Source: Magnetovibrio sp.
Lineage (GTDB): Bacteria > Pseudomonadota > Alphaproteobacteria > Rhodospirillales > Magnetovibrionaceae
Assembly: GCA_028281525.1 (NCBI GenBank)
Contig: JANQJR010000042.1
Location: forward strand, 1 to 48,143
Length of the DNA stretch: 48,143 nt
Direction of reading: 5' to 3'
The translations under genes were made by a program, and so were the position numbers. The stretch's first letter is position 1, and each line of letters opens with the position of its first letter. This document shows, piece by piece, positions 1 to 48,143 of this stretch. Under the pieces are notes generated by a model, which saw only the letters and a list, made by a program, of their open reading frames with translations, made no database searches and was not told where the DNA came from.

Positions 1-1041
1 GAACAGCGCCGCGCCGCCTTCGGGTAACGGCGCGTCGCGATAGCGGAATTCCGAGGCCACATCGATTTCCACCGGGATGCGCGCCAACTGCTCGATCCAA
101 TAGCGCGCGGTCTGGCAGGCATAATAGGACGTCCCGCAAGCAATCATGGTTAGCCGCGTTACACCGCCGAGGTCGAACGGCAGGTCCGGAAGCGTGATGG
201 TGCGATCGCCCGGGTTGATGAACCCAGACAAGGTGTCGCCAATGACTTGGGGCTGCTCGTAGATTTCCTTAAGCATGAAATGGCGGTAACCGCCCTTGCC
301 CACCGACGCGTTGGACAGATCGCTGACTTTCACCGGGCGTTCGACCGGTCCGCCCGTCTCGTCGAAGACCTCCGCGCCGCCGCGTGTCAGCACCGCCCAA
401 TCACCATCTTCCAGATACATGATTTTTTTGGTGAGATGGCTGAGCGCAATGGCGTCCGAACCCAGATACATCTCCCCTTCGCCGATGCCGACGGCCAGGG
501 GACTGCCGCGCCGGGCCCCGATCATCAGGTCGTGTTCGCCCGCGAAAATGATCGCCAAGGCGAACGCGCCGTGTAACCGCCCCAACGCTTTGTGCGTGGC
601 GTCCTTAGGGCTTAGGCCTTCATCCAAATAGGCGGTGATCAGGTGCACCACCGCTTCGGTGTCGGTGTCGGACGCGAACACGTGACCCTTGGCGGTGAGC
701 TCTTCCTTCAATTCCTGGAAGTTTTCGATGATGCCGTTGTGCACCATCGCCACCTTCGCCGTCATGTGCGGGTGCGCGTTGACTTCGTTGGGAACGCCAT
801 GGGTGGCCCAGCGGGTGTGGCCGATGCCGACATCGCCGCTCAACGGATCGGCATCCAGGACGGCACCTAAGTTCTTGAGCTTGCCCTCGGCGCGGCGGCG
901 TTCGATCCCCCCACCATTTTTGGTGTCCACCAAGGTCGCCACGCCCGCGGAATCGTAACCCCGGTATTCCAGGCGCTTGAGCCCTTCCAGGACCTGAGGC
1001 GTGGCCGTGCTTTGGCCGATGATGCCGATGATGCCGCACAT
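1..1041 (-). CDS. glmS: Glutamine-fructose-6-phosphate aminotransferase (partial)
   Basis: Makes glucosamine-6-phosphate from fructose-6-phosphate and glutamine, the first committed step to UDP-GlcNAc for peptidoglycan and LPS, in the cytosol. The 347 visible codons begin MCGIIG, so Cys2 is the N-terminal nucleophile of the glutaminase domain after Met removal. RWATHG and HNGIIEN of that domain follow, and the first sugar-isomerase (SIS) domain is under way at CGTSYYA near residue 298. The rest, roughly 260 residues of the usual ~607, lies beyond the left edge. The start lies two bases after the glmU stop on the same strand, so the two are almost certainly one transcript. Identification is secure; only the C-terminal part is unseen. 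Confidence 0.97.
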   Translation of the reverse strand, partial: MCGIIGIIGQSTATPQVLEGLKRLEYRGYDSAGVATLVDTKNGGGIERRRAEGKLKNLGAVLDADPLSGDVGIGHTRWATHGVPNEVNAHPHMTAKVAMVHNGIIENFQELKEELTAKGHVFASDTDTEAVVHLITAYLDEGLSPKDATHKALGRLHGAFALAIIFAGEHDLMIGARRGSPLAVGIGEGEMYLGSDAIALSHLTKKIMYLEDGDWAVLTRGGAEVFDETGGPVERPVKVSDLSNASVGKGGYRHFMLKEIYEQPQVIGDTLSGFINPGDRTITLPDLPFDLGGVTRLTMIACGTSYYACQTARYWIEQLARIPVEIDVASEFRYRDAPLPEGGAALF

Positions 1042-1043
1042 GG

Positions 1044-2414
1044 TCAGTCTTTCTTTTGCTGTTCTTTTTCCAGGCGCTTGCGCTCACGGAAACGTTCCGC
1101 CGCACCACGCGCGTTCTTTTGATCCGCGCGGGTGGTGACAATATCGTTTTCGCCCACGTCGCGGGTGATGGTCGAACCCGCGCCGACGATCGCCCCGTCG
1201 CCAATCGTGACCGGCGCAACCAAAGCGGTGTTGGAACCGATGAACGCGCCTTGGCCGATATCGGTCTTGGACTTCAGGAAACCATCGTAATTGCAGGTGA
1301 TGGTGCCCGCACCGATGTTCGCGCCGGTACCGACACGCGCATCGCCGATGTAAGTCAAGTGGTTGACCTTGCCGCCGGCCTCCACGTCCGCGTTTTTGAT
1401 TTCGACAAAATTACCGACCCGCGCGCCTTCGGCCAGGGTTGAGCCGGGACGCAACCGCGCGAACGGGCCGATGATGACACCGGCATCGATGCTCGCCCCT
1501 TCGAAATGGCAATTCGCCTTGATGTGCACATGGTCGCTCACGCTGACGCCGGGGCCGAAAAACACGTTCGGCTCGATCAATACGTCCTTGCCGATTTGGG
1601 TGTCGTAAGAAAAGTAGACGGTGCTCGGATCGATCAAGGTCGCACCGTTTTTCATGGCCTTCTCGCGCAACCGGTCCTGGGCGATGGTTTCGGCCATCGC
1701 CAATTCGGCCCGGGAATTCACGCCGAGCATTTCTTCCTCGTCCCCTTCGACCACGGCGCACGCAAAGCCGTCGTCCCGCGCCAAACCGACGCAATCGGTC
1801 AGGTAGTATTCGCCTTTGGCATTGTTGTTGGTGAGCCGCCCGAGCATCTGCGGAAGCAATTCGCCGTCGAAGCACATCACACCGGAATTGCAAAGCGGGA
1901 TGGCGAGCTCTTCAGGGCTCGCGTCCTTGGCCTCGACAATGGCCAGCAATTCCCCATCGTCTTCATCCAAAACCAAACGGCCATATGCGCCCGGATCATC
2001 CGGAACGAAGCCCAACACCACCACGGCCGGTGCAAAGCCGCCTTGCGGTTCCTCACGGGCTTCGATCATGGAATTGAGCGTCACTTCGCTGATCAAGGGG
2101 GTATCGCCGTAGACCACCAAGACGTTGCCCTTGAAGCCTTCCAGCGCCGTCATGCCCGCCTTGACCGCGTCCCCGGTGCCGAGTCGCTCATACTGCACGG
2201 CGGTGGCGTGGGGCTGGACCGCGGCTTCCAATTCCTCCATATCGGGGCCGACCACCACCACAATCTTCTCCAAGCTCAGTTTGGCCAGCGTGTCGATCAG
2301 GTGGTTGACCATTGGGTGGCCCGCGACCGGGTGCATCACCTTGGGCAAACTGGACTTCATACGCGTGCCGAGACCGGCGGCGAGCACAATGGCGGCGGTT
2401 TTCTTCTTTGACAT
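1044..2414 (-). CDS. glmU: Bifunctional UDP-GlcNAc pyrophosphorylase / GlcN-1-P acetyltransferase
   Basis: Cytosolic enzyme for the last two steps of UDP-GlcNAc synthesis: acetylation of glucosamine-1-phosphate, then uridylylation. The 456-residue length is normal for the family. The N-terminal nucleotidyltransferase domain opens with LAAGLGTRM, with K25 of LPKV close behind and GTGDAV further on. From about residue 250 the protein turns into hexapeptide repeats (left-handed beta helix) with the acetyltransferase segment GNFVEIKN and YIGDARVG. The ATG start gives MSKKKTAAIV. It lies upstream of glmS, giving the common glmU-glmS order. Divergent to gph across about 115 bp. Confidence 0.97.
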   Translation of the reverse strand: MSKKKTAAIVLAAGLGTRMKSSLPKVMHPVAGHPMVNHLIDTLAKLSLEKIVVVVGPDMEELEAAVQPHATAVQYERLGTGDAVKAGMTALEGFKGNVLVVYGDTPLISEVTLNSMIEAREEPQGGFAPAVVVLGFVPDDPGAYGRLVLDEDDGELLAIVEAKDASPEELAIPLCNSGVMCFDGELLPQMLGRLTNNNAKGEYYLTDCVGLARDDGFACAVVEGDEEEMLGVNSRAELAMAETIAQDRLREKAMKNGATLIDPSTVYFSYDTQIGKDVLIEPNVFFGPGVSVSDHVHIKANCHFEGASIDAGVIIGPFARLRPGSTLAEGARVGNFVEIKNADVEAGGKVNHLTYIGDARVGTGANIGAGTITCNYDGFLKSKTDIGQGAFIGSNTALVAPVTIGDGAIVGAGSTITRDVGENDIVTTRADQKNARGAAERFRERKRLEKEQQKKD

Positions 2415-2529
2415 GCGGTGGGTCTGACCTATATCACGAGAATCGAATATAATATTTTAAGTGTGTGGCGCAAAGTGCCACAAGCCGGTCCTCCCCGCCA
2501 AGTCAAAGATTACTACGGATTATTTCAAC

Positions 2530-3219
2530 ATGAACGCACAAGAACCGGGCCTCGGCAAAGTCCGCGCCCTGATTTTCGATTTGGACGGCACCCTGATCGA
2601 CAGCGCCCCCGACCTGCAAGCCGCCGCCAACCGCATGCTGCCGCCCTTGGGCCGGCGGGAAGTGGGCCTGAAGGAAGTGCAATTGATGATCGGCGATGGC
2701 GTGCCGAAGCTGGTGGAACGCTGTTTCGCGGCCACCGGGGAGATTCCGCCGAAGGATGAATTCGATCAACACGTCGCCGCTTTCATCGCGGATTACGAAC
2801 CTCGCTCCGCCGAGTTGACGGTGGCCTTCGATGGCGCGCACGACGTGCTGCAAAACCTGAAGATCCAGGGCATCAAGCTGTCCATCTGCACCAACAAGCC
2901 CTATGGCGCGACCATGCAGATTCTGGAAAAGCTGGAATTGGCCCAGTATTTCGACATCGTCATCGGCGGCGATACGCTCCCCGGCATCAAGAAGCCGGAC
3001 CCCCGCCACCTTCAGGCCGCCTTGGAAAAAATGAAGGCGGAGCCAGGCGAAGCCGCCATGGTCGGCGACAACGCCAACGACGTGAACGCGTCCCACGCGG
3101 CGGGGCTGCCGGTGGTGCTTCTCAGCCACGGCTACACCAAGACCCCGGCCAAGGACCTGGGTGGCGAAGCGGTGATCGATCATTTCGATGAGTTGACCGC
3201 AACCCTGGCCGCGCTTTAA
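2530..3219 (+). CDS. gph: Phosphoglycolate phosphatase (HAD superfamily)
   Basis: HAD-type phosphatase that removes 2-phosphoglycolate. Motif I is FDLDGTLIDS near the N-terminus, with the nucleophile and acid/base Asp pair. Motif II is SICTNKP, the motif III lysine is in IKKPDPRH, and motif IV is GDNANDVNA. The cap insert after motif I is alpha-helical, as in Gph/PGP. I use the ATG at 2530 (229 residues); an in-frame upstream extension to 2461 would add 23 residues without family character. The Shine-Dalgarno at 2530 is weak, so the exact start is only moderately sure. It lies upstream of tRNA-Val, whose promoter begins 26 bp after this stop codon. Confidence 0.92.
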   Translation: MNAQEPGLGKVRALIFDLDGTLIDSAPDLQAAANRMLPPLGRREVGLKEVQLMIGDGVPKLVERCFAATGEIPPKDEFDQHVAAFIADYEPRSAELTVAFDGAHDVLQNLKIQGIKLSICTNKPYGATMQILEKLELAQYFDIVIGGDTLPGIKKPDPRHLQAALEKMKAEPGEAAMVGDNANDVNASHAAGLPVVLLSHGYTKTPAKDLGGEAVIDHFDELTATLAAL

Positions 3220-3244
3220 ATTGAGGTCTGGACCCGAGGCCGTC

Positions 3245-3273
3245 TTGACAGGTTGGAATCGGGGCCTTATACC
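3245..3273 (+). promoter_or_regulatory. Sigma-70-type promoter of tRNA-Val
   Basis: A perfect -35 box TTGACA (3245-3250), a 17-base spacer and a TATACC -10 box (3268-3273) lie 18 bases before the tRNA. The GC-rich stretch between -10 and the tRNA resembles the stringent discriminator of stable-RNA promoters. Confidence 0.75.
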
Positions 3274-3291
3274 CCCCGAACCGATTTGATC

Positions 3292-3366
3292 GGGCGCGTA
3301 GCTCAGCGGGAGAGCACTCGCTTCACACGCGAGGGGTCACTGGTTCAATCCCAGTCGTGCCCACCA
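3292..3366 (+). tRNA. tRNA-Val (anticodon CAC)
   Basis: A 75-nt gene with encoded CCA. The acceptor stem GGGCGCG pairs with CGTGCCC (one G-U). The D-arm is AGCTCAGCGGGAGAGC, the anticodon stem CTCGC/GCGAG closes loop TTCACAC (anticodon CAC, reads GUG), and the T-arm loop contains GTTCAATC. Its last 17 bases are repeated at 37644-37660, which marks it as the integration target of the island that follows. The gene itself is intact. Confidence 0.97.
3350..3366 (+). repeat. Island attachment repeat, left copy (tRNA-Val 3' end)
   Basis: The sequence CCCAGTCGTGCCCACCA forms the 3' T-arm/acceptor end of tRNA-Val and recurs exactly at 37644-37660 in direct orientation, 34.3 kb away. Direct repeats of a tRNA 3' end are the classic footprint of integration of a genomic island. 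No integrase gene is visible between the copies. Confidence 0.8.
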
Positions 3367-3368
3367 TA

Positions 3369-3400
3369 AAAACCCAGACCCTAAAGGTCTGGGTTTTTTT
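3369..3400 (+). terminator. Rho-independent terminator after tRNA-Val
   Basis: The stem CCCAGACC/GGTCTGGG (3373-3380 with 3386-3393) has a CTAAA loop, flanking A-tract/T-tract pairing and a seven-base T run. If the island reading is right, this terminator arrived with the island, because a different terminator follows the displaced tRNA 3' end at 37660. A near copy is present at 41715-41740. Confidence 0.9.
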
Positions 3401-3641
3401 GTCGAAATTCACTTTAAATGAACATTGAGCATCATAGGTGAATATTCGTGCGCTTTAAGTGAGCCACCAGACAGTTACCTGCCTGATTTCATGTAACCTT
3501 TTCAGAAGAAAAAACGGGCAAGCAATATGGCTTGCAGCGTCTGCAAAGTTGCTAAATGATCTCTGCAGGCCCGCACTGAAGCCACGCTACATAGCGTTTC
3601 GCATATTCATGCCGAGCGCCTGTGTTGGGAGAGACGATAGT

Positions 3642-4304
3642 TTAAGCAAATAAAGGCAGGCCGTCAGAAACTGCTTCACGTTTCCGTCGTTCTCTAATTT
3701 TTACCCCGTCATTCTTTGCCCGAGAGTTAGATATCTCCTGTGGTTCAATTAAGCGAACAAAATAGGGAGGTATTAGGGTTGCCCGTAAGGCAGCTGTATA
3801 CCTAACCCCGGCACTTAGCTGATCCTCAGACATGTAGCGTACGACTGCAGTAACCTGGGATGCTCCAACTGGATTTCCCGTTAACAAATTACGCAAAGAA
3901 CTGAACGAAAAAGCTTCACCCTCTGGGTTAGTTTCCAGGGGAACTTCCGAGGAACACACTAGTGCATAATGAGGGCGTTTAGAGGCACGGCTGGTTACAA
4001 ATGATCCACGAGGCAATTCATATCGTTTGTCGTCCATCGTCTTCCCAGCAGACCACATCACAACTGTCTTCGGAGCTACATCAACTTTTCGAGGTGCTGA
4101 ACGTATAGGACTAAAAATAATTTCTGGATCAGGATTATTGCGCACCAACTCTTGCATTGATGGTTTTAAGCCATTGCCAATACCCCATAAAAAAACGCCG
4201 CCATTAACAATTCTCTCTCTCTCTTTTCTAGCCAGGATGGCTTCAATCGGTTCGCCTGCTTCAGTCCCAAAGCGAGTCCAGCAAAATTGTTCTGATAACG
4301 GCAT
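3642..4304 (-). CDS. Unrecognised accessory protein, paralogue of the 6404-6985 protein
   Basis: I do not recognise a named family. The 220-residue, soluble-looking protein shares a clear N-terminal signature with the product of 6404-6985: G-T-x-x-x-E-P-(I/L)-E-(A/S)-I followed by RK, then WG-(I/Y)-G and a downstream Pro. Further on both have a P-x-G segment followed by an aromatic-A-L-(V/L) strand, and both have a P-Y-(F/A)-V-x-L motif near the end. This copy carries an extra basic C-terminal tail. I take the ATG at 4304; a TTG two codons upstream is possible. It is transcribed divergently from the HTH gene at 4408 across an AT-rich operator-like region. Base composition is AT-rich, as in the other genes from 3.6 to 8.8 kb. 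Confidence 0.6.
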   Translation of the reverse strand: MPLSEQFCWTRFGTEAGEPIEAILARKERERIVNGGVFLWGIGNGLKPSMQELVRNNPDPEIIFSPIRSAPRKVDVAPKTVVMWSAGKTMDDKRYELPRGSFVTSRASKRPHYALVCSSEVPLETNPEGEAFSFSSLRNLLTGNPVGASQVTAVVRYMSEDQLSAGVRYTAALRATLIPPYFVRLIEPQEISNSRAKNDGVKIRERRKREAVSDGLPLFA

Positions 4305-4340
4305 TTCCAACCCCGAATTAAGTCCCTAGTTCTACGCTGC

Positions 4341-4381
4341 ATTATTCGCTATTATTCATTTTTTCGCAAGATATGAATAAT
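4341..4381. promoter_or_regulatory. Candidate operator between the 3642-4304 gene and the HTH gene
   Basis: A perfect 9-bp inverted repeat, ATTATTCAT (4351-4359) and ATGAATAAT (4373-4381), with a further direct half-copy ATTATTCGC at 4341. It lies midway between two divergent starts and next to a gene for a helix-turn-helix protein, so autoregulation is the simple reading. Confidence 0.5.
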
Positions 4382-4407
4382 TTTTTTAGTGGGTAACTTA
4401 TTCAATC

Positions 4408-4743
4408 ATGGTGGATAAACATCTCGGGCAGAGGCTCCGGGAATTCATGAGTAATGAAAAAATTACCCAGGAATTCCTTGGAGAAAAGGTCGGCGTAAGC
4501 CAGGCCACGGTTTGTCGCGCCCTTAGAGCAAGAGGTGGAAAAGTAGGACCCGCACAAGAAAAATTATTCATTTATGCAGGATTAGATGAATATCTAAGCC
4601 CTAGAACGAATAACCCCCGGGAATTGGTATTGAACGCTTTTGATCAATCATGGAACGGCACTAAGGCTCACGCCGAAACGATTGCCAAAGTGATCAACGC
4701 AATGGCAGACTTTGGTTCTCAGAACCAAAGCAAAAGGACCTAA
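4408..4743 (+). CDS. Small helix-turn-helix DNA-binding protein
   Basis: A 111-residue protein. Residues about 8-45 form a lambda-repressor/Cro-like HTH: LGQRLREFM, then TQEFLGEKVGVSQATVCRALR, the turn falling at VGVS. The C-terminal half has no motif I recognise. It starts at ATG 4408 and is followed by an overlapping reading frame for an ImmA/IrrE-type peptidase and then a PIN-domain protein. In such gene sets the HTH protein is usually the repressor or antitoxin. Probably binds the inverted repeat at 4351-4381. Confidence 0.75.
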   Translation: MVDKHLGQRLREFMSNEKITQEFLGEKVGVSQATVCRALRARGGKVGPAQEKLFIYAGLDEYLSPRTNNPRELVLNAFDQSWNGTKAHAETIAKVINAMADFGSQNQSKRT

Positions 4744-5770
4744 AACGCAATTGGCTGAGGACACAAAACAGTTCAAACAAATGCTCAAATCAATGGGGCT
4801 TAGCAGCGCCATCATCGAAGCGGCCTGGCCGGAGTGGTGGTGTGATGAAGCTGAGGCCTCGCCTTCTGCACGTGCTGAGCTACGCTTTTCCGTGTCTCGA
4901 AAGTTAGGCCTTGACCCAAGGTCCTTGTTAGATGAGGGGAAACCGCAATTTATATGGCGCGATGAGGCCAAATTTAAGGGGCTTTCCACCGAAGACGATG
5001 AACAACGGGCGGCCATTGAATCTTATGGCGCTGCTATTGGACGCAATCTTCTTAACGCCACCACCCCTTCGGATTTTAATATTTTAAAACGTGATGCCAG
5101 GGCATTACGGAAATCAATTCTGGGGGATCAACCATTCATCAGGTTGACCGATCTCTTAGTCACATGTTGGTCATTTGGTATCCCTGTTATCCAATTGAAA
5201 GTCTTTCCACTAACAGCGAAACACATGTGTGCAATGTCGGTGCAAGTTGACGGACGTTATGCGATTTTGCTCGGGAAAGACTCAGATTACCCAGCGCCGA
5301 TGGCTTATTACCTCGCTCACGAACTAGGGCATATAGCTTTAGGCCATTTAGAGGGCCGCTCCTCAGTGATTGATCTCAAGGATCCTCTAACGGCTATTGA
5401 TGAGTGGGATGATGAGGAAAGAGAAGCGGACCAATATGCGTTAGAGCTCCTTACTGATAGAGCAAGCCCTACTGTTCAAACAAATGCAGAAAAGTACACA
5501 GCTGAACAACTAGCCTCTTACTTAGCATCTGCTGCTAGAGAACTACGGATTGAGCCAGGAACGCTTGCCCTTTGTTTTGGTCATAGCACACAAGACTGGG
5601 CCCGCGCGATGAAGGCGATGAAATTTATCTACCAGAAGGCTATTCCGGTATGGAGCCAAGTTAACGGCATCGCAGATCATGAACTTCTTTGGGATGCAAT
5701 TTCTGAAGATAATCAGGCATACCTACGCGCGGTAATGGGAGGGATACCCGTTGACAGCAACCGCGATTGA
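4712..5770 (+). CDS. ImmA/IrrE-family metallopeptidase
   Basis: Zinc metallopeptidase of the ImmA/IrrE type (COG2856-like). The zinc signature HELGH (about residues 203-207 from this start) is followed by a downstream glutamate region, EEREADQYA, which supplies the third ligand, as is typical of the family. Such peptidases usually cleave a partner repressor or antitoxin. The reading frame begins at TTG 4712 inside the HTH gene, but the start is uncertain: TTG 4751, after an AAAGGA, or ATG 4781 are alternatives. The 3' end overlaps the PIN gene by 20 bp, so the three genes look translationally coupled. Confidence 0.82.
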   Translation: MVLRTKAKGPKTQLAEDTKQFKQMLKSMGLSSAIIEAAWPEWWCDEAEASPSARAELRFSVSRKLGLDPRSLLDEGKPQFIWRDEAKFKGLSTEDDEQRAAIESYGAAIGRNLLNATTPSDFNILKRDARALRKSILGDQPFIRLTDLLVTCWSFGIPVIQLKVFPLTAKHMCAMSVQVDGRYAILLGKDSDYPAPMAYYLAHELGHIALGHLEGRSSVIDLKDPLTAIDEWDDEEREADQYALELLTDRASPTVQTNAEKYTAEQLASYLASAARELRIEPGTLALCFGHSTQDWARAMKAMKFIYQKAIPVWSQVNGIADHELLWDAISEDNQAYLRAVMGGIPVDSNRD

Positions 5771-6401
5771 TAATGACGTACTTCTTAAAGGGGCCTGTTA
5801 TGGGCTCTTATTAGAAATGGTAAGCACGATACCCAGTCATCCTAGTCAGATTGGTGTACTGGGCGCGGCACAATTTGTTGTTATCAAAAATTTGAACAAA
5901 AAAAACTATTGCTCAAGTCCAGAAGAGGCAAAAAACTACCTGATGGGTTTCATAGGGGAAGTCTCTATCCTTGAGCCCAATGCAGACGAACTGGCTTTTG
6001 CTGCGGAACTAGAACACATGGCTCAAAGAGCAGGTGTCAGTTTAGATGGCGGAGAAAGCCAGCTTACGGCAATGGTGATAGTGAGAAATTTCGACTGTTT
6101 CGTAACGGGAGACAAGAGAGCCATTGCTGCTCTGGGATACTTACGTGAAAACGATCAGCATTTAAAAAAGATGGACGGAAAAGTGTTATGCCTCGAGCAA
6201 ATCATAGAGAGGCTACTCTCGTCGTCTATTGATCCCATTACTGTTCGAGATGCTATTTGCAATGAGCCTAACGTAGATAAAGCGGTCACAATCTGCTTTA
6301 GCTGCAAAAATAAAGAGCTCCAGCCGGACCAGTGGATGGTTGGCCTAAATAGTTATATTGCGGATACACGAAACAAGGCTAAAACACTCTTGGCAGCCTG
6401 A
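5751..6401 (+). CDS. PIN-domain-like putative ribonuclease
   Basis: A 216-residue protein with PIN features. The N-terminal strand ends in acidic residues (AIDNDVLL, D7/D9), there is a conserved acidic residue in GGESQLTAM, and the strand-turn VTGDKRAI is typical of the fold. The start is TTG 5751, chosen because a strong GGGAGGG lies seven bases upstream. It overlaps the peptidase gene by 20 bp and ends two bases from the convergent 6404-6985 gene. PIN nucleases paired with ImmA-type proteases occur in toxin-antitoxin-like modules (DUF4411 being one example); this protein is longer than a minimal PIN toxin, and the C-terminal ~60 residues are unassigned. Confidence 0.7.
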   Translation: MTATAIDNDVLLKGACYGLLLEMVSTIPSHPSQIGVLGAAQFVVIKNLNKKNYCSSPEEAKNYLMGFIGEVSILEPNADELAFAAELEHMAQRAGVSLDGGESQLTAMVIVRNFDCFVTGDKRAIAALGYLRENDQHLKKMDGKVLCLEQIIERLLSSSIDPITVRDAICNEPNVDKAVTICFSCKNKELQPDQWMVGLNSYIADTRNKAKTLLAA

Positions 6402-6403
6402 AG

Positions 6404-6985
6404 CTAAGTACGATTGCGTAAGAATACCGCGTAAGGCTCCATTAGATCGGCAACAAGTTTTATTTTCTTCGTACTATCACCTGGCAGCTCGACGCCTTGA
6501 GCCGGAGGCATTACCTCCAAACATGCTTTATCCGACTGCCCTTGTATATATTCGCTTCCAATACGACCCTGGCTACGCCCTACGGCAACTTGAGTTTGGG
6601 CCAATGATAGCTCGAGATCGACCAACTCCAAGCTTCTAATTAACAAAGCGAAGCGAGAACCAAGTGGCTTGATTCCCGGCGGAACCTCTAACCAATTTTG
6701 TCCATCAGCCGAATATTCATCAGCGCGAATTTGTTCTGCGAAATGGCGTGAGTCCATCTCTTCCATGCAAAGATGGATGGCTTCACCCCGTTCCTCAAAC
6801 ATCTTGGCAAACGGCTGAACCATTGTTGTTGGATGGCAGGTGTTCCCACCATACCCCCACATACCAAATCCCTCGTCCTCGATTTCTTTTCGTTTTCTGT
6901 CAATGATGCTTTCCAACGGTTCATTTGCATGTGTGCCTACTTTCATATACAGGACACCAGCACCGGGATGAATGACATTACTCAT
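6404..6985 (-). CDS. Unrecognised accessory protein, paralogue of the 3642-4304 protein
   Basis: A 193-residue protein with no named family that I recognise. Its N-terminal motif GTHANEPLESIIDRK and then MWGYGGNTCHP matches the arrangement in the 3642-4304 product (GTEAGEPIEAILARK, then LWGIGN). Both also share PPG or LPRG before a strand ending ALL/ALV, and a late P-Y-x-V. Its ATG overlaps the TGA of the methyltransferase-like gene upstream by four bases (ATGA), so the two are translationally coupled. That tight coupling here, against location next to a peptidase/PIN set for the other copy, suggests a portable component used by different modules. Confidence 0.6.
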   Translation of the reverse strand: MSNVIHPGAGVLYMKVGTHANEPLESIIDRKRKEIEDEGFGMWGYGGNTCHPTTMVQPFAKMFEERGEAIHLCMEEMDSRHFAEQIRADEYSADGQNWLEVPPGIKPLGSRFALLIRSLELVDLELSLAQTQVAVGRSQGRIGSEYIQGQSDKACLEVMPPAQGVELPGDSTKKIKLVADLMEPYAVFLRNRT

Positions 6986-7824
6986 TTGTCCGCCTCCAAG
7001 TATTCAAGCGCGTATTCATCGTCATGGGCTTTGCCATAATCGACACGTTTCTTTTGGCGTACATATCTTACATGTAGGCTTCCATTTCTTCCGTAAAACT
7101 TATCCAGAAGATCTGGATCATCAATAGTTTGGCTAGGCCGTTTTGCTTTGTTCCCAGGGGTGGCTTTTACAAATAAGTTGCACGAGTGCAAATCAGGTTC
7201 TTCTTCTAGGTGATACAGATGCAATTTTCTCATCATTCTTTGGATGAAAAAGCCCTCTTCCAGAGCCTGATTTTGCACAGCCTTCAAAACCACTTTGGGC
7301 CAATCCAAATCATCGTCGTCAGCGATGACGATTACTCCCTCACCTTTGTGGCCAACAGCCTCCATCCCACGCTGAGCGAATAACTTGACGCTCTCGCCCT
7401 CATTGTGCTGTCCCCACGGGGGATTGGTGTAATAGCAATCAAAACCACCAACATCAGGGAAAGCGTCAAAGCAGTTATAGGGAATCGCCTCCAGCGTTTC
7501 ACTCATACGCTCTTTATCAGCAAACCGAATTATTGAATTGCAGATACGCTCATCAAAATCAAAGACCTTAATATGTGACGGCCCATATTGAAGAATGTCC
7601 CGTTTTTTCAAGTATGCAATACAAACGCTAATGGCATCACCATCCCCAATAAAGGCTACACGTTTCCCATCTGCCCAATCAGCAATGATTTCGCTTTGGA
7701 TAACCATATCCGCCGCTTTCATATAAATCTGATCAAACTCGCGAATTGGGCGGGGACGATTATGAATAACGTCCGAGATTGCGTTGATTGCTGCCCGAAG
7801 GTCAATCTCGCTTTGCCGAGCCAT
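6982..7824 (-). CDS. BpsA-like SAM/aminopropyl-transferase-fold protein
   Basis: A 280-residue Rossmann-fold protein. Motif I is FIGDGDAIS (about 58-66), the acidic end of strand 2 is in VFDFDE (about 87-92), and a catalytic-type tetrapeptide NPPW lies at about 134-137. The overall pattern matches the C-terminal part of branched-chain polyamine synthase (BpsA, DUF43-like), while NPPW is also what amino-methyltransferases acting on bases or glutamine use. Substrate cannot be told from sequence. First gene of a two-gene unit with 6404-6985, divergent from the P-loop kinase at 7921 with a 96-bp shared promoter region that contains TTGCATATTGCAA (7858-7870). Confidence 0.65.
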   Translation of the reverse strand: MARQSEIDLRAAINAISDVIHNRPRPIREFDQIYMKAADMVIQSEIIADWADGKRVAFIGDGDAISVCIAYLKKRDILQYGPSHIKVFDFDERICNSIIRFADKERMSETLEAIPYNCFDAFPDVGGFDCYYTNPPWGQHNEGESVKLFAQRGMEAVGHKGEGVIVIADDDDLDWPKVVLKAVQNQALEEGFFIQRMMRKLHLYHLEEEPDLHSCNLFVKATPGNKAKRPSQTIDDPDLLDKFYGRNGSLHVRYVRQKKRVDYGKAHDDEYALEYLEADK

Positions 7825-7920
7825 AAGATATCACCCCCCACGGATATATCCATATGATTGCATATTGCAAAGCTTATACTATCCTATGAAACGTATCGAG
7901 TCGATTAGGGATCGGGAAAC

Positions 7921-8505
7921 ATGTCCAAAGTAATCTATTTAACTGGGGCACCCGCTACAGGGAAATCCACGTTGACAGAAAATTTGGCTAACAGTCACGC
8001 TGGCACACGCATTTTCACTTACAGCAAGGAGCTTCTAGAAACGGTTCGTGCTAGAGAGGAGTACGTCTCGACACAAGATGACTTAAGGCAGCACTCTGCC
8101 TCAGTGATAACCCACGAAGATGTTGCGGCTGTAGATAAGAGATTGGTTGAGCTTCTCAAGACTGCCCGGGGCAGTCAGAATATCGTCATTGATTCCCATC
8201 CTGTCACCATTGAAGGATACGGTTTTAGGATCACCCCGTTTTCAAAGGAACAAATAAAGGAACTCAGCCCGGATACAATTGTTTGCCTTTATGCAACCTC
8301 AGAAATCATCGCAAAACGCATCTCAGAAAACCCGGCTGGCAGGCCTAAGCCCTCAGAGTTTGAGTTAGGCCTCCACACCCAGTTGCAATGTCAAATTGCC
8401 AGTATGTACGCTCTCGAGACAGGGGCTAAATTATTTTTTCTTGATGCTTCGGTAAAACAAAATGAACTTCTAATAAATTTCATAAATGTAACCAATGTTG
8501 AATAA
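7921..8505 (+). CDS. P-loop nucleotide/nucleoside kinase-like protein
   Basis: A 194-residue protein of adenylate-kinase-like fold. The P-loop GAPATGKST is at residues 9-17. A later arginine-rich lid-like region (AKRISENPAGRPKP) fits a small-molecule kinase. VIDSHPV gives a probable Walker B Asp. There is no membrane segment. Similar ATP-binding proteins are found in archaea and in bacterial accessory islands; the substrate is unknown. It is divergent from the BpsA-like gene, which suggests a joint function, but this is inference. AT-rich, as in the rest of 3.6-8.8 kb. Confidence 0.7.
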   Translation: MSKVIYLTGAPATGKSTLTENLANSHAGTRIFTYSKELLETVRAREEYVSTQDDLRQHSASVITHEDVAAVDKRLVELLKTARGSQNIVIDSHPVTIEGYGFRITPFSKEQIKELSPDTIVCLYATSEIIAKRISENPAGRPKPSEFELGLHTQLQCQIASMYALETGAKLFFLDASVKQNELLINFINVTNVE

Positions 8506-8534
8506 TAATTAAATCAATTCAACATGCACATTAT

Positions 8535-8762
8535 TCAATTTTCTAGCCGCAATGAATGGCAGCCAACGGCTTCGAGACATTGCAGGAGAAAGACAACAGT
8601 AAATTTCCCACGGCTGATCTTGTTGGCAATGTTCTCGGGCGTTTCCGTGACACCGAGTGCGGCCAATCGGGAAGACAATTCCTGATACGTTATCCCCCGG
8701 CGCTTTAGCTCTGCTTTGAGCAGACCTTTGGCTTGAGCACTCCACTCAGCCTCGTTTTTCAT
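8535..8762 (-). CDS. DUF6471-like small regulatory protein
   Basis: A 75-residue protein starting MKNEAEWSAQAKGLL, with a strong GGGAGGC upstream. The helix pattern (TYQELSSRLAALGV, then ANKISRGKFT and a final hydrophobic helix) is that of the small DUF6471 family, an HTH-like domain common near mobile elements. It faces away from the tniQ operon and shares its promoter region, so a role as local regulator of the transposition genes is plausible but not shown. Confidence 0.7.
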   Translation of the reverse strand: MKNEAEWSAQAKGLLKAELKRRGITYQELSSRLAALGVTETPENIANKISRGKFTVVFLLQCLEAVGCHSLRLEN

Positions 8763-8973
8763 GATGCCTCCCTGCCTACAGGACATCATCATATACGATA
8801 GAATCATCTTGACAAACGTCATAATTATCATCATCAATGACGATACAAACATATCGCAAATGATGATGGTTATGCCTCGACTTATATGCACACATCGGCA
8901 GGCAATACTGACTAAGGACGAATCGTCACCCGTCTCACGGGCTACGCGTTCAGCGCTCCGTCACGACGACGAT
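8763..8973. promoter_or_regulatory. Divergent promoter region between the DUF6471 gene and the tniQ operon
   Basis: An unusually repetitive stretch with several ATCATC/GATGAT copies between 8785 and 8870, including ATTATCATCATCAATGA and its partial complement AAATGATGATGG. These look like binding sites for a small dimeric regulator. A TTGACA at 8810 may serve as a -35 box toward tniQ. No gene is visible beyond the two that flank it. Confidence 0.4.
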
Positions 8974-9129
8974 ATGTCGCAGCACCCAAGACTTGATGCT
9001 CGTACAACGGAACTTCTTGTACTCCTGGAGACCGCTTGCGAGATGGATGATGACGACATGCGCCAGATCCTCGAGGCGGAGCTATTCGCCTGCGACTTTG
9101 CTATGGGCGGGGGGCGGCACGATGTCTGA
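8974..9129 (+). CDS. Short acidic protein coupled to tniQ
   Basis: A 51-codon frame beginning MSQHPRLDARTTELL and rich in Asp/Glu (EMDDDDMRQ). Its stop codon overlaps the tniQ start by eight bases, so it would deliver ribosomes to tniQ. I know no family for it. It may be a real leader peptide/microprotein or simply the 5' part of an ill-defined transcript. Confidence 0.4.
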   Translation: MSQHPRLDARTTELLVLLETACEMDDDDMRQILEAELFACDFAMGGGRHDV

Positions 9130-10312
9130 CGGCTTATGGCCCTTCTGTCCGCAGCCGCAAGAGGACGAAAGCCTCTTTTCCTGGTTCACAAGGGTGGCAC
9201 ACGGGAATTACCTGACGACGGTGCAATTGCAGCGGTCCGTGCTGGAAGGCTCGATTCCCGCACCGCGCGACCTTGATCGTTTCGCCTGCGATGAACTCAT
9301 CGACAACCTATCCCGTCATACCGGCGTTTCGGTGGAGCGTATCCACCATATGCACTACGGTCGGTGGGCAGGGCAAATGCAGAAGAAAGATGATGGCCGT
9401 GGTGTCTTGCCGTGGCTACTGCCCGTACTTAAAGGCGAAAATCGTTCCCCGTTGGGCCAACCATTTTGCCCACACTGTCTTGCTGAAGACGACGTGCCCT
9501 ATATGCGTCTCACATGGCGACTGAGTTTCACGCCAATGTGTCCGAAACACAAAATCCCTTTGGAACGAAATTGCCCTCATTGCCGTGCGCCGGTGATGGT
9601 TCACGAACTCGCCCCCGGTATTAATCTCGATCGATGCGTGCAATGTGGCGAGCACTTGGGTCATAAAACACCTAAGGACCGTGAGGAATGGGCTACGCTT
9701 GCCTTAGCTGGACAGATCGGATTGCTGAAAGCGGCTAACACAGGGAAAACCTCGCTCGGCCGTTATGGTGCCGTTGCGTCCACGGATTTCTTCTTTGTGA
9801 CATTGCGGCTTCTGCAGGTTCTGACCTCTCGAACCACAGCGCTGCCACTTCGTGCCCATATCGCATCTGCCGTCGGCTGGAGTATTCCGCCATCCAGCAT
9901 CCCCAGGTTACGCCATCTTCACCGGTTCAATTTCCGATGCCGGGCCATTTTGGTGGCCATGACCTGGTGGTTGCTGCAGGACTGGCCACGCCGGTTCGTG
10001 GGTGCATGTCGAGCATCGGGCATCAGCTCCCGCGATTTGCTGAAGCGCCGGCAGCCCGCACCGTTTGCATTTACCGATCCCGTCCAACGCTACCTCTTTA
10101 GAACTGCCGATATGCATGAAGCAGAAGAGGCGGAGCGAAACAGCAGGACGTACAGCGTTGCTTGGGGCCACCACAGATACTGGAAACTGGATGGAGTATC
10201 TCCGGGCGTTCGGGCTGCAGCTAAAATCGCTGCGCGCATGAATGGGGATTCTGTTGGGTCATGGGTTGATCAAACTTTGCGCGAGAAGCTTGAACGAGAC
10301 TCACTTATATAG
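9122..10312 (+). CDS. tniQ: TniQ/TnsD-family transposition target-selection protein
   Basis: A 396-residue protein with the TniQ signature: an N-terminal PQPQEDESLFSWFTRVA segment, then two zinc-binding clusters, CPHC...CPKH and CPHC...CVQC, between about residues 115 and 180. TniQ proteins connect the TnsC filament to a target site; at this length it is closer to the TniQ of Tn5053 and CRISPR-associated elements than to full-length TnsD. First transposition gene of the set, with tnsA starting 58 bp later. No cas gene or repeat array is nearby, so the target is presumably recognised by protein. The ATG at 9122 follows a GGGGGGCGG. Confidence 0.9.
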   Translation: MSDGLWPFCPQPQEDESLFSWFTRVAHGNYLTTVQLQRSVLEGSIPAPRDLDRFACDELIDNLSRHTGVSVERIHHMHYGRWAGQMQKKDDGRGVLPWLLPVLKGENRSPLGQPFCPHCLAEDDVPYMRLTWRLSFTPMCPKHKIPLERNCPHCRAPVMVHELAPGINLDRCVQCGEHLGHKTPKDREEWATLALAGQIGLLKAANTGKTSLGRYGAVASTDFFFVTLRLLQVLTSRTTALPLRAHIASAVGWSIPPSSIPRLRHLHRFNFRCRAILVAMTWWLLQDWPRRFVGACRASGISSRDLLKRRQPAPFAFTDPVQRYLFRTADMHEAEEAERNSRTYSVAWGHHRYWKLDGVSPGVRAAAKIAARMNGDSVGSWVDQTLREKLERDSLI

Positions 10313-10370
10313 CAATATCTAGGGTCCGCCCCGCTGTAAACTCCCCACATATGGTGCAGGACAATCGACT

Positions 10371-11027
10371 ATGCCGGTTCGCAAAATCCCCATGAATTAC
10401 CGCCATGTGACGGGCCGTTACGCTTTCCCGAATGGGAAGTCGGTGGCGTTTGAAGCGCCTTTGGAGAGGGATTTTCTTTACCTTATGGACTTCGATCCGG
10501 ACGTTGCCGAAGTCGAGGAGCAACCGGTTAAGGTTCCGGTTCCCGGAGGCAGGGGCAGAGCGTCCTATTACGTTCCGGATTATCTGGTGAAATGGAGGGG
10601 CGGACAAACTTGGTTGGTGGAAGTGAAGCTGAGCTCAGATCTGAAAGCCAATCGCAGCAAGTACAAAGCCAAGTTCAAGGCGGCGAAAACTTACGCGGCG
10701 GATAGGGGCTGGGAATTCAAAATCATCACCGACCAAGATATACGCACACCCAAATTAAAGAACATTCGTTTTCTGCTTTCCTATCGCCGACGAAATATCG
10801 ATCCAGGCGTAAGCGCGCGTCTGCTCGGCCATGCCAGCGACGATATCACGATATCTCTTGGCCAAATTCTGGAGCGGGCGTTCCCTGATCCGTCGGACCA
10901 TCCCGCAGTCCTTCCTGCTCTGTGGAATCTGGTCGTGAGCGGTCACCTCAATGTGGATATGGAAACGCAACTTGATCTGAACAGCATGGTGATGCCTGAG
11001 AGCGGGGGTGCTCATGAAAACCGTTAG
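10371..11027 (+). CDS. tnsA: TnsA-type transposase endonuclease subunit
   Basis: Restriction-endonuclease-fold nuclease that cuts the 5' strands at transposon ends, allowing cut-and-paste movement in Tn7-like elements. Catalytic residues are visible: Glu in FEAPLERDF (E28/E32), Asp in YVPDYLV (D70), and the E-x-K pair in LVEVKLS (E84, K86). The second half, about 100 residues, corresponds to the C-terminal winged-helix domain that binds TnsC. 218 residues, slightly shorter than the Tn7 protein (273). It overlaps the tnsB start by 14 bp. Presence of TnsA separates this element from Tn5053/Tn402, which lack it. Confidence 0.9.
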   Translation: MPVRKIPMNYRHVTGRYAFPNGKSVAFEAPLERDFLYLMDFDPDVAEVEEQPVKVPVPGGRGRASYYVPDYLVKWRGGQTWLVEVKLSSDLKANRSKYKAKFKAAKTYAADRGWEFKIITDQDIRTPKLKNIRFLLSYRRRNIDPGVSARLLGHASDDITISLGQILERAFPDPSDHPAVLPALWNLVVSGHLNVDMETQLDLNSMVMPESGGAHENR

Positions 11028-12921
11028 TTTGCGGAAAGGCGCGCGCGTCAAATATCTCGGGAAACTGTGCCGGGTGGTGAAAACCCATTCCGGAACAGAA
11101 GTTGTGGTCGAAAACCTGGAGACCAAGCAGCAAGAGATCGCGCCTATCGAGTTTATCAAAGCAGAGGATGAAGATACCCCGTCAAAACCGCCAAAGGCTC
11201 TGGAAACTTTATCGAAGAAGGACCGCAAGGAAGCAGAGCGCCGGCGCAAGATTATTGATCCGATCCTTAGAGTGAGCCGTGGGCGGACGGTTTTGTATAA
11301 AAAGATTGCCGGTGAATGTGGCGTGAGCGTTTCGACACTGCGGCGTTGGGTGAAAAATTTTGAGGGTCGACGTTTGCTGTCCGATCTGGCACCGAAACGC
11401 AAAGGACGCAAAATGCCCGATCGTTTGTCCCAAAAGAAGGAAAAGCTGCTCCAGAAAGTTCTTAACGAATATGATTTGACGAAACAGCGCCTGAAGGTCA
11501 CGCACGTTTATCACCAACTCGAAAGACTATGCCGCGCCGCTGGCGTCAAGCCCCCTTGCATCAGTACCCTGCGTCGGCGGATCAAACGTTTGCCTGCAAG
11601 GCTGAGAACAAAGAAACGTCATGGGGAACAGGCGGCACGTCATCGCCACGATCAAATCAAAGGGAATTTCCCGAATCCCGGCTATCCTCTGGCTCTTGTA
11701 CAGATCGATCATACCCCGCTTGATCTCGTCATCGTGGATGAAAAGGACCGGCTCCCAATCGGGCAGAGGGTTTGGCTTACGCTTGCAATCGATGTCTTTA
11801 GCCGCATGGTGACGGGACTTCATCTCTCGCTGGATGCCCCTAGCGCCTTGTCTGTGGGGATGTGTCTGGTGCACTCCATCCAGGAGAAGCATATCGATCT
11901 TGCAAAACACAATATCGAAACCGACTGGCCGGTGTGGGGCATTATGGACACCATACATGCGGACAACGGTGCGGATTTCCGTAGCGACACCATTGCCGAT
12001 TCATGCGCCCAGTACGGGATCAATATCGAGTGGCGCCCACCCGCGAAACCCGAATACGGTGGTTACATTGAACGCTTCCTGGGAACCGTCAACTCGGAAA
12101 TTCATGCTCTGCCCGGCACGACATTTTCTAACCCGCAAAAGCGGGGAAAATACAACTCGGTCAACGAAGCCGAACTGTCCTTCAAGGATGTCGAGTGCAT
12201 CCTCTACAATTTCATCGTGCAGGTTTATCACAACCGACCTCATCGTGATCTGGGCATGACGCCGAGGGAAAAATGGGAACAGGGAATCAAGAAAGTCGGC
12301 CATCGGGACAGGATTACGGATGCGCAGCGGCTTTATAGAGACTTCCTGCCCGGCACCACCCGGAAACTTCAACGTGAAGGGATTACCTGGGACGGTATCT
12401 GGTACCGCGGTGAAGGTCTGGAGGAGGAAATTAGCGCTCTAAAATACGGCCACAGCAAGGAGTTCACCGTTCGCCGTGATCCGCGCAACATCAGCAAAAT
12501 CTACTTCTTCAATCCGAAACTGAATGACTACTCGGTAATAAACTGGACTGCGCACGGTGAGCCGCCCATGAGTATTTGGGAACTCAGGGCCGCAAAAAGG
12601 TTAGTCAAAGAACAGGGGCTTGGCTTGCGAGGTCAGGAGGCAGCCTTTGTGGGCAGGAAGGCCATGCACGACAGAACTCAAAAGGCCCACAAAACCACAA
12701 AGTCCACACGCAAGGAGAATGCAAAACGTGCGGTTAGAGAAGACGGCCTAAAAAAGATGGAGGTCTCGTCCACGCCACCCCCTATAGATAAGCCTCAGGT
12801 GCCAATGGAAGGGCAACTTCGAATTGTCCCACCCGACCATTCTGCGCTGCAGGATGATGAGGATGAAGTGTTCACTTATACGGATGAGGAACTCAAGCCC
12901 AACTGGAGGAGGTGGGAATGA
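11014..12921 (+). CDS. tnsB: TnsB/TniA-type DDE transposase
   Basis: Retroviral-integrase-fold transposase that binds the ends and joins the 3' strands. N-terminal HTH domains include CGVSVSTLRRWV. The catalytic triad is D232 (in VQIDHTPLD), D317 (in HADNGADF) and E353 (in GGYIERF), a D-x35-E spacing as in this family. The C-terminal ~120 residues are basic and then acidic, fitting the TnsC-interacting tail. 635 residues from ATG 11014 (a GTG two codons earlier is less likely). It overlaps tnsA by 14 bp, and the next gene by four bases. Confidence 0.93.
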   Translation: MKTVSLRKGARVKYLGKLCRVVKTHSGTEVVVENLETKQQEIAPIEFIKAEDEDTPSKPPKALETLSKKDRKEAERRRKIIDPILRVSRGRTVLYKKIAGECGVSVSTLRRWVKNFEGRRLLSDLAPKRKGRKMPDRLSQKKEKLLQKVLNEYDLTKQRLKVTHVYHQLERLCRAAGVKPPCISTLRRRIKRLPARLRTKKRHGEQAARHRHDQIKGNFPNPGYPLALVQIDHTPLDLVIVDEKDRLPIGQRVWLTLAIDVFSRMVTGLHLSLDAPSALSVGMCLVHSIQEKHIDLAKHNIETDWPVWGIMDTIHADNGADFRSDTIADSCAQYGINIEWRPPAKPEYGGYIERFLGTVNSEIHALPGTTFSNPQKRGKYNSVNEAELSFKDVECILYNFIVQVYHNRPHRDLGMTPREKWEQGIKKVGHRDRITDAQRLYRDFLPGTTRKLQREGITWDGIWYRGEGLEEEISALKYGHSKEFTVRRDPRNISKIYFFNPKLNDYSVINWTAHGEPPMSIWELRAAKRLVKEQGLGLRGQEAAFVGRKAMHDRTQKAHKTTKSTRKENAKRAVREDGLKKMEVSSTPPPIDKPQVPMEGQLRIVPPDHSALQDDEDEVFTYTDEELKPNWRRWE

Positions 12922-13850
12922 CGATTGTCAAGCCGCCAGAATGGGAAACGCAAGAAGACGCAGCAGTTCAATGCGGCGTTGGGAAGGGCAATGTCTGGAT
13001 ACCCTATTCTCGGGGCGAAGAGCTTTTGCAGATGATGCAGATACTTATGGAAAGCCCACCGTCGCATCGTCCTGAATGCAGATTGATTTACGGTGATTCC
13101 AACGTCGGAAAAACAAGCATCGCTATCGAATTTGCAATCCGCATGAACGGGGCCCCTCCTAATCCAAACGGTGGCGTAAATGCTCCGGTCTTGTGTGTGG
13201 AGGCACCCGCGAACGCGAGCTTAAACCAGTTCATTAGCCTTTTGCTGCGACCATTCAAAATGCCCAAAGTAGTCAGGACGTTGGATGACAAACTGCTGAT
13301 GGCTTATGACCGACTTCCTGCGCTTGGTGTCAAAATGATTGTCGTAGACGAAATTCACAATGTATTAAGCGGCAAGCATGACAAGCGTAAGGAGTTTCTG
13401 GCCGGCTTGAAGACTTTGACCAACGAATTGCGCATCCCGATGGTCCTGATCGGAACGGATCCCGCCCGTGTTGCCATCCAGGTTGATCCTCAACTGGGAA
13501 ACCGATTTGTGCCTGTTCATCTCGCAGGTTGGAGGGTGAACAAAGAATATGGACGATTCATCAAAATGGTTTTCGAGTATTGGGGATTGGACGCAAAGGA
13601 ACTGATCCGGACAAAAAGTGGTCTCAGTACTGTTTTTTATCATACGTCTGGATTGACCGGCGAGGCCGTCAGCCTCGCCCGTGCACTTGCACGAGTGATC
13701 GAGCGGGAACGCGGAATTGTGCTGACCCGCGAGAAGGAGCAAATCAAGGAAACCCCCGCGAATGATTTGGCATCCATCAGCGTTCGCGACTTTCAAAACC
13801 TTGTTGCAGCCATTAGATGGAGCCGGCCGGAAGAGCGGCGGATGGGATGA
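12918..13850 (+). CDS. tnsC: TnsC/TniB-type AAA+ transposition regulator
   Basis: AAA+ ATPase that polymerises on target DNA and links TniQ to the TnsA-TnsB transpososome. Walker A is YGDSNVGKTSI (about residues 60-70) and Walker B is MIVVDEIHNVL (about 140-150), followed by the sensor-1 segment IPMVLIGTDPA. 310 residues, typical of TniB and short TnsC. ATG 12918 with GGAGGAGG upstream, ATGA overlap with tnsB. The stop codon lies only 36 bp before an end-like sequence at 13887 whose orientation points away from this operon. Confidence 0.9.
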   Translation: MTIVKPPEWETQEDAAVQCGVGKGNVWIPYSRGEELLQMMQILMESPPSHRPECRLIYGDSNVGKTSIAIEFAIRMNGAPPNPNGGVNAPVLCVEAPANASLNQFISLLLRPFKMPKVVRTLDDKLLMAYDRLPALGVKMIVVDEIHNVLSGKHDKRKEFLAGLKTLTNELRIPMVLIGTDPARVAIQVDPQLGNRFVPVHLAGWRVNKEYGRFIKMVFEYWGLDAKELIRTKSGLSTVFYHTSGLTGEAVSLARALARVIERERGIVLTREKEQIKETPANDLASISVRDFQNLVAAIRWSRPEERRMG

Positions 13851-13886
13851 TGTATCTTTTTGACGTGAGCCTGAACATGCCTCTAG

Positions 13887-13980
13887 TGTCGGTTCCTTTT
13901 TAAAATGTCGCGAAATGCCGGTTTTAGGGACGTTTACGACAGTTAAGGATGTCATTTTTGACAGCTTAGCTTGTCGCGAG
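13887..13980 (+). mobile_element. Tn7/Tn5053-like terminal sequence, left end
   Basis: A 94-base segment beginning TGTCGGTT and ending TTGTCGCGAG. Its inverted copy lies at 36194-36287, with 76 of 94 aligned bases identical and no gaps (counted by eye). Similarity stops sharply at the TGTCGG side and fades on the other, as expected if TGTCGG is the outer tip. Several internal TGTC-type repeats (13906, 13950, 13972) resemble TnsB/TniA binding sites, and the terminal TGT is what Tn7-like elements have. Flanking five bases differ (TCTAG here, CAGGG at the other end), so no target duplication is preserved. Confidence 0.75.
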
Positions 13981-14227
13981 ATTGCAGAATCACATCTTAG
14001 CGTGTCGCCGATTTTTGAAAGTTTTCTGGTATTCCAAGCCCATTGCGAATCTCAAGAGCAATGGGAGGGACGTTAAACAATCACATCCGCGAATGCCGGA
14101 TCGTGGCCGCTCTCGACGCCATGAGGCGCGACGAATTTTTCGACGGCGTTCAAAAAAATCCTGGGTTACAGCCCGTCGGAACACGAAGCATCCACATAAC
14201 CGAACTTGGCAATAAACCGTCCTTGGG
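13981..14227. other. No clear gene between the left end and nnrS
   Basis: With the end sequence, this completes a gene-free stretch from 13851 to 14227. One further TGTCG repeat (GTGTCGCCG at 14002) may belong to the end. A 60-codon open stretch reads plausibly on the plus strand (RECRIVAALDAMRRDEFF) but has no good start or family; it may be a gene remnant. Confidence 0.4.
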
Positions 14228-15505
14228 TCATCCCGGCATGCCATCAACTCTGGGCCGCAGCAGGTAAGGTGCGAACGGCACCAAATACGCCGCCATGGCC
14301 ATGCTCCAGACCACCGCCGCCACGCCGATCCCGAACATCGCATATTGTTCCGACCAGAAAAGCGGCGTCAGGCATCTGAGTGCCGTTGCGAAAGAGACCA
14401 GAATGACCGCCGCGACGGCCAGACGTGGCAACACAACGTCCCGCCCCGTGTGGCGCAGACCGGCGACCATGAACACCGCCATCAAAGCCGTGCCGGCGGC
14501 CCCCATGGTGAGCGCGTGACGCGCCGCGGCGAAATCATCCCCGCCGAACAGGTTGCCGAACCCCAAACCAGCCAGCCCCGCCGCCAGCCAAGCGTAAGCG
14601 ATATATATGGTCAGAACGTACGGCTTCAGCAGCACGCGCCCGACATGCCAATCGGCCATCCGGTCAAGCTGGGCCGCCGCCGCCGCCAGCGCCACCCACC
14701 CCGTGACCGCGTTGTCGGGAGCGATGAAATCGGCGATGGCGAACATAATCAGCGTCGCCACCGCCAGATTGCGCCTGGGCGGAATGGGTAGGAAACGGCT
14801 GTCCTCGTCATCTTGCTCTTCCAGCGCCAACGGCACCAACACCATTGAAACGCGCGTCACGGTCAAGACGATGGCGATCAAAAACACATGCAGTCCCGCA
14901 TTCAGGGATCGCTGCGACAAATCCTCATCCCAGAAATTCAGATTGATCCAGTCCAGCCACCCCAAAAACATCGACGCCTGGGCCAGCGCCAACATCGGAA
15001 CCAACAGGGTAAAAGACCGATGGCGGCGGTTCGGGTCGCGCCACAGAGCCGGTATGATCCAAAACGCCAACACAGGGAACAGAGGAAGGTTGATCGCGGC
15101 AACCAAGGGCAAAGGCAGCACGGCGGCGAACCACATGACGGCGCGTCCCGCCAGCCACAGCCCGATCAACAGGGCCAGCCACCGTCCCGTTCGGGGCGGC
15201 GTCCCGGTCCATTCGGGAACGGCTGTCAGCAAGAACCCGCAGATCGCCGCGCCGAGCGCGCCGAAAATCATTTCGTGGGCATGCCAACCAACCGCTGGAA
15301 TGGTGGACGGCAGATCCAACAGGCCCAGCCAAAACGCCGCCCAGGCCAGTGCACTGAGCGCGGCGTAACCCGCGGACAGCAGAAAGAACGGCCGGAACCC
15401 ATACGCCAATAGGATGCGATCGAAAAGCGGATGGCTATCGTAGCGGACCACCCCATCCGCGGTGGGTAGGGGTTCTGGATCGCAGGTCGGGATGCGGCGT
15501 TTCAT
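14228..15505 (-). CDS. nnrS: NnrS family membrane protein
   Basis: A 425-residue integral membrane protein with about 12 hydrophobic segments. It has the NnrS signature: GFRPFFLL near residue 36, GWHAHEMIFG with paired histidines, and DWHVGRVLLKPY further on. NnrS proteins bind haem and copper and are linked with nitric-oxide stress and denitrification. Here it is the last gene of a hemP-receptor-ABC transporter operon, an iron/haem setting, so a haem- or metal-related role is as likely as an NO role. Its ATG overlaps the stop of the ABC ATPase gene (ATGA). Confidence 0.88.
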   Translation of the reverse strand: MKRRIPTCDPEPLPTADGVVRYDSHPLFDRILLAYGFRPFFLLSAGYAALSALAWAAFWLGLLDLPSTIPAVGWHAHEMIFGALGAAICGFLLTAVPEWTGTPPRTGRWLALLIGLWLAGRAVMWFAAVLPLPLVAAINLPLFPVLAFWIIPALWRDPNRRHRSFTLLVPMLALAQASMFLGWLDWINLNFWDEDLSQRSLNAGLHVFLIAIVLTVTRVSMVLVPLALEEQDDEDSRFLPIPPRRNLAVATLIMFAIADFIAPDNAVTGWVALAAAAAQLDRMADWHVGRVLLKPYVLTIYIAYAWLAAGLAGLGFGNLFGGDDFAAARHALTMGAAGTALMAVFMVAGLRHTGRDVVLPRLAVAAVILVSFATALRCLTPLFWSEQYAMFGIGVAAVVWSMAMAAYLVPFAPYLLRPRVDGMPG

Positions 15506-16245
15506 GGCGTTTGCAGTCTTTCATCGACGCGGAACGCAGCGTCCACTTCCGGGATGGCCATGAGTTCGGCCACGGTTTGAAACACAAAAGCGTCGTCGCG
15601 TTCATCGTGAGGTTGGGACAGGTGATGGCGGTGGACGATGCGGCCTGGACTGGGTGCGAACACCACGATTTCGTGACACAGACGCGCCGCTTCGGATAGG
15701 TCGTGGGTGACGAATACCGCCGTCAGCCCCCGTTCCGCGATCAAACCTGTAACCAAACCCTGAAGGTCGCGCTTCAAGCCCACATCCAACGCACTGAACG
15801 GTTCGTCGAGCAGCAACAGGTCCGGGTCGACGGCCAAGGCCCGGGCCAGGGAAACTCTCTGGCGCATGCCGCCCGACAGCTCGTGGGGAAACTTGGTCCA
15901 GTCTTGCTCGTGCAGGCCCATGCGTTGGGCCAGAACGGCGGCTTGGTCGCGGCGGTTTCGGGCCTTGGCTCCACTGGCCTTGAGACCGAAACCGATGTTG
16001 TCCAATGCACGGCGCCAGGGCAGAAGGCGGTGCTCTTGAAAAACGCAGGCGGTGCGCTCAAAACCGTTGCTTACGATGCCTTCGGTTGGATCCAGCAGCC
16101 CCGCCGCCATATTGAGCAGGGTCGATTTGCCGCAGCCCGAAGGTCCGACCAGACAGAGAACTTTGCCGGGCCGGGCATTCAAGTTTACGTCCTCAAGCAC
16201 CGTCGTCAGGGCGAAGTCATGGCTCACATCTTGCCAATCCAACAT
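15502..16245 (-). CDS. ABC transporter ATP-binding protein, NitT/TauT type
   Basis: A 247-residue ATPase that powers the permease encoded just upstream. Walker A GPSGCGKST, Q-loop FQEHRLLPW, signature LSGGMRQR, Walker B LLLLDEPF and the switch histidine in VTHD are all intact. The EHRLLPW Q-loop is typical of the nitrate/sulfonate/taurine (SsuB/TauB-like) subgroup. I take the start at ATG 16245, two bases after the permease stop and after AAGGGG; an upstream in-frame extension would run into the permease gene. The substrate is not fixed by sequence; the operon context (hemP, outer-membrane receptor, Fur box) suggests an iron-related compound. Confidence 0.88.
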   Translation of the reverse strand: MLDWQDVSHDFALTTVLEDVNLNARPGKVLCLVGPSGCGKSTLLNMAAGLLDPTEGIVSNGFERTACVFQEHRLLPWRRALDNIGFGLKASGAKARNRRDQAAVLAQRMGLHEQDWTKFPHELSGGMRQRVSLARALAVDPDLLLLDEPFSALDVGLKRDLQGLVTGLIAERGLTAVFVTHDLSEAARLCHEIVVFAPSPGRIVHRHHLSQPHDERDDAFVFQTVAELMAIPEVDAAFRVDERLQTP

Positions 16246-16247
16246 GT

Positions 16248-17057
16248 TCAGAACCCCTTCGGCGCATTGCCGCCTAAACTTTTTGACGGCGTCCGCCAGG
16301 GTTCCATCCAACGCTTCACGGGTTCAAGGACGGCATATTCGACGAACAACAGCATGGCCAACAACAACAAAATCAAGCCAAGGGTTCCGGCCATGTCCAG
16401 GTTGGTGCGCGTTAGCGCCATGGCGCCGCCGATGCCGTCATCGGTGGACAACAATTCGGCCATGACGGTGATCTTCCAAGCCATGCCCAGGGCTGTGATC
16501 CACGCAGGAAACAGATAGGACAAAACGTGGGGGAGGTGCACATCCGCCAACATCATCCAAAACGGCGTGCGATAGGTGCGCGCCATGTCCTCAAGCCCCC
16601 GGTCAATAGTCAAAGTGCCTTGCATGGCCCCGGCGAAGGTAATCGGCAAGACAGTCACCAAAACGGTGAACATGGCCGATGCGCCGCCGAGGCCGAACCA
16701 CAACAGCGCCAGGACAATCCATGAAATCGGCGGGACCCCCAGCAGCACGGTCACAACCGGTCGCATGGCGCGCGCCGCCGTGCGTGACAGGCCGGCGGAA
16801 ATGCCCAGAATGCTGCCCAGGAAGCCCGCCGCCAAGAAACTGCCGATGGCGCGTTGCGCGGTCAGGACGGCCGCGTCTTGTCCGCTGCCGTCCTCGAACA
16901 TGGAGATAAGCGCCTGTCCGGCCTCGATGGGCGACGGCAATATGAACGAACCATAGGCCTGGTGGCCCATCTCCCACAATGCGGCAAACAAGAGCAAGCT
17001 GGCGGCCGGCCCCCAGCCACTCCATACATAAGCCAAGGTGTCTTTGATAAAAGTCAT
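16248..17057 (-). CDS. ABC transporter permease, NitT/TauT type
   Basis: A 269-residue inner-membrane permease with about six membrane segments. The EAA-type loop is visible at LEDMARTYRTPFWMMLADVH, the contact site for the ATPase. Starts MTFIKDTLAY. Gene order substrate-binding protein, permease, ATPase is typical for the group. It is downstream of the binding-protein gene by about 73 bp; that gap holds an inverted repeat (GACCGGT/ACCGGTC region near 17079-17110) that may lower expression of distal genes. Confidence 0.86.
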   Translation of the reverse strand: MTFIKDTLAYVWSGWGPAASLLLFAALWEMGHQAYGSFILPSPIEAGQALISMFEDGSGQDAAVLTAQRAIGSFLAAGFLGSILGISAGLSRTAARAMRPVVTVLLGVPPISWIVLALLWFGLGGASAMFTVLVTVLPITFAGAMQGTLTIDRGLEDMARTYRTPFWMMLADVHLPHVLSYLFPAWITALGMAWKITVMAELLSTDDGIGGAMALTRTNLDMAGTLGLILLLLAMLLFVEYAVLEPVKRWMEPWRTPSKSLGGNAPKGF

Positions 17058-17130
17058 GCTGCTGCCTATTGAACAAACCGGTCTTCACGCCCTACAGCAT
17101 GAAGACCGGTTCAGGTTCGTGATCGGAAAT

Positions 17131-18120
17131 CTATGCGGAAAGATAGAAGGAAGCCTCCGGCATCTTTCCGCCCAGGATGGACGGAGATGTGTCGTAGAGA
17201 GTCTGGAAAAAGAACTCCAATTCATCGCGCACTTCTTTTGCCGTACTTGACGACAGGTTGCACCAGGGAATGGATTTTTCGATCACCTTCGCATTCACCC
17301 CCATGTAATCCGCGCTCAGCGCCCCCGCGCTGGCGGGATTGTTGGTGGTCCACGTCACCGACCCCGCGATGGCTTGTTGCAAGTCTTTGATCAGTTCCGG
17401 TTTGGATTGCAGCAAAGGTTCGGCAACCAACACTCCGGCTTGGGGAATACGCGGCGCGCGCCCGGTGACCCGTGCCCATTCGTCCTGCAAATTGATGACC
17501 CGGCGCACGGGAACGCTGTTTTTCAATCCTTGGAACAAGCTGGCCGTTGCCGCCGGTTCCGGCAGCACCGCAGTCTGCGCGCGTCCGGATATCAACATGG
17601 CGATGGCTTGCATCGGGTTGCTGACGTAGACCAGTTCGACATCCTTGCCGATGGTCATACCGCTTTCACGGGCGACGTGTTGGAACACCAGATCCGGCAT
17701 GTCGTTCTTGTAAAACATGACCACCTTTTTGCCCGCCAGGTCGGCGAAGCGATTCACAGACTCATCCGTGCTCACGACGTATAGAAGGCCAAAGGTCATG
17801 ACGTTGAGAAGGCGCACGCCAACACCCTGGTTGGCCATATTGGCGGCCACGTAGGTCGGCGTGCCGGTCACTTGCATGGTCCCGGAGGTTACGCCCGCTC
17901 GAAGTTGGTCGGGATTGCGCCACGTCTTGAAACCCATCTGCGGAACGTGGTGGCTCAATTTGCCGCGCGCCGCCACATGGGCCAAGGCAATGGACGGGCC
18001 CGCGGGCGGGCCATGCAGGATCAAGTTGCCAGGTGCTGCTGCTCTGAGCGGCGAAGCGTTCACCAATCCAACGGCGCTTAAAGATGTGGCGCCTGCCAGG
18101 AAATTTCGACGAGTTAACAT
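17131..18120 (-). CDS. ABC transporter substrate-binding protein, NMT1/THI5-like, Tat signal
   Basis: A 329-residue periplasmic binding protein. The N-terminus has a twin-arginine signal, LTRRNFLAGA, followed by a hydrophobic stretch and a likely cleavage after an Ala-rich site (SPLRAAAP). The mature part has the two-lobed NitT/TauT pattern, with LAGKKVVMFY and AVLPEPAATA. ATG 18120 is preferred because GAGGA lies eight bases upstream. Tat export implies folding in the cytoplasm, sometimes with a cofactor. It follows the outer-membrane receptor by only 11 bp. Confidence 0.85.
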   Translation of the reverse strand: MLTRRNFLAGATSLSAVGLVNASPLRAAAPGNLILHGPPAGPSIALAHVAARGKLSHHVPQMGFKTWRNPDQLRAGVTSGTMQVTGTPTYVAANMANQGVGVRLLNVMTFGLLYVVSTDESVNRFADLAGKKVVMFYKNDMPDLVFQHVARESGMTIGKDVELVYVSNPMQAIAMLISGRAQTAVLPEPAATASLFQGLKNSVPVRRVINLQDEWARVTGRAPRIPQAGVLVAEPLLQSKPELIKDLQQAIAGSVTWTTNNPASAGALSADYMGVNAKVIEKSIPWCNLSSSTAKEVRDELEFFFQTLYDTSPSILGGKMPEASFYLSA

Positions 18121-18131
18121 GATACGGTTCC

Positions 18132-20147
18132 TCAAAAGCTTGCTGTGGCGCGAAGGTAATAAGTGCGGCCCGGCGCGAGGACGCGGTCGGGCGCACCCGC
18201 ATCCGTGAACGCGCCGATGTCATGGATGGAATAGCGTTTGTCCAGGGCGTTATCGATGCCCAGCTTGACGGCCACCCGGTTGTAAATCTGTGCCCCGCCA
18301 TAGAGGTCCAGAACGCCAAACCCGCCGGTTTGGCCCACATCGTATCCCGAGCCGGTGGACGGGTCGTCGTCGACCCGGCTTTGGCGCGTGACCAGACGGA
18401 GCTTAGTGCCTGCGTGCCACGTGCCGATGTTGGTCAGGTCATCGTGGTAGTCGACCAGCCAGTTGACCTCGAACGGACGGACGCCGTAGAGCGCCCGATT
18501 GTCGCTGGTGTTGTTGCCCCAGTTGAAGGCCGCGTTCAAGCGGGTGGACACGTTGCGGGTTGCGTTCCATTGGGCGTCGAATTCCGCCGTCGCCAGATCG
18601 GCGTCCACATTGCGCCAAATGGTCGCGTTGTCCGACAGCAAGATGCCGTCTTGTCCGTGCGCACGGTCGCGGGTGATGAAGTTGTTCACCCGGTCGAACG
18701 AGCCGCTGAGCTGCACCTGCCACGAATCCCCACCGGGTTTGCTGCGCCCGTATTCGACGTAGCCGTCTCCTTTCCAGGACCAGCCGAGTTCCGCCTTGTA
18801 ATGCTCCTCGGGCTTGATCTGCGGGTTGCCGACATTGCGTGATGGCGTGCCGATGGCCGCGTTGATGTTGCGCGATGGGGCAGCGAAATATTTTTCGAGC
18901 TGACTGCCCGAACGCATGATGCGCCCCACGGAGCCCGTGAGCGCCATGTTGTCGTTGAGGAACTCTTCCTTCACATCCAACTTGACGCTGATGTTGTGGT
19001 CTTGACTGTCGTTGTCCAGGTTCGCGCCGTAGTATTGTTCGTACAACTGCTGGGACGTTAAAACAGTACTGCCGGCGTTGATTGTCGTTTTATGCAGATC
19101 GCTGGCGCTGGTGTCGACGAATTCGTACCGTACGCCTAAGTTCACATGCCGGTCGGGGGTCAGATCGATGGCTGATTCCCCGTCGAGCCGCGCCGACAAA
19201 TAATGAATGCCCGGCAATTGATAAGCTGAAACGATATTCAAATCGTTCAATTGCGGGCCGCCCAAACGTTTCCCATTGTAATTGGTGTGGTCCGCGCCAA
19301 GCCTCACGCGGTTTTTCGCACCGAAAGCCGCAAACTCGACCGTGCCTTGTCCGCCTATTCTTGTGACGTCTTTCTGGCCGATGTTGTAATTTGCGACCGG
19401 CGTGCTTTCTCGGAACGTGAAATTATTGGCTTCGCGTTCCGTTTCCACGAAAGTGGCTTCCAGTTTGATGGCGTCGATGCCGTTGAGGGGGGCTTTGATT
19501 TCGTAAACCGCCTTGCCGATGCTGCGTTCGGTCTTAATCGGGTCTTGCCCGTCGCCACGCACCAACGGCACACCGGATTCCGTCGAGCTTCGCGTCGAAT
19601 TGGTCAAATGATCGTCGATCCGGTCGTGAATGACAGCAATCTTCAATGCCTGCCCGGCTTTGGGAAACAGACCGTAGACGAATTGTCCCGATTTTCGCTT
19701 GTAGCCGTAACGTTGCTTATCGGTTTCAGATGGCACCGACAATTGTCCGACGTCTTCATAAGACCCCACGGCCTTGACCAGATGCTTCGTATCCCGGTAC
19801 GTCACGTCGGCGAAGCCGTCCTTGGCACTGCCCGCGCCATCATAGCCGCCACCGGCTTTGACGATCTTACCGCTGGACATGATGCTGTCCAACGCGGGAC
19901 TCCAGGTGTCGATATTGTCTTTGCGGTAAGGCTTGTTGCTCGCGGCTCCCGTGTAATCGACGATAGGAATAACGGCGAACGGCCCCGGCTTGTGATGCTG
20001 GGTCAGCGTCGGCACCAATGGACCGGCGGGTAATTGCGGCCCCGCGTCTTCTGCCAATACGTTTGATGTGGGAAGAATGAAGGCACTTGTGGTCAACAAC
20101 CGTAAGGCCAGCCCCCTCATGAGGGCAGGATTATCGTTCAGCTTCAC
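18132..20147 (-). CDS. TonB-dependent-receptor-like outer-membrane beta barrel
   Basis: A 671-residue outer-membrane protein ending in the expected C-terminal Phe (YYLRATASF). The last ~550 residues show alternating amphipathic strands and the late TonB-receptor motif LGIDNALDKRYS. An N-terminal signal region (LRLLTTSAFILPTSNVLA) is present. I cannot find a normal plug domain: there is no IRG...R-type motif, no LLDG, and barrel-like strands seem to begin by about residue 95. The start is GTG 20147 after GAGGAG. It lies between hemP and a NitT/TauT ABC system, so a haem or iron-complex receptor is likely. The missing plug is the main oddity. Confidence 0.8.
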   Translation of the reverse strand: MKLNDNPALMRGLALRLLTTSAFILPTSNVLAEDAGPQLPAGPLVPTLTQHHKPGPFAVIPIVDYTGAASNKPYRKDNIDTWSPALDSIMSSGKIVKAGGGYDGAGSAKDGFADVTYRDTKHLVKAVGSYEDVGQLSVPSETDKQRYGYKRKSGQFVYGLFPKAGQALKIAVIHDRIDDHLTNSTRSSTESGVPLVRGDGQDPIKTERSIGKAVYEIKAPLNGIDAIKLEATFVETEREANNFTFRESTPVANYNIGQKDVTRIGGQGTVEFAAFGAKNRVRLGADHTNYNGKRLGGPQLNDLNIVSAYQLPGIHYLSARLDGESAIDLTPDRHVNLGVRYEFVDTSASDLHKTTINAGSTVLTSQQLYEQYYGANLDNDSQDHNISVKLDVKEEFLNDNMALTGSVGRIMRSGSQLEKYFAAPSRNINAAIGTPSRNVGNPQIKPEEHYKAELGWSWKGDGYVEYGRSKPGGDSWQVQLSGSFDRVNNFITRDRAHGQDGILLSDNATIWRNVDADLATAEFDAQWNATRNVSTRLNAAFNWGNNTSDNRALYGVRPFEVNWLVDYHDDLTNIGTWHAGTKLRLVTRQSRVDDDPSTGSGYDVGQTGGFGVLDLYGGAQIYNRVAVKLGIDNALDKRYSIHDIGAFTDAGAPDRVLAPGRTYYLRATASF

Positions 20148-20277
20148 AGCCGGTCTCCTCTAAACCAGATGAGACGGTTTCCATCGCTGGCTGGCGTTCG
20201 GTCAAAACCGGCGGCTTGCTGACTTGGGCAACGTCAATTGTCGGGGTCCGGATCGGTCGATAGGCCGATCCAAACGT

Positions 20278-20532
20278 TTATTTGCACAAAATCAATTTGT
20301 TTTGCTTCGTAATCCTCAAAGTGTACTTATCGCCGTTGTGATCGATGCAAAGCTCGTCCCCATCGGCGAACAGTTCCGTTGATAAATATCGTGGGCGGCC
20401 ACAATCGCATCCGCGAGGCCTCAAACCCGCCGTTTGCGCTGCATCGCCTTTCCCTTTGTCCTGCGGCGATGTGCAGCACTCGCCTTCATGCTGAGCGTGA
20501 TCCACCGCCACTACAACACGACCATTTTTCAT
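20278..20532 (-). CDS. hemP: Hemin uptake protein HemP family
   Basis: An 84-residue protein whose last ~35 residues match HemP: GDELCIDHNGDKYTLRITKQ and a final KLILCK. HemP/HmuP proteins accompany haem-receptor genes and promote their expression in alpha- and betaproteobacteria. The N-terminal half is longer than usual and has five cysteines (ECC, CDCG among them), not typical of the family. A Fur-type box lies about 20 bp upstream (20553-20574). A 7-bp GC-rich hairpin (20250-20271) sits between this gene and the receptor gene. Confidence 0.8.
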   Translation of the reverse strand: MKNGRVVVAVDHAQHEGECCTSPQDKGKGDAAQTAGLRPRGCDCGRPRYLSTELFADGDELCIDHNGDKYTLRITKQNKLILCK

Positions 20533-20552
20533 GAAATGCGCCCACGCCCGTA

Positions 20553-20574
20553 TTGAGAATAATTATTAATAGCA
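20553..20574 (-). promoter_or_regulatory. Fur box upstream of hemP
   Basis: TTGAGAATAATTATTAATAG matches the AT-rich palindromic Fur operator (GATAATNATTATC core). It lies just upstream of hemP and fits iron repression of the hemP-receptor-ABC-nnrS operon. Confidence 0.65.
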
Positions 20575-20978
20575 TATTAGGGTGTGCTCATCAAGGGGGC
20601 GAATCAATATGTGTGAGTGGACCTGATCCAGCGGCTTGTCGTCTTTTGTGGCCATGGTCGGGATACCCGGGGCCCCGGTTGTAGGCCTCGGTTATCGGGG
20701 AGAATGACGATGTTAAACGTCATTTGACATGCATCACATAAAATGCGAATGATTATCATTAGCTTGCAATGTATGCTTAAAAAGTATAAGCCTCTGGTGT
20801 TTTGCACAGTAGCAGCCCTGACAAAAAAACACGGGGCGTGGGCGCAAATGTAAAGTCCACAAAAAGAATATGGGAATTTTGTTTTGCGCTCAGGGGATGA
20901 ACCTATAGATGCGGCCCCAACAGGGGGCATGTCGGTATTTCAGGACATGGCGCGTCAAAATTATATTGGGAAAAACTA
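20575..20978. promoter_or_regulatory. Gene-free control region between hemP and fur, with Fur box
   Basis: No gene is seen here. A good Fur box, GCGAATGATTATCATTAGC, lies at 20745-20763 with the core AATGATTATCATT. Just before it is a second inverted repeat, AATGACG (20703-20709) with CGTCATT (20718-20724), which could be another operator or a hairpin. The Fur box suggests autoregulation of fur at 20979, or joint control of both divergent units. Confidence 0.65.
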
Positions 20979-21434
20979 ATGTCTTCAAAAGAAGTCTCAC
21001 GCATTGAAGAAGCTTGCCAAGAGAGCGGCATGATGATGACAAGCCAGCGCCGGGTTATTGCGCGTGTTTTGTCCAACACAACGGACCATCTGGATGTTGA
21101 GGAACTGCATCGTCTTGCCAATGCGCAAGATCCGAGCATTGCCATCGCGACCGTATACCGGACCGTTCGCCTGTTCGAAGAAGCCGGTATTTTGGAGCGC
21201 CATGATTTTGGTGACGGCCGGGCGCACTACGAAGAGGCGGGGGACGAGCATCACGATCATATGATTGACGTCAATTCCGGCAAGGTCATTGAGTTTTACA
21301 ATAAAGAGCTTGAGGCACTGCAGGAACAAGTCGCTGCGGAATTGGGATATCGCCTCGTGGGCCACAAGATGGAGCTCTTTGCCGTTCCTCTGGATTCGAG
21401 CAATGATGCGGACGAAGACAAAGCGGACGAATGA
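20979..21434 (+). CDS. fur: Fur-family ferric uptake regulator
   Basis: A 151-residue regulator with a winged helix (TSQRRVIARVL, then IAIATVYRTVRLFEEAGIL) and the metal site HHDHMID. It lacks the paired CxxC zinc cysteines of gamma-proteobacterial Fur, as is common for alphaproteobacterial Fur proteins. The C-terminal tail is acidic. Directly upstream of the feo genes and next to several Fur-type operators, so it probably controls this block; whether it is the main chromosomal Fur or a local paralogue cannot be told here. The Shine-Dalgarno is weak, ATG 20979. Confidence 0.92.
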   Translation: MSSKEVSRIEEACQESGMMMTSQRRVIARVLSNTTDHLDVEELHRLANAQDPSIAIATVYRTVRLFEEAGILERHDFGDGRAHYEEAGDEHHDHMIDVNSGKVIEFYNKELEALQEQVAAELGYRLVGHKMELFAVPLDSSNDADEDKADE

Positions 21435-21524
21435 TGCCGATGGCCGGAAAGCCTGAGACGCACGATGAAATCATTGTGTCTTTGGTCACCAAAAAAACCC
21501 CCTTCATAAAGACAGTCTAACTTA

Positions 21525-21546
21525 TTGCAAATGACTCTCACTTGCG
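21525..21546 (+). promoter_or_regulatory. Fur-type operator of the feo operon
   Basis: GCAAATGACTCTCACTTGC (21527-21545) is a 19-bp imperfect palindrome (GCAA-N-TGA, TCA-N-TTGC), 88 bp before feoA. It resembles the other iron boxes in this block and is the obvious site for iron repression of feo. Confidence 0.65.
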
Positions 21547-21633
21547 TTAAAATTCACAACAATGTGGTGTAATTGGGGGTGCCGTCTCGTGATCCAGACC
21601 GTTCGCACCCTTCGAATGTGTCGATAGGAGTCT

Positions 21634-21879
21634 ATGCAAAAACAAGCAAAACCCTATGCCCTGGGGCTTGCCCCGGAAGGGCAAGCTGTGCGGATTGAAT
21701 CCCTCGCCGCCGGCAAGAACTTGGACAACCGTCTATCGGACCTCGGTTTGAATATCGGTGCGGAAGTCACGGTTGTTCAGCGCCAGGGCAGTGGACTCGT
21801 GGTCGCTCGTGAGGCGGCGCGGATTGCCATCGGCGGCGGTATGGCCATGAAGATCATGGTCCGGGACGCTGACGTTTAG
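21634..21879 (+). CDS. feoA: FeoA ferrous iron transport protein (first copy)
   Basis: An 81-residue cytosolic protein with an SH3-like fold: a glycine-rich beta-barrel pattern with LSDLGLNIGAEVTVVQRQG and ARIAIGGGMAMKIMV. FeoA acts with FeoB in ferrous iron uptake. GATAGGAG lies just before ATG 21634. First gene of feoA-feoA-feoB, downstream of the Fur box at 21525. Confidence 0.9.
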   Translation: MQKQAKPYALGLAPEGQAVRIESLAAGKNLDNRLSDLGLNIGAEVTVVQRQGSGLVVAREAARIAIGGGMAMKIMVRDADV

Positions 21880-21940
21880 CCGTTAAACCGATCAGACTCT
21901 TTGGCGCTTCGCCAAACTCAAGTCTTTGGAGGACAAAGAG

Positions 21941-22171
21941 ATGACATTGAAAGAGATGAATGTGGGGGACTCGGGACAAGTCTCCGGTTTTGAAGAAGGT
22001 GAGCGAAGCTATCGCAAGAAGCTTTTGGCCATGGGCTTGACCCCGGGAACGGCTTTCGACGTCACGCGCGTGGCGCCTATGGGCGACCCGGTCGAGATCG
22101 AAGTGCGCGGTTTCAAGCTGAGCCTGCGCAAGCATGAGGCGGCAGCCGTACGGGTGGAGAAAGCATCATGA
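21941..22171 (+). CDS. feoA: FeoA ferrous iron transport protein (second copy)
   Basis: A 76-residue FeoA with KKLLAMGLTPGTAFDVTRVAP and a C-terminal LRKHEAAAVRV, the usual order of the family. I choose ATG 21941 because GGAGGAC lies seven bases upstream; a TTG at 21926 would overlap that site. The stop overlaps the feoB start (ATGA), so this copy is coupled to feoB. Double feoA is common in iron-hungry alphaproteobacteria, including magnetotactic ones. The two copies differ considerably, so they are probably not redundant. Confidence 0.92.
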   Translation: MTLKEMNVGDSGQVSGFEEGERSYRKKLLAMGLTPGTAFDVTRVAPMGDPVEIEVRGFKLSLRKHEAAAVRVEKAS

Positions 22172-24510
22172 GCGACAAATTTGTAATTGGTGTGGTGGGC
22201 AATCCCAACTCGGGAAAGACCACTTTGTTCAATGCCATGACCGGCGCGAAGCAGCGGGTCGGCAACTGGCCGGGCGTGACCGTGGAGCGCAAGGTCGGCG
22301 CCTATCAACACGACGACGTCAGCTACGAGGTGATCGACCTACCCGGGACCTATTCTCTAGACGTGACCAACGAGGATATTTCCCTGGATGAAAAGATTGC
22401 GCGCGATTTCGTGCATGCTAACGAGGCCGATGTCATCGTCAATATCGTCGACGCCTCGAACTTGGAGCGCAATCTCTATCTCACCGCCCAGTTGATCGAA
22501 ATGCGCAAACCCATGATCGTGGCGCTCAACATGATGGATGTGGCCGAAGCCATGGGGGTCAAGGTCGATGTCGCGGGCATGGCGGACAAACTGGGCTGTC
22601 CGGTGGTGCCGGTGGTTGCGGTGAATCAGAACGGTGTGCCGGAACTGAAAGATGCGGTAGCCGAGGCGGTGAAAACCAAGCCGGTTTCCGCTGCGAAAAT
22701 CGCCTATGACGATTCTTTGGAGACGGCGATTACCGGGCTTATGGCGCAAGTGCAATCGACGGCCGACGCGGCTGGTGCGAATTCCCGGTGGCTGGCCGCG
22801 CGTCTTCTGGAAGGGGATGGCCTGGCGCGCCGTTTGGCTGGGCCTTCGGTGGTTTCCGACGAAGCTTTGGCGGAGTCTCAGTCGAACTTGAGCGAGGACG
22901 TCGATATTCTTCTCGCGGATGGGCGTTACGGCTTCGCCAATTCGGCGGCGCAAGCGCATGCGAAGAAAGCGGCCAAGGTGTCGCGCAATATCTCGGATAA
23001 AATCGACCGCGTCGTGCTCAACCGCGCGCTCGGTATCCCGATCTTTTTGGGGATGATGTATCTGATGTTCATGTTCACCATCAACATCGGCGGATCCTTC
23101 ATCGACTTCTTCGACATCTTCAGCGGCGCCATCTTCGTCGATGGTTTCGGGGCTTTGCTGGCAAGCTTGGGAATGCCGGATATTGGCGTGCTGTTGCTCG
23201 CCACCGGCATCGGCGGCGGCATTCAGGTGGTGGCCACCTTTATTCCGGTGATCGCCTTCCTGTATCTGTTCCTGTCGGTTCTGGAAGATTCCGGTTATAT
23301 GGCGCGGGCCGCCTTTGTCATGGACCGGGCCATGCGGGCCGTTGGCCTGCCGGGGAAATCCTTCGTGCCGTTGATCGTCGGTTTCGGTTGCAACATCCCG
23401 GCGATCATGGCGACCCGGACCCTGGAACAACACAGGGACCGCATCATGACCATCGTCATGGCGCCGTTCATGTCTTGCGGCGCGCGTCTGCCGGTCTATG
23501 CCCTGTTCGCCGCGGCATTCTTCCCCATCGGCGGGCAAAACATCGTGTTCGGGCTGTATTTGATCGGCATCGCCGTGGCGGTGCTGACCGGCCTGGTGAT
23601 GAAGAACACCATCTTGCAAGGCGAAACGTCGCCCTTCGTCATGGAGTTGCCCCCTTATCACATGCCGACGTTCAAAGGCGTGATGATCCGGGTTTGGGAC
23701 CGCACCATGTCCTTCGTGGTCAGGGCCGGTAAGATTATCGTGCCGATGGTTCTGGTGCTCAACGTCATGAATAGCATCGGCACCGACGGTAGTTTCGGCA
23801 ACGAAGACACCGAAAACTCCGTTCTGAGCGAGGTCGGCAAATCCATCGCGCCGGCGTTCTCCCCCATGGGTCTGGACGAAGAAAACTGGCCGGCCGCGGT
23901 CGGCCTGTTCACCGGTATCCTGGCCAAGGAAGCCGTAGTCGGCACCTTGGATTCCATGTACACCGCCATGGCCGAAGCCGAAGCGGCCGCGGCAGGGATT
24001 GTGGAAGAAGAAGAGCCGTTCTCTTTGATGGCCGGGATCACCGAAGCTTTTGAGACCATTCCGGCGAACCTAGGCGACGCCATGGGTACGTGGGCCGATC
24101 CGATGGGCATCAGCGTCGGTGATGTCAGCACCATCGATGCCGCGTCCGAGGAACAGGAAGTGGCGACGGGAACCTTCGGGGCCATGGCTGCGAAGTTCGA
24201 CGGCGCAGCAGGCGCCTTTGCGTACCTGTTGTTTATCTTGTTGTACTTCCCCTGCACCGCGGCTCTGGCGGCGGTTTACCGGGAAACCAACCTGGCATGG
24301 ACGGCATTCGTTGGTGCCTGGACCACGGGTATTGCGTACGTGATCGCGACGATTTCGTACCAATCGGCTATCTTCACCCGCGACCCGGTGTCGTCCGGGC
24401 TGTGGATTGCGATCATGGTCGGCATCTCCGTGGTGACGTTCGTCGGGTTGCGCATCTGGGGTTCGCGCGAACCTCAACCAGGCATGCCCGCGGCGGAAGG
24501 CAAAGCGTAG
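22168..24510 (+). CDS. feoB: FeoB ferrous iron transporter
   Basis: Inner-membrane Fe(II) transporter of 780 residues. The N-terminal G domain has G1 GNPNSGKTT (about residues 10-18), G3 DLPGTY and G4 NMMD, then a GDI-type helical domain to about residue 270. The membrane part has two Gate-like regions, with conserved cysteines in GFGCNIPA and FMSCGARLPVY. A loop of about 90 residues around 600-680 (acidic, then a DAASEEQEVATG segment) precedes the last helices, a common arrangement. ATG 22168 overlaps the second feoA. Followed by a strong hairpin at 24543-24573. Confidence 0.96.
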   Translation: MSDKFVIGVVGNPNSGKTTLFNAMTGAKQRVGNWPGVTVERKVGAYQHDDVSYEVIDLPGTYSLDVTNEDISLDEKIARDFVHANEADVIVNIVDASNLERNLYLTAQLIEMRKPMIVALNMMDVAEAMGVKVDVAGMADKLGCPVVPVVAVNQNGVPELKDAVAEAVKTKPVSAAKIAYDDSLETAITGLMAQVQSTADAAGANSRWLAARLLEGDGLARRLAGPSVVSDEALAESQSNLSEDVDILLADGRYGFANSAAQAHAKKAAKVSRNISDKIDRVVLNRALGIPIFLGMMYLMFMFTINIGGSFIDFFDIFSGAIFVDGFGALLASLGMPDIGVLLLATGIGGGIQVVATFIPVIAFLYLFLSVLEDSGYMARAAFVMDRAMRAVGLPGKSFVPLIVGFGCNIPAIMATRTLEQHRDRIMTIVMAPFMSCGARLPVYALFAAAFFPIGGQNIVFGLYLIGIAVAVLTGLVMKNTILQGETSPFVMELPPYHMPTFKGVMIRVWDRTMSFVVRAGKIIVPMVLVLNVMNSIGTDGSFGNEDTENSVLSEVGKSIAPAFSPMGLDEENWPAAVGLFTGILAKEAVVGTLDSMYTAMAEAEAAAAGIVEEEEPFSLMAGITEAFETIPANLGDAMGTWADPMGISVGDVSTIDAASEEQEVATGTFGAMAAKFDGAAGAFAYLLFILLYFPCTAALAAVYRETNLAWTAFVGAWTTGIAYVIATISYQSAIFTRDPVSSGLWIAIMVGISVVTFVGLRIWGSREPQPGMPAAEGKA

Positions 24511-24542
24511 CCGCATCGCGGACGCGGTCCAACGTGCACTGG

Positions 24543-24584
24543 TCGGAAGGCTGCGGATAACGCAGCCTTCCGATACCGCATTTT
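24543..24584 (+). terminator. Terminator-like hairpin after feoB
   Basis: A perfect 13-bp stem, TCGGAAGGCTGCG with CGCAGCCTTCCGA around loop GATAA, followed a few bases later by TTTT. The T run is short, so termination may be partial; feoC follows 186 bp later. Confidence 0.6.
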
Positions 24585-24630
24585 AAATAAGCTCAACAAA
24601 ACGCCTTTTGACAGCTGAGGCCGTTCGATC

Positions 24631-24735
24631 ATGCATATTCATTCTCTCGACAACTGGCGCCATGATCACGCGTTCTTGGATATGAGCCAACAGCGCAACG
24701 AACGACTTGTTTACTGGGTGATCTCCAGTCGATAG
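24631..24735 (+). pseudogene. Remnant resembling the N-terminus of a DmeF-type cation efflux protein
   Basis: A 34-codon frame, MHIHSLDNWRHDHAFLDM followed by QQRNERL, then a stop. The HSLDxWRHDHxFL...RNER pattern is how DmeF-like cation diffusion facilitators begin; the membrane domain that should follow is absent. It is either the broken start of such a gene or a short histidine-rich peptide that kept this motif. Located between feoB and feoC. Confidence 0.5.
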
Positions 24736-24758
24736 ACCCATGATAAAGGACAGCTCAA

Positions 24759-24989
24759 ATGATCTTATCCGAGGTTCGCACCTATATCGCCGAACATAAG
24801 CGGGTCACGCTGATGGACATGTGCTATCGTTTCGATGCCGAGCCTGACGCGTTGCGCGGTATGTTGGCGATTTTGCAACGTAAGGACAAAATCAGGATGG
24901 TCGCGGACATATCCACCTGCAGCCCGGGGTGTTGCAAGTGCGACGCGAAGACCAAAGAGATATATGAATGGATCACGCCCGACCCGTGA
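24759..24989 (+). CDS. feoC: FeoC-like winged-helix protein
   Basis: A 76-residue protein beginning MILSEVRTYIAEHKRVTLMDM, the winged-helix pattern of FeoC, followed by a cysteine cluster CSPGCCKC in the wing where FeoC proteins bind iron or an Fe-S cluster. FeoC modulates FeoB or feo expression. An AAAGGA lies before ATG 24759. It ends inside the start of the next gene, so that gene is coupled to it. Confidence 0.8.
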   Translation: MILSEVRTYIAEHKRVTLMDMCYRFDAEPDALRGMLAILQRKDKIRMVADISTCSPGCCKCDAKTKEIYEWITPDP

Positions 24990-25564
24990 GCGAACCGGAT
25001 ATTTTGCTGGTGATCGGGGCGCATCGGGAAGAGCTGGCCTTCGGTGACCGGGTGGCCGAAACGCTCGAGGTGCTCAGTGACATTCCGCCATTCTCGGTGC
25101 TGCGGATTCCCGAAGGACTTTCGGGCCGTCATCCTCGCTCGGACGAAGTCTACCGCACCGACGTGCAGCACCGGGAACTGTACCATCAGATCAAAGCGGA
25201 AGTCGGATCGCGGCGTCTGGTGATCGATCTCCACAGAGGCTTTGACGACCATGGGCCTTGCGCCGACATTTTCAGTGGCGACGACCAACTTTTGCGAACA
25301 ATCCAAAATCAAATTGATGACCAGGGGACGGACACAAAAGCCCGGGCCCTAAGTAGCGTTCGGTGCATCCAAATTGACCATTCTGAGCGGAACCAAGATC
25401 GTGCCATGATTTCCGCCTATACCCGCATTCCCCGTGAGGTTTGGGATGCTCCGTCATTCCGGTTTGTGGGCCTGGAGGTGTATATCCCCACCAGCGATGA
25501 TGGTCGGCAAACCGATTGGGTTTTCGCCGCCGATCTCCTCAAGACCATCATGCAAACCGTATGA
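24968..25564 (+). CDS. Putative zinc hydrolase with M14/aspartoacylase-like motifs
   Basis: About 198 residues and no firm family. It has GAHREE near residue 18, an H-x-x-E zinc pair as in succinylglutamate desuccinylase/aspartoacylase (M14-like), arginines in SGRHPRSDE, and a later IDLH giving the third zinc ligand. N-formylglutamate-amidohydrolase-like folds are an alternative. It may start at ATG 24968 or at GTG 24986, the latter giving a GTGA overlap with feoC. Being coupled to feoC it likely belongs to the feo transcript; a link to iron is not obvious. Confidence 0.5.
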   Translation: MDHARPVSEPDILLVIGAHREELAFGDRVAETLEVLSDIPPFSVLRIPEGLSGRHPRSDEVYRTDVQHRELYHQIKAEVGSRRLVIDLHRGFDDHGPCADIFSGDDQLLRTIQNQIDDQGTDTKARALSSVRCIQIDHSERNQDRAMISAYTRIPREVWDAPSFRFVGLEVYIPTSDDGRQTDWVFAADLLKTIMQTV

Positions 25565-25606
25565 AAGGGATGTGTTGACACGGCACCTTGGCCGAGTGCC
25601 CACATG

Positions 25607-25629
25607 TTGCAATTAATAATCATTTGCAA
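25607..25629. promoter_or_regulatory. Fur-type operator
   Basis: A TTGCAA at each end of a 23-bp site, with centre TTAATAATCAT. Its reverse complement matches the site at 20745 well. It lies downstream of the zinc-hydrolase-like gene and upstream of two small membrane-protein frames, the next transcription unit on the plus strand. Confidence 0.65.
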
Positions 25630-25693
25630 TTAAGAAAAGAATGATATTAAATGGGATCGTGTTCAGCGCTGGTGATGGACCGTGCATCCTTCG

Positions 25694-25786
25694 ATGCGGG
25701 GGCATGATGGGCTCGATCGCGCGATTATTCCGGTGCTGGTGATGTGGGTTTCAGTCGTACAGCTTGTGTTGGCTTGGGTGCGTTAG
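25694..25786 (+). CDS. Possible 30-residue membrane microprotein
   Basis: A short frame, MRGHDGLDRAIIPVLVMWVS and ten more residues, with one hydrophobic helix. It lies in an otherwise empty stretch (25565-25864) between a Fur box and the next gene. There is no clear ribosome-binding site and I know no family, so it is only a candidate. Very small membrane proteins do occur with Feo systems. Confidence 0.3.
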   Translation: MRGHDGLDRAIIPVLVMWVSVVQLVLAWVR

Positions 25787-25864
25787 GCGGATCCGGCTCC
25801 GGTGATTGCGTACACGCGGACACATGAGCTCAGGCCGTGCGGTGTGAACGGTAAAGGAGAGACC

Positions 25865-26089
25865 ATGTCCGGACTGAACAAAGACACCGTTTTGCCCCTG
25901 CAGGCTTCGCAGGAAAACTTGACGAGCAGACCGTCGACATATGCCAATCGGCATCCGTCCTACGGTTACGTCCAAGATTCAACGCCCAACTTTGTCGACC
26001 GGTGGTTTTACACCATCCTCGTCGTTGCGGCCGCACTGTGGTTGGTCATGACATTTCCTTGGGTAATCAGCCTTTGGGTAGAGCTGTAG
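25865..26089 (+). CDS. Small single-helix membrane protein in the iron block
   Basis: A 74-residue protein with a polar N-terminal ~45 residues and one C-terminal membrane helix (FYTILVVAAALWLVMTFPWV). ATG 25865 is chosen for the GGAGAG just upstream; a longer version from 25802 is less likely. I do not recognise a family. The Fur box at 25607 and convergence with the ParA/lysine-rich operon suggest an iron-regulated accessory membrane component. Confidence 0.55.
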   Translation: MSGLNKDTVLPLQASQENLTSRPSTYANRHPSYGYVQDSTPNFVDRWFYTILVVAAALWLVMTFPWVISLWVEL

Positions 26090-26123
26090 TATCGGTTCAT
26101 ATGAAATGACCGAGGCATCGGTG

Positions 26124-26510
26124 CTACGTGCGGCTTTTCGCGAACAGAAAAATACCCGCTGCCAAAACGGCAAGAACGCCAAGCCCCAATGCAGCCTGCT
26201 TTGAAAGGGGAGGACCTCCTGCCCGGCTGCGCTGACGGTTGCGCTGCGGCTGGGGTGAGGACGCGCCATGGTCGGGTTTCGGCTTGGCGGTTGGCGGAGG
26301 CTTGGCTGCGGTCTGTTTGGTTGCGGTTTTCTTAGGGGCGGCCTTCTTCGCGGTCTTTTTCGCAGTCGCCGCTTTTGTCGCCGTCCTTTTGGCTGTGGTT
26401 TTCCCTGGCGCGCTTTTTCGCGCCGGAGCTGTTTTGGCCGTAGCCTTGCGGGCTGTGGCCTTTTTGGGCTCCTCCGCATCCGTCAGAGTCAGCTTTGCGC
26501 GTTTGGCCAT
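26124..26510 (-). CDS. Lysine/alanine-rich tail-anchored protein coupled to ParA
   Basis: A 128-residue protein in three parts: a short N-terminal peptide AKRAKLTLTD; a long region of Lys, Ala, Thr and Pro repeats (TAKKTAKKAAPKKTATK type), like histone H1 tails; and a C-terminal hydrophobic helix (LGLGVLAVLAAGIFLF) followed by KSRT, so a tail anchor. The start overlaps the parA stop by one base (TGATG), and AAGGAG lies upstream. Lys-rich tails bind DNA, polyphosphate or acidic surfaces. As direct partner of a ParA ATPase it could be the adaptor that tethers a membrane-bound cargo to ParA on the nucleoid. This is inference; no homologue is known to me. Confidence 0.6.
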   Translation of the reverse strand: MAKRAKLTLTDAEEPKKATARKATAKTAPARKSAPGKTTAKRTATKAATAKKTAKKAAPKKTATKQTAAKPPPTAKPKPDHGASSPQPQRNRQRSRAGGPPLSKQAALGLGVLAVLAAGIFLFAKSRT

Positions 26511-27142
26511 CACGTCCACTCCTTCTCAATCCATGTCCACAAGGCGACGATTTCCCCCGCGGCTTTGCCCTTGGGTTCGAATTCCGTCACCGCTTGACCG
26601 CCGATGAGTGCGTGTCCCATGGCCGCACGGTGGGCGATGGCGACGGGACAAATCTTCAGGCCATAACCGGTCAGGGCTTCACGCGCTTCGCGTACGATCC
26701 CGGCTTCACCAAAGCGGGTGGGCGGCGGGCAGGCGTTGAGCACAATGGATGCCGGGGCCGAAACCGATTTGACGATGTCCACCGACGCACCGATGGCATC
26801 CAAATCGAACGTTGCCGGGCGCGAGGGCACCAAGGTCAAATCCGCCGTCGCCGCCGCCGTACGTCCGGCCGGTCCAGCGTGGGGGGCCGTGTCGACGACC
26901 AGAATGTCCACACCGTCATTGGCGGCTTGTTTTTGCGCGGCGGCAAGTTTTGCGGCCGTGGCGGCGATGATCTCTGGCCGATCGTCTTGGCGACGAAGGT
27001 TCCAGGTCACGGCGCTTTTCTGGGGATCGATATCCAACAGCACAACCCGTTTGCCTTTTTGGGCGGCGTGAACCGCCAAGTGGACCGCCAGGGTGGTTTT
27101 GCCCGTTCCGCCTTTCTGGGCCAACAGCGTCAGCGTTTTCAT
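26510..27142 (-). CDS. ParA/MinD-family ATPase
   Basis: A 210-residue ATPase with the deviant Walker A motif QKGGTGKTTL (signature lysine K10, catalytic K15), switch II DTAPHAG and Walker B-like LLDIDPQ. The small size fits cargo-positioning ParAs (McdA- or PpfA-like), not chromosomal ParA, which are longer. ATG 27142 gives MKTLTLLAQ; an upstream extension lacks family character. It is the fifth gene of a six-gene minus-strand unit with a P-type ATPase, two small membrane proteins and an HMA-like protein. No parB is nearby; the coupled lysine-rich membrane protein may act as its partner. Confidence 0.85.
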   Translation of the reverse strand: MKTLTLLAQKGGTGKTTLAVHLAVHAAQKGKRVVLLDIDPQKSAVTWNLRRQDDRPEIIAATAAKLAAAQKQAANDGVDILVVDTAPHAGPAGRTAAATADLTLVPSRPATFDLDAIGASVDIVKSVSAPASIVLNACPPPTRFGEAGIVREAREALTGYGLKICPVAIAHRAAMGHALIGGQAVTEFEPKGKAAGEIVALWTWIEKEWT

Positions 27143-27211
27143 ACTTCGAAACCTCCCCCCCATCGAATGACTTGTCCCGGTCGGCCCAACGGAAACGCGC
27201 AAAAAAGGTAG

Positions 27212-29332
27212 TCAGTCCGCTGCCCGCGTTCCGACCAGAGAACGCAACAAGGTGCCCACCGTGGTGCCGTTATGCAGCAGAGAGGACACCACCGGCGACG
27301 TCCAGCCCATGGACGCGGCCAGGAACAGGCCGGAATTCACCCCCACGGCGATGTTGAAGTTGGATTTGATCAGCTTCATGGTCGCGGTGCTGAGCTTGCG
27401 GACCTCGACGATCTCTTCCAACCGGTCGTCTGTGAGAATGACATCCGCGCTGGCCTGGGCAATGTCCGCGCCTTGCGGCATGGCGATGCCCACGTTGGCG
27501 TTGACCAGGGCGGGCGCGTCGTTGACGCCGTCGCCAACGAAGGCGACGGTGCGGCCCTGGTCCTTCAGTTTCAGGACGATGTCGGCTTTATCCTCGGGTT
27601 CCAACTCGGCGTAAACTTCGTTGATGCCCAGCTCTTGCGCCAAGGCCTCGGCCTTGGCCCTGCGATCCCCGGTGAGGATCGCAATATTCTGAATACCTTG
27701 CGTCCGCAATGCTTGAACGATGCCTTGCGCTTCGGGACGGAGACGGTCGCGCAGGCCCAAGATGCCGACCAGCTTTCCGTCCACGGCGGTATAGAGAAGG
27801 ATCAGACCTTCTTGTTCCATTTCGTGGATGTGTTTTTTGTGCCGCGCGACCTTGATGCCTTCGTGCTCTTCGAGGAAGTGGCGGCTGCCGATGACCACGC
27901 GTTTGTCATTGACTTCGCTGACCAGACCGTGGGCGACGATGAACTGCACATCCGAATGGCTGACGTGCGCCAGCTTTTCGTCGCGCGCTTTGGTCACCAC
28001 GGCGTGTGCGATGGGATGCGTGGAATGCTCTTCAATGGACGCCACCAACGCCAACAGTTCATTGGCGGGCCAGGTTTTCGGTGCGACGCTGCGCACGTCG
28101 ACCACATCCAGCTGACCGTATGTGAGGGTGCCGGTCTTGTCGAAGATGATGGTGTCGACCTCGGCCATGCGTTCGATGGCGCCGCCGCCCTTGATCAAGA
28201 TGCCCTGTTTGGCCCCCTTGTACATGGTGGACTTCATGGCCACGGGCGTGCCCAATTTCAGCGCACAGGAATAGTCCACCAGGAACACGGATGCCAAACG
28301 CGTCAGGTCGCGGGTGATGAGGAACGTGAGCGCGCCAAGCCCCAACGTGATCTTGATGCGTTGATTGGCTTCCTTTTCCGCGCGGATTTGGGTTTCCGAT
28401 TTGGTTTCCAGGGATTCGCGGATGAAGCGGGAAATGCGCGCCGTGGTGGTGTCGTCGCCGACCAGCACGGCGCGGATGCGCAGCCGCCCTTCCTCAACGA
28501 TGGTGCCGGACATGACGCGCGCTTGCGTTTCCTTGCGCACCGGCATGCTTTCGCCGGTGATGGTGGACTCGTTGACCAGGGCGGTGCCGGAAACGACTTG
28601 GCCGTCGGCAACGATGGTTTCGCCCGGCCCGACGACGACAATGTCGTTGGGCTGCAGGTCGTCCGTCGCCATTTCGATCAGTTCGCCGTCGACCTCGACC
28701 CAGGTCTTGGCCGGGGCGGGATGGAGGAGCTGGCGCAGCAGATCGGTGGAGGTGTCACTGGTCCAGGCCTCCAGCTGCTCACCCATGTGAATGAGAAAGT
28801 CCGTGCTGAGCGCGGTGAACCAATCGCCACGCGACGCGGCCAGACCGACAGCGACGCCGTCGAGCACTTCCACCGTGACGCCCCGGGTCAACAGGGACGT
28901 GACGCCTTCCAGGATCGTCGGTGCGATCACCACGCCCATGACGGCGGTTCTCAGCGCCGGCGGCATGAACGGTGTTGCCGCCAACGCCATGCCGCTCAAG
29001 GCCATATGGAAGAAGTGCCGCCCATCGGTATTGGCCACCAGCCTCGGCGCGGCGGCAGGATCCAATCGGTCCAAACGTTCGAGCACCAGGGCCTTGGTTG
29101 CCGGCCGCCCATCGTAGGTGACGATGATGGATTTGGCGTGTGGGTTGATGCGCACGGACTTGACGCCGTCCATACGTTCCAGGATCGAGGCGAAATAAGT
29201 CTTATCGCCGTTGGTGATATTCAACCACTTGAGCTTCACCCGCAACCGGCGGGGAAGTTCATGGACGATATGTACGTGATCGTACACGGTAGCGGCGATG
29301 ATCGCGTCCGTCGGCGGGTCTGGATTGAGCAT
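27212..29332 (-). CDS. P1B-type metal-transporting ATPase (FezB/CtpC-like)
   Basis: A 706-residue heavy-metal ATPase. The N-terminal domain (about residues 20-85) is HMA-like but has HELPRRLRVKLK in place of the CxxC loop. Then come paired helices, the actuator motif TGES, the ion-site helix DYSCALKLGTP (S-C where CPC is usual), DKTGT with D398, HP in STHPIAHA, GDGVND, and a last helix with HNGTT. The ion-site variant and modified HMA fit the P1B group that includes mycobacterial CtpC and ferrosome FezB, for which Mn, Zn or Fe have been proposed. With feo and Fur boxes around it, iron is my best guess. Follows the YtxH-like gene by 32 bp. Confidence 0.88.
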   Translation of the reverse strand: MLNPDPPTDAIIAATVYDHVHIVHELPRRLRVKLKWLNITNGDKTYFASILERMDGVKSVRINPHAKSIIVTYDGRPATKALVLERLDRLDPAAAPRLVANTDGRHFFHMALSGMALAATPFMPPALRTAVMGVVIAPTILEGVTSLLTRGVTVEVLDGVAVGLAASRGDWFTALSTDFLIHMGEQLEAWTSDTSTDLLRQLLHPAPAKTWVEVDGELIEMATDDLQPNDIVVVGPGETIVADGQVVSGTALVNESTITGESMPVRKETQARVMSGTIVEEGRLRIRAVLVGDDTTTARISRFIRESLETKSETQIRAEKEANQRIKITLGLGALTFLITRDLTRLASVFLVDYSCALKLGTPVAMKSTMYKGAKQGILIKGGGAIERMAEVDTIIFDKTGTLTYGQLDVVDVRSVAPKTWPANELLALVASIEEHSTHPIAHAVVTKARDEKLAHVSHSDVQFIVAHGLVSEVNDKRVVIGSRHFLEEHEGIKVARHKKHIHEMEQEGLILLYTAVDGKLVGILGLRDRLRPEAQGIVQALRTQGIQNIAILTGDRRAKAEALAQELGINEVYAELEPEDKADIVLKLKDQGRTVAFVGDGVNDAPALVNANVGIAMPQGADIAQASADVILTDDRLEEIVEVRKLSTATMKLIKSNFNIAVGVNSGLFLAASMGWTSPVVSSLLHNGTTVGTLLRSLVGTRAAD

Positions 29333-29364
29333 CAATTGCCAACCTTGTTCAGGAGTGACCTTAT

Positions 29365-29607
29365 TTAGGTGGCCGTTTCCCCGGTGGCGGTCTCTTCGGT
29401 GTCGTCTTCGGTGGCCACTTCGGCTTCGGCGTCATAGAAGCGTTCCTTCGCTTCTTCGATACCGGAACGCACACCGTTCACGGCGGTCGCCGCCGTTTTG
29501 AAAATGGCGTCCTGAACGGACTTGTTGGTCAACACGTATGTGGCTGCAGCTCCGATAACCATGCCGCCCCAAAAGCCGTTGGAACGGATAAAAGGTAAGT
29601 AATTCAT
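29365..29607 (-). CDS. Small YtxH-like membrane protein with acidic tail
   Basis: An 80-residue protein: a glycine-rich membrane helix (FWGGMVIGAAATYVLTN) as in YtxH-type proteins, an amphipathic segment, and an acidic tail (EVATEDDTEETATGE). AGGAG lies before ATG 29607. Small membrane proteins with acidic tails are a feature of iron-mineral compartments such as magnetosomes, but this is only an analogy. It sits between the MamC-like gene and the P-type ATPase in one operon. Confidence 0.6.
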   Translation of the reverse strand: MNYLPFIRSNGFWGGMVIGAAATYVLTNKSVQDAIFKTAATAVNGVRSGIEEAKERFYDAEAEVATEDDTEETATGETAT

Positions 29608-29664
29608 GTCGATCTCCTATCACATCAGTGAGTATTTCTGTGTTCCCGCTTGCAGGGGCTTGGC

Positions 29665-30066
29665 TCAGCCGGCGGCTTCGGCTTCAACTTCGACTTCGAT
29701 TTGCGCCGCACCGGCCTCTTCGACTTCTTTTTGTTGGGTCGCCTTGCGCGCGGACGCCAGAACGCCAATGCCCACCGCCGCCAAGGCGGCGAACCCGATC
29801 ACAGGGTGAACACGCACGACGTGCGCCGCCACGGATGCAGCGGCCATGGTACCCGCGCTCATCGCGCCGGAATTGAGGGTGTCTTGCACCGCTTCTTCCT
29901 CGGTGATTTCACCGGCCTTCACCTTGCCATAGTTGGTCACGCCGCTGGTCGCCATGCCCAGGATGGCGCCGAATGCGCCGGCGCTGGCGATGGTCGATGC
30001 CGGTGGGAAGAAATCCCCCGTCCGGGGCCTGTTCTTCATGGCGTCTTGAAACAATGAATATGCCAT
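29665..30066 (-). CDS. MamC-like two-helix membrane protein, copy 1
   Basis: A 133-residue protein with two glycine/alanine-rich hydrophobic segments (about 28-45 and 72-105) joined by a polar loop, GKVKAGEITEEEAVQDT. The same pattern, with AGAFGA before and SVAAHVVR after the loop, occurs in the 34468-34905 protein. Magnetosome protein MamC has a similar layout (two helices, a loop containing IT-x-x-EA-x-x-DT and an acidic end); this similarity is recalled and judged by eye. The C-terminus is acidic (EVEEAGAAQIEVEVEAEA). AAAGGA precedes ATG 30066. Likely a membrane component of an iron compartment. Confidence 0.6.
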   Translation of the reverse strand: MAYSLFQDAMKNRPRTGDFFPPASTIASAGAFGAILGMATSGVTNYGKVKAGEITEEEAVQDTLNSGAMSAGTMAAASVAAHVVRVHPVIGFAALAAVGIGVLASARKATQQKEVEEAGAAQIEVEVEAEAAG

Positions 30067-30105
30067 TTTTGTATCCTTTCCATGCGGCCAAACGCTGGGC
30101 TCGAC

Positions 30106-30426
30106 TTAGCTTTCCAAACGCTTCAAGACCAAGCGTGCGGCCTCTTCGTCCGGGCCAAAAAACGTATCCCACTCCCCGGCGCCGATGCGGGTCTTGTCGT
30201 AGGCGATCACGATGCTCAGCGCCATGGGATTGACCCTAATGTCTTCAATCCCGCTTAGGGACTCCACCCACGCCTCCAGCTTGCGGGCTTCTCCGTTCGC
30301 GAATTTCTGGATCGCGCCCTTGGCGACTTTCAAACGCAGCCGACCGGGGACATGGTGCGCCACTTTGAGAAACGAACGGTAGTTCAGCCAGTCCGCTTCG
30401 GGGTCTGGTGCCTTGGAAACGCTCAT
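30106..30426 (-). CDS. HMA-like small protein without CxxC (FezC-like)
   Basis: A 106-residue protein with a ferredoxin-like heavy-metal-associated pattern: a strand with VAHHVPGRLRLKV, a helix with WVESLSGIEDIRV, and a strand ALSIVIAYD. The metal loop GMxCxxC of classical HMA domains is replaced by H-V-PGR-L-R. The same motif is in the P-type ATPase N-terminus and in the 35134 protein. This type (HMA_2-like) accompanies ferrosome ATPases. First gene of the minus-strand operon. The Shine-Dalgarno is weak, so the start is approximate. Confidence 0.7.
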   Translation of the reverse strand: MSVSKAPDPEADWLNYRSFLKVAHHVPGRLRLKVAKGAIQKFANGEARKLEAWVESLSGIEDIRVNPMALSIVIAYDKTRIGAGEWDTFFGPDEEAARLVLKRLES

Positions 30427-30909
30427 GCATGGGGCCCTAAGTCAAAGATCGTTCAATTTGTAACCAGATAACCAAGCGTGTTGTGTCATCTTTTTGTAAT
30501 GGTATATTCTCAATTGAAATGCGTCAATAAGTCATTGATTTTAAATGTGAAAATCATTATCAATGAAAATTGCGTCGCATTTGCAACAAAGGTCAGCACC
30601 GCAGCAATTGCGAGCAATTCTCAACTTGATGCGGCGAACGTCAAGTTAAATCTCAACGATCCATAGACTTTTGCTTGGCGCATTTCTGACAGGGCGCGTT
30701 TTGGATATTGCGAATGGTTCTCAACAATGCTTTGATCGGGGCCGTTCGTTTCGCTAGGGTCGGATCGTCTTAGGTGGGATCACGTTCGTGTTTCCGCCTA
30801 AGACGTGAATCCGTCCCTAATCTACGTGTTAGAGGGCGATACACGGATGAGGTTGGCGCTCATATACATCACCCTCATCCGATCGCACTCTAGAGCAGGA
30901 GGCTTAAGC
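30427..30909. promoter_or_regulatory. Divergent control region with three Fur-type boxes and a REP-like palindrome
   Basis: No convincing gene in 483 bp. Three iron-box-like sites are seen: AAAATCATTATCAATGA (30550-30566), TTGCGAGCAATTCTCAACTT (30608-30627) and TTGCGAATGGTTCTCAACAA (30708-30727). They lie between the divergent minus-strand operon (HMA-like to lysine-rich protein) and the plus-strand peptidase gene, so both sides are probably iron-controlled. From 30813 on the stretch is occupied by a repeat element described separately. Confidence 0.6.
30813..30893 (+). repeat. REP-like palindromic repeat, copy 1
   Basis: An 81-bp element, 90% identical (73 of 81) to the inverted copy at 43679-43759. 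The core hairpin is CGGATGAGG with CCTCATCCG, against CGGATTAGG with CCTAATCCG in the other copy: a paired change that keeps the stem. Extended arms (TTAGAGGGCGAT and ATCGCACTCTAG) pair again outside. Typical of repetitive intergenic palindromes of alphaproteobacteria. Confidence 0.8.
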
Positions 30910-33840
30910 GTGCCGAAAAACAACCTGCGTTCCGCTGTGATGGTGACCGCACTCGGCCTGTCCGCGCTGGCGGTGCAGCCTGCGTCCGCATCCCAGGAGA
31001 TGTTGCTCGACAACGTGCGGCAATTGACCTTCGAAGGGCGGCGCGCCGGCGAAGGGTATTTCAACGCCGACGGGACCAAGATGATCTTCCAGTCGGAGCG
31101 GAACAGCGACAATCCGTTTTATCAAATCTATCTGATGGACCTGGAAACCGGCGATGTGGAGCAGATCTCTCCGGGTGTTGGTCGTACAACCTGTGCCTGG
31201 ATCCATCCGGCCGGTAACAGGATTCTCTATTCTTCGACCCATGACGATCCGGAGGCGCGGCGCAAGATGCGTGCGGAAATCAAGGAGCGCCTTTCCGGCA
31301 AGGCCCGCCGTTACACCTGGAGCTATGATTTCGCCTATGAAATCTATGCACAGGATCTGGAAACCGGAAACCGGACCAATCTCACCAACGTGACCGGTTA
31401 CGATGCAGAAGGTTCCTATTCCCCCGACGGCCAATGGATCGCCTTCGCTTCCAACCGCCGGGCGTACACCGAAAAGATGACCGAGGCCGAAGCCAAGCTG
31501 TTCGAACACGACTATGCGGCAATGATGGACATTTACCTGATGCGCGCCGACGGCACTCAAGTGGAGCGTCTGACCACGGCGCTGGGATACGACGGCGGGC
31601 CGTTTTTCAGTGCAGACGGCAAGTTCATCACGTGGCGGCGGTTCTCTGAAAACGGTGCCAGCGCCGAGATTTACACCATGGATTTAGCGACCCGCACGGA
31701 AAAGCGTCTCACCCATATGGGGCATATGTCTTGGGCGCCCTATTTTCACCCCAGCGGTGACTACTTGATTTTCGCGACCAACCAGCAAGGCTATGCCAAT
31801 TTCGAACTGTTCCTCGTCGACGCGGCGGGCATGCGTGAGCCGGTGCGCGTGACGTACACCGACGGGTTCGACGGCCTGCCGGTGTTTTCGCCGGACGGCC
31901 AAAAGCTATCGTGGACGTCCAAGCGCACCGCCAACAAGACCAGTCAGATTTTTTGGGCCGACTGGAACGACGCCAAAGCGCGTGAACTCTTAGGCCTAAA
32001 CGCATCCGCGGATGCGCCCGCAGCCGAACCCCAAACCGATACGCTGGCCGGCACCATCGCCGCCATCCGTGCCAAGGACGTCAAGCGTCATGTCGTGGCC
32101 CTGACGTCTGACGACATGGAAGGCCGTCTCACCGGAACACCGGGCGAGCGGCGCGCAACAGCTTACGTCAAGGACGCGTTTGAGCGCTTGGGGCTGGTGC
32201 CTGCGGGCGACGATGGCGGGTGGTACCAGGCGTTTTCCTTCACGGCGGGTGCGCGGTTGGGAACGGGCAATACGCTGACTGTCGAGGGTGTTTCGAAAAC
32301 GCCGGTGCTCGATCAAGATTGGCGACCCTTGGCCTTGTCGCGCAACGGCAATGTGGATGCGGCCGACGTGGTCTTCGTGGGCTACGGGCTTAAGGCTCCG
32401 GGCACGGGCGAAATTGCGGATTACGATTCCTACGGGGATTTGGACGTCGCCGGCAAATGGGTAATGATGTTGCGCTTCCAGCCGGAAGACGTCGAACCGA
32501 AACGCCGCCGCCACTGGCTGCATTATTCCGATCTGGCTTACAAAGCTTCGGTCGCCAAAGGCCTGGGGGCGAAGGGCGTCATTTTCGTGTCCGGCCCGCA
32601 CGCCAAGACCAAGCAGCAACTGATCGATCTGAATCGCGATACCGCCACGGCGGGCACGTCGCTGGCGGGGATTTCCATCAGCGACGATTTGGCCGATCGC
32701 ATGCTCAAGGCGTCCGGCAAGTCTTTGGACGCGTTGCAGAGCGCCTTGGATAAGGGCGACGCCGTTTCCGGCTTTGCCCTCAAGGACGTTCAGGTGAGCG
32801 CCGTTTTAAACATCGAACGCCAGGCCAGACGGGGCCGCAACGTGTTGGCGAAGCTGGAAACGGGTGCATCCTCGGACCAGGCCCCGGTCATCATCGGGGC
32901 GCACATCGACCACTTGGGGCGGGGAGAGGCCGCCGGCTCGCTTGCGCACGCGGACGAAGACGGGGCCATCCATCCCGGCGCGGACGACAACGCATCCGGA
33001 ATCGCAGCGTTATTGGAGGTCGCCCAATACCTGACCGACCAACAGCGCGCCGGAAAGCTCAAGGCCAAGCGCGACATCTGGTTCGCCGCGTGGTCGGGCG
33101 AAGAACTGGGCACGTTGGGCTCCACTCACTTCGTCGAAGAACTGGGCAAACAAGTGGGCGGATACGGTTACCTCAAAGGCAAGATCGCGGCGTATCTGAA
33201 CATGGATATGATCGGGCATTTGCGCGATCAGGTTTTCCTGCAGGGCACCGGCTCCAGTTCCGTGTGGGCGCGCGAAATCGAACGGCGCAACGTCCCCGTG
33301 GGCCTAGCCATTCAGACCCAATCCGATCCCTATTTGCCCACCGATGCCACACCTTTTTATATGAAGGGGGTGCCGGTCTTGAACGCCTTCACCGGCGCGC
33401 ATGAATATTATTCGACGCCACGCGACACCGCGGACAAACTGAACTACGACGGCGCGCGCGACATCGCCCGCTTGATGGCCGGCATCACACGCTCGCTCGC
33501 CAAAGCGGACGCGGTGCCGGACTATATCGAGGTCGCGCGCAAAAAAGGCGGTATGTCGCGCAAGCATTTACGCGCCTATCTCGGCACCATCCCGGCCTAT
33601 GGGCAGGACGACAGCGTCAAAGGCGTGAAACTGCAGGGCGCGGTCAAGGGCGCACCGGCCGAAAAGGCAGGTGTGCAAAACGGCGACATCCTGGTCGGCT
33701 TGGCTGGCGTCGACATCGAAACCATCCACGATTTCATGAACGCACTGGGTGGCCTGAAAGTCGGCGAAAGCACAATCTTGAAGGTTCAGCGGAACGGTCA
33801 GATCGTCGACCTGACGGTCATGCCGGGAACGCGGGAATGA
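30910..33840 (+). CDS. Secreted M28-family aminopeptidase with TolB-like propeller and PDZ domain
   Basis: A 976-residue exported protein. Signal peptide: MPKNNLRSAVMVTALGLSAL, then AVQPASA. Residues about 30-370 have WD40-like TolB repeats (SPDGQWIAF, SADGKFITW, SPDGQKLSW). A Zn-peptidase of M28 type follows, with GAHIDHLG, HPGADDNASG, SGEELG, NMDMIG and a late GAHEYYSTP, all five metal or catalytic stretches present. A PDZ domain ends the protein (GAPAEKAGVQNGDILVGL). The start is GTG 30910 with AGGAGG seven bases upstream; frames beginning earlier translate the repeat element. It likely degrades peptides in the periplasm. Its place in the iron block is unexplained. Confidence 0.88.
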   Translation: MPKNNLRSAVMVTALGLSALAVQPASASQEMLLDNVRQLTFEGRRAGEGYFNADGTKMIFQSERNSDNPFYQIYLMDLETGDVEQISPGVGRTTCAWIHPAGNRILYSSTHDDPEARRKMRAEIKERLSGKARRYTWSYDFAYEIYAQDLETGNRTNLTNVTGYDAEGSYSPDGQWIAFASNRRAYTEKMTEAEAKLFEHDYAAMMDIYLMRADGTQVERLTTALGYDGGPFFSADGKFITWRRFSENGASAEIYTMDLATRTEKRLTHMGHMSWAPYFHPSGDYLIFATNQQGYANFELFLVDAAGMREPVRVTYTDGFDGLPVFSPDGQKLSWTSKRTANKTSQIFWADWNDAKARELLGLNASADAPAAEPQTDTLAGTIAAIRAKDVKRHVVALTSDDMEGRLTGTPGERRATAYVKDAFERLGLVPAGDDGGWYQAFSFTAGARLGTGNTLTVEGVSKTPVLDQDWRPLALSRNGNVDAADVVFVGYGLKAPGTGEIADYDSYGDLDVAGKWVMMLRFQPEDVEPKRRRHWLHYSDLAYKASVAKGLGAKGVIFVSGPHAKTKQQLIDLNRDTATAGTSLAGISISDDLADRMLKASGKSLDALQSALDKGDAVSGFALKDVQVSAVLNIERQARRGRNVLAKLETGASSDQAPVIIGAHIDHLGRGEAAGSLAHADEDGAIHPGADDNASGIAALLEVAQYLTDQQRAGKLKAKRDIWFAAWSGEELGTLGSTHFVEELGKQVGGYGYLKGKIAAYLNMDMIGHLRDQVFLQGTGSSSVWAREIERRNVPVGLAIQTQSDPYLPTDATPFYMKGVPVLNAFTGAHEYYSTPRDTADKLNYDGARDIARLMAGITRSLAKADAVPDYIEVARKKGGMSRKHLRAYLGTIPAYGQDDSVKGVKLQGAVKGAPAEKAGVQNGDILVGLAGVDIETIHDFMNALGGLKVGESTILKVQRNGQIVDLTVMPGTRE

Positions 33841-33940
33841 CCTCCGGGACCCATTGAATAAGACGTGGCAATCCACAAGGGATCGCATATCTACACACGG
33901 ACCTTCACCGCGATTTTTGACTTCGGAACGTATCAGCACC

Positions 33941-34267
33941 ATGAACAAAATGGATAACCCAACATCCCCTTCGAAACCGGCCGCCCCTAAGGCCGCAACC
34001 ACGAAAACTACAGCTCCCAAGACCGTAGCCAAGGGCGGCGATGCGAAAGCGGGCATCGATACGGGCACGCTCACGGTCGGGGGATTGTCCGTCGCCATCG
34101 GCACGCTGCTCTATACCGGGTTCATGCGTCCCGGCGGTTGGAAAAAGCTTCACGTCGGCGCGGGTTTGGCGCTAACGGGTTTGGCGCTGTGGCATGCCTC
34201 GCAACAGGCCACTCACCGCCGCAAGGCCTTGGTGAAAGCCAAACGCGCGGCGCGTGAACAAGCTTAA
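33941..34267 (+). CDS. Small two-helix membrane protein with Lys/Ala/Pro-rich N-terminus
   Basis: A 108-residue protein. The N-terminal ~40 residues are rich in Lys, Ala, Thr and Pro (APKAATTKTTAPKTVAK), like the tail of the 26124 protein. Two hydrophobic segments follow: LTVGGLSVAIGTLLYTGFM and LHVGAGLALTGLALWHA, the second with a His at each end that could bind haem, then a basic C-terminus. I do not recognise the family; the helix pair recalls DUF4405/cytochrome-b-like hairpins, with low certainty. First of four small plus-strand genes after the peptidase. Confidence 0.5.
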   Translation: MNKMDNPTSPSKPAAPKAATTKTTAPKTVAKGGDAKAGIDTGTLTVGGLSVAIGTLLYTGFMRPGGWKKLHVGAGLALTGLALWHASQQATHRRKALVKAKRAAREQA

Positions 34268-34467
34268 TCGGTGAACCCAGACCAAGGTCTGAAAACACGG
34301 TTCGTTCAAAGAACAGAAAACATTGGACGGAGTCGAAAAAATGGCCGATCATATTTATTCAGACCTTTGAAACTGCTGAATAAAATGATGTTGTGTTGCA
34401 GTCGCAATGTACGTGGGAAACACCACGGAAGCGATTGAAAACGACAAGAACAACAAGGATTTCAGCC

Positions 34468-34905
34468 ATGGATCAAACGGAAACATCCCCCTTGCCCCCC
34501 CTCGATACGGTTGTTCAAGCCGGTGCCTTCGGCGCCGTGTTGGGTGGCGTGACGTCCGGCGTGATGGAAGCCGCGCGGGTGCGCCATGGGGACATCACGT
34601 CCCGCCAAGCGGTTGAGCATGTCGCGAAAAACACGGCGCAAAGCGCCGTGACCATGGCCATCGCATCGGTTGCCGCCCATGTGGTGCGCGCCCATCCCAT
34701 CTTCGGTTACATCGCATTGGCGGGTGCCGGGGTGGGCGCGGTTATGATGTTGACTGCCCCGAAGAAACAAGCCCGGAAGGTCAACGACGATGAAGATCGG
34801 AGTGTCGTCGACCCCACCGACCTGCCCGAGGACCCGCCGACCACGACGGCCAAAGCCGCCAAAACCGCTGCGCGCGGACCTGCGGCCGCCGGAAAACCTG
34901 CCTGA
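34468..34905 (+). CDS. MamC-like two-helix membrane protein, copy 2
   Basis: A 145-residue paralogue of the 29665-30066 protein. Shared features in order: AGAFGA(V/I)LG, TSGV, a loop with V-x-x-G-(D/E)-IT, AV, then SA-x-TMA-x-ASVAAHVVR and HP-(I/V)-x-G. This copy lacks the acidic end; instead it has a mixed acidic then Lys/Ala-rich tail (TTTAKAAKTAARGPAAAGKPA). ATG 34468 follows AAGGAT. Two opposite-strand paralogues either side of the peptidase gene suggest duplication within the block, with tails specialised differently. Confidence 0.6.
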   Translation: MDQTETSPLPPLDTVVQAGAFGAVLGGVTSGVMEAARVRHGDITSRQAVEHVAKNTAQSAVTMAIASVAAHVVRAHPIFGYIALAGAGVGAVMMLTAPKKQARKVNDDEDRSVVDPTDLPEDPPTTTAKAAKTAARGPAAAGKPA

Positions 34906-35068
34906 ACACTTAACGCCGCGACGACACATAAGCAAAGACCCATTCCCACCTGTCTCAGCACCTTAAGGCATGAGAACCGGAAACGAGCACGGCCCATTAT
35001 CCGTGCTCGTGTATGCGCGGACAGTCCAGGGTGTGCCGGTTCAAAAAAACTTCACTTGCCAAACGTTA

Positions 35069-35091
35069 TTAAGAATGGTTATTAATTGCAA
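35069..35091. promoter_or_regulatory. Fur-type operator before the second HMA-like gene
   Basis: The reverse strand reads TTGCAATTAATAACCATTCT, nearly the same as TTGCAATTAATAATCATTTG at 25607. It is about 43 bp upstream of the HMA-like gene at 35134, so iron repression of that gene and the ferritin-like gene behind it is likely. Confidence 0.6.
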
Positions 35092-35133
35092 CAACAGTGT
35101 GACAACCCCGCTTTCATATCGGAGACGCCGCCC

Positions 35134-35523
35134 ATGGGCCGCAGCGTACATCACATTCCCGGACGGGTTCGCTTTAAGATTTCGGATTTGCGCGACAGCA
35201 CGACGCTTGCTGGGGCGTTACGCAAAGGTCTGGAAAGCATGCCTGGGGTGAAATGGATTGAGATTCGTCCCGCATCTTCTTCGTTGATCGTGCACTACGA
35301 ACCCCGTTTAACCGATGTAAAGGCCCTGGTTGCCTTCATCGAAGGGGAGGAAGCCCGCGCGCATGGCGAAGCCGTGAATATGCTTGTTGATTTGATCAAC
35401 GCCGACAACACCGTCGCCAAATCCGTGCGTCACGTCGGCTTAGTGTTCGGCAAGACCGCGTTCCGCGTGGCTTTGGAGCAGGTGGTGATGGGCGGCTTCC
35501 GGGCCGCCATGGCGCGCACCTGA
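35134..35523 (+). CDS. HMA-like small protein without CxxC, second copy
   Basis: A 129-residue protein beginning MGRSVHHIPGRVRFKISDL, with the H-I-PGR-V-R motif, helix LRKGLESMPGVKWIEI and strand SSLIVHYE of an HMA-like fold lacking the cysteine pair. About 55 more residues form one or two helices (VRHVGLVFGKTAFRVALEQ), possibly membrane-associated. ATG 35134 is preferred over the upstream TTG at 35086, since a GGAG lies nearby. The ferritin-like gene starts 16 bp after its stop. Probable partner of the P-type ATPase. Confidence 0.7.
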   Translation: MGRSVHHIPGRVRFKISDLRDSTTLAGALRKGLESMPGVKWIEIRPASSSLIVHYEPRLTDVKALVAFIEGEEARAHGEAVNMLVDLINADNTVAKSVRHVGLVFGKTAFRVALEQVVMGGFRAAMART

Positions 35524-35539
35524 TTTTCCAGCCATCTCC

Positions 35540-36106
35540 ATGAGCCTCGACCAAGCCACCGTTGCCGCCCTCATCGAAGCCCTGGAAGACGAATACAAAG
35601 CCCGCGCCACCTATGCTGCGGTGATCGAAAAATTTGGCTTGGTGCGGCCGTTCGCCAACATCATCAGGGCCGAGGACCGCCATGCGGCAGCGTTGGAACG
35701 CATTTTTTCCGATCACGCCATGCCTCTGCCCGAAGACCGTTGGCTTGGCAACATCACCGCCCCGGACAGTTTGGAGGCGGCCTGCGAGGCGGGCGTCACC
35801 GGCGAAATCGAAAACAAAGCCATGTACGACCGCTTGATGGCAGCCACATCCGACGAACGGGTGTGGCGGGTTTTTGATAACCTGCGCCGCGCTTCTCAGG
35901 AAAACCATCTGCCAGCTTTTCAACGGGCCTTGGCGCGAAGCAGCGATGACATATCCGAATTCGGTTATGGAAAAGGGTGCACCGGGAGTGCAAAACGCAG
36001 CAACCGGCACGACGGTGCTCAGATCGGGGAGCATCAGCTTGGACGCAGTACGGGTCAATCCAGGGCTCATCGAGGCCATGGGGGCCGACATATGGCGCGG
36101 CTATAG
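35540..36106 (+). CDS. Ferritin-like (DUF2202-type) diiron protein
   Basis: A four-helix ferritin-fold protein. Helix 1 has LIEALEDEYKARATY, helix 2 RAEDRHAAALE with the E-x-x-H diiron motif, helix 3 GEIENKAMYDRLM, and helix 4 ASQENHLPAFQRAL. This order matches DUF2202 proteins. Up to about residue 143 the sequence is convincing; the last ~45 residues (RSNRHDGAQIGEHQLG and on) look unlike the family. The +1-shifted frame there reads more protein-like (VRVNPGLIEAMGADIW), so a frameshift is possible. It would store or oxidise iron. Last gene before the right end sequence. Confidence 0.75.
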   Translation: MSLDQATVAALIEALEDEYKARATYAAVIEKFGLVRPFANIIRAEDRHAAALERIFSDHAMPLPEDRWLGNITAPDSLEAACEAGVTGEIENKAMYDRLMAATSDERVWRVFDNLRRASQENHLPAFQRALARSSDDISEFGYGKGCTGSAKRSNRHDGAQIGEHQLGRSTGQSRAHRGHGGRHMARL

Positions 36107-36193
36107 GGGGAAAGACAAGGGGCAAAGATAGCCGTCTTTGACGAATGGCTGGTGAGGTCGTGAGCGGATGTTTGCGGCCTATAATTTTGCATC

Positions 36194-36287
36194 CTCGCGA
36201 CAAGCCAAGTTGTCACAAATTACATTCTTAACTGAGACAAACGTTACTAAAACTGGCTTTGCGCGATATTTCAAAATGTAACCGACA
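36194..36287 (-). mobile_element. Tn7/Tn5053-like terminal sequence, right end
   Basis: The inverted partner of 13887-13980, ending ...AACCGACA at 36287. 76 of 94 bases agree without gaps. GACA-type repeats face inward, which matches the TGTC-type repeats of the left copy. Together they bracket 22,401 bp that holds the iron genes and no transposase. The bases outside (CAGGG) do not match those outside the left copy (TCTAG). Confidence 0.75.
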
Positions 36288-36301
36288 CAGGGTATTCACA
36301 G

Positions 36302-36895
36302 TTACTTCATCACATCCTGAAATTTGAATTCGATGCGCCCGTAAATAGGGGCATGCCAATCGATTTGGCCACGGTAGTTACTTTTACGGATTTCCACGAC
36401 AAGCAGGCTTTTTGCGATTTCAGTAATGCTGATTTCCTGAAAACTGGCGACCATATTTATCCCGCCTTCCTGGATATGGATTCCCCTCGTTGCACCATAG
36501 TTCAAATCCCGTCCAAGGTTGTGCTCAACCACAGCACGGACCTTATACATTCCCAGGTCGTGGGGAAAAGGCTCAAACACGACTGTGGCGTAACGTTTGA
36601 TTTCAGGTATGCGGACACGCCAGCGGCATGAGCGATCTTCATGTTCGCGTGTATCGCACACAAAGGTCTCCGGCGGAATGTCCGTCCAATCTTCGAACGT
36701 TCCCGATACGGTGAAAGAAAAAACTTCAGGCGGGTTTTCTTGATCGACCGCAGCCGCGCCCGTGCATCCAATACCCAGCCAACTGCACAGCCAGTCCGCA
36801 TGGGCAGATGTTGGGGAAAACAGGCTGATGCAGATACTCAAAGGTAAAAAAGCACGCGTAACAAATTTCACAGACGCTATCCTCAATTCAATCAT
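36302..36895 (-). CDS. Hypothetical secreted protein
   Basis: A 197-residue protein with an N-terminal signal peptide (VTRAFLPLSICISLFSP, cleavage near SAHA-DW). The mature part has cysteines in WLCSWLGIGC and in FVCDTREHEDRSC, probably disulfides, and a beta-rich pattern (RYATVVFEPFPHD, SLLVVEIRKS). I do not recognise a family. The gene lies between the right end sequence and the XRE regulator, in the last kilobase of the island, and is of intermediate base composition. Confidence 0.6.
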   Translation of the reverse strand: MIELRIASVKFVTRAFLPLSICISLFSPTSAHADWLCSWLGIGCTGAAAVDQENPPEVFSFTVSGTFEDWTDIPPETFVCDTREHEDRSCRWRVRIPEIKRYATVVFEPFPHDLGMYKVRAVVEHNLGRDLNYGATRGIHIQEGGINMVASFQEISITEIAKSLLVVEIRKSNYRGQIDWHAPIYGRIEFKFQDVMK

Positions 36896-36923
36896 TCAAC
36901 GTGTCGAAGATCAGAACACACGC

Positions 36924-36987
36924 ATTATCTGATTTTAAGATAATCTGAAAAATAGATTATGTGAAGCACCCTTTACGGAGGGTGCTT
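36924..36987 (+). promoter_or_regulatory. Inverted repeats before the XRE gene; one covers its ribosome-binding site
   Basis: ATTATCT (36924-36930) and AGATAAT (36938-36944) form a likely operator. Further on, AAGCACCCT (36964-36972) and AGGGTGCTT (36979-36987) form a perfect 9-bp hairpin that contains the GGAGGG ribosome-binding site and the first base of the TTG start. Translation should therefore be limited unless the hairpin opens. Confidence 0.55.
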
Positions 36988-37229
36988 TGGAAAAAACCTT
37001 AGGCTCAAAGCAGCATCGAGCCCTGATCGCGCTCTTGATCCAAAAGCGCGAGCAACTGGGTATGACACAAAGCGATCTGGCCAACGCTATTGGTGAATAC
37101 CAATCCTTTGTCGCACGCCTGGAAAGCGGTCAGCGCCGGGTAGATGTCGTTGAATTTCTACGCTTGGCGAAAGTGCTAAAGTTCAATCCGGCGGTCGTTA
37201 TTGAAGATCTGAAAAAAATCCGGAACTGA
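36987..37229 (+). CDS. XRE-family HTH regulator
   Basis: An 80-residue, single-domain lambda-repressor-type regulator: ALLIQKREQLGMTQSDLANA, then GEYQSFVARLESGQRRVDVVE. The HTH is complete (recognition helix QSFVARLE). The start is the TTG at 36987, chosen because GGAGGG lies five bases before it and no ATG is available. Its site is probably the inverted repeat just upstream. Such small XRE proteins are common at island ends. Confidence 0.82.
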   Translation: MEKTLGSKQHRALIALLIQKREQLGMTQSDLANAIGEYQSFVARLESGQRRVDVVEFLRLAKVLKFNPAVVIEDLKKIRN

Positions 37230-37536
37230 TGGCCCAACGGCAGATACTGTCTTTATCAAAGGCCAGCCTTAGACATGCCATGCTAAAAACTGACAGGTTC
37301 CAGAATAAGCCAAACGAGCGGAACTTAATGTCTTGAAATCAAAACAGATTCGTTGAGAAAACACTCATCTAAAATATGCTATTTTCAGATGTGCGCCATT
37401 TAAAGAGATATATAAACATCACTTAAAGGGCTCATTTTCTATGCATTGCCCTCTGGGCTGTTCATCTAAAGAGACTTTCGACATTTTTGCTGGGCCGACC
37501 ATTTTGAATTGAGAGCGAACACAGTGTGTTCGCGGG

Positions 37537-37577
37537 CGCGCCCACCATCGAAAAGCCTCGGGAAGCCGGGGCTTTTT
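37537..37577 (+). other. Second tRNA-3'-end-like sequence with its own terminator
   Basis: CGCGCCCACCA (37537-37547) would pair perfectly with the 5' acceptor strand GGGCGCG of tRNA-Val. Four bases after its CCA comes a terminator with stem AAAAGCCTCGG/CCGGGGCTTTT (37551-37561 with 37566-37576). A tRNA 3' end plus terminator without a tRNA suggests another, older attachment site, i.e. stacked integrations at the same tRNA. Confidence 0.5.
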
Positions 37578-37643
37578 GCTTTTTAAAACCATCCGAACGG
37601 CTGGGATTGATGCTTTTTGAATTGTGCGCATGCGCGCACGGGG

Positions 37644-37660
37644 CCCAGTCGTGCCCACCA
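37644..37660 (+). repeat. Island attachment repeat, right copy
   Basis: Exact direct repeat of tRNA-Val positions 3350-3366 (CCCAGTCGTGCCCACCA). It is followed directly by a strong terminator, which was presumably the original terminator of the tRNA gene before the island separated the two. Confidence 0.8.
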
Positions 37661-37704
37661 ATAGAAACGCCGCAGGTTCCATAACTTGCGGCGTTTCTAT
37701 TTTA
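37660..37704 (+). terminator. Terminator behind the displaced tRNA-Val 3' end
   Basis: A perfect 15-bp stem, AATAGAAACGCCGCA (37660-37674) with TGCGGCGTTTCTATT (37687-37701), then TT. Symmetric, so it may also serve cqsA on the other strand, whose stop is about 90 bp away. Confidence 0.8.
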
Positions 37705-37790
37705 AGATTCCAGGCGCTTAAATTACGCTTTCGGAACCTCCGGTGATCAAATCACAGACATTTCCTGCACATTCAGGAGCCTCGAAATTT

Positions 37791-39071
37791 CTATTCCGCA
37801 GCGTAAAGATGTCTAGGTTTGGGTTTCGCGGAAGCCGCCTTGCGGCGTGTCGCGGCCCAGTCCCACATCCCGACTTCGTCGCGAATGTCCCGGCAGACTT
37901 GGATGACCCGCTCCAGGTCCGCATCGCTCAAGCCGCAGTTGACCGTGAAGCGGACCATGGCCCGTTTTTTCGGGGTCGCCGGGGCGCAGAAGACCGCACC
38001 GAACACGCCCCGGGTTTCCAGGGCGTCGCGCAACCGGATCACGTCGGCTTCGGTTCCGGCTTCCAACCCGATGATCTGGGCCTTGCTGTCCGAAACGTTG
38101 TAGCCCATTTCATCCAAGGCACCCGTGAGAATGCGGTGATTGGCGTGCAGCCGCTCCCGCCGCCATGCCTCCGTCTGGATGATATCGAGCGCGGCGTCGT
38201 AGCCAGCGACCTCATGGGGCAAAACCGTGGTGCTGAAGATCATCGGGAAGGCTTCGTAACGGAAAAATTCCATATTCCGCGCGGAGCCCAACACCACCCC
38301 GCCCCGGCTGGCGACCGCCTTGGACATGCCCACGGTGCGGAAATGTATGCGATCCGCCAGGCCGAGGGACACGGCCAAGCCCTCGCCGTTCGGGCCCAAC
38401 GTTCCGAAGGAATGGGTCTCATCGACCACCAGGATGCACCCTGTACGTTCAGCCACCGCGACCACATCGGCCAGGGGGCAAATGTTTCCGGTGGTGCTGT
38501 AAAGCGCATCGACCACGATGATGCCCGGTCCATACTTACCGACTTGGCGTTCCAGGTGAAACGGGTCGTTGTGCCGGAACGGTCTGGCGACAGCCCCCGA
38601 ATTCGGCACGCCTTCCCAGAGCGATGCGTGCGCGCGCATATCCAGATAGACCGGCGTTCCTTCGGGCGCAATGGCCTGGATCAAGCCGCTGTTGGCGCTG
38701 TAGCCCGACATGCAGAGAACCGCGTCCTCGGCGGCCATGAATTGGGCGATGCGCCGTTCGAAGGTTCGCAATGGACTTTCGTGGCGATGGAGGAATATTC
38801 GGGAGACGGATTGGCCATGGCCGAATTGGCGCAGGGCCTCGATCTCCGCCTCCACGATCCTCGGATCGGCCGCCAGACACAGATAGTCGTTGGTGTGCAT
38901 TTGGATGGCGTTCGGGGGCGGGGTTCGCCCACTTAACGTATGACCGATCCAGTGGCCGTGCGACCAGTCCGGAAAGCTTTTCTCCCGGACGACGCGGAAA
39001 AACGCCGGATCTTCAGGGTGAAGGGCGGCCTTTTGGCCGGATGCGTGTTGTGTGTTTTGTGAGTTTAGCAT
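37791..39071 (-). CDS. cqsA: Alpha-hydroxyketone autoinducer synthase (CqsA/LqsA family)
   Basis: A PLP enzyme of the alpha-oxoamine synthase family that makes long-chain alpha-hydroxyketone or amino-ketone signals (CAI-1 in Vibrio, LAI-1 in Legionella) from an acyl-CoA and an amino-acid-derived substrate. Features matching CqsA: NDYLCLA, SGYSANSGL, HASLWEGV, YGPGIIVVDALYST, VDETHSFGT, the PLP lysine in GMSKAVASRGG, and RGVFGAVFCAPATPKK. 426 residues, slightly longer than VcCqsA (389) through N- and C-terminal extensions. The HASLWEG segment favours CqsA over KBL, BioF or ALA synthase. Divergent from the kinase gene, giving the synthase-sensor-regulator set. Confidence 0.9.
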   Translation of the reverse strand: MLNSQNTQHASGQKAALHPEDPAFFRVVREKSFPDWSHGHWIGHTLSGRTPPPNAIQMHTNDYLCLAADPRIVEAEIEALRQFGHGQSVSRIFLHRHESPLRTFERRIAQFMAAEDAVLCMSGYSANSGLIQAIAPEGTPVYLDMRAHASLWEGVPNSGAVARPFRHNDPFHLERQVGKYGPGIIVVDALYSTTGNICPLADVVAVAERTGCILVVDETHSFGTLGPNGEGLAVSLGLADRIHFRTVGMSKAVASRGGVVLGSARNMEFFRYEAFPMIFSTTVLPHEVAGYDAALDIIQTEAWRRERLHANHRILTGALDEMGYNVSDSKAQIIGLEAGTEADVIRLRDALETRGVFGAVFCAPATPKKRAMVRFTVNCGLSDADLERVIQVCRDIRDEVGMWDWAATRRKAASAKPKPRHLYAAE

Positions 39072-39285
39072 GGTTAAGTCTCCTCTTTGATTACCATTGG
39101 GAGACTTAGATTAGGTCACGTAACCATAAATGGCATGGATTGGCTGAACGCCTGCCTTATCCATGATAGTGTCCTCGCGGCGAACGTGCCCACGAATAGT
39201 ATGGTTTTATCATTTTGAGGCGCAGTTTACCGTATTGCAGGCGAACTTGTTTTTCGAATACGGGATCAAATACGGGAATGATGTG

Positions 39286-40596
39286 ATGGACATGGCACAC
39301 CGGGCATGGGGGAGAACGCTTGAAGCGTTTGCGTGGGTCAAGGGGCGCTATCTCAACGGGTTCGAATTTATGAAATTCCACCTCATCGGCTTGCTCGGTG
39401 TCAGTGGTTTCCCCTTGTTTTATTTCATATGGAACGACCTCTACCCCCAGCCTTACGAAAACCTCTGGTTGCGCCTTTTCCTCGCCGGACTGTGCGGGGT
39501 GTTCTTGTTCACCAGCTATTTCCCCCCCCGGATACGCGCGTACGTACCGCTTTACGCCTACATCACCGTTGTTTTGGCTTTGCCGTTCTTTTTCACCTTC
39601 ATGCTGTTGAAAAACGACGCCAACGCCGTTTGGCAAATGTCAACGATTTGCGCGGTGGTTTACGTGATTTTGATTTTCGATACCGTCAACATGCTGGTTG
39701 CTTGGGTCGCGGGAACCGTTCTCGCCGTCATATCTTTTGCTTTGACGTCGGACGGCGTGGCGATCCCACAGGGGGCTCTGACCGGGGTGCCGGTTGTTCT
39801 GTTCGCTTTTGCTGGAGGGCTTCTCTTCAGTCATGGAGAAGAGATCACGAAATATAAGCGGCGTATGCAGACGGTCGCGGCGTTGGGCAGCAGCATCGCT
39901 CACGAAATGCGTACGCCGTTGCTCGGCATCAAATTGGATGCCGAAGGCATGCGCCGCAAGCTGTCCCGGGCGGCGGACGGCCATATCCAGCCGCGGGATG
40001 TTGAGGTCCTGAGCACCGCCGTCGACAGGATCGAGCGTCAGGTCGTGTTCGCCAACACCGTGATCGATATGCTTTTGACGAATGTCCGCCAGGAAAAGAT
40101 CGACCCGGCAACCTTCCAACATCATTCCATGGCCGGAATCGTCGAACAAGCCTTGGACCGTTATCCCTTCAAAGCGGACCAAAAGGATAAGATTACGTTG
40201 GATCTCCAGCGCGATTTTCGGTTCTTTGGTTCCGACATCCTGATGATCCATGTTCTGTTCAACTTGTTGAAGAACGCCTTGCGGGCGATTGCCGCGGCCA
40301 ATCGCGGGGAGATATCCATCCGCCTGGAAGCGGGCGAATCGGACAACCGATTGATTTTCCTCGATACCGGAACTGGGATCGCGCCGGACGTCTTACCCCA
40401 TATTTTCGACAGGTTCTTCACGGGCTCCGAAACCTATAGCGGCGCCGGTATTGGGTTGTCGTTATCAAGGCGTGTCATTCATGGGTTCATGGGGACCATT
40501 GCGTGTACGTCGGAATATGGTAAGTTTACGGAATTTACAATTTCACTACCTGTATCTCAGGGGGGCCCGGAACAGGATGCACGTTCGCAATACTGA
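39286..40596 (+). CDS. cqsS: CqsS/LqsS-type membrane sensor histidine kinase
   Basis: A 436-residue inner-membrane sensor. The first ~185 residues have six membrane segments with the CqsS-type signature GVSGFPLFYFIW and YPQPYENL, the autoinducer-sensing module. H206 lies in the H-box SSIAHEMRTPLLGIK; the ATPase part has the N-box NLLKNALRAI, G1 DTGTGIAPD and G2 GAGIGLSLS. Vibrio CqsS has a receiver domain at the end; this protein lacks it, as LqsS does, and the regulator is a separate protein. I choose ATG 39286; an earlier ATG at 39163 would add 41 residues without family character. It overlaps the regulator gene by 20 bp. Confidence 0.85.
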   Translation: MDMAHRAWGRTLEAFAWVKGRYLNGFEFMKFHLIGLLGVSGFPLFYFIWNDLYPQPYENLWLRLFLAGLCGVFLFTSYFPPRIRAYVPLYAYITVVLALPFFFTFMLLKNDANAVWQMSTICAVVYVILIFDTVNMLVAWVAGTVLAVISFALTSDGVAIPQGALTGVPVVLFAFAGGLLFSHGEEITKYKRRMQTVAALGSSIAHEMRTPLLGIKLDAEGMRRKLSRAADGHIQPRDVEVLSTAVDRIERQVVFANTVIDMLLTNVRQEKIDPATFQHHSMAGIVEQALDRYPFKADQKDKITLDLQRDFRFFGSDILMIHVLFNLLKNALRAIAAANRGEISIRLEAGESDNRLIFLDTGTGIAPDVLPHIFDRFFTGSETYSGAGIGLSLSRRVIHGFMGTIACTSEYGKFTEFTISLPVSQGGPEQDARSQY

Positions 40597-41623
40597 CACG
40601 CCAACCACGTTGCCGTTCTTTCATCCGACATCGGTCGTCGTTGTCGATGACGATCCTGATTTTCTGCAGAGCTTCGATTTTCTGGTTGGTGACGAGATCG
40701 CCTGCCGGCTCTACAGCAACCCGCAGGATGCCGTGGCGCACCTGAAAGACGACGCAACAACGGCGTTGCCGGGTGCGCCTTTCTTCTTTCCGTGTGCGAG
40801 CGCCGAAGGCTATCGCCGCTTCTTTGAGCCGACAGACCGTTTCATCGCATTTACGTCTTCGAAAATCCGCGATTTGATGTTCAACGACCGCCGGTTCGAC
40901 ATGCCCTCCGTCGTAGTGGTTGATTTCGACATGCCGGACATCGACGGTGTGGAGTTCTGCCGCCGGATCAAGGACCTGCCTTGCAAAAAGGTAATCCTGA
41001 CCGGCAAGGCCGATGAAAAGGTTGCCGTCCAGGCGTTCAACGAAGGCCTGATCGACCGTTTTATCTGTAAGCATTCGGAGACGGTTTCCGAGGAAATCTT
41101 CGCCACCCTCCACCAATTGCAATGGGCTTACTTCAAGGATCTCACTGCGCCCATGGTGGAGGCTTTGCGGGTCAAGCCCCCTGAGTTCGTCGATGATCCG
41201 GGGTTCGCAGCGTATTTCCAATCGCTTTGCGAAAGAGAAGGCGTGGTCGAGTATTACTTTTCAGCCAATCCCCAAGGCGTCTTGATGCTTGATGCCGATG
41301 GGGGCATGAAGTTTCTGTTGGTTCGTGGCGATCGGGATTTGCGCGCCCATTGCGAAATTGTAGAGGACTACGAGGGACCGCAGAAATTGCAAGAGCGGTT
41401 GATGTCGGGGCAGGAGCAGCCGTGGTTCCCCACTCATCATGGATATTATGAGCCAGAAATCACGAACTGGCAGGACTACATGTATCCGGTTGAGCGGATT
41501 GCAGGACGGGACGACTGGAGTTGCAGCCTGATTGGCGGCGTTGAGACGTTCTTCGATCCCGATGGGCGGCTTCAATCCTTCAGTCTGTTTCGCGGGGGCG
41601 CGCATGCCCCCGTGCTTCAATAA
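40577..41623 (+). CDS. lqsR: LqsR-like response regulator
   Basis: A 348-residue protein with a receiver domain: acidic pocket VVVDDDPDFL (D24-D26), phosphoacceptor D116 in VVVDFDMPDIDG, T142 in ILTGKADEK, and K165. Between strands 2 and 3 there is an insertion of about 55 residues, unusual for receivers. The ~170-residue C-terminal part has no DNA-binding domain that I can see (DPGFAAYFQSLCEREGVVEYY onwards), so output may be enzymatic or through protein contact, as suggested for LqsR. Cognate partner of the kinase because of the 20-bp overlap. Confidence 0.78.
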   Translation: MHVRNTDTPTTLPFFHPTSVVVVDDDPDFLQSFDFLVGDEIACRLYSNPQDAVAHLKDDATTALPGAPFFFPCASAEGYRRFFEPTDRFIAFTSSKIRDLMFNDRRFDMPSVVVVDFDMPDIDGVEFCRRIKDLPCKKVILTGKADEKVAVQAFNEGLIDRFICKHSETVSEEIFATLHQLQWAYFKDLTAPMVEALRVKPPEFVDDPGFAAYFQSLCEREGVVEYYFSANPQGVLMLDADGGMKFLLVRGDRDLRAHCEIVEDYEGPQKLQERLMSGQEQPWFPTHHGYYEPEITNWQDYMYPVERIAGRDDWSCSLIGGVETFFDPDGRLQSFSLFRGGAHAPVLQ

Positions 41624-41679
41624 GGTTCTTTTCTCCGAAGGCGTGAGGATAGAAAACCTGATTGAGCCGATTGGGGGCA

Positions 41680-41740
41680 GGCCCAAGGTTCAAGCCTGCC
41701 AGCCCACTACCAAAACCCAGACTCTAAAGTCTGGTTTTTT
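41680..41740 (+). terminator. Terminator after the regulator gene, preceded by a tRNA-3'-end-like hairpin
   Basis: CCAGACT/AGTCTGG (41717-41723 with 41728-41734) with a six-T run is a clear terminator. It is almost the same as the one after tRNA-Val at 3369. Just before it, GGCAGGC and GCCTGCC pair around CCAAGGTTCAA, then AGCCCACTACCA: this recalls a tRNA T-arm and CCA end, possibly a broken tRNA. Confidence 0.7.
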
Positions 41741-41783
41741 CGCTTTCAAACGCACGATAGAGTGCGCTTTCGAAGAAAGCAGG

Positions 41784-42263
41784 ATGGGGCTAACGATGAC
41801 GCCGAACACCGACACAGTTGTAAGAAGCACGCAGCCGGAAGATACCGAAAAATGGCTTCCCATGCGACTGGCCTTATGGCCGGAAACGGATGAATCGCAG
41901 CACCGCAAGGAAATGGCCATGATGTGCTCCGATCCGAAGCGCTACGGTGTTTTTGTCTGTGAAGACGGCCAAGGTACGTTGGTCGGTTTCGCCGAGGTCT
42001 CTCTGCGCGAATGGGCAGAAGGGTGCGAGTCGTCTCCGGTCGGTTACCTTGAGGGCTGGTTCGTTGAACCCACCAACCAGCGACAAGGCGTCGGCGCGAG
42101 GCTCGTTCAAGCCGCCGAGGACTGGGCGCAATCTCGTGGATGCACGGAAATGGCGTCCGACACCAACCTTGGCAATCAGGTCAGCGAAGCCGCACACTTG
42201 AAACTTGGGTTTCAGGTTGCCGCCGAAGTGATCGCATTCCGCAAGACGTTGGCGCCCCGTTAA
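41784..42263 (+). CDS. GNAT acetyltransferase, AAC(6')-like
   Basis: A 159-residue GCN5-type N-acetyltransferase. The acetyl-CoA loop QRQGVGARL and the preceding YLEGWFVEP strand are well preserved; RSTQPEDTEKWLPMRLALWP at the start and ASDTNLGN in the C-terminal half are typical of aminoglycoside 6'-N-acetyltransferases of the Iz/Ib subgroup. Chromosomal homologues often do not give resistance, so the substrate is open. The start may be ATG 41784 or ATG 41796. It follows the terminator at 41740 and has its own promoter region. Confidence 0.8.
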   Translation: MGLTMTPNTDTVVRSTQPEDTEKWLPMRLALWPETDESQHRKEMAMMCSDPKRYGVFVCEDGQGTLVGFAEVSLREWAEGCESSPVGYLEGWFVEPTNQRQGVGARLVQAAEDWAQSRGCTEMASDTNLGNQVSEAAHLKLGFQVAAEVIAFRKTLAPR

Positions 42264-42399
42264 AATACGGCGGTTTTTTGTTTTCACGCGGCGGCAAGCC
42301 GTTCCATTTCACGCCTTTTCTGTGATCTTCACATTCCTTCTGAAATTCGTATGCTATGCTCCGTGAAGGTGATGCATAAGACGTGGGGAGGAAACACGC

Positions 42400-43671
42400 A
42401 TGGCGACAGCCGACGCCCGTTATATCAGCCGTTTGACGCGCAAAACCCTGGCGGTGGTCCTGGCCGGCGGCCGCGGCAGCCGGTTGGAGGTGATGACCGA
42501 TTGGCGCACCAAACCGGCGGTGCCGTTCGCGGGCAAGTTCCGCATCATCGATTTCACCCTGTCCAACTGTGTGAATTCCGACATTCGCAAGGCCTGCGTG
42601 CTGACCCAGTACAAGTCCCACTCCCTGATCCAGCACCTGATGAAGGGCTGGACGTTCCTCAATTCCGAACATCAAGAGTTTTTGGACATCGTGCCCGCGC
42701 AACAGTGGCGCGACGAAGATACCTGGTACGAGGGCACCGCGGACGCGGTGTATCAGAGCCTCGACATCATCGAAGGCTACGACCCGGAATATGTACTGAT
42801 CCTGGCGGGCGATCACGTCTACACCATGGACTACGGCTCGATCCTGCAAACCCATGTGGAATCGGGCGCCGACTTCACCGTGGCCTGCATTCCCACCACC
42901 ATTGCCGAAGCCACCCAGTTCGGCGTCATGCAGGTCGACGAAGACGGACGCATCGTCGGGTTCGAGGAAAAACCGGAAAATCCGCAGCCCATTCCCGGCA
43001 GTCCCCATCACGCCTTGGCGAGCATGGGGATTTATGTCACCAAACTGAGCTTCCTGCACGACCAATTGATCCGTGATGCCGAGTTGATGGACTCCAAGCA
43101 TGATTTCGGCAAGGACATCATTCCCTACATCCTGAACCATGGCATGAAATTGCAGTCCCACACCTTCCGCGGTCCGCTCGGCGGGCAGCCCTATTGGCGC
43201 GACGTCGGAACGCTGGACGCGTACTTCCAAGCCAACGTGGAGCAACTGGCGCCCATCCCGCCGATCAACCTGCACGATCCGCAATGGCCGATCCTCACCC
43301 ATCATCCGCAACTGCCGCCCGCGCAGCTGACGGGTCAGCCCGACAGCTGCAAGTTCGGCACGTCGATGATCAGCGGCGGCTGCGTGGTGGATTCCTCGTC
43401 CGTCACCAACTCGATTCTGTTTTCCAACGTGCTGGTGGACTCGGGTTGCGAACTGGACGGCGTGCTGGCCCTGCCGGGTTGCCACATCGGCGCGGGTTCA
43501 AAGCTCACCAACGTCATCCTGGACAACGGCTGCTGGGTGCCCGAAGGCACGATCATCGGAGAAAACGCGGAAGATGACGCCAAACGTTTCATCGTCACGC
43601 CGGGCGACGTGACCGTGGTGAACCGCGAAATGCTCGGCCAGGGCGTGCACTACAAACCCGGTATCCGCTAA
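42400..43671 (+). CDS. glgC: Glucose-1-phosphate adenylyltransferase
   Basis: Makes ADP-glucose for glycogen synthesis. 423 residues, normal length. The N-terminal pyrophosphorylase domain has [20 protein letters not shown], then [11 protein letters not shown] and the substrate region [20 protein letters not shown] lies between. The C-terminal part is a left-handed beta helix ([20 protein letters not shown]). GGGGAGGA lies before ATG 42400. No other glg gene is in the window; it stands near sucrose-phosphate synthase and pgi, so it belongs to a sugar-storage or osmolyte neighbourhood. Confidence 0.96.
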
Positions 43672-43678
43672 CTTCGAT

Positions 43679-43759
43679 TTAGAGTGCGATCGGATTAGGT
43701 TGATGCATATGAGCGTCAACCTAATCCGTGAATCGCCCTCTAACACGTTGATTAGGGAC
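43679..43759 (-). repeat. REP-like palindromic repeat, copy 2
   Basis: Inverted copy of 30813-30893. Core stem CGGATTAGGTTGA with TCAACCTAATCCG (13 bp perfect) around TGCATATGAGCG, with outer arms TTAGAG and CTCTAA. It directly follows glgC and overlaps the last eight bases of the next, convergent gene, so it may end both transcripts. Confidence 0.85.
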
Positions 43760-44819
43760 GGGGTTCCAGTTCCGCGAACAACGGCGTGCGCACGCTGGCG
43801 AGGATTTGTTCCACGGTGAAGAAATCGATCTCACCGCCGTCGAGCGCTTGGCGCTCTTCCGGTGTGGACATCACCACTTCGCCCAACACTTCCAGACCGC
43901 CGACCAGACCGGACATGGTCTCGCCCCGGGGCCGGGTGCGGTCGCGCGGCACGAAATAAAGATCCACATCGCCGCCGTCCTGCGCCGCAACGATGATATT
44001 GGCGGTGAGCCGCAAAATGCGTTGCTCGTTCAACGCCGCCCAGTGGTCAATCCAGCGCCCGGCGCCTTCGCTGATGGTTTGCGGGTCGCCCGACCACTTG
44101 GCCACCGGAACGGGATACTCCGTTTCGATCGCGGGAATGTCGCCGTCCGACGTCAGGTTGCGCAGCTTGGCTTCCAACGGAAAAGCCGTGCCGCCGATGG
44201 GACACGCCGGGGGACGTTCGAAAAATTGATAATGCAAATGGCCAGGGATGGACGCGCCCGCGTTGACGCCATTGTAGAAACCCAAAAAATTCGGCATGCG
44301 CGCGGCCAGGGCGACGAGATCGCTCACCACCCGCTTGATGTCCTGGCCGCCCTCGGGGGCAAAAGCCCATTCCTGGGTTTCGTGCACGCTTGAGGCCACC
44401 ACCACATGGCTGGGCAACAGCGGAAACGGGTTCATCCAGGCATGAAACGCCTTGCCGTTCACATTCAATTCGTAGCCCAGCTCCGCGCCTTGTTGCTGCC
44501 AGATGACGTTGTCGCGGCACAAGAAGCAGCCGTCATGGGCGGCGATCACCCCTTCGGGGGGGGCGCTCACGCCCGCACCGTTGAAACGCGCCAAACGTTT
44601 GGCGTTGAATTGAACGCGGAAGTAACACGACGGATGGTCCGGGTGCTGGAACACAAAACGTTCGACGCCCGACAACTGGTCCTTGATAAAGCCGGTTTGG
44701 CGCTGGTTTTCCTCCAATGCGCCAACCGCGCCGCCGAGACCGACGGCGGCTTCCGTGTTCCTCAGAGCTGCGTTTAATTCCGTCCATGCGGAATCATATG
44801 TATTCACCTTATTGAGCAT
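43752..44819 (-). CDS. HIT/GalT-fold nucleotidyltransferase-like protein (DUF4922-type)
   Basis: A 355-residue protein with the histidine triad variant GHLHYQFF and a preceding NGVNAGAS, as in GDP-hexose phosphorylases and DUF4922 proteins of the HIT/GalT superfamily. DGCFLCRDN near residue 105 could bind zinc. These proteins transfer or phosphorolyse nucleotidyl groups on sugars; the substrate here might be ADP- or UDP-glucose, given glgC and sucrose-phosphate synthase next door, which is inference. I choose ATG 44819 for its GGAG; an upstream extension to 44957 is doubtful. Confidence 0.7.
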   Translation of the reverse strand: MLNKVNTYDSAWTELNAALRNTEAAVGLGGAVGALEENQRQTGFIKDQLSGVERFVFQHPDHPSCYFRVQFNAKRLARFNGAGVSAPPEGVIAAHDGCFLCRDNVIWQQQGAELGYELNVNGKAFHAWMNPFPLLPSHVVVASSVHETQEWAFAPEGGQDIKRVVSDLVALAARMPNFLGFYNGVNAGASIPGHLHYQFFERPPACPIGGTAFPLEAKLRNLTSDGDIPAIETEYPVPVAKWSGDPQTISEGAGRWIDHWAALNEQRILRLTANIIVAAQDGGDVDLYFVPRDRTRPRGETMSGLVGGLEVLGEVVMSTPEERQALDGGEIDFFTVEQILASVRTPLFAELEPRP

Positions 44820-45103
44820 TGCGTCTCCAATAGGGCCGGCAGTTGTGATTCCCCACTCCCGCCACCCTGATATTTCGTGCAAAGCAGCAATCTGGTCAAG
44901 CAGTATTGCACGAATCCGTAAAGCAATTCCAAACATACGACGGGCCCGGATGGACATCTGTGAGACCGCCCGTTTGACCCTCGGGGCCCCGCGCTCTATA
45001 AAAAGGTAGGGGAATCAGCAACACAGCAAGAATGGGCGGCGCCCGTCCAATGATCGGCGAAATCTGGGCGCGGCGGAACCCATGAATTTGAGGAATGACA
45101 GCC

Positions 45104-45751
45104 ATGCGCGGAGATTCCATCGTCATCGAAGACCACCACCGCAAGGCCGCGGCGGGCATCGCGCCCATCGTGCGGGCCAGCTTGACGGACAACGGCAAGC
45201 CCATCGGCGTCACCGTCGCAGGCGAATCGGGCAGCGGCAAATCGGAAATTGCCGCCGCTTTGGCCGAGGCCTTGGGCACGGACGGCATTGCGTGCGTGAT
45301 TCTCGGCCAGGACGATTATTTCGTATATCCGCCCAAATCCAACGACGCCGCGCGGCGCAAGGATATCGGTTGGGTCGGCCCGCAGGAAGTCAAACTGGAC
45401 CTGCTGGACGACCACATGCGCGCGATCATCGATGGTGCGCAGACGCTCGAAAAACCCGAAGTGGTTTACGAAGACGACACGGTGGAAAGCGAAGTTTTGA
45501 ATACCAGCGGCATACGGGTGGTGATCGCGGAAGGCACCTACACCACCCTGATTCCGTCGGCCACCCACCACGCGTTCATCGACCGCGACTACACCCAGAC
45601 CCGCAAACATCGCGAAAAGCGCAATCGCGACGCATCGGAACTGGACACCTTTATCGACCGTGTACTGGAAATCGAACACGGCATCATCTCGGCCCACAAG
45701 GCCAAGGCGGACATCATCGTCAACGAGGATTATTCCGTTTCACCGGCTTAA
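45104..45751 (+). CDS. Uridine-kinase/phosphoribulokinase-like P-loop protein
   Basis: A 215-residue cytosolic P-loop kinase. Walker A is GESGSGKSE, Walker B-like ILGQDDYF, and the region KHREKRNRDASE near the end resembles the lid/substrate part of uridine kinase and phosphoribulokinase. GAGGA lies nine bases before ATG 45104; an ATG at 45095 is the alternative. It lies 31 bp upstream of sucrose-phosphate synthase and is probably in its operon. A kinase for a sugar or nucleoside in the same pathway is plausible. The exact substrate is unknown. Confidence 0.72.
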   Translation: MRGDSIVIEDHHRKAAAGIAPIVRASLTDNGKPIGVTVAGESGSGKSEIAAALAEALGTDGIACVILGQDDYFVYPPKSNDAARRKDIGWVGPQEVKLDLLDDHMRAIIDGAQTLEKPEVVYEDDTVESEVLNTSGIRVVIAEGTYTTLIPSATHHAFIDRDYTQTRKHREKRNRDASELDTFIDRVLEIEHGIISAHKAKADIIVNEDYSVSPA

Positions 45752-45782
45752 AGACGCCCGCTAGAGGCGTGGAGGGTTTCCC

Positions 45783-47201
45783 ATGCATATTGCGTTTCTC
45801 AACCCCCAAGGCAACTTCGACCCGAACGATTCCTATCTCACCGAACACCCCGATTTCGGCGGGCAACTGGTGTACGTCAAAGAAACGGCGCTGGCCATGG
45901 CCGAACAGGGACATAAAATCGACATCGTCACCCGACGCATCCGCGACGATGCGTGGCCGGAGTTCGCCGCAGACGAAGACACCTATCCCGGATACGAAGG
46001 CCGGGTGCGCATTTTGCGCTTCCCGTGCGGCGGTGACGTGTTCCTGGGCAAAGAGCACTTGTGGCCCTACTTGCCGGAATTCGTCGATAACATGCTGGAG
46101 TTCTACATCATCCACGATTCCCCGCCGGAATTCTTCACCGCGCACTACGGCGATGGCGGCTATTGCGCCGTGCTGGCCCAGTCCAAGACCAACATCCCGT
46201 TCACCTTCACCGGCCACTCGCTCGGCGCGCAAAAATTGGACAAACTCGGCACCACATTGGAAAACGTCGATGTGATGCAAGATCGCTTTGCGTTTTCCCA
46301 GCGTGTCGCCGCGGAGCGCATGAGCATGCGCCGCGCGCACCGCATCATCACCTCCACCGAACAAGAGCGCTACGAGCAGTATTCCCATCCGCTCTACGCC
46401 GGGGCTTTGGATGTGCGCATGCCGCACACCTTCCGGGTACAACCGCCAGGGGTGAACATGCGGGTGTTTTCTGCGCGCACGCGCCCCGACGACGCCGAGT
46501 TCGAAGCCAAACTCAACCAACACCTGGGCCCCAATGGCACGCCGTACGTGTTGGTGTCGAGCCGCCTGGACGAAAAGAAAAACATCATCGGCGTGGTTGA
46601 GGCCTTCGCCCGCTCCGCAGCTTTGCGCGAACGCGCCAAGTTGGCAATTTGCATTCGCGGCATCGACGATCCGTTCGCCGAAATCTCCAAGCTGCCCACG
46701 GCGGAACGCGCCGTGCTGCGTCCAATCCTGGACATCATCTCGGAAAACGGCCTAAAGGAGCGCACGGCGTTCTTGAACCTCCATTCCCAATACGAGCTGG
46801 CGGCGGCGTATCGCATCCTGGCGGCGCGGGGGTCGGTGTTCGCGCTGACCGCCTTCTATGAGCCGTTTGGCTTGGCGCCCATTGAAGCGGCGGCCTGCGG
46901 CCTGGCTCCGGTGGCGACTCGAAACGGCGGCCCGTCGGAAACTTTCGCCGAAGGCGGCGGCGTTCTGGTCGACCCGTTCGACGCCGACGATATTGCGCGC
47001 GGCTTGCTCGAAGCGTTGGAAAACCAGCAGGAACTAGCGGATGAGGCGCACAACATGGTTTTGCGCAAATTCACGTGGCATCAGACCGCAACGGGGTATA
47101 TCGAGGCCATCACGTCGATACCGCGGCCGGGCAACAACCTGCTGCATCCGGATGCGTGCGAATTGATCCGCGCATATCTGGAAGACCGCGAAAAGAACTG
47201 A
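45783..47201 (+). CDS. spsA: Sucrose-phosphate synthase (GT4 glycosyltransferase)
   Basis: Makes sucrose-6-phosphate from UDP- or ADP-glucose and fructose-6-phosphate. The sequence matches the bacterial sucrose-phosphate synthase pattern: FLNPQGNFDP, HPDFGGQLVYVKE (phosphate-sugar site), FTGHSLGAQK, PPGVNMRVF, SSRLDEKKN and the nucleotide-sugar site FYEPFGLAPIEA. 472 residues, no phosphatase domain attached, so sucrose phosphatase must be elsewhere. A mannosylfructose-phosphate synthase is a less likely alternative. Followed 15 bp later by pgi, which supplies fructose-6-phosphate. Sucrose is a usual compatible solute in such bacteria. Confidence 0.88.
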   Translation: MHIAFLNPQGNFDPNDSYLTEHPDFGGQLVYVKETALAMAEQGHKIDIVTRRIRDDAWPEFAADEDTYPGYEGRVRILRFPCGGDVFLGKEHLWPYLPEFVDNMLEFYIIHDSPPEFFTAHYGDGGYCAVLAQSKTNIPFTFTGHSLGAQKLDKLGTTLENVDVMQDRFAFSQRVAAERMSMRRAHRIITSTEQERYEQYSHPLYAGALDVRMPHTFRVQPPGVNMRVFSARTRPDDAEFEAKLNQHLGPNGTPYVLVSSRLDEKKNIIGVVEAFARSAALRERAKLAICIRGIDDPFAEISKLPTAERAVLRPILDIISENGLKERTAFLNLHSQYELAAAYRILAARGSVFALTAFYEPFGLAPIEAAACGLAPVATRNGGPSETFAEGGGVLVDPFDADDIARGLLEALENQQELADEAHNMVLRKFTWHQTATGYIEAITSIPRPGNNLLHPDACELIRAYLEDREKN

Positions 47202-47216
47202 GCGCAAGGGGGGGCG

Positions 47217-48143
47217 ATGCCCAAGGGTAAATCGAAACCGGACCAAGCCTGGATCGCCCTGGAAGCGCATGCGGAACGCATGCGGCAGACGCACATGCGC
47301 GACCTGTTTGCCGAAGATCCGAAGCGCTTCCAAAAGTTTTCCGTGCGCGCGTGTTCCATGCTGCTGGATTACGCCAAGAACCGCATCACACCGGAAACCA
47401 TGGAGCTGCTCTTCGACTTGGCCCGCGAACGGGATGTGGAAGGCTGGCGCCAGCGCATGTTCGAAGGCTGGGACATCAACGAAACCGAACACCGCGCCGC
47501 CTTACACACCGCTTTGCGCACGCCGCACACCGCAGAAGTCTTTGTCCACGGTGAAAACGTCATCCCGCAGATTTCGGAAGTCCAGGAGCGCATCCGCCAG
47601 TTCAGCGACGGCGTGCGTGAAGGGCGCATTCGGGGCGCGACCGGCAAACTGATCACCGATGTGGTCAACATTGGCATCGGCGGATCGCACTTAGGTCCCC
47701 AGCTTGCCGTCGAGGCGCTCGCACCCTACACCAGCCCGCTGTTGCGCATGCATTTCCTCTCCGGGATGGACCGCGCGCCCTTCGAACACCTGGTGGCCGG
47801 CTTGGCCTGGGATCAAACTCTGTTCATCATCGGCTCGAAAAGTTTTTCCACCCAGGAAACCATGATGAACGCCGTGGCCGCACGCGGCTGGTTCCTGGAA
47901 TGCGGCGGGACCGAAGACGACATCAAGCACCATTTTGTCGCCGTCAGTTCCCGCCCCGACAAGGCCAAGGATTTCGGTATTCCACCCGAAAACGTCTATG
48001 AGATGTGGGACTGGGTCGGCGGACGGTATTCCCTGTGGTCGGCGGTGGGGCTTTGCATCGCACTGGCGCTCGGCATGGACGGCTTCGAAGCGTTGTTGCA
48101 AGGCGCGCACGAAATGGACCAACATTTCCTCAACGCCCCGATG
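47217..48143 (+). CDS. pgi: Glucose-6-phosphate isomerase (partial)
   Basis: Interconverts glucose-6-phosphate and fructose-6-phosphate. 309 codons are seen, open to the right edge of the window. Typical Pgi stretches: NETEHRAALHTALR, then VNIGIGGSHLGPQL (phosphate loop), IGSKSFSTQETM and WDWVGGRYSLWSAVG. The remainder, about 230 residues including the later catalytic histidine and lysine, is beyond the window. ATG 47217 lies after AAGGGGGGGCG. It lies 15 bp after sucrose-phosphate synthase and is likely in one operon with it. Confidence 0.96.
   Translation, partial: MPKGKSKPDQAWIALEAHAERMRQTHMRDLFAEDPKRFQKFSVRACSMLLDYAKNRITPETMELLFDLARERDVEGWRQRMFEGWDINETEHRAALHTALRTPHTAEVFVHGENVIPQISEVQERIRQFSDGVREGRIRGATGKLITDVVNIGIGGSHLGPQLAVEALAPYTSPLLRMHFLSGMDRAPFEHLVAGLAWDQTLFIIGSKSFSTQETMMNAVAARGWFLECGGTEDDIKHHFVAVSSRPDKAKDFGIPPENVYEMWDWVGGRYSLWSAVGLCIALALGMDGFEALLQGAHEMDQHFLNAPM

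Follow-up and report, generated by a model that had tools for sequence, protein, structure and literature searches.

Genes and features of the locus

The window, i.e. the whole stretch of 48 143 nucleotides analysed here (Magnetovibrio sp., contig JANQJR010000042.1), contains between positions 26124 and 36106 a block of genes set in two divergent arms, next to genes of iron uptake and regulation. These features are the following (coordinates, strand, identity and basis):

20979-21434, +, Fur-family regulator, outside the block (Pfam FUR 1.4e-35; box of 16/19 upstream at 20745)
21634-24510, +, FeoA, a second FeoA-like protein and the ferrous iron importer FeoB, adjoining the block from outside (translation; FeoB homologues in relatives)
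26124-26510, -, Lys/Ala/Thr-rich histone-H1-like protein whose C-terminal helix was identified by eye, proposed nucleoid tether (HC2 3.1e-6, 27.9 bits, below the cut-off of 40)
26510-27142, -, ParA-type ATPase, proposed positioning factor (AAA_31 1.1e-16; NF041546 165 bits, cut-off 180)
27212-29335, -, FezB-type P1B6 ATPase with an N-terminal HMA_2 domain (E1-E2_ATPase 3.6e-39; heavy-metal P-type ATPase model 511 bits; ion helix; tree)
29365-29607, -, YtxH-like protein with a single TM and an acidic helix of EEAKER type, built like PacL/DUF6110 and proposed as a scaffold (alignment; relatives' loci)
29665-30066, -, MamC-like two-helix protein 1 (alignment, MamC homology of the family; groups with the related locus L020)
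30106-30426, -, HMA_2 protein a (PF19991 7.7e-8, 32.9 bits, cut-off 30)
30543-30567, no strand, two overlapping Fur-type boxes, 14/19 and 13/19, in the divergent promoter region (sequence)
30811-30892, no strand, one copy of a dispersed repeat, located between the promoter region and the peptidase (the other, in inverted orientation, at 43680-43761, 91%)
30910-33840, +, PD40 beta-propeller, M28 peptidase and PDZ protein, predicted from its N-terminus to be exported (M28 5.8e-39, PD40 1.3e-31, PDZ_6 9.3e-8)
33941-34267, +, FezC-like two-helix protein with a conserved pair of His, spaced H-x13-H in the window (DUF4405 0.027, 15.4 bits, below the cut-off of 26.7)
34468-34905, +, MamC-like two-helix protein 2 (alignment; groups with the Magnetospira locus L041)
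35134-35523 (listed start 35086), +, HMA_2 protein b with a C-terminal helix (PF19991 3.3e-8, 34 bits)
35540-36106, +, DUF2202 ferritin-like protein (PF09968 27.3 bits, cut-off 22)

Starts later than those listed are probable for ParA (27142), the M28 protein (30910) and the genes at 33941, 34468 and 35134.

All the parts named in an earlier note, which had proposed a ferrosome-like iron store from the letters of this DNA, were recovered in the window. Its ferritin-fold protein belongs to DUF2202 and shares 35% identity with a counterpart in an Arcobacter cluster, and its small membrane proteins with acidic or Lys-rich tails include 29365-29607 (acidic) and 26124-26510 (Lys-rich). The three HMA-like domains devoid of CxxC lie in 30106-30426, in 35086-35523 and at the N-terminus of the ATPase (1.5e-6; 28.7 bits in one search, where the cut-off is 30, and 30.8 in another). 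They are the sole HMA_2 matches of the genome at E ≤ 0.001, and their alignment shows two invariant Arg (R-x-R). Fur-type boxes, also seen by the note, are indeed present: the best in the block scores 14/19 (30543-30561), and the best in the window is the one preceding the Fur gene, outside the block. Across the window 14/19 is reached at five positions, where 30 local shuffles give 0.43 on average; among relatives, a box this good occurs near the operon start in only 20 of 75.

The note had equated FezC with an HMA protein. This assignment was dropped, as PMC11334425 describes FezC as a DUF4405-like cytochrome. The two-histidine protein at 33941-34267 is the more likely counterpart, although its match is weak, all DUF4405 matches lying below the cut-off. 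Like the cytochromes described there, it is a small membrane protein made of helices in which a His pair is conserved, both residues being kept in 11 of 11 aligned sequences. Unlike FezC, it matches the profile below threshold, and it is a free two-helix protein, whereas the one of Azospirillum is fused to HMA_2.

Class of the ATPase

The S-C pair that the note had reported in the ion helix of a P1B-type ATPase was read as DYSCALKL in 27212-29335, and HN stands in the last helix, both being marks of P1B6. Across 84 relatives, the ion helix displays S-C in 70 cases, A-C in 13, T-C in one and CPC in none, and HN is found in all 85 ATPases, window counted. The 10 named genomes each have a single ATPase of this kind, the runner-up reaching at most 248 bits.

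The ATPase tree compares fez-like rows with the DUF1490- and DUF6110-linked types, the FezB of D. magneticus, R. palustris, S. putrefaciens and C. difficile being left out; a scan of genome contigs kept the best 80 of 383, none from these four species. In this tree, the window ATPase groups with that of L020 (support 100/100). The 32 fez-like ATPase rows form one side of a branch supported at 100/98 and retrieved in 100% of 200 bootstrap trees; here the window ATPase sits with those encoded in the fez-like sets of Shewanella, Vibrio and Photobacterium. Both DUF1490/PacL-linked CtpC types fall outside this clade, so that the grouping with CtpC-type exporters, which the note had named as contrary to its reading, was not what the tree returned.

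This placement bears on another explanation, namely a metal-efflux platform of PacL/CtpC type, in which the YtxH-like protein would scaffold the ATPase in the inner membrane and excess metal would be exported, no organelle being built. Indeed, the YtxH-like protein has the build of the DUF1490/DUF6110 partners (one TM, acidic helix). In PMC9374683, the PacL1-CtpC/DUF1490 and DUF6110 pairs likewise place a single-TM acidic-helix partner beside an HN P1B ATPase, of P1B6 or P1B6-like type, DUF6110 is paired with P1B6 ATPases, HN is a P1B6 feature common to CtpC, and clustering in foci at the membrane is described for PacL1 and CtpC. Moreover, a wider group (100/98) unites the DUF1490-linked and DUF6110-linked ATPases with the fez-like clade. 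S-C and HN are not specific to this clade, since two Deinococcus DUF6110-linked ATPases outside it have both (DISCVLKI, LLHNAST), the S-C pair being a trait that the window ATPase shares with DUF6110-linked enzymes. However, the CtpC types carry CPC (ACPCAVGL), in contrast to the S-C of the window, besides their position outside the fez-like clade. No MamC-like, YtxH or separate HMA2 match was detected in two DUF1490 loci, nor any MamC-like, YtxH or HMA2 match near the ATPases of the two Deinococcus loci; unlike the window, the two DUF1490 and two DUF6110 loci compared had no MamC-like, separate HMA2 or FezC-like gene. The adjacent Feo system and the Fur-type box also point to iron, and we consider an efflux platform unlikely.

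Gene set and relation to MamC

Ferrosomes were named only in 2022, and Grant et al. reportedly described in that year the fez gene sets of R. palustris, S. putrefaciens and D. magneticus. To place the block among such sets, we used 80 named loci chosen by their ATPase alone. These loci are not 80 independent species, as several lie on short contigs and two (L033 and L035) come from one MAG. Near the ATPase, YtxH was found in 78 of 80, a two-helix MamC-like protein in 74 and a separate HMA2 in 65. Models that had not been refined on the 80 loci gave 78, 71 and 69, versus 0, 0 and 1 of 76 control loci (short, some mutually overlapping, one being the window's own FeoB region). The note had staked its reading on the small genes accompanying the ATPase elsewhere, and these partners do recur beside it in most loci; with the ATPase clade, this co-occurrence supports a ferrosome-like block. 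In 13 of 80 loci FeoB is no more than 7 kb away from the ATPase, and DUF2202 occurs in seven of 80.

L020 presents, over approximately 10 kb, FeoB, DUF2202, HMA2, MamC, YtxH, ATPase, HMA2 and a FezC-like gene. Six genes stand in a row in the Azospirillum locus, and six form the order found in Shewanella, Vibrio and Photobacterium (a divergent HMA2, then HMA2, long YtxH, MamC, YtxH and ATPase). In R. palustris, the fez genes are reported to be six, RPA2333-2338 (PMC12016538), and change together with iron genes (PMC6879726). The argument from gene number is nevertheless soft, because the six Shewanella loci re-examined have five co-directional genes and a divergent sixth. As in the fez sets, seen here through the Shewanella relatives with the named sequences left out, the window has a P1B6 ATPase accompanied by HMA genes and small membrane genes, and a link to iron. 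Unlike them, it has two MamC-like genes and split arms, and adds ParA, a Lys-rich protein and an M28 peptidase; a long YtxH-like gene was not found in the window.

The sequence establishes the protein families, the ATPase clade, the synteny, the homology of the two-helix family with MamC and one Fur-type box. Its tie to fez comes from the class of the ATPase, the gene set and the gene number in other species. On this basis, the block is very probably a ferrosome (fez-type) cluster of an alphaproteobacterial subtype, with two divergent arms around a promoter region carrying a Fur-type box, and it most likely builds a ferrosome, i.e. a membrane-wrapped intracellular iron store. For its working, we infer iron as the substrate, vesicle formation, heme binding, regulation and the roles of all the small proteins. 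When iron is short, Fur would let go and both arms would be transcribed; the YtxH-like and MamC-like membrane proteins would collect the ATPase in an inner-membrane patch, which would then turn into a vesicle. Ferrous iron, presumably supplied through Feo, would then be pumped into the vesicle by the ATPase, served by the HMA_2 domains. The two-histidine DUF4405-like protein may pass electrons so that iron is stored and freed, and the DUF2202 protein may handle iron on the cytosolic side.

The same pump could instead export iron for detoxification, the small proteins being accessory and ferritin-like storage confined to the cytosol. The ferritin-like gene, in this cluster as in some relatives' loci, would suit such a role, and ferrosomes are described as serving both storage and detoxification in PMC12748827. 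However, the Fur-type box would turn the pump on at low iron, the wrong sense for detoxification, and a gene set of the same kind is a published organelle maker; export alone thus appears highly improbable beside a ferrosome. In practice, the YtxH, MamC-like, HMA2 and S-C ATPase profiles could serve as a marker set for finding such clusters.

The two-helix proteins, recognized as paralogues by the note, are 41% identical to each other. Against NCBIfam MamC (NF038051) they match weakly (0.005 and 0.009), and profile-profile comparison of their family with MamC gives 98.8% over 93 columns. By these profiles the family is a homologue of MamC (Mms13), the two-helix membrane protein of magnetosomes, but not a member of the curated MamC family, as the two proteins score 17.1 and 16.3 bits, below its cut-off of 100. 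Such homology in one of the commonest small proteins of fez sets offers a lead to its job, possibly at a vesicle or mineral surface, and connects two iron organelles in evolution.

Given this homology, and since MamC was detected above cut-off in two genomes of the same genus (G012 and G016), which has magnetotactic species, the pair could be the remnant of a degenerate or incomplete magnetosome island. Yet a MamC tree places both window proteins with the fez-side sequences, across a 100/99 branch from the MamC of magnetosome-type loci, their neighbours are of fez type with a fez-type ATPase beside them, and no MamC match at 1e-3 was found in their own genome. The remnant was accordingly dropped, its probability being close to nil, and the pair is read as part of the ferrosome set. 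This tree, with 30 of 92 fez-side sequences, is unrooted, with long rows and weak deep forks, and is thus silent on which organelle came first. Searching plasmids with a single two-helix protein gave no match, a profile being required. The class-wide profile search (385 genomes) found at least four genomes with a match: the window's own, G018 (with a fez-like set) and two weak ones, in whose flanks no ATPase was seen by eye; this count is too low, as up to 11 candidates per genome were scored.

ParA, Lys-rich protein and peptidase

The note had regarded the MamC-like pair, ParA and the peptidase as new to such systems. Novelty was rejected for the MamC-like genes, usual in the 80 loci, and stands for the other two, which are local additions shared by none of them (0/80 for each). 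ParA was accordingly dropped as a general fez part, fez-type genes being also absent from the 8-16 kb around six ParA relatives examined.

The stop of ParA overlaps the ATG of the Lys-rich gene (TGATG), and from this overlap and its build the Lys-rich protein is proposed as the partner of ParA. We take this protein to resemble PhaF and AlgP. The putative association of ParA with a Lys-rich histone-like protein recalls McdA/ParA organelle positioning and the nucleoid-binding granule proteins PhaM/PhaF and AlgP (PMC13052382); a point of difference is the fez-free context of the six ParA relatives. It is conceivable, though on balance doubtful, that ParA and a tail-anchored H1-like tether, whose overlapping genes close the ferrosome operon, space ferrosomes along the nucleoid and share them between daughters. 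The idea is bold and testable, as Lys-rich low-complexity ORFs or membrane proteins recur in five of 87 relatives' loci, in a screen of fez loci only with its own cut-offs. These genes raise the question of whether ferrosomes are actively positioned and inherited; if so, and given the MamC homology, ferrosomes and magnetosomes would be organelles related in part, with a separate positioning system for each.

The M28 peptidase, unrelated to the fez set, splits this set in the window and is probably read with the right arm. It was rejected as a fez part, and no full-length relative was found in the other 17 genomes of the family. Independently, the dispersed repeat upstream of it has seven further short peptide-level matches elsewhere in the genome.

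Gene content and layout of the cluster

The gene inventory that the earlier note had drawn up for positions 26124-36106 is borne out in the window sequence, the genes forming two divergent arms around a promoter region.

Table. Genes of the block (coordinates, strand, description)
Left arm
30106-30426, -, HMA_2 protein
29665-30066, -, MamC-like 1
29365-29607, -, YtxH-like protein
27212-29335, -, P1B ATPase
26510-27142, -, ParA
26124-26510, -, Lys-rich tail-anchored protein
Right arm
30910-33840, +, M28 peptidase
33941-34267, +, two-histidine membrane protein
34468-34905, +, MamC-like 2
35134-35523, +, HMA_2 protein
35540-36106, +, DUF2202 ferritin-like protein

The likely start of ParA lies about 70 bases downstream of the ATPase gene, and its stop is overlapped by the ATG of the Lys-rich gene (TGATG junction). 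The source assembly measures 3.58 Mb. Between Feo and the block, 25865-26089 encodes a small protein whose single hydrophobic helix is C-terminal and which has no Pfam or NCBIfam match; on the other side (37791-41623), the translation alone suggests an aminotransferase-like gene resembling a CqsA autoinducer synthase, with a histidine kinase-like and a response regulator-like gene following it.

Relatives were picked by scanning contigs with a 118-residue piece of the ATPase, the small genes playing no part, and the best 80 of 383 were retained. Within 7 kb of the ATPase in these 80, using MamC and YtxH models refined on the same loci, we detected YtxH-like genes (single-TM proteins with an acidic helix) in 78, MamC-like genes in 74 and a separate HMA2 gene in 65, as well as FeoB (13), FeoA (7), FezC-like (7) and DUF2202 (6) genes. 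The small genes thus co-occur with the ATPase elsewhere, a check that had been proposed for the cluster. The MamC-like pair, ParA and the peptidase had all been taken as additions to such systems: this view holds for ParA and M28, each found in 0 of the best 80 relatives within 7 kb, but not for the MamC-like proteins. Unrefined models, derived from the window together with four plasmid-borne loci, gave MamC 71/80, YtxH 78/80 and HMA2 69/80 over whole loci of the same best 80, versus 0, 0 and 1 in 76 control loci, which are shorter (354 kb versus 1289 kb) and partly overlapping. DUF2202 was likewise found in 7/80 whole loci versus 0/76 controls; in three of the relatives (L023, L024, L047) its gene separates the small genes from the ATPase.

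In the closest relative (L020), FeoB, DUF2202, HMA2, MamC, YtxH, ATPase, HMA2 and FezC-like genes are all held inside about 10 kb. Azospirillum displays six consecutive genes: HMA2 fused to a FezC-like part, HMA2, a hypothetical gene, MamC-like, YtxH and ATPase. The gammaproteobacterial layout (Shewanella, Vibrio, Photobacterium and others) is a divergent HMA2 gene followed by HMA2, long YtxH, MamC, YtxH and ATPase, five genes running one way and one against in eight loci re-examined, six of them from Shewanella. Just outside the divergent HMA2 gene of Vibrio, Photobacterium and Shewanella loci stands a protein of about 145 residues with a Lys-rich start, possibly another part of the set:

L068, 5515-5949
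L085, 5421-5855
L092, 5420-5854
L093, 5594-6040

The ATPase and the probable ferrosome assignment

The window ATPase is the sole member of its kind in its own genome (1532 bits versus 234 for the runner-up), and each of ten named genomes (four from Shewanella) likewise holds a single ATPase of this class, the one in the set. The ion helix of the window enzyme reads DYSCALKL; among 84 relatives this motif is S-C in 70, A-C in 13 and T-C in one, and HN in the last helix is found in all 85 fez-type rows, the window included. DUF1490-linked CtpC types also have HN, but carry CPC (ACPCAVGL) in place of S-C. Both S-C and HN are present in two Deinococcus DUF6110-linked ATPases, so that the two motifs mark P1B6 rather than fez as such.

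A tree of 46 rows was built from the window, 31 of the 84 fez-type relatives (thinned for readability) and 14 others. All 32 fez-like rows fall on one side of a branch with support 100/98, and the ATPase stands apart from the CtpC exporters, a grouping with which the earlier note had named as part of what would refute its reading. Indeed, CtpC and DUF6110 types lie outside this branch, inside a wider group (100/98), and Cd-type pumps, Cu-type pumps and the two other pumps from the window's genome are farther out. The window ATPase pairs with that of L020, a Methylocystaceae MAG (100/100, 64% identity), and groups with Magnetospira, Sneathiellales, Rhodospirillales and Defluviicoccus loci (99/99). 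In L116, the fez-type cluster has another, divergent P-type ATPase beside it (2938-5217), whose long branch sits near the CtpC types, and in-frame stops were flagged in the fez-type ATPase matches of G679 (L085) and G682 (L093).

Ferrosomes of R. palustris and S. putrefaciens are reportedly made with a six-gene fez operon, FezB being a P1B6 ATPase, as Grant et al. are said to have described in 2022. On strong, if indirect, evidence from sequence comparison, we consider the block very probably a fez-type ferrosome cluster of a new variant. The gene number matches the published six only when the divergent gene is counted, which slightly lowers our confidence in this identification. Six R. palustris fez genes, RPA2333-2338, are named in PMC12016538, and PMC6879726 has rpa2333-2338 falling in low light along with many iron genes.

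MamC homology and the FezC candidate

The main finding is that a common component of fez sets is, on profile evidence, homologous to the magnetosome protein MamC. A profile of 92 fez-side sequences recovers every one of 14 selected MamC proteins (1e-11 to 2e-18), and profile-profile comparison of the two sides gives 98.8% over 93 columns, versus 0.4-18.5% in four controls that paired in other families of small membrane proteins. The excerpts of PMC12713370 and PMC12199438 draw no connection between a ferrosome set protein and MamC.

The NCBIfam MamC model matched 19 of 120 genomes of the order, 15 above cut-off. In three of the sub-cut-off matches, G490 (9e-10), G436 (5e-8) and G478 (1e-5), the gene adjoins a fez-type ATPase; in the fourth, G470, the match is to a fragment of MamC whose short contig carries no fez-type genes. 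Matches were also obtained in Shewanella and Vibrio sets (6e-4 and 4e-5), and none at 0.01 in the genomes of L020, L032, L041 and L062. Against the model library, the window pair gave weak MamC matches (0.005 and 0.009); a search of the window's own genome with the MamC model returned nothing at 1e-3.

In a tree whose deeper forks are weak, the 14 MamC form one branch (100/99) and both window proteins fall on the fez side, MamC-like 1 with L020 (97/83) and MamC-like 2 with L041 (96/85). Since these nearest relatives differ, a recent local duplication of the pair is disfavoured, and the sequences hint at different origins for the two arms. Among 18 genomes of the family, the window's two-helix protein was found in one, its own.

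Within the genus, the model found MamC above cut-off in G012 and G016 and not in G000; the genus thus probably includes magnetotactic species. Unlike G012 and G016, the window's genome has the candidate ferrosome cluster in place of a MamC match.

FezC is described in PMC11334425 as DUF4405-like and heme-binding. The protein of 33941-34267 matches DUF4405 weakly (0.027, below cut-off), as do, all below cut-offs, relatives from Arcobacter (0.008), Magnetospira (0.038) and the HMA_2-fused Azospirillum form (0.046); the Magnetospira protein matches cytochrome b561 better (0.0035, also below cut-off). The two histidines of the 33941-34267 family are conserved in 11/11.

ParA, regulation and the peptidase

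Across 297 genomes of the order, the nearest ParA relative shares 46% identity, and the six relatives examined have no fez-type genes around them. Six Lys-rich low-complexity ORFs were found in the window and 87 loci, none of them more than about 1 kb from fez-type genes: in L024, L025 and L047 a YtxH-like protein encoded right behind the ATPase ends in such a stretch, in L032 the MamC-like protein does, and in L021 the ORF lies upstream on the opposite strand. Because low-complexity sequence makes homology unsafe, we claim only a recurring build. According to the review PMC13052382, ParA-type McdA serves carboxysomes, and PhaM, PhaF and AlgP serve nucleoid-bound granules; ferrosomes are absent from its table as excerpted. 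Our boldest reading is that ParA and the Lys-rich, H1-like protein would position ferrosomes.

A Fur-type box (14/19) lies at 30543, about 120 bases upstream of the left arm; the right arm, too, may be controlled from this region. Five positions of the whole window reach 14/19, versus 0.43 in shuffles, and boxes of at least 14/19 occur within 500 bases of the operon start in 20/75 relatives, versus 0.027 per 500 bases elsewhere. The M28 peptidase is separated from this promoter region by a dispersed repeat; it may be co-transcribed with the right arm, as the next gene follows closely downstream. The 82-nt repeat (30811-30892 and 43680-43761, two inverted copies, 91% alike) supplies the N-terminus of the listed peptidase ORF, which is accordingly false. 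Seven other places in the genome also match, over short lengths, the peptide read from the repeat.
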